In this document: positions 1 through 49,921 of the stretch, one piece after another
Layout: the number at the start of each line of letters is the position of its first letter
How positions within the stretch are numbered: the first letter of the stretch is position 1
NCBI GenBank assembly: GCA_025359265.1
Contig: JANYHB010000066.1
Span: 1 to 49,921 of the forward strand
Reading direction: 5' to 3'
Length of the DNA: 49,921 nucleotides
From: Hyphomicrobiales bacterium
Lineage (GTDB): Bacteria > Pseudomonadota > Alphaproteobacteria > Rhizobiales > Aestuariivirgaceae
Translations under genes and position numbers: made by a program
Notes under the pieces: model-generated
Told to the model about the DNA's origin: nothing
What the model saw: the letters and a program-made list of their open reading frames with translations, nothing else
Database searches by the model: none

Positions 1-101
1 ATCGGCCTTTGGTTCGCAGGCCAGGCTCAAGGCCTAGGTGCGTCAATATCAGGTGCCTGGAATTTAGCGCCAAGATATCGACCATCTCGCGGTCGCCACC
101 C

Positions 102-460
102 AGCCGCCTCTATGAAAACACATCGCTGCTGATCACCACCAACTTGGCCTTCGCCGATTGGCCGCAAGTTTTTGGTCCCTCTCAGCGTTTGCATGCAAAC
201 GCTTGCCGGGCAATGGATGCCAAGATGACAACCGCCATGCTCGACCGGCTCACCCATCATTGCGATATCATCGAGACCGGCAACACCAGCTGGCGCTTCA
301 AAAACCGCAGTTGATCAACCTTTCCGACAGGCGCCCTCCGGCGATGCGTTGCGCTCCGCCTCCCGGCTCCACGCATCGCCTCCAGGCGCTTCTCCATGTC
401 GCTCGCAAAGGGTCATTTTTGGACGCGAAACAGGGGTCACTGTTCAATGCGAATTGACAC
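102..460 (+). mobile_element. IS21-family remnant: 3' end of istB plus element tail
   Basis: The reading frame ending at 314 matches the C-terminal part of IstB, the ATPase helper of IS21 transposases. Recognisable segments are [19 protein letters not shown] and then [18 protein letters not shown], ending WRFKNR. The IstB match starts near 102; the Walker motifs and all of istA are absent, so this is a dead fragment. Between VFG and DAKMTT, where IstB is normally continuous, about 13 extra codons (roughly 176-214) are inserted in frame and carry a perfect palindrome. Downstream, two related motifs beginning GGTCA at 411 and 435, 24 nt apart, and ending GAATTGACA near 458, look like the repeated terminal motifs of IS21 ends. 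The element end near 460 is inferred. Confidence 0.72.
184..203. repeat. 20-bp perfect palindrome, copy 1
   Basis: The sequence AGCGTTTGCATGCAAACGCT is identical to its reverse complement. It lies inside an in-frame insertion within the istB remnant. The same 20 bp, with identical flanks, occurs again at 15124-15143 in the opposite orientation inside a different, diverged istB remnant. A GTTTGCATGCAAAC core resembles an operator for a dimeric regulator (LacI type), but its place inside a transposase helper gene argues for a small mobile palindromic repeat. Its function is unknown. Confidence 0.8.
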
Positions 461-707
461 ATTGTGGATCAGACTCTACTTATTTTTAGATCAGTTTGTA
501 GGGCTCAGGTCTGGAGCGATGATGCGTCTGTCGGGCCGTTCAGATCACCTGCGGTGAATGAGAGAATTTCTCATCATGAAAAACTGCGGTGATCAAAGAG
601 TCTTTTAATCTATCCTCAACTTCAGTGCCATTTCAAAATCCACCGTTACTGGCGCTGGTTATTCTATTGTGCGCCCAGGTTTCAGGGTCAAGTAGCCGGA
701 CAGCATG
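461..707. other. Intergenic stretch without a recognised gene
   Basis: This stretch lies between the IS21 tail and the stop codon of ligD. I see no open frame with family resemblance, no tRNA and no convincing terminator. It is probably old flanking DNA of the insertion element. Confidence 0.5.
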
Positions 708-3134
708 TTATTTTTTTAGTAGGTTCAGTATTTGAGAAGACAGGCGTTGCGATAAACTAAAAAAACTCTGCCAATGATCCACTTGGGGAAAATTCACAAT
801 GGTGTATGCACGCGCCGATTTGGCTTTCATCATGATCTCCCATGAAAGAGGCGCAGCCACAGTTGCGCCTTGTCGCGCCCTCAGAGACCAAGGCACAATG
901 GCGGTAGCCTTGCTGCGATTTCGCAGATAATCGATAAAAATTTTCTTTTTGCGCTTCGCGATAGACATATTGGCAACAAAAATCTTTGGCTTCTCGTTTT
1001 CCATTCGCTTGGCAAATGCTTTGCAGAATTCCTCTACTTCTTCGCCGGTATTGCTGCGGTCCAAAGGCGCAACGATATGTATGCCCTTGCCACCGCTCAG
1101 CAGCGGCCAGCTCTGCAATCCGGCGGCACTCAGATAATCCCGCAGCAAATTGGCGGCTGCTTGAACCTCAGCGAATGGAATTTCCTCATCGGGGTCCAAA
1201 TCGAAAATCATCCGATCTGGTCTGTCTATTTTAGGCAGGGTTGCGTTCCAACCGTGAAATTCAATCGTGCCAAACTGCACTGCCGCAGCAAGCCCGGCTT
1301 CGCCGACGAGTGCGAAATAGGGTTCGCGCGCAGCGCCGAATTCTTTTATACCCTCGTTCATGGCCTTTAGTGGATGACGTTGAAAAAACGTCTCTGCGTC
1401 AATTGACTGTGGCGCACGCAGCAGGCTTATTGGCCGGTTTTGAAGATGAGGCAAGATCCCCATTTTGATCTTGTTATAATACGCGGCAACATCAGCCTTT
1501 GACACGTCATCCTTTGGAAATAAAATGCGATCAGGATGGGTGATGCGCCAGTGGATTGGCAACTCTTTGACGGCACTTTTTTCGACCATGTTTTTTGGTT
1601 CGCTTTCTGGCACGCGATCGTTTTGAAGGCCCAGGAAACGGGCTTGTCGCAGCTGCCGATCCGCTGTCCAGCCACCAAACAGCACCTCTGCACCGAAGAT
1701 TGGCTGTATATATTTAGCACTCGTCGGAAGCATGTTGACGTTAGTCAGCTTGGGAGGATGCGGAACAACAGTGCGCAATAATTTGTCGATCTGCGGCCGA
1801 TTGCTGCGATTATACCCCGTGCCGATTCGACCAACATACACGAGCTGGTCACCATATTTCTTTGCCGCGAGCAGAGAAGAAAATCCGTCGTGTTTGGTGG
1901 AATTCATGAAGCCAATGATGAGAGCGTCTTCGCGCAGTCCGCCTTTAATCTTGAGCCAGCTATCACTGCGCCCGCTTACGTAGGGTGAGGTTTTGAGCTT
2001 GGCTATAATCCCTTCACCACCTGCTTCGGTGACGGTTTTAAACATTTTCTCTCCATTGCTTTCCACGTATTCACCATAACGCACGGAGTTCTCAGATGAT
2101 GGCAAGAGCGCTCGCAGTCGCCTTTTTCGCTCAACATAGGGAAGTTTTCTAATGTCCTCACCCCGATCAATCAGCAGGTCGAACGCAATAAAGACCACTG
2201 AATCGGCGCGCTCTTTCTTGAGCATAGAAACCAATGCAGGAAAATCGGAGATTCCATTTTCATTGAAAACCACCGCTTCACCGTCCATCACAATCGGCGC
2301 GTCCCCCAAAGCCACAACTGCGGGCACAAGCTTGGTGAATTTGTTGGTCCAATCCAATCCGGATCGCGTGTAAATTTTGACATTTTGGCCGGCTGATACG
2401 ATGACCAACCGATAGCCATCATATTTCATTTCAAATGCCCAATCATCACCAACCGGTGGCTGATCAGCAATTTTGCAAAGTTGGGGGGAGATGAAATCGG
2501 GCATCGGCGATTTGTCCCCAGATTTCTTTTGAGCGCTGGTTTTCCAAATCTTCGCTGTTTTGTTAGCTTCAATTTGTGCTTGCGTTAAGCCCGACAGCAA
2601 ACCTGTGTTAAAGCGGTGTGAAAGACTGTCATCCTTTTCAGCGAATTCGTCCCGGTCTTTGATCAGCAGCCAGTTTTCCGCCTTTTCCGCAGTCTTCATT
2701 CGAACGAGGGCCCAAGCACCTTTCATGCGTTGCCCGAGACACTCAAACTTTATATGACCATCAACCAAACCCCGTGAAGCCGAACCGTTGAGTGTTCTAT
2801 AGTTGCAACTTTCCCACAATATAACCGTGCCACCGCCATATTGCGGCTTGGGAATAAGCCCCTCAAACGCGCCATAAGACAAGGGATGATCTTCCGTGCG
2901 AACCGCCAACCGTTTATCTTTTGGATTGGCGGATGGACCGCGCGTCACCGCCCAACTCACCAACACGCCATCAATTTCCAGGCGCAAATCAAAGTGCAAG
3001 CGCCTGGCGTAGTGTTGCTGAATCACCAGCCTTGTGCCGGGTTGCACCTGCATTTTGCCAGAAGGCTCAGGCGTTTGTTTAAAATCTCTTTTGGCGTGAT
3101 ATCGTGCAAGTTTGTTGGTTGCGGCGTTCTCCAT
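708..3134 (-). CDS. ligD: ATP-dependent DNA ligase D (LigD), three-domain NHEJ enzyme
   Basis: LigD processes and seals double-strand breaks in bacterial non-homologous end joining with Ku. The 808-residue protein has all three domains in the order phosphoesterase - ligase - polymerase. The 3'-phosphoesterase domain (about 1-180) has HYARRLHFDLRLE at 41-53; His41, His47 and Asp49 match the metal-binding set of this family. The ligase nucleotidyltransferase domain has motif I KYDGYR with the AMP-accepting lysine at 237. The C-terminal primase-like polymerase domain (about 520-808) has the metal-binding DLDPDE near residue 643. The ATG at 3134 is 8 nt past the ku stop, so the two are one transcription unit. 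The length is normal and no key residue is missing. The sigma-EcfG promoter at 4281-4305 probably serves this unit. Confidence 0.96.
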   Translation of the reverse strand: MENAATNKLARYHAKRDFKQTPEPSGKMQVQPGTRLVIQQHYARRLHFDLRLEIDGVLVSWAVTRGPSANPKDKRLAVRTEDHPLSYGAFEGLIPKPQYGGGTVILWESCNYRTLNGSASRGLVDGHIKFECLGQRMKGAWALVRMKTAEKAENWLLIKDRDEFAEKDDSLSHRFNTGLLSGLTQAQIEANKTAKIWKTSAQKKSGDKSPMPDFISPQLCKIADQPPVGDDWAFEMKYDGYRLVIVSAGQNVKIYTRSGLDWTNKFTKLVPAVVALGDAPIVMDGEAVVFNENGISDFPALVSMLKKERADSVVFIAFDLLIDRGEDIRKLPYVERKRRLRALLPSSENSVRYGEYVESNGEKMFKTVTEAGGEGIIAKLKTSPYVSGRSDSWLKIKGGLREDALIIGFMNSTKHDGFSSLLAAKKYGDQLVYVGRIGTGYNRSNRPQIDKLLRTVVPHPPKLTNVNMLPTSAKYIQPIFGAEVLFGGWTADRQLRQARFLGLQNDRVPESEPKNMVEKSAVKELPIHWRITHPDRILFPKDDVSKADVAAYYNKIKMGILPHLQNRPISLLRAPQSIDAETFFQRHPLKAMNEGIKEFGAAREPYFALVGEAGLAAAVQFGTIEFHGWNATLPKIDRPDRMIFDLDPDEEIPFAEVQAAANLLRDYLSAAGLQSWPLLSGGKGIHIVAPLDRSNTGEEVEEFCKAFAKRMENEKPKIFVANMSIAKRKKKIFIDYLRNRSKATAIVPWSLRARQGATVAAPLSWEIMMKAKSARAYTIVNFPQVDHWQSFFSLSQRLSSQILNLLKK

Positions 3135-3142
3135 TTTGGCGC

Positions 3143-3994
3143 CTATGCAGTTTTTGACCGTTTGACCTTCGCAGGGGCAGCCTTGGCGGGGCGCGATTTA
3201 TCAGATGAAGATTTCTCTGCTACAGAGCGTTTCAACGCTTCCATAAAATCCACCACCTGAGAACCAGGCTCTTCATTTTCCTCCACAGCTATGTTTTGAC
3301 CTTTTGACACTTTATTTTTCACCAATTCACGCAAAGCTTCGGCGTAATGATTTTTAAATTTGGAAGCATCAAAGGTTTCACTTCTGCGCAAAATCAGATC
3401 ATTTGCCATCTCCATCATGTCTTTACGTGCTGGCGCAGTGCCTACGTTGGAGAATACTTCATCCGCATCTTTTAGTTCACTGTCATAGCGCAAAGTGTCC
3501 AAGACCAAGCCTTTGCCACCGGGAAAAAGCGCAACCAAATCTTCTTTTCCGCGCAGGGTGAGCTGCCCAATGCCAACTTTTTTGCTGGCCTTCAGGGCAT
3601 CGCGTATGACGCGGTAACCTTCCTCTGCGGCCTCGCCATCGGGAAGAACATAATATGGCCGTTCAAAATACAACGGGTCAATCTCATCGGCATTTACGAA
3701 TTGCGTGAGTTCTACGACCTGCCGCGATTTCAATTTAAGATTCACCAGGTCATCGTCGTCCATGAATACATAATTGCCAGGCTCAATCTCATAGGCAGTG
3801 GCGATATTTTCTTTTTTGATCTCGCCTTTTCCTGGTACGGTCTTGATATACTTGATCCGCTTCTTTGACTCGCGGTCCACTTGATGAAAGTGGATTTCAG
3901 CATCAGATTTTTCAGCGGTGACAAGTCTGATCGGAATACTCACAAGCGCCAGCCTGAGGTGCCCTTTCCAAAACGTTCTTACTGTTTCAGCCAC
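3143..3994 (-). CDS. ku: Non-homologous end joining protein Ku
   Basis: Bacterial Ku is a homodimer that threads onto broken DNA ends and recruits LigD. The protein starts VAETVRTFWKGHLRLALVSI, typical of the family. It continues through the Ku core (beta-barrel and bridge region, to about residue 250) into a lysine-rich tail (DKSRPAKAAPAKVKRSKTA) of the kind that aids DNA binding. I chose the GTG at 3994 because family homology begins there and AGGGA lies just upstream; an in-frame TTG at 4021 would add nine unconserved residues. ligD follows after 8 nt. A 26-codon membrane peptide gene and a sigma-EcfG promoter lie upstream in the same direction, which suggests induction in the general stress response. 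This fits known RpoE2 control of a ku-ligD pair in Sinorhizobium. Confidence 0.95.
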   Translation of the reverse strand: MAETVRTFWKGHLRLALVSIPIRLVTAEKSDAEIHFHQVDRESKKRIKYIKTVPGKGEIKKENIATAYEIEPGNYVFMDDDDLVNLKLKSRQVVELTQFVNADEIDPLYFERPYYVLPDGEAAEEGYRVIRDALKASKKVGIGQLTLRGKEDLVALFPGGKGLVLDTLRYDSELKDADEVFSNVGTAPARKDMMEMANDLILRRSETFDASKFKNHYAEALRELVKNKVSKGQNIAVEENEEPGSQVVDFMEALKRSVAEKSSSDKSRPAKAAPAKVKRSKTA

Positions 3995-4061
3995 AAAAAT
4001 TCCCTGCTGCCAGTCTTGCAATCACCCTGAGGAACAGATTTATCGCACAAGACTGCACACC

Positions 4062-4142
4062 CTAGTGATGAAAAAACAGCGCGAGTAAAATGATGACGGG
4101 AATGGGAACCCCAATTAACCACAATAAAATACCACGACCCAT
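4062..4142 (-). CDS. Tiny hydrophobic membrane peptide, 26 aa
   Basis: A 27-codon frame runs from ATG (4142) to TAG (4062). It has a strong ribosome binding site, AAGGAG, at 4149-4154, 6 nt from the start. The peptide begins MGRGILLWL, continues with GVPIPVIILLAL and ends in two Phe and two His: one short transmembrane segment with a Pro-x-Pro kink. From memory, similar small single-span peptides (GILLWL..G.PIP.IIL) recur in Alphaproteobacteria, but I know no function. It is the first gene after the sigma-EcfG promoter at 4281-4305 and lies 67 nt upstream of the nearest ku start candidate, so it may be a general-stress gene leading the ku-ligD unit. Confidence 0.72.
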   Translation of the reverse strand: MGRGILLWLIGVPIPVIILLALFFHH

Positions 4143-4280
4143 GATGATCTCCTTCAAAATTTCAACGTTCAGCCAGTTAACAAAAAATTCGCGGCAGCTG
4201 GGCAACAACACCACATTAACCATGGCGCTGAACTCTCCCGCAATATCGCTTTCTGTTTCTGATTAGAACGTCTGAATCTA

Positions 4281-4305
4281 AACGCGCCAATCGAAATCAA
4301 GTTCC
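4281..4305 (-). promoter_or_regulatory. Sigma-EcfG (general stress) promoter ahead of the small peptide and ku-ligD
   Basis: Read on the minus strand, GGAAC (4305-4301), exactly 16 nt and CGTT (4284-4281) give a perfect match to the alphaproteobacterial EcfG consensus. Transcription would start near 4274, about 130 nt before the small peptide start, and run into ku and ligD. No coding frame overlaps the site. That the transcript reaches ku is inferred from orientation and the lack of a clear terminator. Confidence 0.75.
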
Positions 4306-4322
4306 CCAGAGAGGAATATTTT

Positions 4323-5780
4323 TTAGAGCACTGGTGTGTCTTTCGCCAGCCAGGCAGCCGCCATGTTCAAATCGGCCAATAACTGGGATTTCATTTCATC
4401 CGCCCGCTCATATGCACCCGCGCGCAATATCGCAGCCGGATGAAAAGTGATCAATAAAGAAGGCCCGAAATCGGTTTTCACAATACGCCCGCGTCGCGTT
4501 GCGATATTTGAATCGGATCCTGTCAATGCCCCCGCAGCCGTAGCGCCCATCGCGATAATCAATGTGGGGCGAACTATTTCAATTTCATTGATAAGCCAAT
4601 ATTTGCAATGCTGAACTTCATACCTATTTGGCCGCTGATGAATTCTTCTTTTGCCCCGGGGTTCAAATTTAAAGTGCTTCACGGCGTTGGTCACATAGGC
4701 TTTCTCGCGCTTTATATTCGAATTTTTCAACGCCTCGTCCAACAGCTTGCCCGCTGGCCCCACAAAAGGTCGGCCAGCAAGGTCTTCCGCGTCGCCGGGC
4801 TGCTCGCCTACGATCATGAGCTTTGCCTCACTGTCGCCCTCACCCACGACCGTTTGGGTTGCGTTGCAATGCAGTGTACAGCGTTGGCATGTCCTTGCTG
4901 CATTGTTAAGATCAATGAGATTTGAGAATTGGCTTTCACGCGGTTTGACTATGTGGATTTCTGGCGCGCGAGCGGCATCCGCAAAACCTGCGGCTTTGGA
5001 TGGTGAAGATATTCGCATCTTGGTGGCGCGCTTGGCTGCGGTTTTTATCAGATCAGGAATCAGCATGGCCTCGGGCAAATTATGCCAATATTTTTTGGGC
5101 ATCTCAGAGCGCATTGCTTTCACTTTCAAACGCGCCGGATTAAATATGCTTGCATAATAAATTTTCCAAAGCTCTTCAGTGTCATCAGTCATCTGAAGTT
5201 TTTGGGCTGGTTTATGATCAAACTTCAACGTGTTTTCCGTGTAAAAGGCTGTGCCTTTAGGCGTGGCAATAATCCAATCCATATCGTGGAAGCGCTGCAC
5301 AAAAAAATCCCCCGCTGGCTCCACGATAAAATGTTCTGGTTCAAACCAGGCGGCAAATTTTCGCCTTTCGGATTCGTGCTCCGTATTTTCCTTGAACCGA
5401 ACAAACGCTTTCATCTTATGCAGGTCGCGCGAGACAGACTTGGCCATAACCAAGCATCTCCTAACCAGCGGGTGTGCAGCATTTTCAATGATTGACGGCC
5501 GTTGGACACATTCGTTCAGCAAGTGATATAGTGCAGAAAACCGCTCTGGATCGCTGTGACACACGCATCGGACAGCCAAATCCAAAAATTGCTGAGGCAC
5601 CGTGAGAATTTTGGCCGGCGTTGAGGGTTGATCAGAATGCCCAGCAAATAAATCGTTATTCAGATCACCCTCCAATGACCACACAATTTGTGCTGGTGCT
5701 ATTTTTTCCGTTAGACAGGCGCGAGCAATGCTTCTTCATGAATCAAATGTCGTCGTTGCGGAAACAATTTTGTGGATCAT
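4323..5780 (-). CDS. udgX: DUF4130 / UdgX-type uracil-DNA glycosylase fusion, in-frame TGA at codon 15
   Basis: The N-terminal half matches the DUF4130-type domain found beside radical-SAM repair genes. The C-terminal half is a UdgX-class uracil-DNA glycosylase, which binds an iron-sulfur cluster and forms a covalent bond with uracil-excised DNA. In numbering from the GTG at 5684, motif A GEQPGD is at 293-298, the UdgX-specific KRRIHQRP loop carries the covalent His at 349, and TFHPAAILR is at 413-421. Candidate cluster cysteines are C266, C269 and C360. The natural start seems to be the ATG at 5780, which shares one base with the stop of the upstream gene (TGATG). From there the frame reads MIHKIVSATTTFDS, then TGA (5738-5736), then RSIARACLTEKIAPAQIVW. 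The TGA falls where a Trp is expected. Translation could restart at the GTG at 5684, but no good ribosome site is seen there. Confidence 0.88.
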
Positions 5781-7006
5781 CAGAGCAACGTGAGTTGGTT
5801 CATTTCGGGAACAAATCGCTGCCTCAGGTGGGTTGAATCAATCGCCGAACCAGGATGCCAATCAATTGTTGAAATAAAGCTTTTGGCATTTTTCATATTT
5901 GCCCCCAGCCTCGCCAGGTCTGCATATCGCAACTTGCAATGGCGCCTCGCACTTATGATTCTCCTGACGGTTTTCACGCCAAAGCCCGGCACGCGCAATA
6001 ATATTTCATATGGGGCTTTATTGACATCGACTGGAAATTCTCCGCGGTGACAAAGCGCCCATGACAATTTAGGATCAATATCAAGATCCAGCATGCCTCC
6101 GCCGCGTGCGGCAATTTCATCCACGTTGAAACCATAAAAACGCATCAACCAATCCGCCTGATAGAGGCGGTGTTCACGCATGAGAGGTGGCTTCACAAGC
6201 GACAATTTTGGAGAGGAATCTGGAATCGGACTGAACGCAGAATAATAAACCCGCTTCAACTTATAACCGGCATAAAGCGAAGCGCTTCGCTTAAGAATGA
6301 TCGCGTCTGAAGAATTTTCCGCGCCGATTATTAATTGCGTGCTTTGCCCGGCTGGAACAAATTTTTTGACGCGCTTTTTAACCATCGTCGGCTCTCGCGA
6401 CGCGACGATTTTATCGCCAATTGCTGCCATGGCCCTTCTAATCTCAACGACATCCTTCTGAGGAGCAATTTTATTTAGCGCTACGTCGGTGGGCAGCTCA
6501 ATATTAACGGACAGTCGATCGGCAAACAATCCCGATTCGTCCAGCAGTTCCTGCGACGCGTTAGGAATTGTCTTTAAATGAATATAACCGTGGAAACGGT
6601 GATCGACCCGCAATATTTTTACAATTCGCGTCATTTGCTCCATTGTGTAGTCTGGCGACTGAACGATGCCCGACGACAAAAACAACCCTTCGATGTAATT
6701 CCTGCGATAAAATTCAAGAGTAAGTTTCACCACCTCATCGACTGAAAAACGTGCCCTGGCAATATTGCTCGAAACGCGATTGATGCAAAACGCGCAATCA
6801 TAGGTACAAAAATTCGTCATCAAAATTTTCAATAATGAAATGCATCGCCCATCAGGCGCATAGGAATGGCAAATTCCATTGCCCTCAGTTGATCCTAAAC
6901 CGCCATTTACGGCGTTGCGTTTGGTTGTCCCGCTTGATGCGCAAGAAGCGTCATATTTGGCAGCGTCGCTCAAGATGGCGAGTTTTTGGATGAGAGTGTG
7001 AACCAT
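5780..7006 (-). CDS. Radical SAM protein linked to UDG (putative DNA modification/repair)
   Basis: This 408-residue protein belongs to the radical-SAM family regularly encoded beside DUF4130/UDG proteins (TIGR03916 type). The reaction is unknown; a role in DNA repair or base modification is inferred from the partner. The cluster-binding motif CTYDCAFC (C67, C71, C74) has C-x3-C-x2-C spacing. The N-terminal part KLAILSDAAKYDASCASSG is characteristic. A helix-hairpin-helix motif (VPGFGVKTVRRI, about 336-347) near the C terminus suggests DNA binding. The UdgX gene starts on the last base of its stop codon, so the two should be translationally coupled. The ATG at 7006 lies only a few bases from a predicted -10 box and a LexA site, so the mRNA is probably leaderless and SOS-controlled. 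Confidence 0.9.
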   Translation of the reverse strand: MVHTLIQKLAILSDAAKYDASCASSGTTKRNAVNGGLGSTEGNGICHSYAPDGRCISLLKILMTNFCTYDCAFCINRVSSNIARARFSVDEVVKLTLEFYRRNYIEGLFLSSGIVQSPDYTMEQMTRIVKILRVDHRFHGYIHLKTIPNASQELLDESGLFADRLSVNIELPTDVALNKIAPQKDVVEIRRAMAAIGDKIVASREPTMVKKRVKKFVPAGQSTQLIIGAENSSDAIILKRSASLYAGYKLKRVYYSAFSPIPDSSPKLSLVKPPLMREHRLYQADWLMRFYGFNVDEIAARGGGMLDLDIDPKLSWALCHRGEFPVDVNKAPYEILLRVPGFGVKTVRRIISARRHCKLRYADLARLGANMKNAKSFISTIDWHPGSAIDSTHLRQRFVPEMNQLTLL

Positions 7007-7008
7007 AT

Positions 7009-7041
7009 GTTCACTTTATGTTCTACAAGAACGCAGGTCAA
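7009..7041 (-). promoter_or_regulatory. SOS box (GTTC-N7-GTTC) over a sigma-70-like promoter for the radical SAM/UdgX pair
   Basis: On the plus strand GTTC (7009-7012), ACTTTAT and GTTC (7020-7023) form the direct repeat used by alphaproteobacterial LexA. On the minus strand a -35 TTGACC (7041-7036), a 17-nt spacer and a -10 TAAAGT (7018-7013) lie across the same bases, so LexA would cover the -10 box. The predicted start of transcription falls at or next to the ATG at 7006, which implies a leaderless message. The position, two bases outside the start codon, makes chance less likely. Confidence 0.7.
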
Positions 7042-7122
7042 TAGCTGGCTCCAAATGTAATGTTTCGCATTTAGGCTGTGCGCACGCCGCGGTAGGTATG
7101 TCCGCGTCATAAGGGCGGTGAG

Positions 7123-7147
7123 GGAACTTAATAACCAACGTGGCGTT
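7123..7147 (+). promoter_or_regulatory. Sigma-EcfG promoter ahead of the FAD-dependent oxidoreductase
   Basis: GGAAC (7123-7127), 16 nt and CGTT (7144-7147) match the EcfG consensus exactly. Transcription would start near 7154. This rules out the GTG at 7140 as a start and leaves only a very short leader for the ATG at 7161. Confidence 0.7.
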
Positions 7148-7160
7148 TCAGGAGGGCGCA

Positions 7161-8771
7161 ATGAAACCGACGCGGTTTTGGGGGCCGTCAGTCATGAATA
7201 AAACAGTGTGTATAATCGGTTCTGGCGCCACCGCAATCTATACCCTCAAATATATGCTCGAATCTGCAGTGCCGCTCAGCGTAACGATTTTTGAGTCGAG
7301 TGGCGAAGTCGGAAAGGGAATGCCTTACCGGCAAGACATGAATGCAGAATATATGTTGTGTAATGCATTCAGTCGGGAAATTCCCGAAATTACCCGCTCT
7401 CTAATTGATTGGTTGAAAGAACTGCCTGAATATGAATTGAGCGATTGGGAACTCTCTTCGCATGACCTAAGCGCACGCGCCTTTTATCCCAGATTGTTGA
7501 TCGGGGAATTTCTGGCTGACGAATTCATAAGGCTCTGTGAGATATTCAAAAAAAACGGCCATGAGATTACCGTGAGAGCGAATGAAGAAGTAACAGACAT
7601 AGCTGTTCACGAGCGTGGAGAAATCGCCGTTAAAACCAACCTTTCGCTGCAACCCTTGTTATTTGGTCATGTGGTTATTGCCAGTGGCCATGCATGGCCT
7701 GCAAAGCCTAGAATTGGTAAAGCCGAGCTTTTGTCGCCGTGGCCATATACTTCTGTAACGAGTCTGAAATCCGGTAACATTGGAATACTTGGATCGTCAC
7801 TCTCTGCCATAGATGTTGTAGTCGCAATCGGAAATACGCATGGCACATTTGAAGAGTTTCAGGGAACTGTCTCATGGAAACCAAACCCTAAATCCGCAGC
7901 CTTAAGAATCACGATGATCTCAAAAATGGCGATTATGCCCGAAGGCGATTTCTATTATCCGTTTCCCTATATCCCTCTGGAAATTTTCTCAGTTGAAGCG
8001 GTCGACCGTGAGATCGCAAGGGGCCGCATGGAACTTCTTGAACGCTTGTTTCAGCTCCTCTGTGACCAACTCGTTCATTCAGACCCCCTCTATTTTGCGT
8101 CCTTAGGCAAAGATGCAAGAACGATCAAAGGGTTTTCGATAGCGTATTTCAAAAGGCGTGAAGATGTAGGTGGGCTGGACGCCATAAAAAAGGATTTCGC
8201 AAAAGCACGAAAATCGATGCGCGAGAAACAGGTCATTGCCCATCGTTATGTGCTGTTAAGGGCACATGAAAATTTTGACCGTGCGCTGGAAATGTTAACC
8301 GATGAAGATTGGATACTGTTTTCGGAATGTCTCGCACCCATATTTTCCGACAGTTACGCCGCGGTGCCCCATCTTTCTCTGGCGCGCGTTATTGCGATGT
8401 TCAATGCTGGCGTGCTCAGCCTGAAAGCCACGACAAAAGACGCGGAATTCAGCCAAGACGACAAGGGCCATGTGCTTATAGAAGCTGAAAACGAAATGTT
8501 AAACTATGAGGTGATGGTTGACGCAAGAGGTCAAACCTCCGCACCTCTGGATGAGTTGCCGTTCCCATCTTTGGTAAAGATTCTAGACAACGGGAAAGCG
8601 CATCTCAAAGCTCCGTTTAAAATCAAAACCAATCTGCATCAACCACCATCAATCTATTGTTTGGCCCTGCCACAGGTGTTGGAACGGCATCCGTTTTCGC
8701 AAGGATTGGCCAATTGCGCGGATAATGGTCGAATTGTCGCGCAAGCTATCTTTAAAGATTTTGACAAATAG
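7161..8771 (+). CDS. FAD/NAD(P)-binding oxidoreductase (NAD_binding_9 type)
   Basis: The protein begins with a Rossmann dinucleotide motif, CIIGSGATAIYTLKYML (GxGxxx), typical of the FAD/NAD(P)-binding family PF13454. A second nucleotide-binding stretch, IGILGSSLSAIDVVVAI, lies near residue 205. The substrate is unknown and no membrane segment is seen. Starts: the ATG at 7161 has a strong AGGAGG site 5-6 nt upstream, whereas family homology begins at the ATG at 7194 (MNKTVCIIG). The upstream EcfG promoter would start RNA near 7154, inside the ribosome site of the 7161 start, so 7194 may be used under stress. The gene stands alone, divergent from the SOS-type promoter of the radical SAM gene. 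Confidence 0.82.
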   Translation: MKPTRFWGPSVMNKTVCIIGSGATAIYTLKYMLESAVPLSVTIFESSGEVGKGMPYRQDMNAEYMLCNAFSREIPEITRSLIDWLKELPEYELSDWELSSHDLSARAFYPRLLIGEFLADEFIRLCEIFKKNGHEITVRANEEVTDIAVHERGEIAVKTNLSLQPLLFGHVVIASGHAWPAKPRIGKAELLSPWPYTSVTSLKSGNIGILGSSLSAIDVVVAIGNTHGTFEEFQGTVSWKPNPKSAALRITMISKMAIMPEGDFYYPFPYIPLEIFSVEAVDREIARGRMELLERLFQLLCDQLVHSDPLYFASLGKDARTIKGFSIAYFKRREDVGGLDAIKKDFAKARKSMREKQVIAHRYVLLRAHENFDRALEMLTDEDWILFSECLAPIFSDSYAAVPHLSLARVIAMFNAGVLSLKATTKDAEFSQDDKGHVLIEAENEMLNYEVMVDARGQTSAPLDELPFPSLVKILDNGKAHLKAPFKIKTNLHQPPSIYCLALPQVLERHPFSQGLANCADNGRIVAQAIFKDFDK

Positions 8772-9051
8772 TCGATCAGATTCTGCTCCGTATCATGAAC
8801 CAACGCAATTTCCGTCATGCGGAACTAATATCCCATCGAAGCATTTACGCTTCGGATGGAATACATGGGCACCCTGGCAGGCCATGCCGTAAAATTCCGT
8901 TACAACTGAACGAGAAAAGAACCATTTGTTAATTGTTAAGCCAGAATAAAGCATAAGTGGATGAGCAAGTGGTTCCGCGACACCAATTTGGAACTTCGGC
9001 CATCTTCGCGTGTTCATGCTATATGCCAATTCTCGGAAAGTGGAATGTTCC

Positions 9052-9444
9052 ATGCAGATGATCGAACCAAGATCAGTGGTACTTGTTGTTGAAGATGAAC
9101 CCATCATTCGTCTCAACGCGATAGAAATGGTTGAAGGTGCTGATTTTGAAGCGCTGGAGGCTGGCAATGCAGCGGAGGCCCTGAACATACTCGAACGGCG
9201 GCAAGATATTTGTGTTGTATTTACGGATATAGAAATGCCTGGTGGGATCGATGGTATCGCACTTGCTACCACCATCCGTAGCCGGTGGCCGTCGATTGAA
9301 TTGATATTGACCTCAGGCCGCTTAAATACGCCATTGCGGCATATTCCAACGCGAGGATTATTTTTTGCCAAGCCCTATGATGAACGCGCTGTGGTGAGTG
9401 CGATGCGAGAATTTTGTCACACACCACTGAGTTTGTTACATTGA
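9052..9444 (+). CDS. Stand-alone response regulator receiver domain
   Basis: This is a single CheY-like receiver of about 130 residues with no output domain. The acidic pair is VVEDEP, the phospho-acceptor Asp lies in VVFTDIEMP (near residue 59), the Thr/Ser position is in LILTSG, and the conserved Lys is in FFAKPYDE. Such single-domain regulators often act in phosphorelays with HWE/HisKA_2 kinases, and one lies about 2.7 kb downstream (12130-13503). A direct partnership is only inferred. I chose the ATG at 9052 over an upstream in-frame GTG at 9010 because homology starts after it. Confidence 0.88.
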   Translation: MQMIEPRSVVLVVEDEPIIRLNAIEMVEGADFEALEAGNAAEALNILERRQDICVVFTDIEMPGGIDGIALATTIRSRWPSIELILTSGRLNTPLRHIPTRGLFFAKPYDERAVVSAMREFCHTPLSLLH

Positions 9445-9520
9445 ATTAATACCTTGGCATTCAGCCTTTGGATCTTACGAAGCCAAGTCTATTGTACTGC
9501 CATCTCGAGAGAATCATGCA

Positions 9521-10822
9521 ATGCCCGGCGAAGTGATACGCAACAGCTCTGACTCGGTGAGGCGACCCGAAACTCCAAAACTGCTGGAAATTCTGGGTCC
9601 CGGATTGATCACCGGTGCCTCTGATGATGACCCAAGTGGCATTGCGACCTATTCGCAGGCTGGTGCACAGTTTGGCTATTCCTTGGGCTGGCTGATGCTA
9701 TTCAGTTGGCCGCTCATGTGTGCCATTCAAGAAATCAGTGCGCGCATTGGCAGGGTAACCGGAAGAGGAATCGCCGGAAATCTCAAAAAGCATTACGCAG
9801 TGCCGGTGTTATATGCCGTGGTTGGCCTTTTGGTGGTTGCCAACACCATTAACATTGGAGCTGACTTGGGCGCGATGGCGGCGGCACTTAATTTGCTGGT
9901 TGGGGGCCCACGCTGGTTTTATGTTTTTGGCTTTGCTGTTTTAACAATTCTGCTTGAGATATTCGTGCGTTATTCGCGTTATGTGTCGGTGCTTAAATGG
10001 CTGACACTGGCGCTTTTTGTTTATGTGGCGGTGGCCTTTATAGTTCCCGTTCCTTGGGCGACTGTGGCCCACGATTTGTTGATTCCGACCATATCCCTCA
10101 AGGCTGATTACCTTACTGTAATGGTGGCCATTCTTGGCACAACCATCAGTCCCTATCTTTTTTTCTGGCAAGCCGAAGAAGAGGTTGAAGAGGTTAAAGA
10201 GCGCGTTACAGCCCAACCTTTGCTGCGGGCCCCCGAACAGGCGGCAGGCGAATTTAAACGCATTCGCTGGGATACCTATGTGGGAATGGCTTTGTCCAAC
10301 TTGGTTGCATTGTTTATCATCATCACCACGGCAGCAACGCTGCATGAACATGGCGTCACGAATATCGAGACATCTGAACAGGCGGCAGAAGCGTTGCGCC
10401 CGATTGCAGGCCAATTTGTGTTTCTTATTTTTGGGATCGGCATCATCGGCACTGGCATGTTGGCGCTGCCGGTGTTGGCTGGGTCTGCCGCCTATGCGGC
10501 GGGCGAGGCGCTCGGATGGCACGTTGGATTGGCCCGCACACTCAACCGCGCTAAAGGGTTCTATGCGATATTGGCCGGTGCAACACTTGTCGGCGCATTC
10601 ATGAATTACACTGTGATTGATCCGGTCAAGGCACTTTTCTGGAGCGCCGTCATCAATGGTGTGGTAGCGGTGCCCGTTATGACATCGATGATGCTGCTAT
10701 CAAGCAATCCAAAAGTCATGGGAGATTTTCCGTTGCCTCCGGTGCTGAAATCTTTCGGCTGGCTTGCAACAGGAGTTATGGCCCTAGCCGCGCTCGGAAT
10801 GATGATTACTTGGATCAAATAA
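9521..10822 (+). CDS. Nramp-family divalent metal transporter with altered metal-site motifs
   Basis: This 433-residue inner-membrane protein has about 11 hydrophobic segments in the Nramp/SLC11 (COG1914) pattern, which moves divalent metal ions. TM1 reads GASDDDPSGIATYSQAG, where classical MntH/Nramp has DPGN; the segment equivalent to TM6 reads TTISPYLFFWQAEEEVEE, where classical members have the MPH motif. The usual metal-coordinating Asn and Met are therefore replaced. The charged EEEVEEVKER loop follows TM6. This argues against assuming manganese import; it may belong to the divergent bacterial Nramp-related group. No riboswitch or MntR-like site is obvious in the 76-nt leader. Confidence 0.85.
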   Translation: MPGEVIRNSSDSVRRPETPKLLEILGPGLITGASDDDPSGIATYSQAGAQFGYSLGWLMLFSWPLMCAIQEISARIGRVTGRGIAGNLKKHYAVPVLYAVVGLLVVANTINIGADLGAMAAALNLLVGGPRWFYVFGFAVLTILLEIFVRYSRYVSVLKWLTLALFVYVAVAFIVPVPWATVAHDLLIPTISLKADYLTVMVAILGTTISPYLFFWQAEEEVEEVKERVTAQPLLRAPEQAAGEFKRIRWDTYVGMALSNLVALFIIITTAATLHEHGVTNIETSEQAAEALRPIAGQFVFLIFGIGIIGTGMLALPVLAGSAAYAAGEALGWHVGLARTLNRAKGFYAILAGATLVGAFMNYTVIDPVKALFWSAVINGVVAVPVMTSMMLLSSNPKVMGDFPLPPVLKSFGWLATGVMALAALGMMITWIK

Positions 10823-10927
10823 CTTATTGTCATCGCCCGTCTATAGTCTGCTCGGTGCACGGCTCAAGCCATTGGTCGTCAGCTCCTTTTTGGCGGGCTG
10901 GTCTAATGACATTGCAAAGGTAAATTA

Positions 10928-12004
10928 ATGAATTCTAGTTTTCATAAATCGGCCCGGCAAGCGTTATCGTTGGTGGGGAGTAAAAAGTTGGTTGAAGCAA
11001 CGGAACTGCTCCTCAAGACTTTATCCACCCACAAAGCGGAAGCGGAGCCTAGTGTTGGAAGTCGAGATGAAATGCGCTTTTCACACTCACCATTGCCCCT
11101 GCCTGAAACTGCCATAGAACCTGTCGAGCGTTTGGGGAAGGCTTTTGGCAAGCGAAGTGCCGTTGGCACCTTCACGTCGCGCGGCTTTCAGCATGCTGAG
11201 CGCCACCTTGATTATATGCTCTATATTCCGCCTCCCAAGCCAGCGCGTGAACAGTCGTTGATACTGATGTTGCACGGGTGCACACAAAACCCAACAGACT
11301 TCGCACTCGGCACGCGGATGAACATTCTTGCAGATGAATTCAATATTATTGTGGCTTATCCGCTTCAACCGCAATCGGCTAACTCATTGGGTTGTTGGAA
11401 TTGGTTTGACTTGCGTCACCAACAGCCTGGATCGGGGGAACCAGCAATGCTTTCAGCGCTGGCAGAGAAGTTGACGGAAGAATTTAACATTCCAAAACGC
11501 CGCGTTTTTGCGGCCGGGCTTTCAGCCGGGGGAGCCATGGCAGAGATTTTGGCGTCTACATACCCCCAACAGTTCGCTGCTGTGGGGGTACATTCCGGGC
11601 TGCCCCGCGGTGCTGCAACATCACTTGCCAGCGCGTTTCAGGCGATGAATGGTTCATCCAAACTAGAGCCGGCATCGGCTTCAGGCGGCACAGTTATAAC
11701 ACGCCGGATTATGTTTCACGGTAGCGCCGATGTAACCGTGCATCCTTCTAATTCGGAGCGCATTGTCAACATTGCGTGCCAGAGCGCGGGCAAATTAAAA
11801 CATTCTGAGTTTCACAAAAAGATGAACGGTCGAGACGTTGCCTGCACTGTTTTTCAGAATGAAAAAGGCTATCCGGTTATTGAGCATTGGCTCGTCAAAG
11901 GGGGTGGCCACACCTGGTTTGGTGGCGACAAAAGTGGCAGCTACACCGATTTAAAGGGGCCTGGCGCTTCGCGCGAGATGGTGCGGTTCTTTTTGCATAA
12001 GTAG
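10928..12004 (+). CDS. PHB-depolymerase-family alpha/beta hydrolase (esterase)
   Basis: This 358-residue protein is a member of the esterase/PHB depolymerase family. The oxyanion region reads LMLHGCTQNPTDFALGTRMN (about 111-130), the nucleophile is in the lipase box GLSAGG (Ser near 197), the acid is in GSADVTVHPSN (about 265) and the histidine is in GGGHTWFGG (about 326). No signal peptide is seen: the N terminus is polar with a short helical segment, as in the cytoplasmic or poorly secreted members found in rhizobia. The true substrate may be a polyester or another acyl ester. Neighbours give no pathway. Confidence 0.87.
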   Translation: MNSSFHKSARQALSLVGSKKLVEATELLLKTLSTHKAEAEPSVGSRDEMRFSHSPLPLPETAIEPVERLGKAFGKRSAVGTFTSRGFQHAERHLDYMLYIPPPKPAREQSLILMLHGCTQNPTDFALGTRMNILADEFNIIVAYPLQPQSANSLGCWNWFDLRHQQPGSGEPAMLSALAEKLTEEFNIPKRRVFAAGLSAGGAMAEILASTYPQQFAAVGVHSGLPRGAATSLASAFQAMNGSSKLEPASASGGTVITRRIMFHGSADVTVHPSNSERIVNIACQSAGKLKHSEFHKKMNGRDVACTVFQNEKGYPVIEHWLVKGGGHTWFGGDKSGSYTDLKGPGASREMVRFFLHK

Positions 12005-12129
12005 GCTTCCTAAATTCGGTGCCATTGAACTGAGATCGTTGTAATTGAAAGATTAAAAATAAATTGGCTGAAAACCGCAAGCTGCTAAAATGATGGAATA
12101 TTTCCACGAACTAGGCCAGAACTGCCGCC

Positions 12130-13503
12130 ATGCCCATTTCCACTCGCTATCTTGTACAAACAACATCGGCCTTTTTGCTGATCGCATTTTTGGTTTTGGT
12201 TGGCGTTGTAGGGATGAACTTCTGGTTGGCACAAAAAGCCCAATCTAATTACGAAGCTGCCAATGTCGAGCGTGATACCCGCATCGCTGCGGTTGAATTA
12301 AGAAATGCCCTGCAAGTGGCCGAGTCGAGCCAGCGTGGCTATATTATCACAGGCAACGAAATCTATTTGGGGCCTTACCAATCGGCAAAGGTTCAGGCAA
12401 ATCGTCGTTTGGCGGTTCTGCAACAAAGTCTTCGAGCCGAGCCCAACTCCGGCCCAAAATTACAAAGACTATCGGACATTCTCAATGCCAAGTTTGATGA
12501 ATTAGACCGCACCATTGACCTTAAGCGAAACCAGCATGATGATGAAGTTTTGGCGCTCATTCGCACAAATGCGGGGAAAAATCTAACCGACGAGGCCAAT
12601 GTATTTTTCGCCGGAATCATTGGTCAAACGGACGAGCGGCTGACAGCAGGCGCTGCTGACCAACGCGCGAACACCGCCTGGCTGCGGCTATTAACGGCCA
12701 TTGCAGCACTCGTTATCATAACGGTGATAAGTGGCGCTGTTGTCGTTGTTGCGCGCTACACCAAAGAATTGGGCCAAACACACAGCCAGCTCAACACTCT
12801 CAATATTGAACTGGAACAACGCGTGGCAAGGCGAACATCGGATCTAGCGAAATCACGTGACCGTTTTGAGGTGTTATTGTCAGAGGTTAACCACCGGGTC
12901 GCAAACAGCTTGGCGCTTGTTTCTGGATTGGTGAGCCTTCAAATAAAAGCCTTGGACGACACAGCCTCGAAAGAAGCCTTGGCGGAAACGCAAGAACGTA
13001 TCTTTGCCATATCACTTGTTCACAGGCGCTTGTACGAGAATGCAACGGTCATCTCTGTTGCGCTGAATGAATACCTGACTGGGCTTTTGGAACATCTAGG
13101 AACATCCTTACACGGCAAACACGATAGAGTGGTCTTGAAATTCGACATCGAACCGATAGCGCTTGAAACTGATCTCAGCATCAATTTGGGCGTCATACTC
13201 ACTGAGCTCGTTACCAATGCCTTTAAGTATGCCTATCCCAAGGGATTGGGCGAAATCCGCGTTTCACTCCGCGCATTGCCAGAAGAAGTTGCTGAACTGG
13301 CGGTAGAAGATGATGGCATTGGCAGGGCCGAAGGCAAGCCCGCAAAAGGCACCGGGGTGGGCACCAAAATCGTCAACGCAATGTGTCTGAGCCTCGGAGC
13401 CAATATCCAATATCTAAACCTTAAACCCGGTACCAGGGCGCAGTTAAATTTCTCGACAAAGCCCCGGCGTTCCGCCATAAATGAACAGGGTTTGCCCGCA
13501 TAA
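12130..13503 (+). CDS. Sensor histidine kinase, CHASE3 - HisKA_2/HWE type
   Basis: This membrane sensor kinase has a signal-anchor helix at about 13-33, then a CHASE3 periplasmic domain with the typical VAESSQRGYIITGN motif. A second helix is near 185-208, followed by a coiled coil ending EQRVARRTSDL. The phosphorylation site is in LLSEVNHRVANSLALV (His near 255), the HisKA_2/HWE form seen in general-stress and light-sensing kinases. ATP-binding motifs are ELVTNAFKYAYP, VEDDGIG and GTGVGTKIV. No cognate regulator is adjacent; the single receiver at 9052 is the nearest. It is followed after 86 nt by a periplasmic binding protein, which may supply the ligand. Confidence 0.9.
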   Translation: MPISTRYLVQTTSAFLLIAFLVLVGVVGMNFWLAQKAQSNYEAANVERDTRIAAVELRNALQVAESSQRGYIITGNEIYLGPYQSAKVQANRRLAVLQQSLRAEPNSGPKLQRLSDILNAKFDELDRTIDLKRNQHDDEVLALIRTNAGKNLTDEANVFFAGIIGQTDERLTAGAADQRANTAWLRLLTAIAALVIITVISGAVVVVARYTKELGQTHSQLNTLNIELEQRVARRTSDLAKSRDRFEVLLSEVNHRVANSLALVSGLVSLQIKALDDTASKEALAETQERIFAISLVHRRLYENATVISVALNEYLTGLLEHLGTSLHGKHDRVVLKFDIEPIALETDLSINLGVILTELVTNAFKYAYPKGLGEIRVSLRALPEEVAELAVEDDGIGRAEGKPAKGTGVGTKIVNAMCLSLGANIQYLNLKPGTRAQLNFSTKPRRSAINEQGLPA

Positions 13504-13589
13504 TTCTATTGCCCAGTGCCGCGATTGGTTGGCGCCGCGTTAGGTTTTTTCAATCTGTGTGAGTGGAGTTAGCCAGAAAAGGTTTTGAG

Positions 13590-14750
13590 ATGCGCGATAG
13601 TCAAAACGTCTGGGTAAATTCATGGTTTTTCGTGTCACGCGTTCTGCTCGCAATCATCTTGATTGGCAATTCACTTCCGGTTCGCGCTCAACAGCAAAGC
13701 CCCGGAATCACGCACCGGACTGTTCTTCCGGCTTTTAACCCGGCTGCCAAACCATGCACATCACCTCCTGACCTCGCACGTGTAATCACTTATGTCGAAG
13801 AGAATGAGCGCGAATTCCTGCAAGGTGTAGACCATGGGTTGTCACTGGCAGCGAAAGACCGCGGATTGGAATATCGCAAGGTCTTGGCAGAAAGCGATCC
13901 CATCAAAGCGGTGGAACAACTGCGATCAATTCGGGCGGCTCAAACCGGTGCCGTTATTGCCACCTCTTCCAATCCGGCCGTTATCAGCCACAGTTTGCAG
14001 GAGATGATTTGGTCTGGCGCCTTCGTGGGTACGATTGTGCCCCCGCCTGCCACACTCATTTTGAACGCACCGCAGTATACAACTGGCCAGGTTCTGACTG
14101 AGACAGCGATACAGCACATTAATTCTAAGCTGGCAGGAAAAGCCAAAGTCGTGCTTTTGACACAAGATTCGATGGAATATCTGTCACCTCGATTTGATGC
14201 AATGCGCGACGGGCTGAACAAGCTGCCCGGCGTTTCCATCATCGCAGATATTGCTCCAAAACCGGTCACCAAAGAAGGTGGCTATGCAATGATGAAGACC
14301 ATTCTTCTGGCTAACTCAGATATAGACGTCGTGCTTGGTGCAGACGCGGTGGTGCTGGGCGCGCTACAAGCTTTGCGAGAAGTTCACAAGGATAGACTCG
14401 ATCAGTTCCTCGGCGGCATAGATGGTGAACCTGAAGCCGTGTCTGAAATTAAGAAAGCCAACAGCCCCTATAAAGCGAGCATCGCCCTGTCGTCGCCAGT
14501 TTTTGGCTATGCGATGGGCGAATATGCGGCAGATTGGCTTGAGGGCAAAAGTGTGCCACAAGCCATGGGCATCCTTCCCATCGCGCTTACCACCCAGAAC
14601 CTGGCGCAATATGAAGCCGATTTGCTTGACCCTGCATCAGTTTACAAAGACCAAGTTCGCCGCGACAAATATCTTAAAATGTATGGCAGCATTTGTTATG
14701 ACACGCGTGATCAATATTTGAACTTTCCCTGGTCATCTGAAAGGAAATAA
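13590..14750 (+). CDS. Orphan periplasmic sugar-binding protein (type I fold, Peripla_BP_4)
   Basis: This is a secreted substrate-binding protein of the ribose/galactose type. An N-terminal signal peptide (VLLAIILIGNSLPVRAQQ) is followed by two Rossmann lobes; typical stretches are EFLQGVDHGLSLAAKDRGLE, ATSSNPAVISHS and IDVVLGADAVVLGALQAL. I placed the start at the ATG at 13590 because AAAAGG lies 7 nt upstream; an in-frame GTG at 13563 would add residues in front of the signal. No permease or ATPase follows: the next DNA is a decayed IS and a truncated, oppositely oriented ABC ATPase of another class. It may have lost its transporter, or it may feed the neighbouring CHASE3 kinase as a sensor subunit. 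Confidence 0.85.
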   Translation: MRDSQNVWVNSWFFVSRVLLAIILIGNSLPVRAQQQSPGITHRTVLPAFNPAAKPCTSPPDLARVITYVEENEREFLQGVDHGLSLAAKDRGLEYRKVLAESDPIKAVEQLRSIRAAQTGAVIATSSNPAVISHSLQEMIWSGAFVGTIVPPPATLILNAPQYTTGQVLTETAIQHINSKLAGKAKVVLLTQDSMEYLSPRFDAMRDGLNKLPGVSIIADIAPKPVTKEGGYAMMKTILLANSDIDVVLGADAVVLGALQALREVHKDRLDQFLGGIDGEPEAVSEIKKANSPYKASIALSSPVFGYAMGEYAADWLEGKSVPQAMGILPIALTTQNLAQYEADLLDPASVYKDQVRRDKYLKMYGSICYDTRDQYLNFPWSSERK

Positions 14751-14755
14751 ACTCC

Positions 14756-14779
14756 GGACCTCTTCATTGAGGTTTCTTC
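14756..14779 (+). terminator. Weak hairpin after the binding-protein gene
   Basis: ACCTC (14758-14762) pairs with GAGGT (14769-14773) around a 6-nt loop, with two further G-T pairs outside. It starts 6 nt after the stop codon. The following tract TTTCTTC is only partly U-rich, so it may be a weak terminator. Confidence 0.35.
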
Positions 14780-14838
14780 AAATTGGCCTGCCGAATTGGC
14801 GTGCCATCCCCGCTGCACATAATTATCTGAGCTTGTTA

Positions 14839-14883
14839 ATTTTCACTGAGAACTGACCCGGGATTTTCACTGAGATTTGACCC
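14839..14883. repeat. Two tandem terminal motifs of an IS21-type end
   Basis: The motif ATTTTCACTGAGAACTGACCC (14839-14859) repeats with three changes at 14863-14883, a 24-nt period. Repeated GAxxTGACCC motifs are typical of IS21 ends, where the transposase binds. The other remnant at the start of the window has the same 24-nt spacing but different motif sequences, so the two remnants come from different IS21 relatives. Confidence 0.6.
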
Positions 14884-15012
14884 GTGTAATTTGTTTTTGT
14901 CTGCCTTTGCTTATGTGTCAATTGGTTTTAGGTTTTGGCCGCCTGCGCCCGCTGCCGCGCGGATTAAAGCGCTGGCGGCGGCGGGCGCAGGCCCTTGTTA
15001 TGGTGAGCAGGT

Positions 15013-15123
15013 TCATTCTCTATTTTTAAAACGCCAGCCGTCGTTTCCGGTTTCGAGGATATGGCAGTGGTGCGTCAGACGGTCGAGCAATGCTGTTGTC
15101 ATCTTGGCATCCATTGCCCGGCA
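15013..15123 (-). pseudogene. istB 3'-end remnant, second IS21-type element
   Basis: On the minus strand the frame reads [20 protein letters not shown] and ends [13 protein letters not shown], stop at 15013. This is only the last 30-odd residues of IstB. Directly upstream lies the 20-bp palindrome, and beyond it the sequence no longer resembles IstB. Compared with the copy at 102-314, the istB part is clearly diverged while the palindrome and its immediate flanks (about 58 bp in all) look identical, apart from one base at the outer edge. Confidence 0.72.
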
Positions 15124-15143
15124 AGCGTTTGCATGCAAACGCT
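15124..15143. repeat. 20-bp perfect palindrome, copy 2
   Basis: This is identical to the palindrome at 184-203, with flanks matching on the reverse strand (CCCTCTC outside, TTGCCGGGCAATGG on the istB side). In this copy it marks the border between the istB fragment and unrelated sequence. Confidence 0.8.
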
Positions 15144-15363
15144 GAGAGGGGCCAACACAAAGAAACGCTCTGCTGATCTGGGGGCGGGCGCTAGGCTTCC
15201 GCGCAAACAGGTGGAGCACTGCGGTGCCGACGAAAAGCGGGACGGCGGCCTGGGCATCTTCTCTCCCTTCCTATTTGATACTCTCATATAGACTCATCAA
15301 AAAAGGCAGGTCTGATCAGTTTTGTTTTCTACCAACATGCAAGGTGCCCAAGCCAGGGGTCGT
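15144..15363. other. Non-coding junction between the IS remnant and the truncated ABC gene
   Basis: I see no gene here. The minus strand holds a frame starting near 15287 that runs through the palindrome and ends shortly after, with no family resemblance. The DNA appears to be flanking sequence of a lost element. Confidence 0.4.
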
Positions 15364-16314
15364 TCATATCGCATTTCCCTCAGGATTGAAGATATGCACA
15401 TGACTTGCATCAATCGCTATGCCGACATGTTTGCCGGGGGCCTTGGGCAATGAACTGTCGGCCTCTACGATCAGTTGACCGGCTGGCGTATCGATATACG
15501 CATAGGTCGTGTTGCCAAGCTGTTCAACTACCGCCGTCTTTCCCACAAGCAATGCCAATTTATCATCTGGGGCAAGCAGGTGCAGATGCTCCGGACGAAT
15601 GCCCGCTTCAACAGCTTTCGTTTGTGCGTTTGCCAAGGGCTTTCGAGCTGTCACATTCAAGGTGGAGTCCCCTGCCAACGAAAGGGCGAGCAGATTCCCA
15701 TTCGCCGATTTTATAGTGGCTGGCATAAAGTTCATTGCCGGTGATCCAATGAAAGCGGCAACAAAGCGATTGGCTGGGCTGTTGTAGAGTTCCAGTGGCG
15801 AACCCGAATGTGCGATGGCGCCGCGATCAAGCACAACAATTTTGTCCGTCAACGTCATCGCTTCCACCTGGTCATGGGTTACATAAATCATTGTCGTTTT
15901 CAGGGTTTGGTGCAGCTTGGCGAGCTCCAGCCGCATCTGTACGCGCAGCAATGCATCAAGGTTTGACAGAGGCTCGTCGAACAAGAACACCTGCGGCTCT
16001 CGAACCAAAGCCCGCCCGATAGCCACGCGCTGGCGTTGGCCGCCAGAAAGCTGGGCAGGCCTGCGTTCCATGAGCGCTTCGAGCTGCAACAACTTCGCAA
16101 CCTGGTCTGCTCGCTGGTTCTGCACGGATTTGGACATGCCAGCCAAAGACATGGAAAAGCAAATGTTGCCTCGCACTGTCAGGTGGAGATAGAGCGCATA
16201 GGACTGGAACACCATCGCAATGCGGCGGTTCGCCGGTGGCGTGTTTGTCACATCATTGCCATCAATCAGTATTTGGCCCGACGTCACGGGCTCAAGCCCT
16301 GCGATCATTCTAAA
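15364..16314 (-). pseudogene. Sugar ABC transporter ATP-binding protein (MalK/UgpC type), 5'-truncated
   Basis: The protein matches the CUT1-type ATPases that energise sugar and glycerol-phosphate importers. Present are the Q-loop (MVFQSYALYLHLTV), the signature LSGGQRQRVAIGRALV, Walker B VFLFDEPLSNLD, the switch His in TMIYVTHDQVEAM, and a C-terminal TOBE-like regulatory domain (EAGIRPEHLHLL). The N-terminal 40-odd residues with Walker A (GxSGxGKST) are gone: homology starts at RMIAGLEPVTSG, and a TAG lies in frame shortly before it. Without Walker A it cannot bind ATP normally. The break abuts a truncated response regulator on the same strand, so a deletion probably joined the two. No permease genes are nearby. 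Confidence 0.87.
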
Positions 16315-16345
16315 GGAGCAAAGTGTCTACAAATCTAGAGGCTAT

Positions 16346-16576
16346 TCAGATGACTGGAAGTTGGCTGCGCCGTTCTCTCAGTGATTTGAGAAGAGCCATG
16401 CCGGATTGCTCCGGCAGCATCAAATCCAATAGGGCCACTGAATAGGCCTGATCGCCCAAAGCAACTTCGCCGTCATTGCCGGATTTGACCCAATCCACGG
16501 CAATTCCAGCATCTCCCAAGGCCACAACAAGTCCACGGCCAATCATGTCATCATCTTCAACCAGCAGAGCGCGCAT
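16346..16576 (-). pseudogene. OmpR/QseB-type response regulator, receiver fragment only
   Basis: The frame starts MRALLVEDDDMIGRGL and includes the phospho-acceptor region ALLDLMLPEQSG (Asp near 51). It stops right after RRSQLPVI, where intact relatives continue into the Thr/Lys part of the receiver and a winged-helix domain. About two thirds of a normal regulator is missing. About 31 nt of unrelated DNA separate it from the ABC ATPase fragment. The start codon is intact. Confidence 0.82.
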
Positions 16577-16794
16577 GGCAGTGACTTACAGGATTTCAAT
16601 TTGCGTTCAACCCGGAGCCGTTGCAGGAGGATGTCCGAACAGGAAAGAATTAGACTTCGACAATTGAGCGGCCTGATGGCAATTCCCGCGCTTGTTGTCT
16701 GCTTGTCGCGTGTCTATGCTGGGGTGCATAGTTGGGGCTCAGGGCACAGCGAATTTTCTAAACACTGTGGATATCCCGCAAATTCTTTTTCAAG

Positions 16795-16811
16795 TGTAAC
16801 CCTGGTGTAAC
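16795..16811. promoter_or_regulatory. TGTAAC direct repeat with 11-bp period (OmpR-family regulator site)
   Basis: TGTAAC occurs at 16795-16800 and again at 16806-16811, exactly one helical turn apart. Direct repeats of this kind are bound by OmpR/PhoB-family regulators. It lies about 220 nt upstream of the truncated regulator (16346-16576) and may be its old autoregulatory site. Confidence 0.45.
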
Positions 16812-16849
16812 CCAGAGCGGTTTTTCTCACTCAAGCCCGAAATAGGAAA

Positions 16850-16884
16850 GTCCGCTATCTCATTGAGATAGAGGGCTTTTATTT
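16850..16884. terminator. Strong bidirectional hairpin terminator beside the tRNA fragment
   Basis: CTATCTC pairs with GAGATAG around an ATT loop, and the stem extends outward with GTCC/GGGC after a single mismatch (16850-16876). It is followed by TTTTATTT on the plus strand and TTTCC on the minus strand. It was probably the native terminator of the tRNA on the minus strand. Confidence 0.65.
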
Positions 16885-16935
16885 GGGTGCTGGAGCCAGA
16901 TTTGAACTGACGACCTTCAGGTTATGAGCCTGATG
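16884..16935 (-). tRNA. tRNA-Met(CAT) 3'-half fragment
   Basis: On the minus strand the anticodon arm TCAGG-CTCATAA-CCTGA (16933-16917) has a perfect stem and a CAT anticodon. It is followed by a variable loop, a T-arm GTCAG-TTCAAAT-CTGGC, seven acceptor bases, a discriminator and an encoded CCA ending at 16884. No D-arm or matching 5' acceptor strand (TGCTGGA) is found upstream, so this is not a working tRNA. Such 3' halves are left when integrative elements insert into and later decay at tRNA genes. Confidence 0.75.
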
Positions 16936-17116
16936 GCTGACTAAGTGCAAAATAAAATCTACTTCACTCTTATCTGGTAGCATTCACCGCTCGCTTAGTT
17001 TGTGAAATGCTTCTTAAATGCAAAGAGAATAATGGTTCGCTTGGTCGGCGAGTCTGATGGTAGCGCTCTCTCGCCACCATTCATTCTCGGGTTGGTGTTT
17101 TAGCGTGAAGCTTAAT

Positions 17117-17695
17117 TCACTTTGGCGGTGAAATGGTGATATTTGGATCGTAAGTCACGTGCTGAACCATCTTGGACTTATGGCCCATAATTTCACTGTC
17201 TACCATCATGATGACTGGCAAGCCCGAGGAATTTTTGTACGTCGTGATATGGCTTGTGGCTTTTTTGCCCATCACTTCAGCTGAGCTGTCGAACGAATAA
17301 GACGTGTAAGTTTGGCCCTCCACTTGTTGCGGGCCCAGGCATTGAACGTTGGCAAAGTTCATCTTCGACGTATCCATGTTATTCTTGATGTTCGCCGTGA
17401 TTTGTTGCGACACTGCGGCTGGCATGGCCGTCCATTTACCAGCCGTTTTCACCCATGCACCATCAGGCAATATAATCGATTCCATCTGATCAGATTTCAT
17501 GTGAAAACTTGAAGGCAAAATAACGTCCACTTCGGTTTTGCGCTTGATCGAACCCATATCCATATCAATCAGCGAATGATAGGGGCCAGCAACAAGATGG
17601 GCGTCCATCATCGCCTTGATTTCGGCTGTGCAATCAGCCTGCGCCGATGTTGCGTAGATACAAAGTGTTGTGGAGCAGATAATCAGAATTTTCAA
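17117..17695 (-). CDS. Secreted protein of unknown function
   Basis: I do not recognise the family. From the TTG at 17695 the protein has a clean signal peptide (MKILIICSTTLCIYATSAQA, cleavage before DCTAE), then about 170 residues rich in beta-type segments and Met/Ser. The two cysteines (in DCTAE and VQCLGP) could form a disulfide. I prefer the TTG because GGAGG lies 5 nt upstream; the ATG at 17707 and a longer frame to 17758 would put charged residues before the signal. Repeated phrases such as TSHITTYKNSSGLPVIMMVDS recall LolA/LppX-like lipid-binding folds, but that is only an impression. It is divergent from the hydroxylase at 17788. Confidence 0.65.
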   Translation of the reverse strand: MKILIICSTTLCIYATSAQADCTAEIKAMMDAHLVAGPYHSLIDMDMGSIKRKTEVDVILPSSFHMKSDQMESIILPDGAWVKTAGKWTAMPAAVSQQITANIKNNMDTSKMNFANVQCLGPQQVEGQTYTSYSFDSSAEVMGKKATSHITTYKNSSGLPVIMMVDSEIMGHKSKMVQHVTYDPNITISPPK

Positions 17696-17787
17696 TTCGG
17701 CCTCCATTGGCAGGCAGCGCCCACTCAAAATGATAGCCCCGAGATAGGGTTTAGACAAGGCGCAAGGAATGACTTAAGGTAAGGTTG

Positions 17788-18534
17788 ATGGAACAGTTGC
17801 TGGCTTACAAAGCTTATGTTGTTGGCATAGCCTTTTTGGGATTGTTTTATTTTGAGCGCCACTTTCCAGCGGTGCTTGCGCCTTGGAAGCCAGTGCGCTG
17901 GGTGCGTAATCTTTCAGTGGCATTTATCAACTTTTTATTGGGGCCGCTGATGGTGTTGCCTCTGTCGGCCTATGCGGCCGCCCATGGATTAGGCTTTCGG
18001 CCGAACTGGTGGAGTATGGCCTTTGATCTTATCATCATGGATGCATGGATTTATGGTTGGCACCGCTTGAACCACGTTTTGCCACTTCTCTGGCGATTTC
18101 ATGAGGTGCATCATCTGGACGAAGCGCTTGATACCACAACGGGCTTGCGGTTTCATTTTGGTGAAGTCGTCCTCTCAGCCGTTGCGCGAGCAGTTCTTAT
18201 TTGGTTTCTCGCTATTCCGCTTGTGACCATTGCCGTTTTTGAAACTTTAATTGTGCTTGCCGCGCTGTTTCAACACTCAAATCTAAAACTGCCCGCCAAA
18301 TTTGAAATTATGCTGTCCAAGTTGGTCGTCACGCCGCGCCTGCATTGGGTGCATCACCATGCGCTGCGTGAAGACACCGATTCAAACTATGCCACCATAT
18401 TTTCAGTTTGGGATATGTTGTTCAATAGTCGCAGTCGAAACCCAAGACGCGAGGATATGGTTATCGGGGTTGAAGGAATGAATGATCTGCCGTTGGGAAA
18501 GCTCATCATGGCACCACTGCGCTTAAACCATTAA
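17788..18534 (+). CDS. Sterol desaturase / fatty acid hydroxylase family membrane protein
   Basis: This integral-membrane di-iron enzyme family hydroxylates or desaturates lipids. The protein has about four hydrophobic segments and the expected histidine clusters: HRLNH (about 92-96), HEVHH (about 105-109), and LHWVHHHALREDTDSNYA (about 188-205). The ATG at 17788 follows AAGG motifs; an in-frame TTG lies one codon before. The substrate is not determined by sequence. Its position about 1.4 kb upstream of the ceramide operon makes a sphingoid-base or fatty-acyl hydroxylase possible, but it is not in the same operon. Confidence 0.87.
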   Translation: MEQLLAYKAYVVGIAFLGLFYFERHFPAVLAPWKPVRWVRNLSVAFINFLLGPLMVLPLSAYAAAHGLGFRPNWWSMAFDLIIMDAWIYGWHRLNHVLPLLWRFHEVHHLDEALDTTTGLRFHFGEVVLSAVARAVLIWFLAIPLVTIAVFETLIVLAALFQHSNLKLPAKFEIMLSKLVVTPRLHWVHHHALREDTDSNYATIFSVWDMLFNSRSRNPRREDMVIGVEGMNDLPLGKLIMAPLRLNH

Positions 18535-18589
18535 CGCATCTGGCATCTGGTGTGCACCGTTTTGCCTCTAGGAAAGCTGCCAATGGCAA

Positions 18590-19141
18590 ATGGCACATTT
18601 TGAGACAGATATGACCAAACTGAACGCATTAACCACAGCACTGATTGAGGCCAGGCTTACACAAGCCGCCCAGTTTGATGCGCTTTCACGCGTTCATGAT
18701 GCCAGCACGCTGCGCCTTGAGGCGCTGCGCGATAACATTATGCCAGAGCTTAACAGCACCACTCACTTGCGCGAACTGGTTGAAATAAACTTGCAGGATG
18801 GTGAAACGCCGCGCCTGTGGATTGATCTTGTCTCACATGTTGAGATGCAGCCAGACCCCAAGTCATATCGCCTCGTGCAAAGTTCAGATCGTGGACGAGA
18901 GACTGTTTTTGAGACCCGTGATTCTGAACAGATGAAGCACTATCTATTGCGCCACATTGCGCACCGCGCGATTGCATTGGAACGTGCCGTGGCCGGAAAG
19001 CCTTCAGTCGAAGCAAGGGCCGAGAAAAAATACAGCTTCGGTGAAATTGTTTATGTTTGGATCACGGGCATTGCATTTGGTGCCATAGGTTTGGTTGCTT
19101 ACGCCTTGGCCGCAGGTATATTCAAACTATCTTCGCCATAA
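18590..19141 (+). CDS. Conserved-looking protein of unknown function with C-terminal membrane anchor
   Basis: I do not recognise a family. The first 150 residues are soluble, helical and charged. A motif-like stretch ELVEINLQDGETPRLWIDLVSHVEMQPDPKS is broken here for length: the key part is RLWIDLVSHVEMQPD. One transmembrane helix lies near the C terminus (IAFGAIGLVAYALAAGIFKL), giving a tail-anchored shape. It stands alone between the hydroxylase and the ceramide operon on the same strand. The start at the ATG at 18590 lacks a clear ribosome site; the ATG seven codons further in is an alternative. Confidence 0.6.
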   Translation: MAHFETDMTKLNALTTALIEARLTQAAQFDALSRVHDASTLRLEALRDNIMPELNSTTHLRELVEINLQDGETPRLWIDLVSHVEMQPDPKSYRLVQSSDRGRETVFETRDSEQMKHYLLRHIAHRAIALERAVAGKPSVEARAEKKYSFGEIVYVWITGIAFGAIGLVAYALAAGIFKLSSP

Positions 19142-19233
19142 ACTTGCAGTTACAATCTGAAACACCTTGTGATTTCCCGCCGTGGCTCAGGGTTTGGTAA
19201 CTTGATTGTCGAGATTCACGCAAAGGTGAAGAT

Positions 19234-21009
19234 GTGAGCGGCATATTGGCACTGAACGATACGACCGAACCCAAAATGTTGGTGAAAACGCCAACTTTAA
19301 ATCAAAGTCTGCCACAGCGCATTGCGGATTTTACAACTTTGGCTGAAGGTCTGGATTATGCCGCTCAAGGTGTTACGGGCCTCAATTTTTATTCAGGCCG
19401 GGGCAGGTTGGAATATGTTTTGCCCTATACAGAATTGCGCCGCCGCGCCTTGGTTTTGGCGCGAAAGTTGTTATCCACTGGTTTGAACCGGCTGGATCGC
19501 GTGGCGATTGTGGCCGAGACCGGGCCTGACTTCATAGTCACCTTCTTTGCGTGCCAATATGCTGGGTTCGTGCCATGTCCCATTCCCTACAGCATGTATA
19601 TTGGCGGGCGCGAGGCTTATGAACAGCGCATCGCCGGGATGTTGAAGGCGGCAGATGCCCGCTGTGTAATCTCGCCTGCCGATCAAATTGAAAGCCTGCG
19701 CGTGGCCGCGGGTTCCGTGGATGTGGAAATGGTTTTCAGCCATGACGAACTTTCAACATTGCCAGAGTCGATTGCCAAGATGCGCGGTTTCGAAGGGGGG
19801 GATGTTGCTTATATTCAATATTCTTCGGGTTCAACTTCAGCACCCAAGGGTGTTCTGATTTCGCAAGGTGCAATTTCGACGAATGCGCGCGGCATGTTGG
19901 TGTTTGGCATTCACGTGAAGCCAAGCGATCGTGGTTTTTCATGGTTGCCGTGGTATCATGATATGGGGCTGGTTGGTTTTTGCCTGGCACCTTTGTTGTC
20001 GCAGTTCAGTATGGATTATCTGGCCACAACGGCCTTTGCGCGCAGGCCAAGCCTGTGGTTGAAACTGATTTCAGAAAACCGTTGTACTGTTTCATTCTCG
20101 CCCACATTTGGATATGATCTCGCTTCCAAGCGCATTGGCACAGAAGTGGAAAAGTTGGACCTTTCATGTTGGCGCGTGGCTGGGATTGGCGGCGATATGG
20201 TGCGCCCGGATGTGCTTAATGAATTTGCCAAGGCTTTGGCGGGCGCAAAATTTTCTTTTGGGGCGTTTTTGCCATGCTATGGAATGGCGGAGCATACGCT
20301 GGCCATTTCATTTCCCCCGATGGGTCGCGCACTTCGTGTGGATACCGTGGATAAAAACGGGGTGCGCAATAATCATAAGGCAATTCCAGTGGCGCCGGGA
20401 ACACCGGATTCGCGTGGCTATGCGGTTTGCGGGCGGGTTCTCGAGGGCCACGAAATGGAAGTGCGTGACGCTGAAGGTGCAATTTTAGCTGATCGCGAGA
20501 TTGGCCGCATATTTTTGCGCGGGCCGAGTTTGATGAATGGCTATTTTAAAGATGTTGATGCCACGGCCGAGGTTATTGATGCTCAAGGTTTCTTAAACAC
20601 GGGAGACATGGGGTATAGGTTGGACGGCGAAATCGTGATTACCGGCCGCGCAAAAGATTTGATTCTTCACAATGGCCGCAACATTTGGCCGCAGGATATT
20701 GAATGGGCGGCGGAAAAATATGCTGAGTTAAAATCTGGCGACGTTGCCGCCTTTGCCATTGAGGGCGATGATGGCGATGATGAGGTGGTGGTTCTGGTTG
20801 AATGCCGCACCACAGAAATTGCCGATAAGGAAAAGTTGCGCCGTGAAGTGGGCAAGCTGGTGCACCAAGGCTCTGGCGTTGATTGCAAGATTGAACTTGT
20901 GGCACCACGCAGCTTGCCCTTTACAACCTCTGGCAAGCTTTCACGCGCCGGTGCCCGCAGCAAATATCTTGCCGGTGAGATTGTGGTTTTTGCCCCGCAA
21001 AACGTTTGA
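19234..21009 (+). CDS. Fatty acyl-AMP ligase / acyl-ACP synthetase of the ceramide operon
   Basis: This 591-residue adenylating enzyme activates a fatty acid with ATP, most likely loading the small acyl carrier protein encoded downstream. The P-loop is IQYSSGSTSAPKGV (about 190-203), the FAAL-type motif is SWLPWYHDMGLVG (about 233-245), and the hinge region NTGDMGYRLDGEIVITGR precedes a C-terminal domain with a lysine in TTSGKLSR. The GTG start at 19234 has AAAGGTGA a few bases upstream. It is first in an operon with cerR, an ACP and spt, the arrangement known from Caulobacter sphingolipid synthesis. The end overlaps cerR by about 20 nt. Confidence 0.9.
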   Translation: MSGILALNDTTEPKMLVKTPTLNQSLPQRIADFTTLAEGLDYAAQGVTGLNFYSGRGRLEYVLPYTELRRRALVLARKLLSTGLNRLDRVAIVAETGPDFIVTFFACQYAGFVPCPIPYSMYIGGREAYEQRIAGMLKAADARCVISPADQIESLRVAAGSVDVEMVFSHDELSTLPESIAKMRGFEGGDVAYIQYSSGSTSAPKGVLISQGAISTNARGMLVFGIHVKPSDRGFSWLPWYHDMGLVGFCLAPLLSQFSMDYLATTAFARRPSLWLKLISENRCTVSFSPTFGYDLASKRIGTEVEKLDLSCWRVAGIGGDMVRPDVLNEFAKALAGAKFSFGAFLPCYGMAEHTLAISFPPMGRALRVDTVDKNGVRNNHKAIPVAPGTPDSRGYAVCGRVLEGHEMEVRDAEGAILADREIGRIFLRGPSLMNGYFKDVDATAEVIDAQGFLNTGDMGYRLDGEIVITGRAKDLILHNGRNIWPQDIEWAAEKYAELKSGDVAAFAIEGDDGDDEVVVLVECRTTEIADKEKLRREVGKLVHQGSGVDCKIELVAPRSLPFTTSGKLSRAGARSKYLAGEIVVFAPQNV

Positions 21010-21967
21010 TAAGTCCAAGCCCATTCGTGTGGCGCTGACAGGTGGAACCGGTTTTTCTGGCGCCTATATCTTGCCGCAGCTCATTGCGGCGGGCTATGAC
21101 GTTGTGGCGTTGGCGCGCAAGCCTGAAGTGCTGGCAGGCAAGTGCCAAAATGTGGTTGCGGGCGATCTTTCTGATGCAACGGCACTGGCAAAGCTGGTTG
21201 AACAAGCTGATGTGGTTTTGCATGTTGGGGGGGCCACCTCAGCGCAATCGAGGGAAAGTTTTTTTGACATAAATGTGGAGGGCACAAAGCGCTTGTTTCG
21301 AGCCGCCCGCCAAGCCCACGTCAGCCGGTTTGTTTATGTGTCTTCGCTTACGGCGCGTGAGCCCGACCTGTTGGATTATGGCGCCAGCAAAGCCGCAGCC
21401 GAGAAGTTTCTGCTTGATCAAGATGACGAAGATTGTGCCATTCTGATTTTGCGTCCACCAGCGGTTTATGGCCCGGGAGACCGCGCCGCGCTGCCATTGT
21501 TCAAATTGCTGCAACAGAATGTGGCCGTGGTGCCAGGCCATAAATCTTCGCGGTTTTCGCTTCTGCATGTTTCGGACTTTGCAAAAGTTGTATGCGAATC
21601 CGTTGAATATAAATCTCATGGTATTTTTGAACTGGACGACCAAACCATGGGTTACACATGGGCTGATCTGGCGGAAACTAGTACGACGCTGACGGGAAAG
21701 CCCATTCGCACTCTCTACATGCCGTATGGCCTGCTGAATGCTGCTGCGGGAGTGGCCGAGGCAATCGCCAAACTTACGGGGCATAGAGCCTTTGCGACAC
21801 GCCAAGACATTGCCAAAATCTATCATAAAGACTGGGTTGTAAATGGCTGGCTGTGGCCAATTGCACAGCCCATAAAATTGCACGAGGGCTTTGCGCAAAC
21901 ACTGGTGTGGTATCAGCAACAAGGTTGGTTGCCGCCACAAAAAGAACGGGTTAGAAGCCCGGCATGA
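20990..21967 (+). CDS. cerR: Ceramide reductase-type NAD-dependent epimerase/dehydratase (CerR)
   Basis: This is an extended short-chain dehydrogenase. The Rossmann motif is VALTGGTGFSGAYILPQL, the catalytic pair is DYGASKAAAEKF (YxxxK), and RFVYVSSL supplies the serine. In the Caulobacter pathway the matching enzyme reduces the 3-oxo group after acylation, giving dihydroceramide. The open frame extends far upstream inside the ligase gene, but homology begins near IRVALTGG, so I place the start at the TTG at 20990, with GGTGAGA upstream; a GTG at 21029 is the alternative. The stop overlaps the ACP start (ATGA). Assignment rests on family plus operon position. Confidence 0.85.
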   Translation: MPRKTFDKSKPIRVALTGGTGFSGAYILPQLIAAGYDVVALARKPEVLAGKCQNVVAGDLSDATALAKLVEQADVVLHVGGATSAQSRESFFDINVEGTKRLFRAARQAHVSRFVYVSSLTAREPDLLDYGASKAAAEKFLLDQDDEDCAILILRPPAVYGPGDRAALPLFKLLQQNVAVVPGHKSSRFSLLHVSDFAKVVCESVEYKSHGIFELDDQTMGYTWADLAETSTTLTGKPIRTLYMPYGLLNAAAGVAEAIAKLTGHRAFATRQDIAKIYHKDWVVNGWLWPIAQPIKLHEGFAQTLVWYQQQGWLPPQKERVRSPA

Positions 21968-22212
21968 TTGAAAAATCCGAAATTGTCCTTGTGCTCGTGG
22001 ATTTGCTTAAACCTTTTAACCCGGAAGCCAAGCCGCTGGTTGAAACCACTGATATTCCGGCTGAGTTAAACATTGATTCAGTGGGCGTTCTGGATTTCAT
22101 AATGGAAGTTGAAGACCATTTCGATATTGAAATTCCCATGAATTCGGTGGCCAGCATCCGCACAGTGGGCGAACTTGCAAGTTTTGTACAATCGCGTTTG
22201 AGCAAGGCTTGA
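21964..22212 (+). CDS. Dedicated acyl carrier protein for sphingolipid synthesis (AcpR type)
   Basis: This small acidic carrier of 82 residues has the phosphopantetheine attachment serine in NIDSVGVLDFIMEVED (Ser39), followed by the usual helix and HFDIEIPMN. It would carry the acyl chain made by the upstream ligase to the downstream Spt. The start overlaps the cerR stop (ATGA) and its own stop overlaps the spt start, indicating coupled translation. It differs from housekeeping AcpP, which reads DSLDTVEL at the same site. Confidence 0.92.
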   Translation: MIEKSEIVLVLVDLLKPFNPEAKPLVETTDIPAELNIDSVGVLDFIMEVEDHFDIEIPMNSVASIRTVGELASFVQSRLSKA

Positions 22213-23399
22213 TGATGGTTGACCTGCTCGACAAACACCGCAGCGTTTTAGATCGTGTGCAGCGCATGACTGCAATGGGTTTCAACGGTTTAGGTGTGAC
22301 GAATGATCAGATGATTTCGCCCACACGTGCCGTTGTTGGCAACCGTGAGATCATTCTTGCCGGCACCAACAATTATATGGGCATCACCTTTGATCCGCGG
22401 TGCATCGCGGCGGGAAAGAAGGCGCTCGATGAATTTGGCACGGGCACCACCGGTTCACGTATTGCCAATGGCTCATTTGCCATGCATGTGGAACTTGAGC
22501 GCGAACTTGCGGGTTTTTTGAAACTCCAACACTGCATTGTTTTCACCACCGGTTATCAGGCCAATTTAGGCATGCTGTCAGGTTTGGCGGGGCCTCAAGA
22601 TACAATCTTCCTCGACGCTGATTCACATTCCTCAATTTACGATGGTTGCACATTATCAGGTGCCAAATTGGTGCGCTTCCGACACAATGATGCGGCTGAT
22701 CTTGATAAACGCTTGGGGCGCGCTGGCAACGATGGTGGCGGCAAATTAGTGGTGCTGGAAGGCATCTATTCGATGTTGGGTGATCGTGCCCCGCTTGCCG
22801 ATTTTGTTGCGCTAAAAAAGCGACATCAATTCCAACTTTGCGTTGATGACGCGCACTCCTTCGGCGTGCTTGGGCCGCATGGGCGAGGGCTAGGCGATGA
22901 AGTTGGCCTGGAGAGCGAAGTTGATTTTGTGATCGGTACTTTTTCCAAGAGTATCGGTGCGATTGGTGGCTTTGGTGCCTCCAACCATCCGCTGTTTGAT
23001 ACACTGCGTTATGCCATGCGGCCCTATATGTTCACGGCCTCAGCCTCTCCTTCGTCAGTGGCCACATCAATTGCCGCATTGAAAGTGTTGCAGGAAGAGC
23101 CTGAGCGCCGCGCGCGCATTTGGGCAAATTCAGAACGCCTCTACACCGGGCTTAAGGCACTAGGGCTCGATATGGGTTGTGATACCGTGAGCCCTGTTAT
23201 TGCTGTGAAAATGCCCGATGAAGTGACCACGGTTATAAAATGGGATGCCCTGTTCAAGGCTGGCGTTTATGTGAACATGGCGGTGCCGCCAGGCACGCCC
23301 AATCGCCTTTGTTTGCTGCGCTGCTCGGTCTCAGCAGCGCATACCAATGAAGAGATTGACCGCATCATTGCTGTTTTCAAAGATGCAGTTGTGAATTAA
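22212..23399 (+). CDS. spt: Serine palmitoyltransferase
   Basis: This PLP enzyme of the alpha-oxoamine synthase family condenses serine with an acyl thioester to 3-oxo-sphinganine, the first step of sphingolipid synthesis. Signatures are FGTGTTGSRIANGSFAMHVE, the cofactor-stacking region TGYQANLG, DDAHSFGVLGPHGRG, and the Schiff-base lysine in GTFSKSIGAIGG (near 246). KBL, BioF and HemA share the fold, but the neighbouring ligase, ACP and CerR point to Spt. The ATG at 22212 overlaps the ACP stop; a second ATG follows at once. Its stop lies only 11 nt from the stop of the convergent permease gene. Confidence 0.92.
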   Translation: MMVDLLDKHRSVLDRVQRMTAMGFNGLGVTNDQMISPTRAVVGNREIILAGTNNYMGITFDPRCIAAGKKALDEFGTGTTGSRIANGSFAMHVELERELAGFLKLQHCIVFTTGYQANLGMLSGLAGPQDTIFLDADSHSSIYDGCTLSGAKLVRFRHNDAADLDKRLGRAGNDGGGKLVVLEGIYSMLGDRAPLADFVALKKRHQFQLCVDDAHSFGVLGPHGRGLGDEVGLESEVDFVIGTFSKSIGAIGGFGASNHPLFDTLRYAMRPYMFTASASPSSVATSIAALKVLQEEPERRARIWANSERLYTGLKALGLDMGCDTVSPVIAVKMPDEVTTVIKWDALFKAGVYVNMAVPPGTPNRLCLLRCSVSAAHTNEEIDRIIAVFKDAVVN

Positions 23400-23410
23400 T
23401 TTGTAAAAAT

Positions 23411-24478
23411 TTAAACATGGTCAGTTCTCGCCAACAGCCCAACTGCAATAGCTGCAAAAATTAACAGCGGCCCCCAAGCCGCAAGCCAAGGCGCAATTGC
23501 ACCCGTTTCACCCAAGGTCATTGCCACGCCGTCACCCACAAAATAGGCAAAGCCAAGGCCAACACCAGCCACGAAAATAAGACCCAGTCCGCCGCCACGC
23601 CTGAAATTGGTGCCAATCGGTACGCATAACGTCACCATTACCATCGTCACAAAAATTGGGGTTAAACGCTTGAGCCAGTAGGTTTGATAAACATAGGCCG
23701 GGCGCACGCCGAAACCGTCGTTGGTGATGTAGGTGGAAAGGTCACTTATGCTCATCTCTTCTGGGGATGGCAATTTCTTGTTGGCTAGCCGCATGGGGCC
23801 ATCATAAACGGCTTGGTCTTCGCGTTTTGGTGCAGCCCCCGATGCATAGTAAGTGGTCACATTATTCAAAAGCCAGTGGCCGTTGGACTGTAAGGCTTTT
23901 TCAGCAAAAACTTCAGCGCGCAACTGGCCCGTTGGTTCTCTTCTAAACAATATCAAATCAAACAATGTGCCGCCATCAGCTGCCGCTCGCTCAGCGCGCA
24001 TGATGTCGTTACCCACTCTTATCCAAACTGGTTCGTTCTCGGCGGTTTTAAACTTGCGCGTGGCATAGTCTCCAATGCCCCAACTGTGCAAAAGTGGTGC
24101 CGCAGCAGGCACTGCCCAGTTCATAATGGCAAATTGCAATATGCCAATGCCGAGAGCGACGGGTAAAAGTTTCAGGATAAGCCTTGTCGGCGAAATGCCG
24201 GTGGCCCAAATCGCCGTCAGTTCATTGCGATACGATAGCTCAGTTATTGCCAGCAGAAGTGACAGCAACAAACTTGTTGGCAAAAACAGCGTGAGAATTC
24301 CAGGTAGCCTTGCCAGCCCATACAGGCCCACGGCACTGAGGGCATTGGAGTTTATTTTTAGAATGTCAGTAAGAAAACCCACAACTTCCAAAGTGAGAAC
24401 AAATGCCGAAAGGCCCAGCAAGATTACGCTGAAGCGGATGAAAATCATGCGTGAGAGCATGCGAGCCACCAAACTCAT
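23411..24478 (-). CDS. LptF/LptG-family permease, single paralogue in the ceramide locus
   Basis: The 355-residue protein has the YjgP/YjgQ fold. Three N-terminal membrane helices contain ITELSYRNELTAIWATGISP, the coupling-helix region that contacts the LptB ATPase. A periplasmic beta-jellyroll (about 135-255) and three C-terminal helices follow. Canonical lptF and lptG occur as a pair for lipopolysaccharide export. A lone copy co-transcribed with a ceramide synthase suggests a role in moving sphingolipids to the outer membrane, perhaps with shared LptB. Its ATG overlaps the metallophosphoesterase stop (ATGA). The family call is firm; the substrate is inferred. Confidence 0.87.
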   Translation of the reverse strand: MSLVARMLSRMIFIRFSVILLGLSAFVLTLEVVGFLTDILKINSNALSAVGLYGLARLPGILTLFLPTSLLLSLLLAITELSYRNELTAIWATGISPTRLILKLLPVALGIGILQFAIMNWAVPAAAPLLHSWGIGDYATRKFKTAENEPVWIRVGNDIMRAERAAADGGTLFDLILFRREPTGQLRAEVFAEKALQSNGHWLLNNVTTYYASGAAPKREDQAVYDGPMRLANKKLPSPEEMSISDLSTYITNDGFGVRPAYVYQTYWLKRLTPIFVTMVMVTLCVPIGTNFRRGGGLGLIFVAGVGLGFAYFVGDGVAMTLGETGAIAPWLAAWGPLLIFAAIAVGLLARTDHV

Positions 24479-25374
24479 GCAGTTTGCTCCAAGGTGAAAG
24501 ACGTGGCCGGTTCAAAGATATTTAATTCACCGTTCCAGCGCCTGATTTTCACTTGAGTATGCCACTGACCGCCGACGCGGGTGATTTCATAGGTGTTCCA
24601 TTCAGCAGAGTTCCTAGGCGTTTGCGCCATGCTGGCCGAAGCCACACCAAGGGCCGGCACGTTCGCTCCGTCTTGCTTCAGCCAGTGCAACGCACGGCTG
24701 TGATTGTGGCCATAGATAACAAGCTCAGCCTGCTGCTGGCATAGAATGGATTGCAATTCTTCTGCATCAATCAAGTTGCGGAATTTCGTGGCGAGACCGG
24801 GGGCCGGAGGGTGGTGGAGCATCACCACACGATAAAAGCCCTTGCCACGCAGTTCTGCAAGCTTTTGCCGCAAGCGTTCGCGTTGGCCGAGGCCGAGCTG
24901 GCCTTGCGCGTTGTGGAATGGGCGCGGCAAAGCACTGTTAAGGCCAATAAGCGCCACGTTGCGGCGCAGGCGCACAAAGGGAAATGCCGCATCACTTGGC
25001 ATGTCACTGGTCATGAAGGGTTCAAAAAATTTCAGGCTTTTTTCATGGGCAACCTTGACATATACGTCATGATTGCCCGGCGTGTATGAAAGCCCGTCAG
25101 GAGTTGCCAATCGGTCTAGCCAGCGGCGTATATGAGGAAACTCTGCTGGGCTGCCAAGATTAGCGGCATCGCCCGTGAATGCCACGTGATCTGTTGCGGC
25201 GGCGCGCACGTCGTTAAGCAAGGCTTCGGCGATTTCGGGACGATATATTTTCTTGCGGCTATAATGCCATGAGATGGCACCCAATAGTCGCTTTGGCCTA
25301 AAATTCTGTAACGGCGCGCCGCGCGGCAAAGGGCCGAGGTGCAAATCTGAAAAATGAGCTAGGGTAAAAGTCAC
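24475..25374 (-). CDS. Calcineurin-like metallophosphoesterase
   Basis: All five metal-binding blocks of the family are present in order: FSDLHLG (about 8-14), FTGDAAN (about 65-71), PGNHD (about 99-103), MLHHPP (about 185-190) and YGHNHSR (about 225-231). The 299-residue protein is soluble and lacks a signal peptide. It overlaps the ceramide synthase gene upstream and the LptG-like gene downstream, so it may hydrolyse a phosphorylated sphingolipid or nucleotide-activated head-group intermediate, as LpxH does in lipid A synthesis. This link comes from operon context alone. Confidence 0.87.
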   Translation of the reverse strand: MTFTLAHFSDLHLGPLPRGAPLQNFRPKRLLGAISWHYSRKKIYRPEIAEALLNDVRAAATDHVAFTGDAANLGSPAEFPHIRRWLDRLATPDGLSYTPGNHDVYVKVAHEKSLKFFEPFMTSDMPSDAAFPFVRLRRNVALIGLNSALPRPFHNAQGQLGLGQRERLRQKLAELRGKGFYRVVMLHHPPAPGLATKFRNLIDAEELQSILCQQQAELVIYGHNHSRALHWLKQDGANVPALGVASASMAQTPRNSAEWNTYEITRVGGQWHTQVKIRRWNGELNIFEPATSFTLEQTA

Positions 25375-26507
25375 AACGTCTTTTCATAAATGCGATAGGT
25401 TTTGTAAACTCGGCTGCCCATGCTTTCCAGAATATGGCGCACCCGTGTGTTGTCTTCCAAAATCCACGAATATTCGCCATGGGTGACGCCTTGGCTGATG
25501 ACATGGTCTGACGATGCGCGGATTGCTGCAAGCGCCAAGCCCGCACCAATTGCGCCATGCTGATATTTTTTCTTAACACCCATTAAAGGCACGCGCACCG
25601 AACGCGACTTTCCACTGATTACCCGTGGTAATAGTTTGGCCCAGCCAAAAGGAAGGATTTTGCCATCCAACCCTTGGAACCACTCATTGATGTTGGCAAT
25701 TGCGAGGCAGAAGGCTGCGGGCTCGCCTTTCCAATATGCAAATTGCACGGCTTTGGCATCCAACAGCATTTTGAAATTAGTGGCCATGGCTTTGACCTCG
25801 GCTGTGGTAAAGGGCACGAAATTCCAATTGTCAGCCCACGCATCGTTGAAAATATCCATGATGATTGCAACTTCGCTGTTCATGACTTTTTTGTTTAGCG
25901 GGCGAACAGTGAGATCACCGGATGCCATCATGCGGTCTACCATCTTGCGCATGGCGGGCGGCAGGCCCTTCACATTGTCAAACTCATAGGCCAACAAATC
26001 TTTGGCCTTGTGGTAGCCCTGTTCTTCAACGCGCATTTTATAATAGGGTGCGCCATGGCCCATCATCATATTGGGAATTGTTTCAAACCCGTCGATGAGC
26101 AAGCCACTTTCATCATTGATGGAGAAAGAGAAGGGGCCCAGGGATTTTTTCATGTTTTGGCTGCGCAGCCAATCTTCGGCTGTTTTGAACAGCGCAGCAA
26201 ATATCGAAGGATCATTCTGCGCTTCCAAAAACCCGAACTGGCCAGTGGCATCTTTATATCGATCTTGATGCAGTTGATCAACTTGTGCGGAAATGCGGCC
26301 CACGGGCAATCCATCTTGCTCAGCGATGAATAATTGTGCCTTGGCGTGTTGGAAATAAGGATTTTTTTTGGTGCTCAGATGGTCAAAACGCTCCAGAAAT
26401 AATGGTGCCACCCAAGATTTATCTGCGGCATAGATTGGGAAAGGCACTCTCAGGAACGCAATCTGGTCTTGCTTGTTCAAAACCGGACGAACTGTTACTT
26501 GCGCCAT
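25371..26507 (-). CDS. cerS: Bacterial ceramide synthase (GNAT-fold N-acyltransferase)
   Basis: The protein resembles the bacterial ceramide synthases, which attach the second acyl chain to the sphingoid amine and are unrelated to eukaryotic CerS. Recognisable stretches are AFLRVPFPIYAADKSWVAPL near the start, GPFSFSINDESGLLIDGF, MGHGAPYY, and WILEDNTRVRHILESMGSRVYKTYRIYEK at the C terminus (shortened here to EDNTRVRHILESMGS), a GNAT acyl-CoA site. I chose the ATG at 26507 (MAQVTVRP) where homology begins; an ATG at 26522 is also possible. It heads the minus-strand operon with the metallophosphoesterase and permease. The Nudix gene is divergent, less than 80 nt away. With spt, cerR, the ACP and the ligase it completes the five-gene ceramide set. 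Confidence 0.85.
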   Translation of the reverse strand: MAQVTVRPVLNKQDQIAFLRVPFPIYAADKSWVAPLFLERFDHLSTKKNPYFQHAKAQLFIAEQDGLPVGRISAQVDQLHQDRYKDATGQFGFLEAQNDPSIFAALFKTAEDWLRSQNMKKSLGPFSFSINDESGLLIDGFETIPNMMMGHGAPYYKMRVEEQGYHKAKDLLAYEFDNVKGLPPAMRKMVDRMMASGDLTVRPLNKKVMNSEVAIIMDIFNDAWADNWNFVPFTTAEVKAMATNFKMLLDAKAVQFAYWKGEPAAFCLAIANINEWFQGLDGKILPFGWAKLLPRVISGKSRSVRVPLMGVKKKYQHGAIGAGLALAAIRASSDHVISQGVTHGEYSWILEDNTRVRHILESMGSRVYKTYRIYEKTL

Positions 26508-26581
26508 GGCTATTTCTTTCATTGCGGAATCAGCCTTAAATGAATGAGTGGCGAAAGCTTGGCAAGGGGCCACGAAATTAG

Positions 26582-27043
26582 ATGAGAAAACTGCCGGATT
26601 GGTTGTTTCAGCGATATTCGCGACTTACCCGTGGCAAAACTTTGGGGGCACGGGTTTTGGTCATCGATGGCCAAGCCCGCGTGCTGTTAGTGCGGCCAAC
26701 TTATGTCAACGGCTGGACTTTGCCGGGCGGTGGCGTGGATAAGGGCGAGACTTTGCGACAAGCAGCCGTTCGTGAATTGATGGAGGAGGCGGCGGTGCGA
26801 CCGTTTGAAGACCTTGCCCTTCACGGCATGTTTTCCAATGAGGTTGCCTTCCCCGGCGATCATGTGGCGTGCTTTGTGCTGCGCAAATTCAAGCAGGAGG
26901 TCTTTAAACCTAATTTTGAAATCAGCGCGGCGGAATTCTTTTCGGTTGAAGCTTTGCCTTCTGATGTGAAACCCGGTTCACTGAGACGCATTCATGAAGT
27001 TATTTATGGCAAGCCAATCTCCGATCAATGGAGCGATGCGTGA
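26582..27043 (+). CDS. Nudix hydrolase
   Basis: The Nudix box GGGVDKGETLRQAAVRELMEEA (about 53-74; core REL-EE) is complete, so the 153-residue enzyme should hydrolyse a nucleoside diphosphate linked to another group. The substrate cannot be told from sequence. It is divergent from the ceramide synthase gene, and its stop overlaps the GTG of the following acetyltransferase (GTGA). A lipid-related role is possible but unproven. Confidence 0.87.
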   Translation: MRKLPDWLFQRYSRLTRGKTLGARVLVIDGQARVLLVRPTYVNGWTLPGGGVDKGETLRQAAVRELMEEAAVRPFEDLALHGMFSNEVAFPGDHVACFVLRKFKQEVFKPNFEISAAEFFSVEALPSDVKPGSLRRIHEVIYGKPISDQWSDA

Positions 27044-27582
27044 CGCTTTCCCTTGCCCCAACCGTTCAAACCTCAGCCCATGACAAGCAGATTGAAGCGT
27101 TGCTTGATCTGACATTCGGATTGTCGCGACGCACCAAAACATCCTATCGGTTGCGTGAGGGCAGTGCCCCGGCCGCTGGCCTATCTCTCATTATCAAAGA
27201 GGCGGAATTTGGCGTGGTGGGTGCCATCAGTTTTTGGCCTTTGCGGATTGGGGCGATCGGTAGACCGGCCCTTTTGCTTGGGCCGCTGGCCGTGCACCCG
27301 CAACGCCAGAACATCGGCATTGGGCGGGCCTTGATGCATGAGGGTATGGCACGGGCCAGTGCACTGGGACATCACCTTATCATCCTGATTGGTGATGCGT
27401 CTTATTATGGGCGGGTGGGGTTTCGACAAGTTCCAGAAGGGCAGCTGGAAGTGCCAGGGCCTGTTGATCCCAAGCGCTTGCTTTACCTTGAATTGCAAGT
27501 TGCGGCTTTGGCTGCAGCGCAAGGGTTGGTTTTGGCAGATTGGCGATGGCAGGAAATTAACGCCCTTCGCGCCGCCACATAA
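27040..27582 (+). CDS. GNAT-family N-acetyltransferase
   Basis: This is a GCN5-type acetyltransferase of about 180 residues resembling YhbS. The acetyl-CoA binding segment is LLLGPLAVHPQRQNIGIGRA (core Q-x-x-G-I-G), followed by GDASYYGRVGFRQVP, a signature of this subgroup. I chose the GTG at 27040 because it overlaps the Nudix stop and has GGAG upstream; an in-frame ATG at 27028 lacks a ribosome site. The last 26 nt overlap the end of the convergent membrane-protein gene. Confidence 0.84.
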   Translation: MTLSLAPTVQTSAHDKQIEALLDLTFGLSRRTKTSYRLREGSAPAAGLSLIIKEAEFGVVGAISFWPLRIGAIGRPALLLGPLAVHPQRQNIGIGRALMHEGMARASALGHHLIILIGDASYYGRVGFRQVPEGQLEVPGPVDPKRLLYLELQVAALAAAQGLVLADWRWQEINALRAAT

Positions 27583-29617
27583 GCCCGGCAGCCAGCAATA
27601 AAGCAGCCAGAGCGAATAAACTGGATGACAGCGCCCATTCATGAACCGCTATGGTGCGGAATTGATTGTTGGCATGTAAATTCAGCCAGCCTGCACCAGC
27701 GAAGGCGGCATTGGCCGATTGTTTTGAGATGGAGGGCAAGCCCTCTTCGGCCCAAAATACCCCGCCACCGGTGGCTTTGGTTGCCGGCTCGACCTTTTTT
27801 GTGGTTGCAACGAGATCGCTGAATTCCTGCATATCACCGCTTCCGGTGGTGACGATTGTTTCCAAGGTGCCATCGCGCAGCACATAAAGGCCTTGTTCTT
27901 GCGGATGCAAATGCCCTTGAAAATGTCCGGGCCCGATTTTCGACAACGAGAGTTTGGTTGGTGTTCCGCTGGGGGACACGGCATCTAGGCTGGCGTAATC
28001 GTCCCGCAGACCAAAGCGATCAACGATAATGTCGGTTCCGGATTGATGGGCCGTGAGGCGATCTTCCTCAAGCTCCGGTTCTTTCATCAACCAGTGGGCC
28101 ATCCGCTTTTGTAAATCTGCTTCTGGCCCGCCACCGTCAAAGCCGCGGGCCCAAAGCCAGCCTTGATCTGACAGTATTTGCGCCACGCGGCCTAACTCAA
28201 CGTGTCGAAGCACAAGCAAGGGCTTGCCATTGGGCCCTTCCAATAACACTTGGGTTGAGGCATCTGGACTTACCGTTGCATCAATGAGGCGAAACCATTT
28301 GCCCCAGGCAGGTTCCGTGCGGCTGCCACCCTTTAAACTTTGGGTGACGGGATGGCGTTCTCCCACTTCCGATAGTTTGGGTTTGAACGGCGTTTCGGTT
28401 ATATCACCGGTGGGCAAGGCGGGAAGAATATCGGCCATTGGTGAGGATGCAAGACCATCAGCTTGTGCATAATCCGGCCCGGATGCAACCAACAACGCGC
28501 CGCCCTTGCGCACATAATCCGCGATGTTGGCGATATATTCGTCGGGCAAAATAACTTCACGTTGATAGCGATCAAAAATAACCAGATCAAATTGATCGAG
28601 TTTATCAACAAACAATTCCTTGGTTGGAAACGCAATGAGCGAAAGTTCATTCAATGGTGTGCCGTCTTGCTTTTCAGGTGGACGCAGAATGGTGAAATGG
28701 ATGAGATCTACAGCCGTGTCAGCCTTCAGCAAGTTGCGCCAGGTTCGTTCTCCTGCGTTAGGCTGGCCGGAAACCAATAAAACACGCAGGCGGTCTCTAA
28801 TACCTTCAATGGTTGCAATGCTGATATTGTTGGAAGGTGTGAGTTCTCCCGCGCGCACTGCGGCTTTGAGGGCCACATAATTTTTGCCAGCATGGCTTAT
28901 CGGCACCTCAACTTCCGCTGAGGCACCGGGCTTTACGGTTAGATGCAGCGCTTCCTGGCCCGCTTGTTCAATGGTCAAGGGAACATCTGCGCCATCTCCG
29001 CCTTGATCTTCTACGTGGAAACCGATCTTGGCCGACTTGCCAACCAGCGTGAATTCTGGCGAATGATCAATGACCAATCGGCGATCACTGTCAGTTTTGC
29101 TGCCGGTGATGATGGCGTGAAGTGGCCCGTGCAATGCCGCCAGTTCATTGGGTTTGGGCGCATCATGAACTTGGCCATCAGTAAGCATAATGGCGCCAGC
29201 GTAGCGACTTTGGGGAATGTCGCTGACGGCACGCGCGAGTGCGGCAAAGGCTCTTGTGCCGCCTGCGGTGCCTAGGGCGTCTGACGTTACGGTGGTGATG
29301 CGCAGTTCAGTATTCTGCATGGTTGACAAGATTTTTTGCAGGGCGGCAGCGGCTCCATCGGTTTGCTGTTGGCGATTTCCGATACTTTGGCTTGCAGTAC
29401 GGTCGATCACCAGCACGGCAATGTCACTTAGCTTTTCAGTTTCGTCCAGATGGATTACGGGGTTGGCAAGAGCGAGCACAAGCAACGTTCCAACGGCTAA
29501 GCGCAAAAGCGCTCCGCGCAGACCTTTGTACAATGAATAGGCGATGAGGCCAGCGACCGAAACCGCGAAAAGCAAGAGCAGAGGCCAGATAATCATGGGC
29601 GCAAAGGTCACGTTCAT
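27557..29617 (-). CDS. Membrane protein with VWA-like and glutamine-amidotransferase-like domains
   Basis: This 686-residue protein is the last gene of the MoxR operon. Two helices at the N terminus (about 8-50) are followed by a von Willebrand A-like region (IAVLVIDRTASQSIG and IMLTDGQVHD; the classical DxSxS reads DRTAS). A class I amidotransferase-like domain with RVLLVSGQPNAGERTWR and GGALLVASGP lacks an evident catalytic triad. One helix lies at the C terminus (LSSSLFALAALLLAAGLMW). MoxR/VWA systems act as chaperone-like envelope or cofactor-assembly machines; the client here is unknown. The start overlaps the upstream gene by 4 nt. The 3' end overlaps the convergent GNAT gene. Confidence 0.78.
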   Translation of the reverse strand: MNVTFAPMIIWPLLLLFAVSVAGLIAYSLYKGLRGALLRLAVGTLLVLALANPVIHLDETEKLSDIAVLVIDRTASQSIGNRQQQTDGAAAALQKILSTMQNTELRITTVTSDALGTAGGTRAFAALARAVSDIPQSRYAGAIMLTDGQVHDAPKPNELAALHGPLHAIITGSKTDSDRRLVIDHSPEFTLVGKSAKIGFHVEDQGGDGADVPLTIEQAGQEALHLTVKPGASAEVEVPISHAGKNYVALKAAVRAGELTPSNNISIATIEGIRDRLRVLLVSGQPNAGERTWRNLLKADTAVDLIHFTILRPPEKQDGTPLNELSLIAFPTKELFVDKLDQFDLVIFDRYQREVILPDEYIANIADYVRKGGALLVASGPDYAQADGLASSPMADILPALPTGDITETPFKPKLSEVGERHPVTQSLKGGSRTEPAWGKWFRLIDATVSPDASTQVLLEGPNGKPLLVLRHVELGRVAQILSDQGWLWARGFDGGGPEADLQKRMAHWLMKEPELEEDRLTAHQSGTDIIVDRFGLRDDYASLDAVSPSGTPTKLSLSKIGPGHFQGHLHPQEQGLYVLRDGTLETIVTTGSGDMQEFSDLVATTKKVEPATKATGGGVFWAEEGLPSISKQSANAAFAGAGWLNLHANNQFRTIAVHEWALSSSLFALAALLLAAGLMWRREGR

Positions 29618-32331
29618 TGGGTGCCCAGGCGCTTTAGAATATCTGGCACATGCACTTGATCAGTTTTGTAATTCCCCGTCAGCACATACATCACCACATT
29701 AACGCCCACGCGCAAAGCCAACTCGCGCTGGCGCGGACTATCGGGAATCAACGCATAGAGTGGCTGCCCGTCAGGATTCATCGCCCAAGCGGCGGCAAAA
29801 TCATTGGATCCGATAATCACCCCAGAAACATTGTCAAATCCAGATGATTGCGGATTATCTTGCGCCTCTACCCATAGCGGCCCACCTTCGTAACGCCCGG
29901 GAAAGTCTTTCAATAAATAAAAGCTTTTGGATAGCGCATGTTCAGGTGGCACAGGTTCCAGCGGCGTCACATCCAGTTTGGAGGTGATGCGGCGCAATGC
30001 TTCACCTTGTGCACCGGCGCCAAGCGTTGATGATGGATCGCGCAAATCAAAGAAGATCGTTCCGCCGTTTTTCATGTAAGTTGCGATGCGTTCGAGGGCT
30101 TTGGCATTGGGCGCTTCGGCATCCTCAGTCACTGGCCAATAAATGAGCGGATAGAAAACGAGCTCATCGTTTTCGATATCCAATCCCTGCGGATCACCTA
30201 AGCTGGCCGCCGTGCGATCAGCAATTACTTCGCCTAATCCTTTGAGGCCTTGCTCGCTTTCCTGATCAATTTCTGCATTGCCCGTTTTAACATAAGCAAT
30301 ATGGGTTTGAAGTGTTGCCGCCATGGCTTGCTCATCGGTTGCAGCCCGCGCGCGCTCAAAACTTGGTTGTACAAAAATAAACGCAAAGGCAACGGCTAAC
30401 ACTGCGCTGCGCCGCTGCAAGTGACCACCCATGAAAAGGGCCGCCAAGCAATCAAGCAAGAAGAGCAAAGCGGCGCAAATAAACAGCGGTTTGGCAAAAT
30501 CAATAAAGTCGGCTGGTTTAATTTCAGATAGGCCAAGGCTTCCTGGCATGGGCGCCAAATCTTTAGCTTCGATTTTTAAATTGACGGCCCGTGTCTGCGT
30601 GCCCCGCAAATACAGGCCAGCGGGCGTTGCAGCGGTTGCGGTTGCTGACGTGATCGCTTTTGCGCCAATGCTTTTGACATTGCGCCACGGGTTTACCAGT
30701 TCACCGCCACCATTTAGCAGCAACTGCGGCGCAAAATCACCTTCAACAGCAGTGCTGGCATTTGTTGCGGAAGGATTTCCTGCTGCAGGTGCCAGCTCAG
30801 CAAGGCGTTGCATGATTTGCGCAAAGGTTCCCGTGAGCGGCAAATTAGACCAATCGGCATTGGCAGTTACGTGGAAAAGCACAATGCGGCCCGCGCCATG
30901 TTTAGCGCTGGTGATAAGTGGTGTACCATCGGCCAGGCTTGCCCAGGTTTTGGCGGAAAGTTCAACGTCAGGCTCGGCCAGAAGCTGGCGGGTGACTGTG
31001 GCTTCTGCATCCACCGCAATGCCTGCAAGTGGACCCTCGGGTTCAAAAGGTTTGATGGTCTGCGGCGTTTCCCAACTCAGAGAAGAACCCAAATTACGAT
31101 CCCCCTCGCGAAGTTTCACGGGCAGAAGATCATCGCCACCAGCTGCCAGGTGCGGGCCGGAAAAGCGCACCAGCAACCCGCCTTTGCCAACCCACATTTC
31201 AACTGCATCATGCTCTTCCTGAGACAGGCTGCCGACATCGGAAAGAATGAGCATCGAAAGACCGGCTTCCAATGCCGCCTTCAGATCAGCACTGTTTTCA
31301 GGCTTTGAGATTTCGGCAATTTGATTCAGGGCCGAAGTGACATAGTGCATCGGTGACAGCAAAGGTTGATTGCTACTATCAGCGGCCCCGCTCATCACGG
31401 CAATGGTTTTGCGCCGCCATGTGTCATCCAGCAGAGTTTTGGCACCTGAATGGTTTTCACCCTTTATGATTAGCGCCTGTAACGTGCCACGCAGTTCAAC
31501 GGGCACCGGCAGGCGCACTTGCGTTGCGCCAGCCGATCTGATTTCGACTTTGCTTTCGGCCAACACATGGCCATCGCCTGCCAGCGCTTGCACTATCGTT
31601 GATTGCTGTCGGGCTTGGTTGGCCAACACATCAACAACAATATCGCCACTGGCCAGTGCTGGCTTGCCAACGGCCAAGGGTGACTGAACTTCGGCGGGTG
31701 TGAAAATTTGTAAGGGCGCGATTTGAGAAAGTGCATCGGCAAACGATTTTGCGGTATTGGCATCCAAACCATCAGCCAGCCAGGCAATTTGATTTGGCGC
31801 TGGCGAAAGAGATTTGATGGTTGCAAGGGCTTTCATTCGGTCAGTCGGCAAGGCCATTGGCGCCAAAGCACGCAAATGTTTTTCGGCATCTGTGGCATTC
31901 TCGGGCTGCAAAGCCTGCGGGTCTGCCGTGCCTGTTACATAAATCACTGCACCACTTGCTTCTGCGATGAGGCCGAAGGCTGCTTCTTGCCGTTTGCGCC
32001 AGTCCTTTGCGGCCGCCCAGCCATCATCAATGATGAGTAACATGGGGCCATTTTTGCCGCTCAGATTCTGTGCGTGTTGTTGAGACGGATGTGCAACAGC
32101 CAGGATCAACAAAGCCGCAAGCGCAAGACGCAACAGCAACAACCACCAAGGCATCTTGTCTGCCGTCGATTCCTTTTCGCGCAATTTCATGAGAATGCGC
32201 AGAGGCGGGAATGCAATTTCCTGCGGGCGTGGCGGGATGGAACGCAGCAACCACCAGATGACGGGCAAGGCCAGCAAAGCCCACAGCGCCAGAGGAGTTG
32301 CGAATGCCAGTGTGCTGATGAAACCGCTCAC
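29614..32331 (-). CDS. BatA-like N-terminal / DUF4159 C-terminal membrane protein
   Basis: This 905-residue protein starts with the BatA-type double-helix segment (ALWALLALPVIWWLLRSIPP and FPPLRILMKL). A long periplasmic or lumen-type region with VWA- and amidotransferase-like parts follows. Further membrane helices near 630-680 (PLFICAALLFLLDCLAALF) precede the C-terminal DUF4159 domain (HIAYVKTGNAEIDQESEQGL, NGGTIFFDLRDP). It overlaps the DUF58 gene upstream and the next membrane protein downstream by 4 nt each, so the operon is tightly coupled. The architecture is standard for alphaproteobacterial MoxR operons. No molecular function is established. Confidence 0.85.
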   Translation of the reverse strand: MSGFISTLAFATPLALWALLALPVIWWLLRSIPPRPQEIAFPPLRILMKLREKESTADKMPWWLLLLRLALAALLILAVAHPSQQHAQNLSGKNGPMLLIIDDGWAAAKDWRKRQEAAFGLIAEASGAVIYVTGTADPQALQPENATDAEKHLRALAPMALPTDRMKALATIKSLSPAPNQIAWLADGLDANTAKSFADALSQIAPLQIFTPAEVQSPLAVGKPALASGDIVVDVLANQARQQSTIVQALAGDGHVLAESKVEIRSAGATQVRLPVPVELRGTLQALIIKGENHSGAKTLLDDTWRRKTIAVMSGAADSSNQPLLSPMHYVTSALNQIAEISKPENSADLKAALEAGLSMLILSDVGSLSQEEHDAVEMWVGKGGLLVRFSGPHLAAGGDDLLPVKLREGDRNLGSSLSWETPQTIKPFEPEGPLAGIAVDAEATVTRQLLAEPDVELSAKTWASLADGTPLITSAKHGAGRIVLFHVTANADWSNLPLTGTFAQIMQRLAELAPAAGNPSATNASTAVEGDFAPQLLLNGGGELVNPWRNVKSIGAKAITSATATAATPAGLYLRGTQTRAVNLKIEAKDLAPMPGSLGLSEIKPADFIDFAKPLFICAALLFLLDCLAALFMGGHLQRRSAVLAVAFAFIFVQPSFERARAATDEQAMAATLQTHIAYVKTGNAEIDQESEQGLKGLGEVIADRTAASLGDPQGLDIENDELVFYPLIYWPVTEDAEAPNAKALERIATYMKNGGTIFFDLRDPSSTLGAGAQGEALRRITSKLDVTPLEPVPPEHALSKSFYLLKDFPGRYEGGPLWVEAQDNPQSSGFDNVSGVIIGSNDFAAAWAMNPDGQPLYALIPDSPRQRELALRVGVNVVMYVLTGNYKTDQVHVPDILKRLGTQ

Positions 32332-33194
32332 GCTGGCCCCATCACCTGATGGAGTGCCAAGACGGCTTGGGTAAGCGATTTGTCGGTGCGGTGCAGGTTA
32401 AAAGTGAAGCCCAAACGGCGGGCCATACCGCGAACTTTTTGACGATGTTGCATGAAAGCCTGAGAATAATCATCACGCAAGGTTTGCACTTTTTTGGCGC
32501 GATAGCGGGCTTGTATATCAAGCCCCAGAAAATCCACCCGCCCGCCATAAGGCAAGTTTTCTTCAGCTGCGTCATTCACCTGCAAAAGATGGCCGCGCAT
32601 GCCGCTTTCAGCAAGCGTCGAAAGCGTGTTGAGGAGTTCTTCGGGCTCCATCAGAAAATCCGATACCAGCAAAATCGTTGAGCGCCGTTGCAGGCGGTTG
32701 GGTTTGGGCAATTCGTTGCCAGGCGCTTGCGTCAAATCAAAGGCCAACTTGGGCAACACGTGGCGGCCATAACTGGCGCGGTTGCCCGAACCCAACAGGC
32801 CCACACGTTCATGCGCACGCAAAGCCAGGGCTGCCATCGCAAGGCCAAGCACTTGCGCATGATGAGATTTGGTTTCGCTTGCTGGTGCCGATTTGAAATT
32901 CATGCGCGCACTGGTATCAACCCAGAGCCACAATGTGTTGGCGGCCTCCCACTCGTTGTCACGCATCAATGTTTCGTCAGCTTTTGCACTTTTGCGCCAG
33001 TCGATGCGTTGCGTGGGATCGCCGAACGCGTATTTACGGTAAGCCCAAAAAGTTTCACCGGGGCCGGCGCGGCGCAACCCATGTGCGCCCAGCATTACCG
33101 TGGTGGCAATGCGCTCGGCTTTCACCACGAGAGGCGGCAAAGCATCGCCTAAACGCCGCGCTTTTCCTTCAATGTTATAAGCGTTGATCGGCAC
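32328..33194 (-). CDS. DUF58 domain protein (MoxR partner)
   Basis: This 288-residue DUF58 protein carries the hallmark GPGETFWAYRKYAFGDPTQR followed by IDWRKSAKADETLMRDNEWE, and a VWA-like Rossmann region (LWLWVDTSARMN, ILLVSDFLM). DUF58 proteins are regular partners of MoxR AAA+ ATPases. It begins 2 nt after the moxR stop and overlaps the next gene by 4 nt. It is soluble, probably membrane-associated through its partners. Confidence 0.9.
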   Translation of the reverse strand: MPINAYNIEGKARRLGDALPPLVVKAERIATTVMLGAHGLRRAGPGETFWAYRKYAFGDPTQRIDWRKSAKADETLMRDNEWEAANTLWLWVDTSARMNFKSAPASETKSHHAQVLGLAMAALALRAHERVGLLGSGNRASYGRHVLPKLAFDLTQAPGNELPKPNRLQRRSTILLVSDFLMEPEELLNTLSTLAESGMRGHLLQVNDAAEENLPYGGRVDFLGLDIQARYRAKKVQTLRDDYSQAFMQHRQKVRGMARRLGFTFNLHRTDKSLTQAVLALHQVMGPA

Positions 33195-33195
33195 C

Positions 33196-34176
33196 TTACT
33201 TTAAGGTCTCCGCCAGTTTGGCGATGACGGATGGAACTGTGACACCATCTGCACGGGCGGCAAAGTTCAGCGCCATGCGGTGCTTCATCACGGGTTCAAG
33301 CAACGCAATCACGTCTTCAACTGAGGGAGACAAGCGCCCTTGCAGCAAAGCTCTGGCCTTGCAACACAGCATCAAGCTTTGTGCTGCACGTGGCGAAGGT
33401 CCCCAAGCGACAGCCTCATTGATAAACGCGTTAGCGTCATCACCGGGCCGTGCGGCCCGCACGACTTTCAAAATCGCATGGGTAACCTGTTCGCCCACTG
33501 GCACTTCGCGCGTGAGGCGCTGGGCGGTTTGCAGCTGAGGTGAGTTAAACACTGCTCGCGGTGCTTCTTCCTCGTTGCCGGTGGTCGCAAAAAGCATTTT
33601 TCGCTCAGCATCCAGCGACGGATACGAAATATCAATTTGCATTAAAAACCGATCAAGCTGCGCTTCGGGCAGGGGATAAGTGCCCTCTTGCTCGATCGGG
33701 TTTTGCGTGGCCAGAACATGAAAAGGTTCAGGCAGTTTGTGGTGAACACCTGCCACGGTTACTTCATGTTCCTGCATCGCCTGCAACAAAGCGGATTGGG
33801 TGCGCGGACTGGCGCGGTTAATCTCATCAGCCATCACCAGCTGGGCGAACACAGGTCCACGCACAAAGCGAAAGCTGCGCTTGCCCGTTTCGTCATCTTC
33901 CAGAATTTCGCTGCCCAGAATGTCTCCGGGCATCAAATCCGGGGTGAATTGGATGCGCTTTTCGTCAAGTCCCAAAACCGTGCCAAGGCTTGCGGCCAAT
34001 TTGGTTTTGGCAAGGCCTGGAGCGCCTACGATAAGGCCATGCCCGCCTGCCAGTATGGTGATGAGCGCCAGATCGATCACGCCTTCCTGACCGAAGACAA
34101 CCGTGCCCAAGGCTGCTTGTGCGGCTTTCAACTTTGCGCTGGTTTCATCCATATCCGATACTGATTTGTTTGCCAT
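33196..34176 (-). CDS. MoxR-family AAA+ ATPase
   Basis: This is the 326-residue ATPase of the MoxR/VWA system. Walker A is GAPGLAKTK (about 52-60), Walker B is LVMADEINRASPRTQSALLQ, sensor 1 is in VLATQNPIEQEGTYPLPEAQ, and the sensor 2 region reads GPSPRAAQSLML. It heads a four-gene operon and is divergent from the DUF1285 gene, with 37 nt between start codons. MoxR ATPases act with VWA proteins in protein maturation and envelope stress tolerance; the client here is unknown. Confidence 0.93.
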   Translation of the reverse strand: MANKSVSDMDETSAKLKAAQAALGTVVFGQEGVIDLALITILAGGHGLIVGAPGLAKTKLAASLGTVLGLDEKRIQFTPDLMPGDILGSEILEDDETGKRSFRFVRGPVFAQLVMADEINRASPRTQSALLQAMQEHEVTVAGVHHKLPEPFHVLATQNPIEQEGTYPLPEAQLDRFLMQIDISYPSLDAERKMLFATTGNEEEAPRAVFNSPQLQTAQRLTREVPVGEQVTHAILKVVRAARPGDDANAFINEAVAWGPSPRAAQSLMLCCKARALLQGRLSPSVEDVIALLEPVMKHRMALNFAARADGVTVPSVIAKLAETLK

Positions 34177-34213
34177 TCCTAATCCCTAGTTTGCGACTCA
34201 AAATTCGTTATAG

Positions 34214-34798
34214 ATGGTTCCCATGTCATCGGCGAGTGAACCTCTTAAAGGCTTGAACGAAGTGAACCGGGTTCTGGCCCGCAGCAAGGGTCCAGCCCCG
34301 GTTCATCTGTGGAATCCGCCGTTTTGCGGCGACATCAATATGCGCATTGGGGCAGATGGATTGTGGCATTATTTGAACTCACCCATCGGCAGGATGCCTC
34401 TGGTGAAGCTATTTTCTTCGATATTGCGGCTGGATGATGACGGGAAGTATTATCTTGTGACACCAATTGAGAAATGCGGCATTATTGTTGACGACGCGCC
34501 GTTTTTGGCAGTTCGCATGCGGGTTGAGGGTACTGGTCTATCGCAAGTCATCACTTTTGAAACGCAGGTTGACGAGGAAGTGGTGGTTGGACCGGAGCAT
34601 TCATTGCGATTTGTTGATGAGGCGGGAACCGGTGGTCTCAAGCCGTATGTATTAATCCGGCGAAACCTCGAGGCACTGGTGTCGCGTGCCGTGTTTTATG
34701 ATTTGGTGGGGTTGGGCGCGGCTGAAGGCGAATGGTTTGGCGTGTGGTCTTCCGGGCAATTTTTCCCCATGAAGAAAGCGGCCGATGTTCAATTTTGA
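34214..34798 (+). CDS. DUF1285 family protein
   Basis: The protein matches DUF1285, a small two-domain fold of unknown function. It has a basic/aromatic first half (LWNPPFCGDINMRIGADGLWHYLNSPIGR; key part FCGDINMRI) and then KYYLVTPIEKCGIIVDDAPF. It is soluble with no signal. It is first in a plus-strand run with a CoA-type Nudix enzyme and the CCA-adding enzyme, an arrangement common in Alphaproteobacteria next to moxR. Either the ATG at 34214 or the one at 34223 may be used; neither has a clear ribosome site. It overlaps the next gene by 14 nt. Confidence 0.85.
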   Translation: MVPMSSASEPLKGLNEVNRVLARSKGPAPVHLWNPPFCGDINMRIGADGLWHYLNSPIGRMPLVKLFSSILRLDDDGKYYLVTPIEKCGIIVDDAPFLAVRMRVEGTGLSQVITFETQVDEEVVVGPEHSLRFVDEAGTGGLKPYVLIRRNLEALVSRAVFYDLVGLGAAEGEWFGVWSSGQFFPMKKAADVQF

Positions 34799-35396
34799 GG
34801 ACTTTTTGGTTCGGGCAAGAGCACGGCTTTTGCCCCAACCCGCTATCACCTGGGATTACAGCGATGATGACATGAACGCCAAAGCGAGGATGATTCCTGT
34901 TGGCGTGAAACCCAAGCCTGCTGCCGTGCTTGTGCCAATTATCCTGCGTGATGAGCCGATGGTTCTGCTCACACAACGCCACGCCGGACTTTCACAACAC
35001 CCCGGCCAAATTGCATTCCCCGGCGGGCGGATTGATGATGGTGAATCGCCCTTGCAAGCGGCTTTGCGCGAGGCGCGGGAGGAGGTGGGGCTGGTGCCGT
35101 CTTCGGTGAATTGGATAGGCTATTTACCAAGCTATCTTACGGTTACCGCCTATCAAGTTGTGCCGGTGGTGGCTTTGCTTGAGCCGGGTTTTGGGTTGGT
35201 GTTGCAAAGCGATGAAGTTGATGAAGCTTTCGAGGTGCCTCTGGCTTTCTTGATGACGCCAGAAAATTGCCAGCGGCAATCACGCGAGTGGCAGGGCATG
35301 ATGCGGCATTATTATGTTTATCAGTTCGCCAATCGCCATATTTGGGGTGCAACGGCAGGCATGATAAGGAGCTTACATGACTCGCTCTACCCATAA
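34785..35396 (+). CDS. CoA pyrophosphatase-type Nudix hydrolase
   Basis: This Nudix enzyme carries the CoA-diphosphatase signature LLTQRHAGLSQHPGQIAFPG just before the Nudix box GGRIDDGESPLQAALREAREEVG. Members cleave CoA or oxidised CoA to phosphopantetheine and adenosine diphosphate. At 203 residues it has the usual length. It overlaps the DUF1285 gene at the start and the CCA gene at the end. Confidence 0.92.
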   Translation: MFNFEDFLVRARARLLPQPAITWDYSDDDMNAKARMIPVGVKPKPAAVLVPIILRDEPMVLLTQRHAGLSQHPGQIAFPGGRIDDGESPLQAALREAREEVGLVPSSVNWIGYLPSYLTVTAYQVVPVVALLEPGFGLVLQSDEVDEAFEVPLAFLMTPENCQRQSREWQGMMRHYYVYQFANRHIWGATAGMIRSLHDSLYP

Positions 35397-36582
35397 AATT
35401 CCCAATCTTGCCAAGGCAAAATGGCTGAATGAGCCGCGCTTGCAAGCCGTTTTGGCAGTGTTGAACACGGGCGGCGGTGAAACGCGGGTCGTTGGTGGGG
35501 CGGTGCGTAACGCGCTTTTGCGTGTGCCTATTTCTGATGTTGATTTGGCCACTACCCTTGAACCGCGAGACGTTGTTCAGTTGGCAAAGGGCGCAGGATT
35601 TGGCGTTCACCCCTCTGGCATTGAGCACGGCACCGTAACCGTGGTGAACCGTGCCGCCGCTTTTGAAGTGACGACTTTGCGACGCGATGTGGAAACCAAT
35701 GGTCGCCATGCCAGAGTTATTTTTACGAAAAGTTTTAAAGAAGATGCATTGCGGCGGGACTTCACCATCAATGCGCTCTCTTGTAACGCGAAGGGAGAAG
35801 TCTTCGATTATACAAATGGTTATGCGGATATATTAAAACACAATATCAGGTTTGTGGGTAAGCCTGCGACGCGCATTACCGAGGATTATTTGCGTATCCT
35901 GCGATTTTTCAGATTTCATTCGGTCTATGCAACAGGTGGTGTGGATAAAGATGCACTTGCCGCCTGCACACGCCTACGCAAAGGGCTGCAGAAAATTTCG
36001 GTTGAACGCATTCGCCAAGAACTGATCAAGCTGTTGGTTGCGCCGCGCGCCGCTGAAACGTTAAAAGTAATGGCCAAGAGCGGCATCCTGCGCCTTATTC
36101 TTCCGTATACGGAGGAATGGAGGGTGTTGAAAAGACTGCCCTCCGACGCGGTTTTGCGCTTGTTTGTTTTGGCCCAGAAGCCGGATGAGCTGAAAGACTT
36201 GCTGCGTCTATCCCGCGAAGAAGGGGCACGCATTGCAACGTTGGTGAATGCTCCTGCAATAACGCCCGCATTGCGTGAGAAAGAGCGCCGCGCGATGCTG
36301 TATGTCCTTGGTCCTGAACAGTGGCGCAGTGCCGTGCAGTTGTCGTTCGCGCGCTCTCGGGCCAAGGTTGGTGATCGCGCATGGGCGAAATTGCTGCGCC
36401 TTGCCGAACAGTGGCAGGCGCCGCAATTTCCCTTGAACGGCGACGATCTTTTGCGCAAAGGCCATGTGGCCGGGCCCTTCATCGGTGAGTTTTTGCAACG
36501 CGCCGAGGATTATTGGATTGCTGGCAATTTTGTCGCCAACAAAGGGGATTTGCTCGCTTACATTGAAGGTATGAATTCATGA
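35377..36582 (+). CDS. cca: CCA-adding tRNA nucleotidyltransferase (poly(A) polymerase family)
   Basis: This class II nucleotidyltransferase adds or repairs the 3' CCA of tRNAs. The head domain contains TRVVGGAVRNALLRVPISDVDLATTLEP, with the GGxVRD-like loop and the catalytic DxD in DVDLA. Further motifs are RRDFTINALS, the amino-acid template region EDYLRILRFFRFH (EDxxR), and the helical neck and body domains. At 401 residues with no HD domain it matches the alphaproteobacterial form. It overlaps the Nudix gene by 20 nt and the cupin gene by 4 nt (ATGA). Confidence 0.92.
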   Translation: MTRSTHKIPNLAKAKWLNEPRLQAVLAVLNTGGGETRVVGGAVRNALLRVPISDVDLATTLEPRDVVQLAKGAGFGVHPSGIEHGTVTVVNRAAAFEVTTLRRDVETNGRHARVIFTKSFKEDALRRDFTINALSCNAKGEVFDYTNGYADILKHNIRFVGKPATRITEDYLRILRFFRFHSVYATGGVDKDALAACTRLRKGLQKISVERIRQELIKLLVAPRAAETLKVMAKSGILRLILPYTEEWRVLKRLPSDAVLRLFVLAQKPDELKDLLRLSREEGARIATLVNAPAITPALREKERRAMLYVLGPEQWRSAVQLSFARSRAKVGDRAWAKLLRLAEQWQAPQFPLNGDDLLRKGHVAGPFIGEFLQRAEDYWIAGNFVANKGDLLAYIEGMNS

Positions 36583-36953
36583 GTGTTGATATTATTATTC
36601 TCAAAACCTCCGGCGCGGGCGCCCCCAAAGTAAGGGTGGAAAAAGCCGCACCGGAAAAGCAGGTTGCGGGCAACACAGTCACCCAAACCTGGAACCACTA
36701 TGTGGGTGAGGATGAGCGGCTGCATTGCGGCATTTGGGAAAGTAACAAAGGCACGGTGAATGTCTCATATGATGAATGGGAGTTCTGCCACTTCATTCAG
36801 GGAGAGGCAGTTCTCACGCGTGAAGACGGGAGACGGTGGCAGCTTTCCAAGGGGGATTCTTTCATCATTCCGGCGGGCTTCAAAGGCACTTGGGAAACGG
36901 TGCGCAAAGTGAAAAAACATTATGTTATTTTGCTGCCGAAGGCGGAAGGATGA
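36579..36953 (+). CDS. Cupin domain protein (DUF861 / Cupin_3)
   Basis: This 124-residue single cupin contains WEFCHFIQGEAVLTREDGRR and GDSFIIPAGFKGTWETVRKV, as in the DUF861 group related to (S)-ureidoglycine aminohydrolase. The usual HxH metal motif is reduced to a single His in this stretch, so metal binding is uncertain. It is translationally coupled to the CCA gene before it and the SDR gene after it (ATGA on both sides). The role is unknown. Confidence 0.84.
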   Translation: MSVDIIILKTSGAGAPKVRVEKAAPEKQVAGNTVTQTWNHYVGEDERLHCGIWESNKGTVNVSYDEWEFCHFIQGEAVLTREDGRRWQLSKGDSFIIPAGFKGTWETVRKVKKHYVILLPKAEG

Positions 36954-37708
36954 GCGCGCGCGCCATCCTCATCACCGGTGCCGCTAAACGCATTGGCCGC
37001 CAGCTTGCAGTGGATCTGGCGGGGGCGGGCTATGACATTGCCATCCACTTCAACGAATCTGCAAGCGAAGCTGAGGACGTTGCGGCCGAGGTTCGCGCCT
37101 TGGGCAGACGCGCGGCTTTGGTTCAAGGCGATCTGGCCCTCGCCGGCTCACCTGAACAGGTGATTAAATCAAGCGTTTTACAAATTGGCACCCTTTCGGG
37201 ATTGATCAATAACGCCTCGATTTATGAATTCGACCAAGTCGGTGCAATCAGTGCGGAATCCTGGCAAACGCATATGGATATCAATCTGCGCGCTCCCGTG
37301 CTTTTGGCGCAAGCCTTCGCTGCTCAGCTGCCGAAGGGCACGCAAGGCAACATTATCAATCTGATTGATGGGCGCGTCTGGAAACTGAATCCCCAGTATT
37401 TCTCTTACACCATTTCCAAATCAGCTTTGTGGACAGCAACGCGCACGCTGGCCCAGGCCTTGGCCCCCGACATTCGCGTAAATGCCATCGGCCCGGGGCC
37501 CGTTCTCCCACCAAAAGGAATGAGCGTTATGCAACACGCCCGTGATGAAGCGAATACGCTTTTGGGCCATGGTGTTTCGCCGTCCGAGATTTCTGCCGCC
37601 GTTCGCTTTGTGTTGTCGCAATCGGCGCTGACGGGGCAAATGATTGCGTTAGATTCCGGGCAACATTTGTTGTGGAAAACCACAGATATCACTGAGGTTG
37701 TGGGATGA
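36950..37708 (+). CDS. Short-chain dehydrogenase, pteridine reductase/FolM-like
   Basis: This is a classical SDR. The cofactor motif ILITGAAKRIGRQLAVDLA has the TGxxxRxG form of pteridine reductases (PTR1/FolM) rather than the usual TGxxxGxG. NNASIYEF provides the NNAG-like motif and YFSYTISKSALW the YxxxK pair. The start ATG at 36950 has GGCGGAAGG directly upstream and overlaps the cupin stop; the longer open frame reaching 36836 lies inside the cupin gene and is not used. The next gene, folB, overlaps by 4 nt, which supports a pterin substrate such as dihydromonapterin or dihydrofolate. Confidence 0.87.
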   Translation: MSARAILITGAAKRIGRQLAVDLAGAGYDIAIHFNESASEAEDVAAEVRALGRRAALVQGDLALAGSPEQVIKSSVLQIGTLSGLINNASIYEFDQVGAISAESWQTHMDINLRAPVLLAQAFAAQLPKGTQGNIINLIDGRVWKLNPQYFSYTISKSALWTATRTLAQALAPDIRVNAIGPGPVLPPKGMSVMQHARDEANTLLGHGVSPSEISAAVRFVLSQSALTGQMIALDSGQHLLWKTTDITEVVG

Positions 37709-38109
37709 AGGCGCAGTCAAAAATTACGCATCATGTAGCCAGTTCTGCCGCCCACGTTCGGCATGTCTTTGTGCGCGATCTTACGTTGCTGGCGTTAATA
37801 GGCATTCACGATGCAGAGAGGATTAAACCACAGCGCATCGTGGTGAACATTGATCTGTCGGTACAGGAGGCAGAAAGCCCGATGCCGGATGACATCAGCC
37901 ATGTAGTATCTTATGAGATTATCGTAAAAAAATGTGAGGCTATCGTCGCTGAGGGCCATGTGAATTTGGTTGAAACCTTGGCGGAGAAATTTGCCGAAAC
38001 TTGCTTGAAGGACAAGCGGGTAACCGCAGCGCGCGTGCGGATTGAAAAACCCGATATTATCCCCAACGCCCGCAGTGTTGGCGTGGAAATTGAACGGGCA
38101 CGTGGATAA
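37705..38109 (+). CDS. folB: Dihydroneopterin aldolase
   Basis: FolB converts 7,8-dihydroneopterin to 6-hydroxymethyl-dihydropterin in folate synthesis. Matches to the family are LIGIHDAERIKPQRIVVNID (the usual GI/V-x-x-x-E motif), VSYEIIVKKC, HVNLVETLAEKFAE with the pterin-binding Glu, and VRIEKPDIIPNARSVGVEIE with the catalytic Lys. At 134 residues it is the normal size plus a short N-terminal extension. It overlaps the pteridine-reductase-like SDR gene by 4 nt. Confidence 0.92.
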   Translation: MKAQSKITHHVASSAAHVRHVFVRDLTLLALIGIHDAERIKPQRIVVNIDLSVQEAESPMPDDISHVVSYEIIVKKCEAIVAEGHVNLVETLAEKFAETCLKDKRVTAARVRIEKPDIIPNARSVGVEIERARG

Positions 38110-38136
38110 TTCAACCTGTCACGCCTAAATAGGGTT

Positions 38137-40005
38137 ATGTCCGACTCGCTCGCCATGACCGGTGCTGATCTCATCCGAGATTTTGTCACGCGGCTTCCAT
38201 CGAAGCCCGGGGTCTACCGCATGTTTGATGACAAGGGCAATTGCCTGTATGTGGGCAAGGCGCGTAACCTGAAGAACCGCGTCTCCAACTATGCGCGCGG
38301 GCAGGGGCATAACAATCGCATCGCCTTGATGATCTCCCTCACTTGCAACATGGAATTCGTCGTGACGGCGAGCGAGGCTGAAGCGCTTTTGCTTGAAGCC
38401 AATTTAATCAAAAAATTGAAACCAAAATTCAATGTGATTTTGCGTGATGACAAAAGTTTTCCCTATATCCTCATCGCCAAAGACCATAATATTGCACAGC
38501 TGGCCAAGCATCGCGGCGCGCATAGCAGGAAAGGCAGTTACTACGGGCCGTTCGCTTCTGCAGGTGCAGTTAACAATGCCATCAACACAATGCAAAAAGC
38601 GTTTCTGCTGCGCTCATGCAATGACAGCTTTTTTAGCAATCGGAGTCGGCCATGTTTACTGCATCAGATCAAACGCTGTTCTGCTCCATGCGTGGGATTG
38701 ATTGCAAAGCCTGATTATGACGTGTTGGTGAAGGATGCCGAGGGATTTCTCTCTGGTAAAAGTGTTGAGATAAAAGCCACTTTAGCCAAAGCCATGGAAC
38801 TTGCATCAGACGCAATGGAGTTTGAAAATGCTGCCCGGATTCGAGACCGCATCAACGCGCTGAGCTTTGTAACCCAAACGCAAGGCATCAATCCGCAAGG
38901 TGTGGATGAGGCTGACGTCTTCGGCTTGGCGCATGAAGGGGGACAATTTTGTGTTCAGGTATTCTTTATCCGTTCGGGCCAAAACTGGGGCACGCGGGCT
39001 TATTTCCCGAAGACTGATAAAACCATGCTGGACGATGAGGTTATGGAAAGTTTCCTCACCCAGTTTTATGATGACAAGCCTTTGCCTTCACAAATTCTGC
39101 TTTCGCATGAGGTGGCAGAGCGCGAATTGATTGAAGAAGCCTTCACGCAGCAAGCTGGCCGTAAAGTTGAAATTTTGGTTCCGAAGCGTGGTGAGAAGCG
39201 GGCTTTGGTGGAGCATGCCGCGCTAAATGCGCGTGAAGCCAATGGCCGGAAAATGGCAGAAACCGCTTCGCAAGAAAAACTTCTTGAGGGCGCGGCGCGG
39301 GTGTTCGATTTGCCCGCAACCCCGCGGCGCATAGAGATTTACGATAACAGCCACATTCAAGGCGCCCATGCTGTTGGGGCGATGGTGGTGGCAGGGCCAG
39401 ATGGGTTTATGAAAGGGCAATATCGCAAATTCAACATGGACGCTGAAGCGATAAAGGGCGACGATTTTGGCATGATGCGCGAAATGTTGCTGCGGCGCTT
39501 CACACGGCTGCTTAAAGAGCATGGGGATGAACAAGAAAGCGAAGAATTGCGGAACTGGCCGGAGTTGGTTTTGATTGACGGCGGCCAAGGCCAGCTATCG
39601 GCGGCAAAAGGCATTCTCAGTGATTTAGGTTTGCATGATCTGCCGGTCGTCGGCATAGCCAAGGGGCCTGAGCGCGATGCAGGCCGTGAGCATTTTTACA
39701 TGATGGGCCGTAGTTCATTTATGCTGGAGGCCCGAGATCCGGTACTTTATTACATCCAGCGCTTGCGTGACGAAGCGCATCGCTTTGCCATTGGTACACA
39801 CCGCGCAAGACGCACCAAGGCTATTGGGATCAATCCTTTGGATGAAGTTGCGGGCATAGGGCCTACGCGCAAGAAGGCCTTGCTCCTCGCCTTCGGTTCG
39901 GCCAAAGCAGTCTCACGCGCCAATGTTTCCGATCTGGCGGCGGTGGATGGAGTGAGTGAAACGCTCGCGCAAGCGATTTTTGACCATTTCCATTCGGAGA
40001 CTTGA
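38137..40005 (+). CDS. uvrC: Excinuclease ABC subunit C
   Basis: UvrC makes both incisions in nucleotide excision repair. The 622-residue protein has the GIY-YIG nuclease at the N terminus ([20 protein letters not shown], about 26-45). A UVR motif follows near 225-250 ([17 protein letters not shown]), then the RNase H-like C-terminal nuclease ([37 protein letters not shown]) and a tandem helix-hairpin-helix end ([18 protein letters not shown]). All parts are intact. No LexA-type repeat is seen in the 27-nt gap after folB. pgsA follows directly on the stop codon. Confidence 0.97.
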
Positions 40006-40608
40006 ATGGCTGAAAAGACCGCGAGGGGCCGCGTGCCCGGCGAGAAAATCTGGTGGTGGCCCAATTTGCTTACCTATGGGCGCATCGCCGCTGTGCCGAT
40101 GCTGGCTGCCTTGCTCATGTTTGATAGCCACGCATTGCGCTGGGCAGCGCTAATCATATACATTGTGGCAGCGATCACCGATTTTTTTGATGGATATCTG
40201 GCGCGTTTGTGGAAGCAGCAATCGGCACTCGGCCGGATGCTTGACCCCATTGCCGATAAAGTTCTCGTGTCGGTTGTACTTCTTGTATTGGCAGCCGATG
40301 GCATTTTATCCGGCGGGCATTTATGGGCGGCAATTATTATATTGGCCCGCGAAGTTCTGGTCTCTGGCCTGCGTGAATTTTTGATGGAGTTGCGCGTTTC
40401 GGTTCCGGTGACGCAAATTGCGAAATGGAAAACCACTGCGCAACTTATCGCGATCGGTTTCCTGATAGCCGGGCCTGCAGCAGATGCCATTGTGCCCGGT
40501 GTTACTGATGCAGGTTTGGTATTGCTGTGGGTGGCAGCAGGCCTCACACTTTATACGGGCTATGACTATTTTCAAGCCGGCCTTCGCCACGTGGTGGAGG
40601 AAGAATGA
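40006..40608 (+). CDS. pgsA: CDP-diacylglycerol-glycerol-3-phosphate 3-phosphatidyltransferase
   Basis: This inner-membrane enzyme makes phosphatidylglycerophosphate, the first step to phosphatidylglycerol. The CDP-alcohol phosphotransferase motif D-G-x2-A-R-x8-G-x3-D-x3-D is complete in DGYLARLWKQQSALGRMLDP plus IADK. Five to six hydrophobic helices are present and the length (200) is normal. The ATG follows the uvrC stop with no gap. The uvrC-pgsA-moaD order is typical of Rhizobiales. Confidence 0.95.
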   Translation: MAEKTARGRVPGEKIWWWPNLLTYGRIAAVPMLAALLMFDSHALRWAALIIYIVAAITDFFDGYLARLWKQQSALGRMLDPIADKVLVSVVLLVLAADGILSGGHLWAAIIILAREVLVSGLREFLMELRVSVPVTQIAKWKTTAQLIAIGFLIAGPAADAIVPGVTDAGLVLLWVAAGLTLYTGYDYFQAGLRHVVEEE

Positions 40609-40856
40609 GGATTCTTTACTTTGCGAGGTTGCGGCAGATCGCCGGGCGCGGGCAAGATGACATCGATGTTCCCGTCGAGGTGAAAACAGTCCGCATGCTG
40701 ATCAAACTTTTATCGGCACGAGATGTGAGCGTGGCGGAGGCCTTGCAGGATTTACGCACATTAAAAGTTGCCATCAATCAAAAGCTGGCATCGCTTGATG
40801 CTCCACTGGAAGGTGCACATGAAGTTGCGTTCTTCCCGCCAGTCACAGGTGGATGA
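40605..40856 (+). CDS. moaD: Molybdopterin synthase sulfur-carrier subunit
   Basis: This ubiquitin-like protein of 83 residues ends in the required Gly-Gly (VAFFPPVTGG), which becomes a thiocarboxylate donor in molybdopterin synthesis. It starts MRILYFARLRQIAGRGQDDI, typical of MoaD. It overlaps pgsA and the following pseudouridine synthase by 4 nt each. The partner moaE, which often follows moaD here in related bacteria, is absent from this position. Confidence 0.93.
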   Translation: MRILYFARLRQIAGRGQDDIDVPVEVKTVRMLIKLLSARDVSVAEALQDLRTLKVAINQKLASLDAPLEGAHEVAFFPPVTGG

Positions 40857-41617
40857 TGCGTCTGAATGTCTATTTGCAACGCGCCGGCGTTGGTTCACGG
40901 CGCGAAGCTGAACGGTTGGTGGAGCAGGGCCGCATTCACGTGAATGATGCCGTGGCGCTGCCAACAACGCCGGTGGAAGTGGGCGACAGTGTGCTGCTCG
41001 ACGGAAAATCAGTTTCGCCTTCTCGAGCCGTTTTGCCAAGGCTGTTTCTGTTGAATAAACCGCTTGATGTGCTGGTGACCAATCGTGACCATCAAAATCG
41101 CCCTACGGTATTTGAATTGGCCGCACTTACGCAGCCCGGCCTGCCACGCTTGATGAGTGTTGGCCGTCTTGATGTGAACAGCGAAGGCCTGTTGGTTCTA
41201 TCAACTGATGGGCCACTGGCGCAGGCCATGATGTCTCCAGATACGGCGTTAGAGCGGGTTTACCGCGTGCGCATGCGCGGGCGTTTCACAGCGCGCGAAA
41301 TTGAACTCTTGGCGAAAGGCGTTACAGTGGATGGCATTCGCTATCGCGGCGCCGATTTCAAAGAAGAAGACGATAAGGGTGGGCGCACCAATTCGTGGTA
41401 TCGTGTGGTTTTGCGCGAAGGCAAAAACCGCGAAATTCGCAAACTCATCATGCATTTTGGTGGCACGGTGAACAGGTTGATCCGCGTCCAATACGGGCCG
41501 TTTCATTTGGATAAACTGAACGCTGGCGAGATGAAAGAGGTGCCCCCCCGCGCTGTCATTCGGCTGATCGAAACCTTAGAAAAGCAGGGTGCATTGAAGC
41601 TTCCGATGCCGGTCTAG
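40853..41617 (+). CDS. RsuA/RluB-family pseudouridine synthase
   Basis: The N-terminal S4 RNA-binding domain (LNVYLQRAGVGSRREAERLV) is followed by a catalytic domain with GRLDVNSEGLLVLSTDG (catalytic Asp), LERVYRVRMRG and the late motif EGKNREIRKLIMHFG. Length (254) and the lack of an extended tail suggest the RluB type, which modifies 23S rRNA, but RsuA or RluE-like specificity is possible. The start overlaps moaD by 4 nt. Confidence 0.9.
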   Translation: MMRLNVYLQRAGVGSRREAERLVEQGRIHVNDAVALPTTPVEVGDSVLLDGKSVSPSRAVLPRLFLLNKPLDVLVTNRDHQNRPTVFELAALTQPGLPRLMSVGRLDVNSEGLLVLSTDGPLAQAMMSPDTALERVYRVRMRGRFTAREIELLAKGVTVDGIRYRGADFKEEDDKGGRTNSWYRVVLREGKNREIRKLIMHFGGTVNRLIRVQYGPFHLDKLNAGEMKEVPPRAVIRLIETLEKQGALKLPMPV

Positions 41618-41692
41618 ACATTAATTTTTACTAAGCTCACTCAAACGTTAGAAAAATCCGGTAAAGCGATTCGCAAAAGCGAGGATTATTTG

Positions 41693-42481
41693 ATGACGCA
41701 AACAGACACCATCGAAAGCAAAGCAGGTTCAAACGGTAATAACACGAAACCACTGTGCGCAATTTCTGGCAAGCCCTATCCGGTACGATCTTTGCAGTCT
41801 CTTGGAAGTTTGCGGCCTTCGTTGACTGAGATCATCCTGCGTGATCATCCGGCGCTTACGCATCATGCGATGATCAGCACCGCAGAACTCGATAAATATC
41901 GCATGCGTTATGTTGAAGATATGCTTTTGGCGGAGCATGGCGAACTTACGGCCCTTGACAAAGAAGTGGCCAAAAGCATTGCCGAGCATGATACAATCGC
42001 CGAAAACATTGAAGATGTTTATGACGATACCCGTAAATTGTCGGATCGTCTTTCTGACAATATGGCGCGATATGGCGGAAGTTGGTATTTCTTGATCGGT
42101 TTTGGATTTTTTCTGTTGGCGTGGATGGCGGTCAATACCATTATTTATGCCAAATGGTCGTTTGATCCGTATCCTTTTATTTTCTTGAATCTCGTATTGT
42201 CCTGCTTGGCGGCAATACAAGCTCCAGTGATTTTGATGAGCCAGCGCCGCGCGGAATCAAAAGATCGTTTGCGGGCGCAGAGTGATTACCGCGTGAACCT
42301 TAAAGCTGAGTTGGAAATCCGCCACTTGCACGAAAAGCTGGATTATCTGGTAAGCAAGCAGTGGGAAAGGCTGATGGAAATCCAGCAATTGCAGCTGCAA
42401 ACCTTGCAAGAAAATCGACCGAAGTCGCTAGTCAAAACCAAGAAGAAGAAAAAGAAAGTTGCAATTTCCGCATTAGCCTAG
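41693..42481 (+). CDS. DUF1003 membrane protein
   Basis: The DUF1003 core consists of two helices: WYFLIGFGFFLLAWMAVNTI and PFIFLNLVLSCLAAIQAPVI, followed by MSQRRAESKDRLRAQSDYRV, the family hallmark. A soluble N-terminal domain of about 120 residues contains CAISGKPYPVRSLQSLGSLR, and a coiled-coil C terminus ends in a Lys-rich tail. A GAGG site precedes the ATG at 41693; an in-frame TTG lies one codon upstream. The function of the family is unknown; it stands alone here. Confidence 0.87.
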   Translation: MTQTDTIESKAGSNGNNTKPLCAISGKPYPVRSLQSLGSLRPSLTEIILRDHPALTHHAMISTAELDKYRMRYVEDMLLAEHGELTALDKEVAKSIAEHDTIAENIEDVYDDTRKLSDRLSDNMARYGGSWYFLIGFGFFLLAWMAVNTIIYAKWSFDPYPFIFLNLVLSCLAAIQAPVILMSQRRAESKDRLRAQSDYRVNLKAELEIRHLHEKLDYLVSKQWERLMEIQQLQLQTLQENRPKSLVKTKKKKKKVAISALA

Positions 42482-42587
42482 GATGGTTACGACCGCCGTA
42501 TCAATATCTGTCGGAATTCCGCATCTGATGGCGATTAAAGAACTGGGGTGTTTTGCGATGGCCAAGTTATCCCTCTGTTCATAAAAT

Positions 42588-43598
42588 CTATGCCCAGCCC
42601 CACTGGTCAGCAAGGCTCAGGCACTCTTTCCAGCCCACGACAGTTTCAGTGGTGGCAGCACCGCGCAAAGATGCTGCCGCAGTGGCATGGGCAAGTTTGA
42701 GAGACTGCGACAATGGCCAGCCCTCATGCTGCCCGAACAACATGCCCGCAGCAAAACAATCTCCTGCACCGTTATTGCCAATAATTTCCGCTGGCGGCAC
42801 ATCCACGGATGGCCGCTCGACAACTGTGCCGTTTCGTGAAAGTGCCACTCCGCCTGAGGGAAAGTGTATGGCAATCATCGCAAGTTTGGAGTGAGTCATA
42901 ATTTTTTCGGCTGCAAGGCGGCAGGCCGCGGCATCTGAAACGCCATTCTGCAGCGTGCCTATCTCGGCCAAAGCGCCAGCCTCGTAATCATTGATGATCA
43001 ATGTTTCGAGATAATCGAGCATGGGCAAGCCGGCAGCGCGCACTTTCTCAGGCTCAACCGAAACCATTTCCATGTTGGGGTGCAACCCGGCAGCGCGGGC
43101 TTTTTTCAGCACGGCAACCCAGCCGGAAACTTCATTTTGCCATGCGCCATCCAACTTCGGCATCAGGCCCGCCAAGCCTAAATGCACGATGCGGCAGGTG
43201 GTCTGGGTAAAATTAAAATCATCTGGGCATTGCACGGCCAAAGCGCCAGCGTGATGAAAAAAGGTGCGCTTCCTGGTGTCTTGTGCCGTCATGGCGAGGG
43301 TGAGCGATGTATCAAGGCCTTTGCGGCGCTCCAAGGCCTCACGGTTGATACGCAGTTCATCGCATATGCGAAACAGATGTGCTGCGCCTTCATCATCGCC
43401 CACCAAGCCCATGGCTTCAACGGGGAAATTTGCCCCCAATCGCATTAATGCTGTGGCCAAGTTGTAGCCTGGGCAACCACCGTGATCGGATTGGCGCAAT
43501 ATTGTCGAAACGGTTTCTTCTGGCGGCCAGAAGTTGATGGCAATGTTGCGATCAATACACCAGGAACCAGCGCTAAGAATGCCTCTGCGGGCCGCCAT
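42588..43598 (-). CDS. PfkB-family carbohydrate kinase
   Basis: This ribokinase-type kinase of 336 residues has the substrate region GGCPGYNLATALMRLGANF (the GG motif) and PfkB signature 2, IIGNNGAGDCFAAGMLFG, with the catalytic Asp. The sugar substrate is not evident. The gene begins directly after the aldolase stop with no gap, so a kinase followed by an aldolase acting on the phosphorylated product is a natural reading. Confidence 0.9.
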   Translation of the reverse strand: MAARRGILSAGSWCIDRNIAINFWPPEETVSTILRQSDHGGCPGYNLATALMRLGANFPVEAMGLVGDDEGAAHLFRICDELRINREALERRKGLDTSLTLAMTAQDTRKRTFFHHAGALAVQCPDDFNFTQTTCRIVHLGLAGLMPKLDGAWQNEVSGWVAVLKKARAAGLHPNMEMVSVEPEKVRAAGLPMLDYLETLIINDYEAGALAEIGTLQNGVSDAAACRLAAEKIMTHSKLAMIAIHFPSGGVALSRNGTVVERPSVDVPPAEIIGNNGAGDCFAAGMLFGQHEGWPLSQSLKLAHATAAASLRGAATTETVVGWKECLSLADQWGWA

Positions 43599-44579
43599 TT
43601 ATTTGAGCACCGGATCGGTGATTTCAATGTCTTCAGCCAGGGGTCGATCAGCAGCCAGTCGATTTTTGATGAGGTGATCGTGGTAAGCCTTCACCGCTTC
43701 GCTGCCCGTGAGCTCATTCTCTACTACCGCGCGCATCAGCTCCACCAGCTTGAGGGGACTTTCAGCAAAGTTAATCTTTCGGCCAAATAGCGCCACGCGC
43801 GCGCCATGCTTTTCGGCTTGTGATGCCAGTTCAAAAGTATCGCGCGTGGTGCCGCGTCCGCCGCCCAAAATGCCGACAATGAGATGGCCAGGATCATAGC
43901 TGGCCAATTCTTCCATCGATTTGGCACCATTATATTGCATTTTAAGAAAGGCCGGATGCTCTTGTGAAGTGACACCCGCCAATGTGCGCACGATGCAATC
44001 ATTGATGAAGCTGCCGAGATCAGCACCCTTCAAACCAATATCAAAAGCTGGGTTGAACACTTCAAGAAAGTGCCGCATCTTGGCTTTTTGCGCCTCTTCA
44101 CGAAATGCAGCATAGGCTTCTAATGACTTCAGATCATGATTCACATTGTTGCTGTAAGTCACTGAATAAAGGCCTAAATCAGCCAGCTTTGAAGCCGCCC
44201 GGATTCGGGCTGAACGAAAGGGATGCGAAGGCGTATCTTTATAAGTAGCGCCGCGTTGAGACCAGATATCGGTGGTGTCATTCAAGCGAATGGCGACAGT
44301 GACTTTTGATTTCGTAAATATTTTCCCCTTATGCAGCGCCTCTGCCGATGAGGCGGAAACCAACATGATGTCAACCAGGCCAGACTTGGTCATATCTGCC
44401 ATGGCTGAAAGATATTCGACTTTGGTTTTGAGACGCGGTTCAGCGCGATGTGGGCCGGGTGCGGCGCGACCAAAGCCCATGTCGCCATCTTTAGCGTCGG
44501 CGATGATAAAGTCTGAGGGCTTATATTTGCTGATGCGAATTTTGGCGAGTTTTGCGTCAAGTGTTTTCATGACCGCCAT
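43599..44579 (-). CDS. Class I aldolase-like TIM-barrel protein (DeoC/LacD/FbaB group)
   Basis: This 326-residue protein resembles class I aldolases. A candidate Schiff-base lysine is in RVALFGRKINFAESPLKLV (about 272-273), with a phosphate-binding stretch VGILGGGRGTTRDTF just before it. The start MAVMKTLDAKLAKIRISKYK allows ATG at 44579 or 44570. The partner PfkB kinase is immediately downstream. The pair suggests breakdown of a keto- or deoxy-sugar phosphate; the actual sugar is not known. No transporter or dedicated regulator is adjacent. Confidence 0.7.
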   Translation of the reverse strand: MAVMKTLDAKLAKIRISKYKPSDFIIADAKDGDMGFGRAAPGPHRAEPRLKTKVEYLSAMADMTKSGLVDIMLVSASSAEALHKGKIFTKSKVTVAIRLNDTTDIWSQRGATYKDTPSHPFRSARIRAASKLADLGLYSVTYSNNVNHDLKSLEAYAAFREEAQKAKMRHFLEVFNPAFDIGLKGADLGSFINDCIVRTLAGVTSQEHPAFLKMQYNGAKSMEELASYDPGHLIVGILGGGRGTTRDTFELASQAEKHGARVALFGRKINFAESPLKLVELMRAVVENELTGSEAVKAYHDHLIKNRLAADRPLAEDIEITDPVLK

Positions 44580-44597
44580 ACAAATGCCGTGACCCAG

Positions 44598-45257
44598 CTA
44601 AGTCAATGCGGAAATATGGGTAGCAAAAGATTTCATGGCGGCCTGGCCCTCATCGGTTAACGCGTATATGCCGCGCCCGGCACGCCCAAACCAGCCATAG
44701 TAGTTATCGCGCATAATGTTGGCAGCGCGGTCTACTTTAGTGGCATCACGCAAAGCTGCCAATTTGCTGGGGCCGTGTGTATTCAGATGCGTGAGACACC
44801 GTAAAGCATCTTGCTTGTAGGACGTCATTAATTTGGTGCCGCCGCTGCCGCCCAAGTTTGGATCACCTTTGCGTTTGGTAAATTCTTTCAGCAGCTGGTG
44901 CTGGCGCTTCACAGATTTGCGCGGCGCATAAGGCTGAGGCTCTGCCAAAACTTCGATACTGCCCGAAGCTGCCACAACAATGAGGCCAAGCCCCAATCTG
45001 CGGCAAAGTTTTGCCGCCTCCGGGGGCAGCCCGCGCTTGGGGCGCGCCACGGCGATGTAAACAACATCGGCCAAGGCCAATCGATCAACAGCCTGATAGA
45101 GCAACTGCAAAGTGAAACTTAGTTTCAGTTCCACAATTACCAGCCCCGCATCGCCGTGCCGCGCCACCACATCGCAACCGTTCACCTCTGCCTTCACCTC
45201 AAAGCCACGGGCTTCAAGGAAAGATTTAATGACCGGATAAAGATCAGTCTCGCGCAT
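44598..45257 (-). CDS. DUF2161 family, PD-(D/E)xK nuclease-like protein
   Basis: The N-terminal half has a PD-(D/E)xK-type core: an early helix RETDLYPVIKSFLEARGFEV, the Asp in NGCDVVARHG, the E-x-K in VIVELKLSFTLQL and an alpha/beta continuation YIAVARPKRGL. The C-terminal half (about 115-219), with SYKQDALRCLTHLNTHGPSK and YGWFGRAGRGIYALTDEG, looks like a winged-helix domain. DUF2161 proteins are annotated as putative phosphodiesterases without proven activity. It is found as a single gene in many Rhizobiales and Rhodobacterales, so it is not clearly a defence gene. Confidence 0.82.
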   Translation of the reverse strand: MRETDLYPVIKSFLEARGFEVKAEVNGCDVVARHGDAGLVIVELKLSFTLQLLYQAVDRLALADVVYIAVARPKRGLPPEAAKLCRRLGLGLIVVAASGSIEVLAEPQPYAPRKSVKRQHQLLKEFTKRKGDPNLGGSGGTKLMTSYKQDALRCLTHLNTHGPSKLAALRDATKVDRAANIMRDNYYGWFGRAGRGIYALTDEGQAAMKSFATHISALT

Positions 45258-45739
45258 GGGGGAGGAATAGCGCGATTCGAAAAACTTATCCTTCTCCAGC
45301 GACTGAAACAGCGCTGCAGGTTGTGGAGCTTGCTAGGTAACAGGGCATCGCCCTGTGGAGCAACACCATGGGTAGGCCGAGTGCGGGGGAGGGACACGAG
45401 GCAATAAGACAATTGCCTAAATAATAATTCCTATAATCTGCAAATAGTCCTTGCAAGCGTGCGCTTGTGCTGCTATGTCTCGTCATACTCCACAACTGGG
45501 TTAGCACTTGTGTGGGTTTTAGAATTCCAACCAACGGTTTGAGCCGGTAGCAAAACGAAGTTGGGAAAGAGAGAACTATGGGCCGCGGCTTGGCAAAAGT
45601 TTATTGCACTATTTTTGACTGTAGTCGCACAGCGATGTCACCTTAATCATGAAAATCAGATCGGAGAAGGGTCCCGGCCCGACGGATTCCGCTGGGTTAG
45701 CCAAGTTTACGCGAAAATGTTTGGGAACAGCGCCAATAA
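45258..45739. other. Intergenic region of 480 nt without a recognised gene
   Basis: The region lies between the start of the DUF2161 gene and the stop of ilvE. A perfect 7-bp hairpin, ACAGGGC-ATC-GCCCTGT (45340-45356), is flanked by a GTGGAGC direct repeat (starting about 45323 and 45355). A 22-codon frame from ATG at 45578 has a purine-rich leader but no family resemblance. I see no tRNA, SRP RNA or riboswitch that I can name; an unrecognised small RNA is possible. Confidence 0.4.
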
Positions 45740-46612
45740 TCAGGTTTGTATTTCCTTCGCATAGGCATCCATCAGCGCGCGGCTGATGTTGCCTGGGGTA
45801 AACTTATATGGCCCAATTTCGGCAACAGGGGTTACTTCCGCAGCTGAGCCAACGATGAAGCATTCATTCATGCTGGGCAATTCATCGGGCATGATGCGGC
45901 GTTCAACAACGCTCATGCCGTTTTTCTTGGCCAATTCAATTACGGTTTGCCTGGTGATGCCGTTGAGGAAGCAATCGGCAATGGGGGTGTGGATTTGGCC
46001 ATCTTTGGTGAAGAAGATATTGGCACCTGTGCATTCGGCTACGCGGCCTTGCCAATCCAACATCATGGCATCGGCATAGCCTTTCTTCTCGGCTTTATGT
46101 TTGGAGATGGTGCAGATCATATACAGCCCCGCCGCCTTGGCATGAACCGGGGCGCACATCGGGTCTGGCCTGCGATAATCAGCAATATCCAATCGAATGC
46201 CCTTCATTTTGGTTTCGGGGTCAAACATTGAAGGCCACAACCAAGTGGCAATGGCGACGTGAATTCTATTATTTTGCGCTGCCACTGCCATCATTTCAGA
46301 ACCACGGAACGCGACAGGGCGCACATATTGGTCTCCGCCGCCATTAGCCGCAACGACTGCGTCTTTGGCGGCCAAGATCACCTCATTGGTATACGGAATA
46401 TCAAAATCGAGGATATTCGCCGATGTGCGGAAACGCTCGGTGTGTTCCTTCGATTTGAAAATCTTGCCAGCATAAGCGCGCTCACCCTCGAATACCGAGG
46501 AGCCATAGTGCAGGCCATGGGTGAGAACATGCACCTTTGCGTCCTGCCACTGGACAAGTTGGCCATTAAACCAGATGGTGCCTTGGCGCTTGTCAAAAGG
46601 GATAATTGTCAC
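45740..46612 (-). CDS. ilvE: Branched-chain amino acid aminotransferase
   Basis: This fold-type IV PLP aminotransferase handles leucine, isoleucine and valine. The N terminus IWFNGQLVQWQDAKVHVLTH and HYGSSVFEGERAY are typical; RPVAFRG and the cofactor-lysine segment ISKHKAEKKGYADAMMLD follow. GRVAECTGANIFF, GITRQTVIELA and CFIVGSAAEVTPVAEI complete the family motifs. At 290 residues it has the usual length. It is divergent from the petP-type regulator gene, with 81 nt between start codons, as in many Rhizobiales. Confidence 0.94.
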   Translation of the reverse strand: MTIIPFDKRQGTIWFNGQLVQWQDAKVHVLTHGLHYGSSVFEGERAYAGKIFKSKEHTERFRTSANILDFDIPYTNEVILAAKDAVVAANGGGDQYVRPVAFRGSEMMAVAAQNNRIHVAIATWLWPSMFDPETKMKGIRLDIADYRRPDPMCAPVHAKAAGLYMICTISKHKAEKKGYADAMMLDWQGRVAECTGANIFFTKDGQIHTPIADCFLNGITRQTVIELAKKNGMSVVERRIMPDELPSMNECFIVGSAAEVTPVAEIGPYKFTPGNISRALMDAYAKEIQT

Positions 46613-46684
46613 GATTTCCTCCGCAGGAATTTGGTTTTGTTATGGAATCCGCTAGATAGCAATGATGATAACATGAATGGAAAA

Positions 46685-46705
46685 TATGTCAATATGGCTG
46701 ACATA
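46685..46705. promoter_or_regulatory. Inverted repeat across the petP start codon, possible operator
   Basis: TATGTCA (46685-46691) and TGACATA (46699-46705) form perfect 7-bp arms around 7 nt. The ATG of the MarR-type gene (46694-46696) lies inside the spacer. MarR proteins often bind such palindromes at their own promoter, so autoregulation is plausible. The overlap with coding sequence is unusual and could also be coincidence. Confidence 0.45.
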
Positions 46706-47179
46706 ACTTTAGACGAAAAAAATCAAACGATGGCTTTGGTGGAGCTGATGTTTTTTGCCTACCGCGATTTTGTGGCTGATCCTGACCATTTGCTGGAAGG
46801 CCTGGGTTTTGGGCGCGCCCATCACCGCGTGCTGCATTTTGTGGGCCGCAATCCCGGCATTACGGTGGCAGGGTTGTTGGACATATTACAAATTACCAAG
46901 CAGAGCCTTGCGCGGGTTTTGAAGGAACTGATCGATAAGAACTATATCGTCCAGCACGAGGGTGTAGAGGATCGACGCCAGCGGCTGCTTCAACTCACGC
47001 AATTAGGTAAGAGCTTGCGCAAAAAGCTGACTGCGCCGCAGATAGCAAGATTTGAGAGAGCCATGTTAGAATCGGGATTGGACCCGCATTTGTTTAAGTC
47101 TGTGCTTTTACATTTGATCGACCCCGTCAATCAGAGCGTGGTGACCGCGATGACCGAGGCGTACAAACGCGATGACTGA
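46694..47179 (+). CDS. petP: MarR-family transcriptional regulator, PetP type
   Basis: This 161-residue winged-helix protein contains HHRVLHFVGRNPGITVAGLL, ITKQSLARVLKELIDKNYIV and GVEDRRQRLLQLTQLGKSL, the MarR helix-turn-helix and wing. The order MarR - OmpR-type regulator - sensor kinase, next to ilvE, matches the alphaproteobacterial petP-petR locus. I place the start at the ATG at 46694 (MADITL), with TGGAAAA upstream; the frame is open far upstream inside ilvE and an ATG at 46673 is the main alternative. The stop overlaps petR by 8 nt. Confidence 0.87.
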   Translation: MADITLDEKNQTMALVELMFFAYRDFVADPDHLLEGLGFGRAHHRVLHFVGRNPGITVAGLLDILQITKQSLARVLKELIDKNYIVQHEGVEDRRQRLLQLTQLGKSLRKKLTAPQIARFERAMLESGLDPHLFKSVLLHLIDPVNQSVVTAMTEAYKRDD

Positions 47180-47864
47180 AGCTCCACATATTTTGGTTAT
47201 TGATGACGATGCGCGGCTGCGAGTTTTGTTAAAGGATTTTCTATCGACCAAAGGCTATCGCGTCACGGCCGTGGCTTCGGCAATGGCCGCGAGCAAAATG
47301 ATCGCTGGTTTGGCATTTGATGCAATAGTGCTGGATGTGATGATGCCAGGAGAAAATGGTTTGAGCTTCGTCAAACGGCTGCGCAACAAAGTAATGCCCC
47401 TGCCAGTGCTGATGCTATCGGCCATGGCCGAATCTGCAGATCGGATAAGCGGGCTTGAGTCTGGAAGCGATGACTATTTAGTCAAGCCTTTTGAGCCACA
47501 AGAACTGCTTCTCAGATTGCAAAGTCTTCTGCGCCGTTCTCAGACCATTGCCATGGAGATGACGAAGATAAATTTTGGCCCATTCTCGTTTGAGATAAAA
47601 CTCGGGGAGCTGGTGAAATCAGGCAAGATTGTGAAACTTACTTCCAGCGAACGAGATATCTTACGGTTGCTGGTGAGAGCTTCAGGGAAAGTTGTTTCGC
47701 GGGATGCCTTGGCGGGCGGGGAAAGCCTAGATGCCACACGCAAAGTTGATGTGCAGATCAATCGCCTACGACAAAAAATTGAAGATGACCCCGGTATGCC
47801 GCGCTACCTGCAAACGGTGCGTGGGCAGGGATATGCCTTGTTAACGGACCGTATTGATGCCTGA
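47172..47864 (+). CDS. petR: OmpR-family response regulator, PetR type
   Basis: This full-length regulator (230 residues) has acidic residues in ILVIDDDARLRVLL, the phospho-acceptor Asp in AIVLDVMMPGENG (near 56), Lys in DYLVKPFEPQELL, and a C-terminal winged helix (LTSSERDILRLLVRASGKVV, VDVQINRLRQKIEDDP, LQTVRGQGYAL). It is coupled to petP before it and the kinase after it by short overlaps. The petR name comes from Rhodobacter capsulatus; targets in this organism are unknown. Confidence 0.92.
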   Translation: MTEAPHILVIDDDARLRVLLKDFLSTKGYRVTAVASAMAASKMIAGLAFDAIVLDVMMPGENGLSFVKRLRNKVMPLPVLMLSAMAESADRISGLESGSDDYLVKPFEPQELLLRLQSLLRRSQTIAMEMTKINFGPFSFEIKLGELVKSGKIVKLTSSERDILRLLVRASGKVVSRDALAGGESLDATRKVDVQINRLRQKIEDDPGMPRYLQTVRGQGYALLTDRIDA

Positions 47865-49209
47865 CAGCCCCTCACTTTACGATCGCTTCAATACAATATT
47901 GGAAGCCTATGCACCGGCTGATCTTTATCGTCGCGCTTTGGTGATTATGATTACCCCAGTGGTTTTGCTCCAAGTGTTGCTCGCCGGTGTTTTGGTTTCA
48001 CGTTATCTCGACAACGTTGCAAATGTTTTGGCGCGTTCGTTAGCAGATGAATCTGCGCTTTTGGTTCAGCTCTATGATCAATCAGATAAAACGCCGGCTG
48101 CTGTTGAGCAAATTCGAAGTTATGCGCAAAACACCTTACACATCAATTTCGCAGTCGAGCAGGATTCGGCTTTGCCGCCACCCAAGCCAGCACCCGTATT
48201 GGCCATATTGGATCGGCGGATAAATACTTATCTGGCACAAAGCCTTACGAAGCCTTTCGTTGTTGATTCTCGTGATGCCAATGGAAACGTTGCCATTCTC
48301 GTGCAAGCTGAGCCTTCGCATATCTTGGTTTTTGCGGTAGCACCAAATCGCGCCCAGGCAGAAGGCACACCATTGCTCCTCCTGTTCATGGCGCTATCAA
48401 CTTTGGCATTCATGGCCATTGCCGTTGTGTTCATGCGCAATCAGATCAAACCTATTCTTGACTTGACGGCGGCGGCGCAAGAGCTGGGCAAGGGGCGGGA
48501 TGTTGGTTACTTCACACCATCTGGCGCAACCGAGGTGCGCGTGGCGGGAGAGGCCTTTATTGACATGAGGCGCCGCATTGCACGACATGTTGAGCAACGC
48601 ACAACCCTGCTGGCAGGCGTTTCTCACGATTTGCGGACGATTCTCACACGCTTCAAGTTGGAACTTGCCGTACTGGGCGATTCCACCCGGACGAAAGCTC
48701 TGCATGCCGACGTAAATGAAATGCAGCATATGCTGGAGGACTACATGGCTTTTGTGCGCGGCGACGGCGGCGAACAGGCCAGCAACGTTGGGGTGGCAGA
48801 AATTGTGATTGGCGTGATTGAAAGTTTAGGTAAAATAAAAAGCAAGATCCATACCGGAGAATTTCCCCAGATCAATATTATGCTGAAGCCGAATGCTTTT
48901 CGTCGGTTGCTTGGCAATGTTGTGGTTAATGCCATGCGGTTTGGAACAGAAATTTCGGTGCGTGGCAATAATGTTGATGGTCGCTTGCTGATTTATGTTG
49001 ATGATAATGGGCCCGGCATTCCTGCCGAAATGCGAGAGGAGGCATTCAAGCCGTTCACGCGTCTTGATGAAGCTCGAAATCTTGATCATAGCGGTTCAGG
49101 TCTTGGGCTTGCAATTGCTCTTGATATTGCGCATGCCCATGGTGGTGATGTGGCTTTGGAGGATAGCCCGCTGGGTGGGTTGCGTGTTGTGATTAAGCTG
49201 CCTCTTTAA
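47857..49209 (+). CDS. EnvZ-like sensor histidine kinase of the petR operon
   Basis: This transmembrane kinase has a first helix near 30-52 (LVIMITPVVLLQVLLAGVLV) and a periplasmic region of about 110 residues. A second helix (LLLLFMALSTLAFMAIAVVF) leads into a HAMP domain and the H-box AGVSHDLRTILTRFKLELAV (His near 257). ATP-binding motifs are VVVNAMRFG, YVDDNGPGIP and GSGLGLAIALDIAHAHGG. The usual Pro after SHDLRT is replaced by Ile, a minor change. The ATG at 47857 overlaps the petR stop by 8 nt. It is the likely partner kinase of PetR. Confidence 0.92.
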   Translation: MPDSPSLYDRFNTILEAYAPADLYRRALVIMITPVVLLQVLLAGVLVSRYLDNVANVLARSLADESALLVQLYDQSDKTPAAVEQIRSYAQNTLHINFAVEQDSALPPPKPAPVLAILDRRINTYLAQSLTKPFVVDSRDANGNVAILVQAEPSHILVFAVAPNRAQAEGTPLLLLFMALSTLAFMAIAVVFMRNQIKPILDLTAAAQELGKGRDVGYFTPSGATEVRVAGEAFIDMRRRIARHVEQRTTLLAGVSHDLRTILTRFKLELAVLGDSTRTKALHADVNEMQHMLEDYMAFVRGDGGEQASNVGVAEIVIGVIESLGKIKSKIHTGEFPQINIMLKPNAFRRLLGNVVVNAMRFGTEISVRGNNVDGRLLIYVDDNGPGIPAEMREEAFKPFTRLDEARNLDHSGSGLGLAIALDIAHAHGGDVALEDSPLGGLRVVIKLPL

Positions 49210-49712
49210 TCACCACATGCTATCCTTGGCCCGACCCGGCCATTCGGCATCATATTTTGCGCCGTCAATTTCGCCACCCGTCATCGAGTCCAGAATTTCT
49301 CCGGCCGATGGCAATTGGTCTTGGGGGATGTGCCGCGCCGCGTCCCACAGGCCAGCGCGGATGACAGCTCTGGCACACTGGAAATATACCGCATCAACAT
49401 GGATCACCATCACACACCTTGGCAATTTGCCTTCCATCTCGAATGAATTGCACAGGGCTTGGTCGGTGGTGAGGCGGGCTGTGCCGTTGATGCGAAAAGT
49501 TGTTCCGCCGCCGGGCAAAAGCAACAGTAAAGCCACTTTGGGATTTTCGACGATGTTGCGCAGGCTATCAATGCGGTTGTTGCCGCGCCTATCGGGTAGG
49601 GCGATGTGTTTCTCATCCAGCACGCGAAGCACGGCTCCAGCTTCACCGCGTGGTGAGCAATCAAGTCCCTCAGGCCCCGTGGTTGCCAAGGCAACGAAGG
49701 GCGAGTGTTCAA
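49210..49712 (-). pseudogene. Pyridoxamine 5'-phosphate oxidase-like flavoprotein, 5' end removed by an IS
   Basis: The remaining protein matches the PPOX-class FMN-binding family: LIEHSPFVALATTGPEGLDC is followed by SPRGEAG, ALPDRRGNNRIDSLRNIVEN, VALLLLLPGGGTTFRINGTA, GEILDSMTGGE. Intact relatives are about 200 residues and have some 30 more residues before HSPF. Homology stops near 49712, exactly where IS481-type end sequence begins. The frame stays open into the IS but has no good start; the TTG at 49689 lies within conserved sequence. The gene is most likely inactivated. Confidence 0.8.
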
Positions 49713-49773
49713 TTAGGTGTTCAGTCCCGCCATTTGATGGAGCAATATTGGCTTCGCAATGGAGGGATTTGCT
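49706..49773 (+). mobile_element. Left end of an IS481-type insertion sequence
   Basis: The DNA from about 49706-49712 (TTAGGTGTTCAGTCC) through CCATTTGATGGAG and up to the transposase start resembles the left end of a common alphaproteobacterial IS481-group element. The exact border is uncertain by several bases; the interrupted PPOX gene places it near 49712. The right end is outside the window. Confidence 0.6.
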
Positions 49774-49921
49774 ATGGGATAAGTTCTACACCGGAGTGCC
49801 GCAACAACTGAGGCGGTCCGTCGAGCGATACAAAATAGTCAAGCGAGCCTGAGAGCGCTTTCCAAGCGTTATGGCATAAACCAGAAGACCGTCGCCAAAT
49901 GGAAGAAGCGGACATCGGTTG
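49774..49921 (+). pseudogene. IS481-family transposase N terminus with stop at codon 3, cut by window end
   Basis: From the ATG at 49774 the frame reads Met-Gly-stop, then VLHRSAATTEAVRRAIQNSQ, ASLRALSKRYGINQKTVAKW and KKRTSV up to the window end. Relatives read MGQVLH at the start, so the TAA at 49780-49782 is a one-base change from CAA. The helix-turn-helix (SLRALSKRYGINQKTVAKWK) is intact. No ATG, GTG or TTG start follows in frame within the window, so this copy is probably not translated. The rest of the element is not visible. Confidence 0.8.

Follow-up and report, generated by a model that had tools for sequence, protein, structure and literature searches.

We sought to determine why the ceramide genes of a Hyphomicrobiales bacterium share their locus with a permease of the LPS exporter family and a metallophosphoesterase (MPE), and which lipid that permease may carry. 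In the window, by which we mean the whole 49,921-nt stretch of DNA that was analysed, a Pfam/NCBIfam scan combined with ORF geometry reveals two convergent, tightly coupled operons comprising five ceramide genes, the LptG-type permease and the MPE. The plus-strand operon codes for AasR, a fatty acyl-AMP/ACP ligase of the FAAL type (19234..21009; NF006624, 749.7 bits, cut-off 600), which is 54-77% identical across family clusters; CerR, an epimerase-type ceramide reductase (20990..21967; PF01370, 102.3 bits in the scan from 20996); AcpR, a specialised acyl carrier protein (21964..22212; PF00550) with a homologue in 41/41 spt loci; and Spt, serine palmitoyltransferase (22209..23399; NF047599, 570.2 bits, curated cut-off 500). 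The minus strand carries CerS, or bCerS, the GNAT-like bacterial ceramide synthase (25371..26507, with ATG at 26507), followed by MPE, a calcineurin-like phosphoesterase (24475..25374; PF00149, 41.4 bits, cut-off 21.5), and the sphingolipid-type permease LptG (23411..24478; PF03739, 189.8 bits, gathering cut-off 27.9). CerS gave no match in Pfam or NCBIfam and was named from same-position homologues beside spt in relatives (38/41 spt loci), not against the Caulobacter protein itself; the alphaproteobacterial set of aasR, cerR, acpR, spt and cerS is thus complete in the window, cerS by synteny and homologues only.

The stop codons of Spt and LptG are separated by 11 nt, and 4-nt overlaps join LptG/MPE, MPE/CerS, CerR/AcpR and AcpR/Spt, while AasR and CerR overlap by 20 nt, provided that CerR starts at the TTG at 20990, which is its likely start codon judging from the sequence. 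The seven genes in two convergent coupled operons with ends 11 nt apart, as described in the original prediction, were all recovered by Pfam/NCBIfam, homologues and geometry; of the 4-nt overlaps with CerS that it ascribed to both permease and phosphoesterase, that of MPE stands, and LptG overlaps MPE instead. The plus operon probably begins further upstream, with two genes missed earlier. One codes for a fatty-acid hydroxylase (17785..18534, plus strand; PF04116, 91.9 bits), possibly a ceramide or sphingoid hydroxylase at the operon 5′ end, to go by its position and family, with a putative substrate. It is found in 8/41 spt-bearing loci; in the 28 of 52 loci with at least 3 kb visible upstream, the window excluded, it is present in 14 loci without and in one with a CDP-alcohol transferase gene. 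The other codes for a conserved 183-aa protein of unknown family (18590..19141, plus strand), homologues of which lie immediately 5′ of aasR in 23/41 spt loci. It has no Pfam match and no PDB match by profile at E 0.1, and its model (pLDDT 90.1), which combines a long helix with a small beta domain and a single C-terminal TM helix, found no counterpart in the PDB with Foldseek at E 0.001. LptC is an N-anchored beta-jellyroll, and we did not adopt the 183-aa protein as an LptC2 on account of its dissimilar predicted fold and the lack of a PDB match.

A similar cluster is known from Caulobacter crescentus (CC_1152-CC_1168), which, according to the available text of PMC11324152, contains the same five ceramide genes, with aasR, cerR, acpR and spt equally ordered, LptG next to cerS or its neighbour, cpg genes, and a phosphoesterase in the region; the MPE of the window may correspond to CC_1157 or CC_1158. 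CC_1168, CC_1156 and CC_1155 were named there LptC2, LptF2 and LptG2, with sphingolipid transport put forward as a proposal, so that the export idea, which had been considered underdescribed, is already in print; the same portion of the source reports LptF2/LptG2 cluster orthologues in S. wittichii and Z. mobilis. As far as the accessible parts of PMC11087976 and PMC11324152 (both 2024) go, the sphingolipid route to the outer membrane is left open. We did not find the LPS-less setting or the swap of LptF described below in print. In contrast to the Caulobacter cluster, the window has a fatty-acid hydroxylase and lacks LptF and the ceramide-kinase-like, CDP-alcohol transferase, nucleotidyltransferase and flippase genes. 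Many relatives keep head-group and flippase genes in the cluster; the window gave no match to their ceramide-kinase-like, CDP-alcohol transferase, two NTP-transferase and P069 references, in line with the original prediction, which saw no glycosyl/phosphoglycerate head-group genes at the locus. An MsbA-type ABC gene adjoins cerS in 31/69 loci with room for it, and its sole match in the window is to a MalK-type gene (15364-16308), through the ATPase portion.

The genome, a member of the same genus as Aestuariivirga litoralis, is 99.94% complete and codes for just two PF03739 proteins, the window LptG and an LptF elsewhere, on contig 39. This rules out an extra permease copy beside a complete LPS system. 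A sole LptG with LptF elsewhere is, formally, the outcome that the original prediction had named as evidence against itself, but the sphingolipid reading survives because neither LpxC nor LpxB was found in the genome, the lipid A pathway being judged by these two enzymes. The LpxB search recovered this enzyme in 10/11 genomes with a strong LpxC (the miss being G045). The absence of LpxC and LpxB would speak against LPS as the LptG cargo. LpxC was above cut-off in 0/40 family genomes, with one weak fragment (G009), and Spt was found in 38/40 at E≤1e-90. The cultured type strain of A. litoralis (G004) likewise yielded no LpxC or LpxB match; its sphingolipid cluster contains the LptF-LptG pair, and one further LptF-like gene stands alone.

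LptD, in turn, is present in the window's genome (contig 22, 172.6 bits). Its gene lies about 140 nt from pepA with no lptF-lptG between them, as read at this site in one LPS-less genome, while the order pepA, lptF-lptG, lptD was seen in 13/13 pepA/lptD loci fetched, 10 of them from genomes with LpxC (the other three being G272, G264 and G265). The window LptD has a mean identity of 29.2% to the 13 LptDs of those loci (n=13, range 27-33), as compared with 35.6% across families among the latter (70 pairs, range 28-50); PepA is not more distant in the same comparison (55.3 vs 53.8% identity). We regard the locus, with a probability of about 0.72, as serving the synthesis and export of sphingolipids in a bacterium that lost LPS, in which the Lpt bridge would carry sphingolipids instead.

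The permease itself is LptG-like, yet its sequence places it outside the curated LPS LptG: it scores 199.2 bits against the NCBIfam LptG equivalog TIGR04408, below the cut-off of 240, and 76.7 bits against the NCBIfam LptF model (cut-off 230). Its Glu86, invariant in 21/21 LptG rows, aligns with E88 of the coupling helix of E. coli LptG, and all 22 LptF rows share a Glu at the similar position. In the LptG tree, one branch (SH-aLRT 100) parts 54 sphingolipid-cluster rows, defined by Spt, CerS, MPE or DAGK homologues in the fetched locus, from 13 pepA/lptD-locus rows, and the window is on the sphingolipid side; this tree omits two LptG-like matches with neither ceramide genes nor lptD nearby (L214 and L218). 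Both the LptG and LptF trees are quick searches, in which LptG ORFs of >385 aa and LptF ORFs of >460 aa were trimmed to the C-terminal part. The extra PF03739 genes of LPS-less genomes are covered by fetched loci for G004, G017, G053, G074 and G075 and left out for G115, G149, G116 and G150. An ordinary housekeeping LPS LptG, placed next to ceramide genes by accident, would fit its being the only LptG of the genome, as well as its closest solved structures, which are LPS-type LptGs; with LpxC and LpxB not found, no lptF-lptG between pepA and lptD, and a fully supported branch between it and the LPS-locus LptGs, we consider such an origin extremely improbable. The notion of a dedicated sphingolipid permease is thus upheld by phylogeny and the missing lipid A genes, but not as an addition to an LPS system.

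The distribution of the permease across the order points in the same direction. LpxC is present in 167 of 199 sampled genomes, and is missing from 22/25 genomes with sphingolipid-type LptG vs 10/174 lacking it, counts compared by Fisher's test, which ignores the non-independence of genomes within a family; 12 LpxC-negative genomes were scored by absence from the match list. Spt was found at E≤1e-110 in 22 of those 25 genomes, the other three being 71-86% complete. In nine of the order's LpxC-negative genomes, Spt and sphingolipid-type LptG are both missing, indicating that LPS loss is not always tied to sphingolipids. Where LpxC and a sphingolipid cluster occur together, two LptF/LptG pairs are kept in 7/7 genomes for which both loci were fetched. 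Could the Lpt machine export some other envelope lipid or glycolipid, with sphingolipids using, e.g., AsmA-like or Mla-like bridges and the clustering with spt reflecting co-regulation of envelope genes? Such a scheme would agree with the surroundings of the contig 39 LptF, which consist of GT2 and DUF6492 genes and not ceramide genes, but we find it rather unlikely, as the sphingolipid-type LptG splits from LPS-locus LptG in the tree, tracks Spt, and has MPE, LptF or CerS as a neighbour in different families and also in other orders of the class.

The permease had been described as lone, and the window indeed contains LptG without LptF, but this is a derived state: LptF is kept beside LptG in 16/20 family loci fetched and is gone in 4/20 and in the window, the cluster having lost it. 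The divergent gene on contig 39, away from the ceramide cluster, which we call LptF′, is 24-27% identical to cluster LptFs. It adjoins a glycosyltransferase in 5/5 such genomes examined, its neighbours being GT2 and DUF6492 genes and, in 3/5, also an MsbA-type ABC exporter. LptF′ comes out on the sphingolipid side of the LptF tree, where support is moderate (85-94) and branches are long. Since solo copies and LptF′ are interspersed among the sphingolipid-cluster rows, 4 changes are required for these rows on the tree. Loss of LptF from the cluster might also mean that LptG is a remnant without a partner, heading for loss itself; its full-length ORF, invariant coupling-helix residues and retained 4-nt coupling, together with LptF′ being held in 5/5 genomes with LptF-less clusters, make this very unlikely. 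As a guess from sequence, LptG may pair with LptF′. Whether a hybrid exporter arose in the window's clade is doubtful, if conceivable: sphingolipid LptG would have been kept with cerS, the original LptF replaced by GT2/DUF6492-linked LptF′, the phosphoglycerate head-group genes would have left the cluster, and the hydroxylase would have joined it.

An MPE homologue is found on the same strand, at most 559 nt upstream of lptG or lptF-lptG, in 20/20 family loci fetched around LptG, so that the arrangement seen in the window is not due to chance. Residues D10, H12, D69, N101, H187/H188, H223 and H225 are invariant in 21/21 sequences, no TM-like segment was seen in the MPE sequence, and its fold is nearest to Lmo2642, GpdQ, Rv0805 and SMPDL3/acid sphingomyelinase; it is probably a cytosolic dimetal metallophosphoesterase. 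We did not adopt an LpxH-like enzyme, since in the fold search E. coli LpxH ranks only 47th, after Lmo2642, GpdQ, Rv0805 and proteins resembling sphingomyelinase.

In the sphingolipid-export reading, the ligase, AcpR, Spt, CerS and CerR would yield dihydroceramide, perhaps hydroxylated, with the head group attached by genes beyond the window, and MPE, acting on the cytosolic side, would most likely strip a phosphate or nucleotide from an intermediate, either of the sphingolipid or of the head group. The sphingolipid would be flipped over the inner membrane and extracted by an LptB2-type ABC exporter with window LptG and divergent LptF′ as membrane halves, and would cross the retained Lpt bridge to LptD, replacing LPS in the outer leaflet. 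The E. coli LptB2FGC-LptA-LptDE system shares the permease family and the coupling-helix glutamate (in the available text of PMC5082905), and LptD is retained; in contrast to this exporter, the window's genome shows no sign of LPS and its membrane halves are encoded apart.

Sphingomonads are not known to carry LPS. The LPS-less Sphingomonas and Zymomonas share with the present bacterium, for which it is predicted, the presence of sphingolipids without LPS, but their genes are scattered, according to the accessible portion of PMC11324152, the introduction of which names S. koreensis as LPS-less, whereas here, in Hyphomicrobiales, they are clustered. Caulobacter has LPS and LPS-type Lpt permeases, the latter implied by the “second versions” in the same part of that source, while the window's genome yielded neither LpxC nor LpxB and has a single LptG.

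Should the hybrid exporter prove true, one half of an Lpt exporter and the head group of the lipid that it carries would have been exchanged jointly, the LPS-less surface would be one of glycosylated, hydroxylated sphingolipid, and LptF may carry head-group specificity. Genomes with LPS only, both lipids, or sphingolipids only hold the matching permease pairs and thus form a natural comparison, and A. litoralis would allow testing sphingolipid transport by an Lpt permease without LPS background. The locus illustrates a possible path of LPS loss, in which the bridge is handed over to another lipid.

Profile scans and sequence geometry in the window bore out the original prediction of seven genes, in both position and coupling: a plus-strand operon aasR-cerR-acpR-spt and a convergent minus-strand operon in the order cerS-MPE-lptG, with overlaps of 4 nt (Spt, serine palmitoyltransferase; CerS, ceramide synthase; MPE, metallophosphoesterase). 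The plus operon probably begins upstream of aasR, its probable first and second genes coding for a PF04116 fatty-acid hydroxylase (17785-18534, plus strand) and a 183-aa one-TM protein of no recognised family (18590-19141, plus strand). These are found upstream of aasR in 8 and 23, respectively, of 41 spt-bearing loci, some of which are cut short at their ends. The 183-aa protein is modelled as a long helix, a small beta domain and a C-terminal TM segment; the window copy had no Pfam, NCBIfam or PDB match, and NCBIfam yielded weak matches (E 0.004-0.005) in one of 24 members of its family. A hydrophobic N-terminal segment was not seen in CerR (window 20990-21967); the Caulobacter CerR is reported as periplasmic in the excerpts of PMC11087976. 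NUDIX hydrolase and GNAT genes adjoin cerS (26582-27582), each occurring near the cluster in 14/41 spt loci. Among the relatives, cerS of G037 is broken into two ORFs (L070 13862-15184) and spt of G019 carries an internal stop (G019:C155:5507-6682), through assembly error or decay. The window also holds adjacent LigD and Ku genes (708-4021), a standard bacterial end-joining pair, and a BatA/DUF4159 protein gene with a MoxR-type AAA ATPase close by (29614-34176).

The genome, 2.65 Mb in 73 contigs and 99.94% complete, encodes two proteins of the LptF/LptG family (PF03739), namely the cluster LptG and an LptF on contig 39, while its LptD is on contig 22. The cluster permease is the only LptG of the genome, with LptF elsewhere, which is the finding originally named as a refutation; it is not an extra copy beside an LPS system. 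The sphingolipid reading nevertheless survives, since genome searches found neither LpxC nor LpxB, both enzymes of lipid A (LPS) synthesis. LpxC was above cut-off in 0/40 family genomes, one of which, G009, has a single weak fragment (20.6 bits); the search is judged to work, since 167 of the 199 order genomes gave an LpxC match. Spt is present at E<=1e-90 in 38/40 family genomes, being absent from G009 and G038, and the LptG query matches 39/40 at E<=1e-3 (38 strongly, G009 weakly, G028 not at all).

LPS-type lptF-lptG genes usually lie between pepA and lptD. The order pepA|lptF-lptG-lptD was seen in all 13 fetched loci of this kind, which were chosen for containing LptFG, and therefore only their neighbour genes are informative: homologues of surA, pdxA or ksgA come next in 12 of the 13, as far as the stretches extend (L261 and L262 showed no surA, and the L206 stretch stops at lptD). 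In the window genome the order is pepA|lptD-surA-pdxA-ksgA, pepA and lptD being about 140 nt apart; in this one LPS-less genome read at the site, the lptF-lptG pair is absent from its expected place. Its LptD, but not its PepA, is more distant from the counterparts in the 13 loci than those are from each other, although the ranges overlap and a single LPS-less genome is compared.

Across the 199 order genomes, the window LptG has 25 relatives, itself included (36-100% identity, E 1e-70 or better), below which matches fall to 1e-29 and 29% identity. LpxC is missing in 22 of these 25 genomes vs 10 of the 174 others (Fisher p 1e-18, kinship within families ignored), and the three genomes with both all belong to family f7. 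LpxB was missing in 19/19 tested LpxC-negative genomes with the window-type LptG and was found in 10/15 other tested genomes, being missed in G045, G226, G147, G089 and G104. Spt and the window-type LptG are both absent from nine LpxC-negative genomes, so LPS loss also takes other routes. In family f34, four genomes (G072, G113, G177 and G204) carry an LPS pair and a second pair at the sphingolipid cluster. Each of the four has two LpxC matches, an lptF-lptG-cerS cluster and a normal pepA-lptFG-lptD locus elsewhere. Only the pair adjoining spt is kept in G147, without LpxC and LpxB, and in G226, with a weaker LpxC match only and no LpxB, probably representing a separate LPS loss with the same outcome; LptGs of the f34 and f43 clusters are only 23-27% identical to that of the window. 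In five f51 genomes (G089, G125, G158, G186 and G210) none of LpxC, Spt (at E<=1e-110) and LptG (at E<=1e-8) had a match, and PF03739 was not found in G089, the one checked; these genomes apparently have neither LPS nor an LptG-type export system. A third, very divergent LptF/LptG-like pair occurs in addition to the sphingolipid pair in LpxC-negative genomes (G075:C8:56609-58889, G116:C38:22089-24415 and G150:C484:8-2094).

In a quick, unrooted LptG tree of 67 rows with some long branches, labelled by gene neighbours rather than by the tree, one branch (SH-aLRT 100) separates 54 sphingolipid-cluster LptGs from the 13 of pepA|lptF-lptG-lptD loci, and the window LptG falls among the former, with G031 and G017. 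LPS-locus rows again form a single group in the LptF tree (support 98), where solo copies and LptF', the divergent LptF on contig 39, interrupt the sphingolipid-cluster rows. The permease was originally described as lone, which holds for the window cluster in that it has no LptF, but not more widely, as LptF adjoins LptG in 16/20 fetched family loci and LptF' is encoded elsewhere in the genome. Cluster LptF is missing in G031, G017, G034, G039 and the window, and all five genomes encode LptF' elsewhere (43-73% identity to the window-genome copy, whose own identity to cluster LptFs is 24-27%). LptF' copies form one clade (support 100), with moderate support for placement on the sphingolipid side. 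In G034, LptF' and a cluster-type LptF stand in tandem (L089 9184-11687), as if in an intermediate between the old and the new partner of LptG. All five LptF' loci have a divergently transcribed GT2 glycosyltransferase gene and a DUF6492 protein gene, and three also an ABC exporter; neither GT2 nor DUF6492 had a match at E 1e-20 in any other locus of the 262-locus set, in which L002 and L086 are the same place.

MPE recurs with the permease near spt: it is present in 32/41 spt loci, and where a locus shows both MPE and lptF/lptG they share a strand in 39 of 40 cases, the exception being L258. Its metal-binding positions are invariant (21/21), and its model (pLDDT 90.9) is closest to Lmo2642, GpdQ, Rv0805 and the SMPDL3/acid sphingomyelinase group. 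The window MPE sequence has no TM-like segment, and a cytosolic step is therefore likely. Between or beside the two operons, spt loci of relatives carry a ceramide-kinase-like protein (DAGK, 35/41), a CDP-alcohol transferase (26/41) and NTP-transferases (27/41 and 22/41), and an ABC exporter lies directly upstream of cerS in 31 of 69 loci with room for it. No relative-derived DAGK, CDP-alcohol transferase or NTP-transferase reference matches the window, in agreement with the earlier statement that head-group genes are not here, and the exporter reference matches only the ATPase part of a MalK-type gene that is unrelated. Of the 28 loci showing sufficient upstream sequence, which are phylogenetically clustered, 14 have the hydroxylase only, 8 the CDP-alcohol transferase only, 5 neither and 1 both. 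Since the hydroxylase tracks the absence of the CDP-alcohol transferase and the head-group genes are missing, the head group produced by the window-type cluster may be of another kind, possibly glycosyl.

In the excerpts of PMC11324152, Caulobacter LptC2/F2/G2 are proposed as sphingolipid transporters, a proposal given there with cofitness values and untested in those excerpts; according to those of PMC11087976, no sphingolipid transporter had been identified, and CPG2 enzymes are described in the parts seen of PMC12275187. Among the matches listed from open-licence literature (few subscription journals and preprints), no paper dealt with LPS loss in Aestuariivirga, with its sphingolipids, or with the same arrangement in LPS-less Hyphomicrobiales. 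The locus is a conserved sphingolipid-linked Lpt system, with putative transport, in a lineage where LpxC and LpxB were not detected. The use of LptFG for sphingolipids is thus already known, as a proposal, and what appears new is the LPS-free setting with a single exporter, together with the probable LptF swap.
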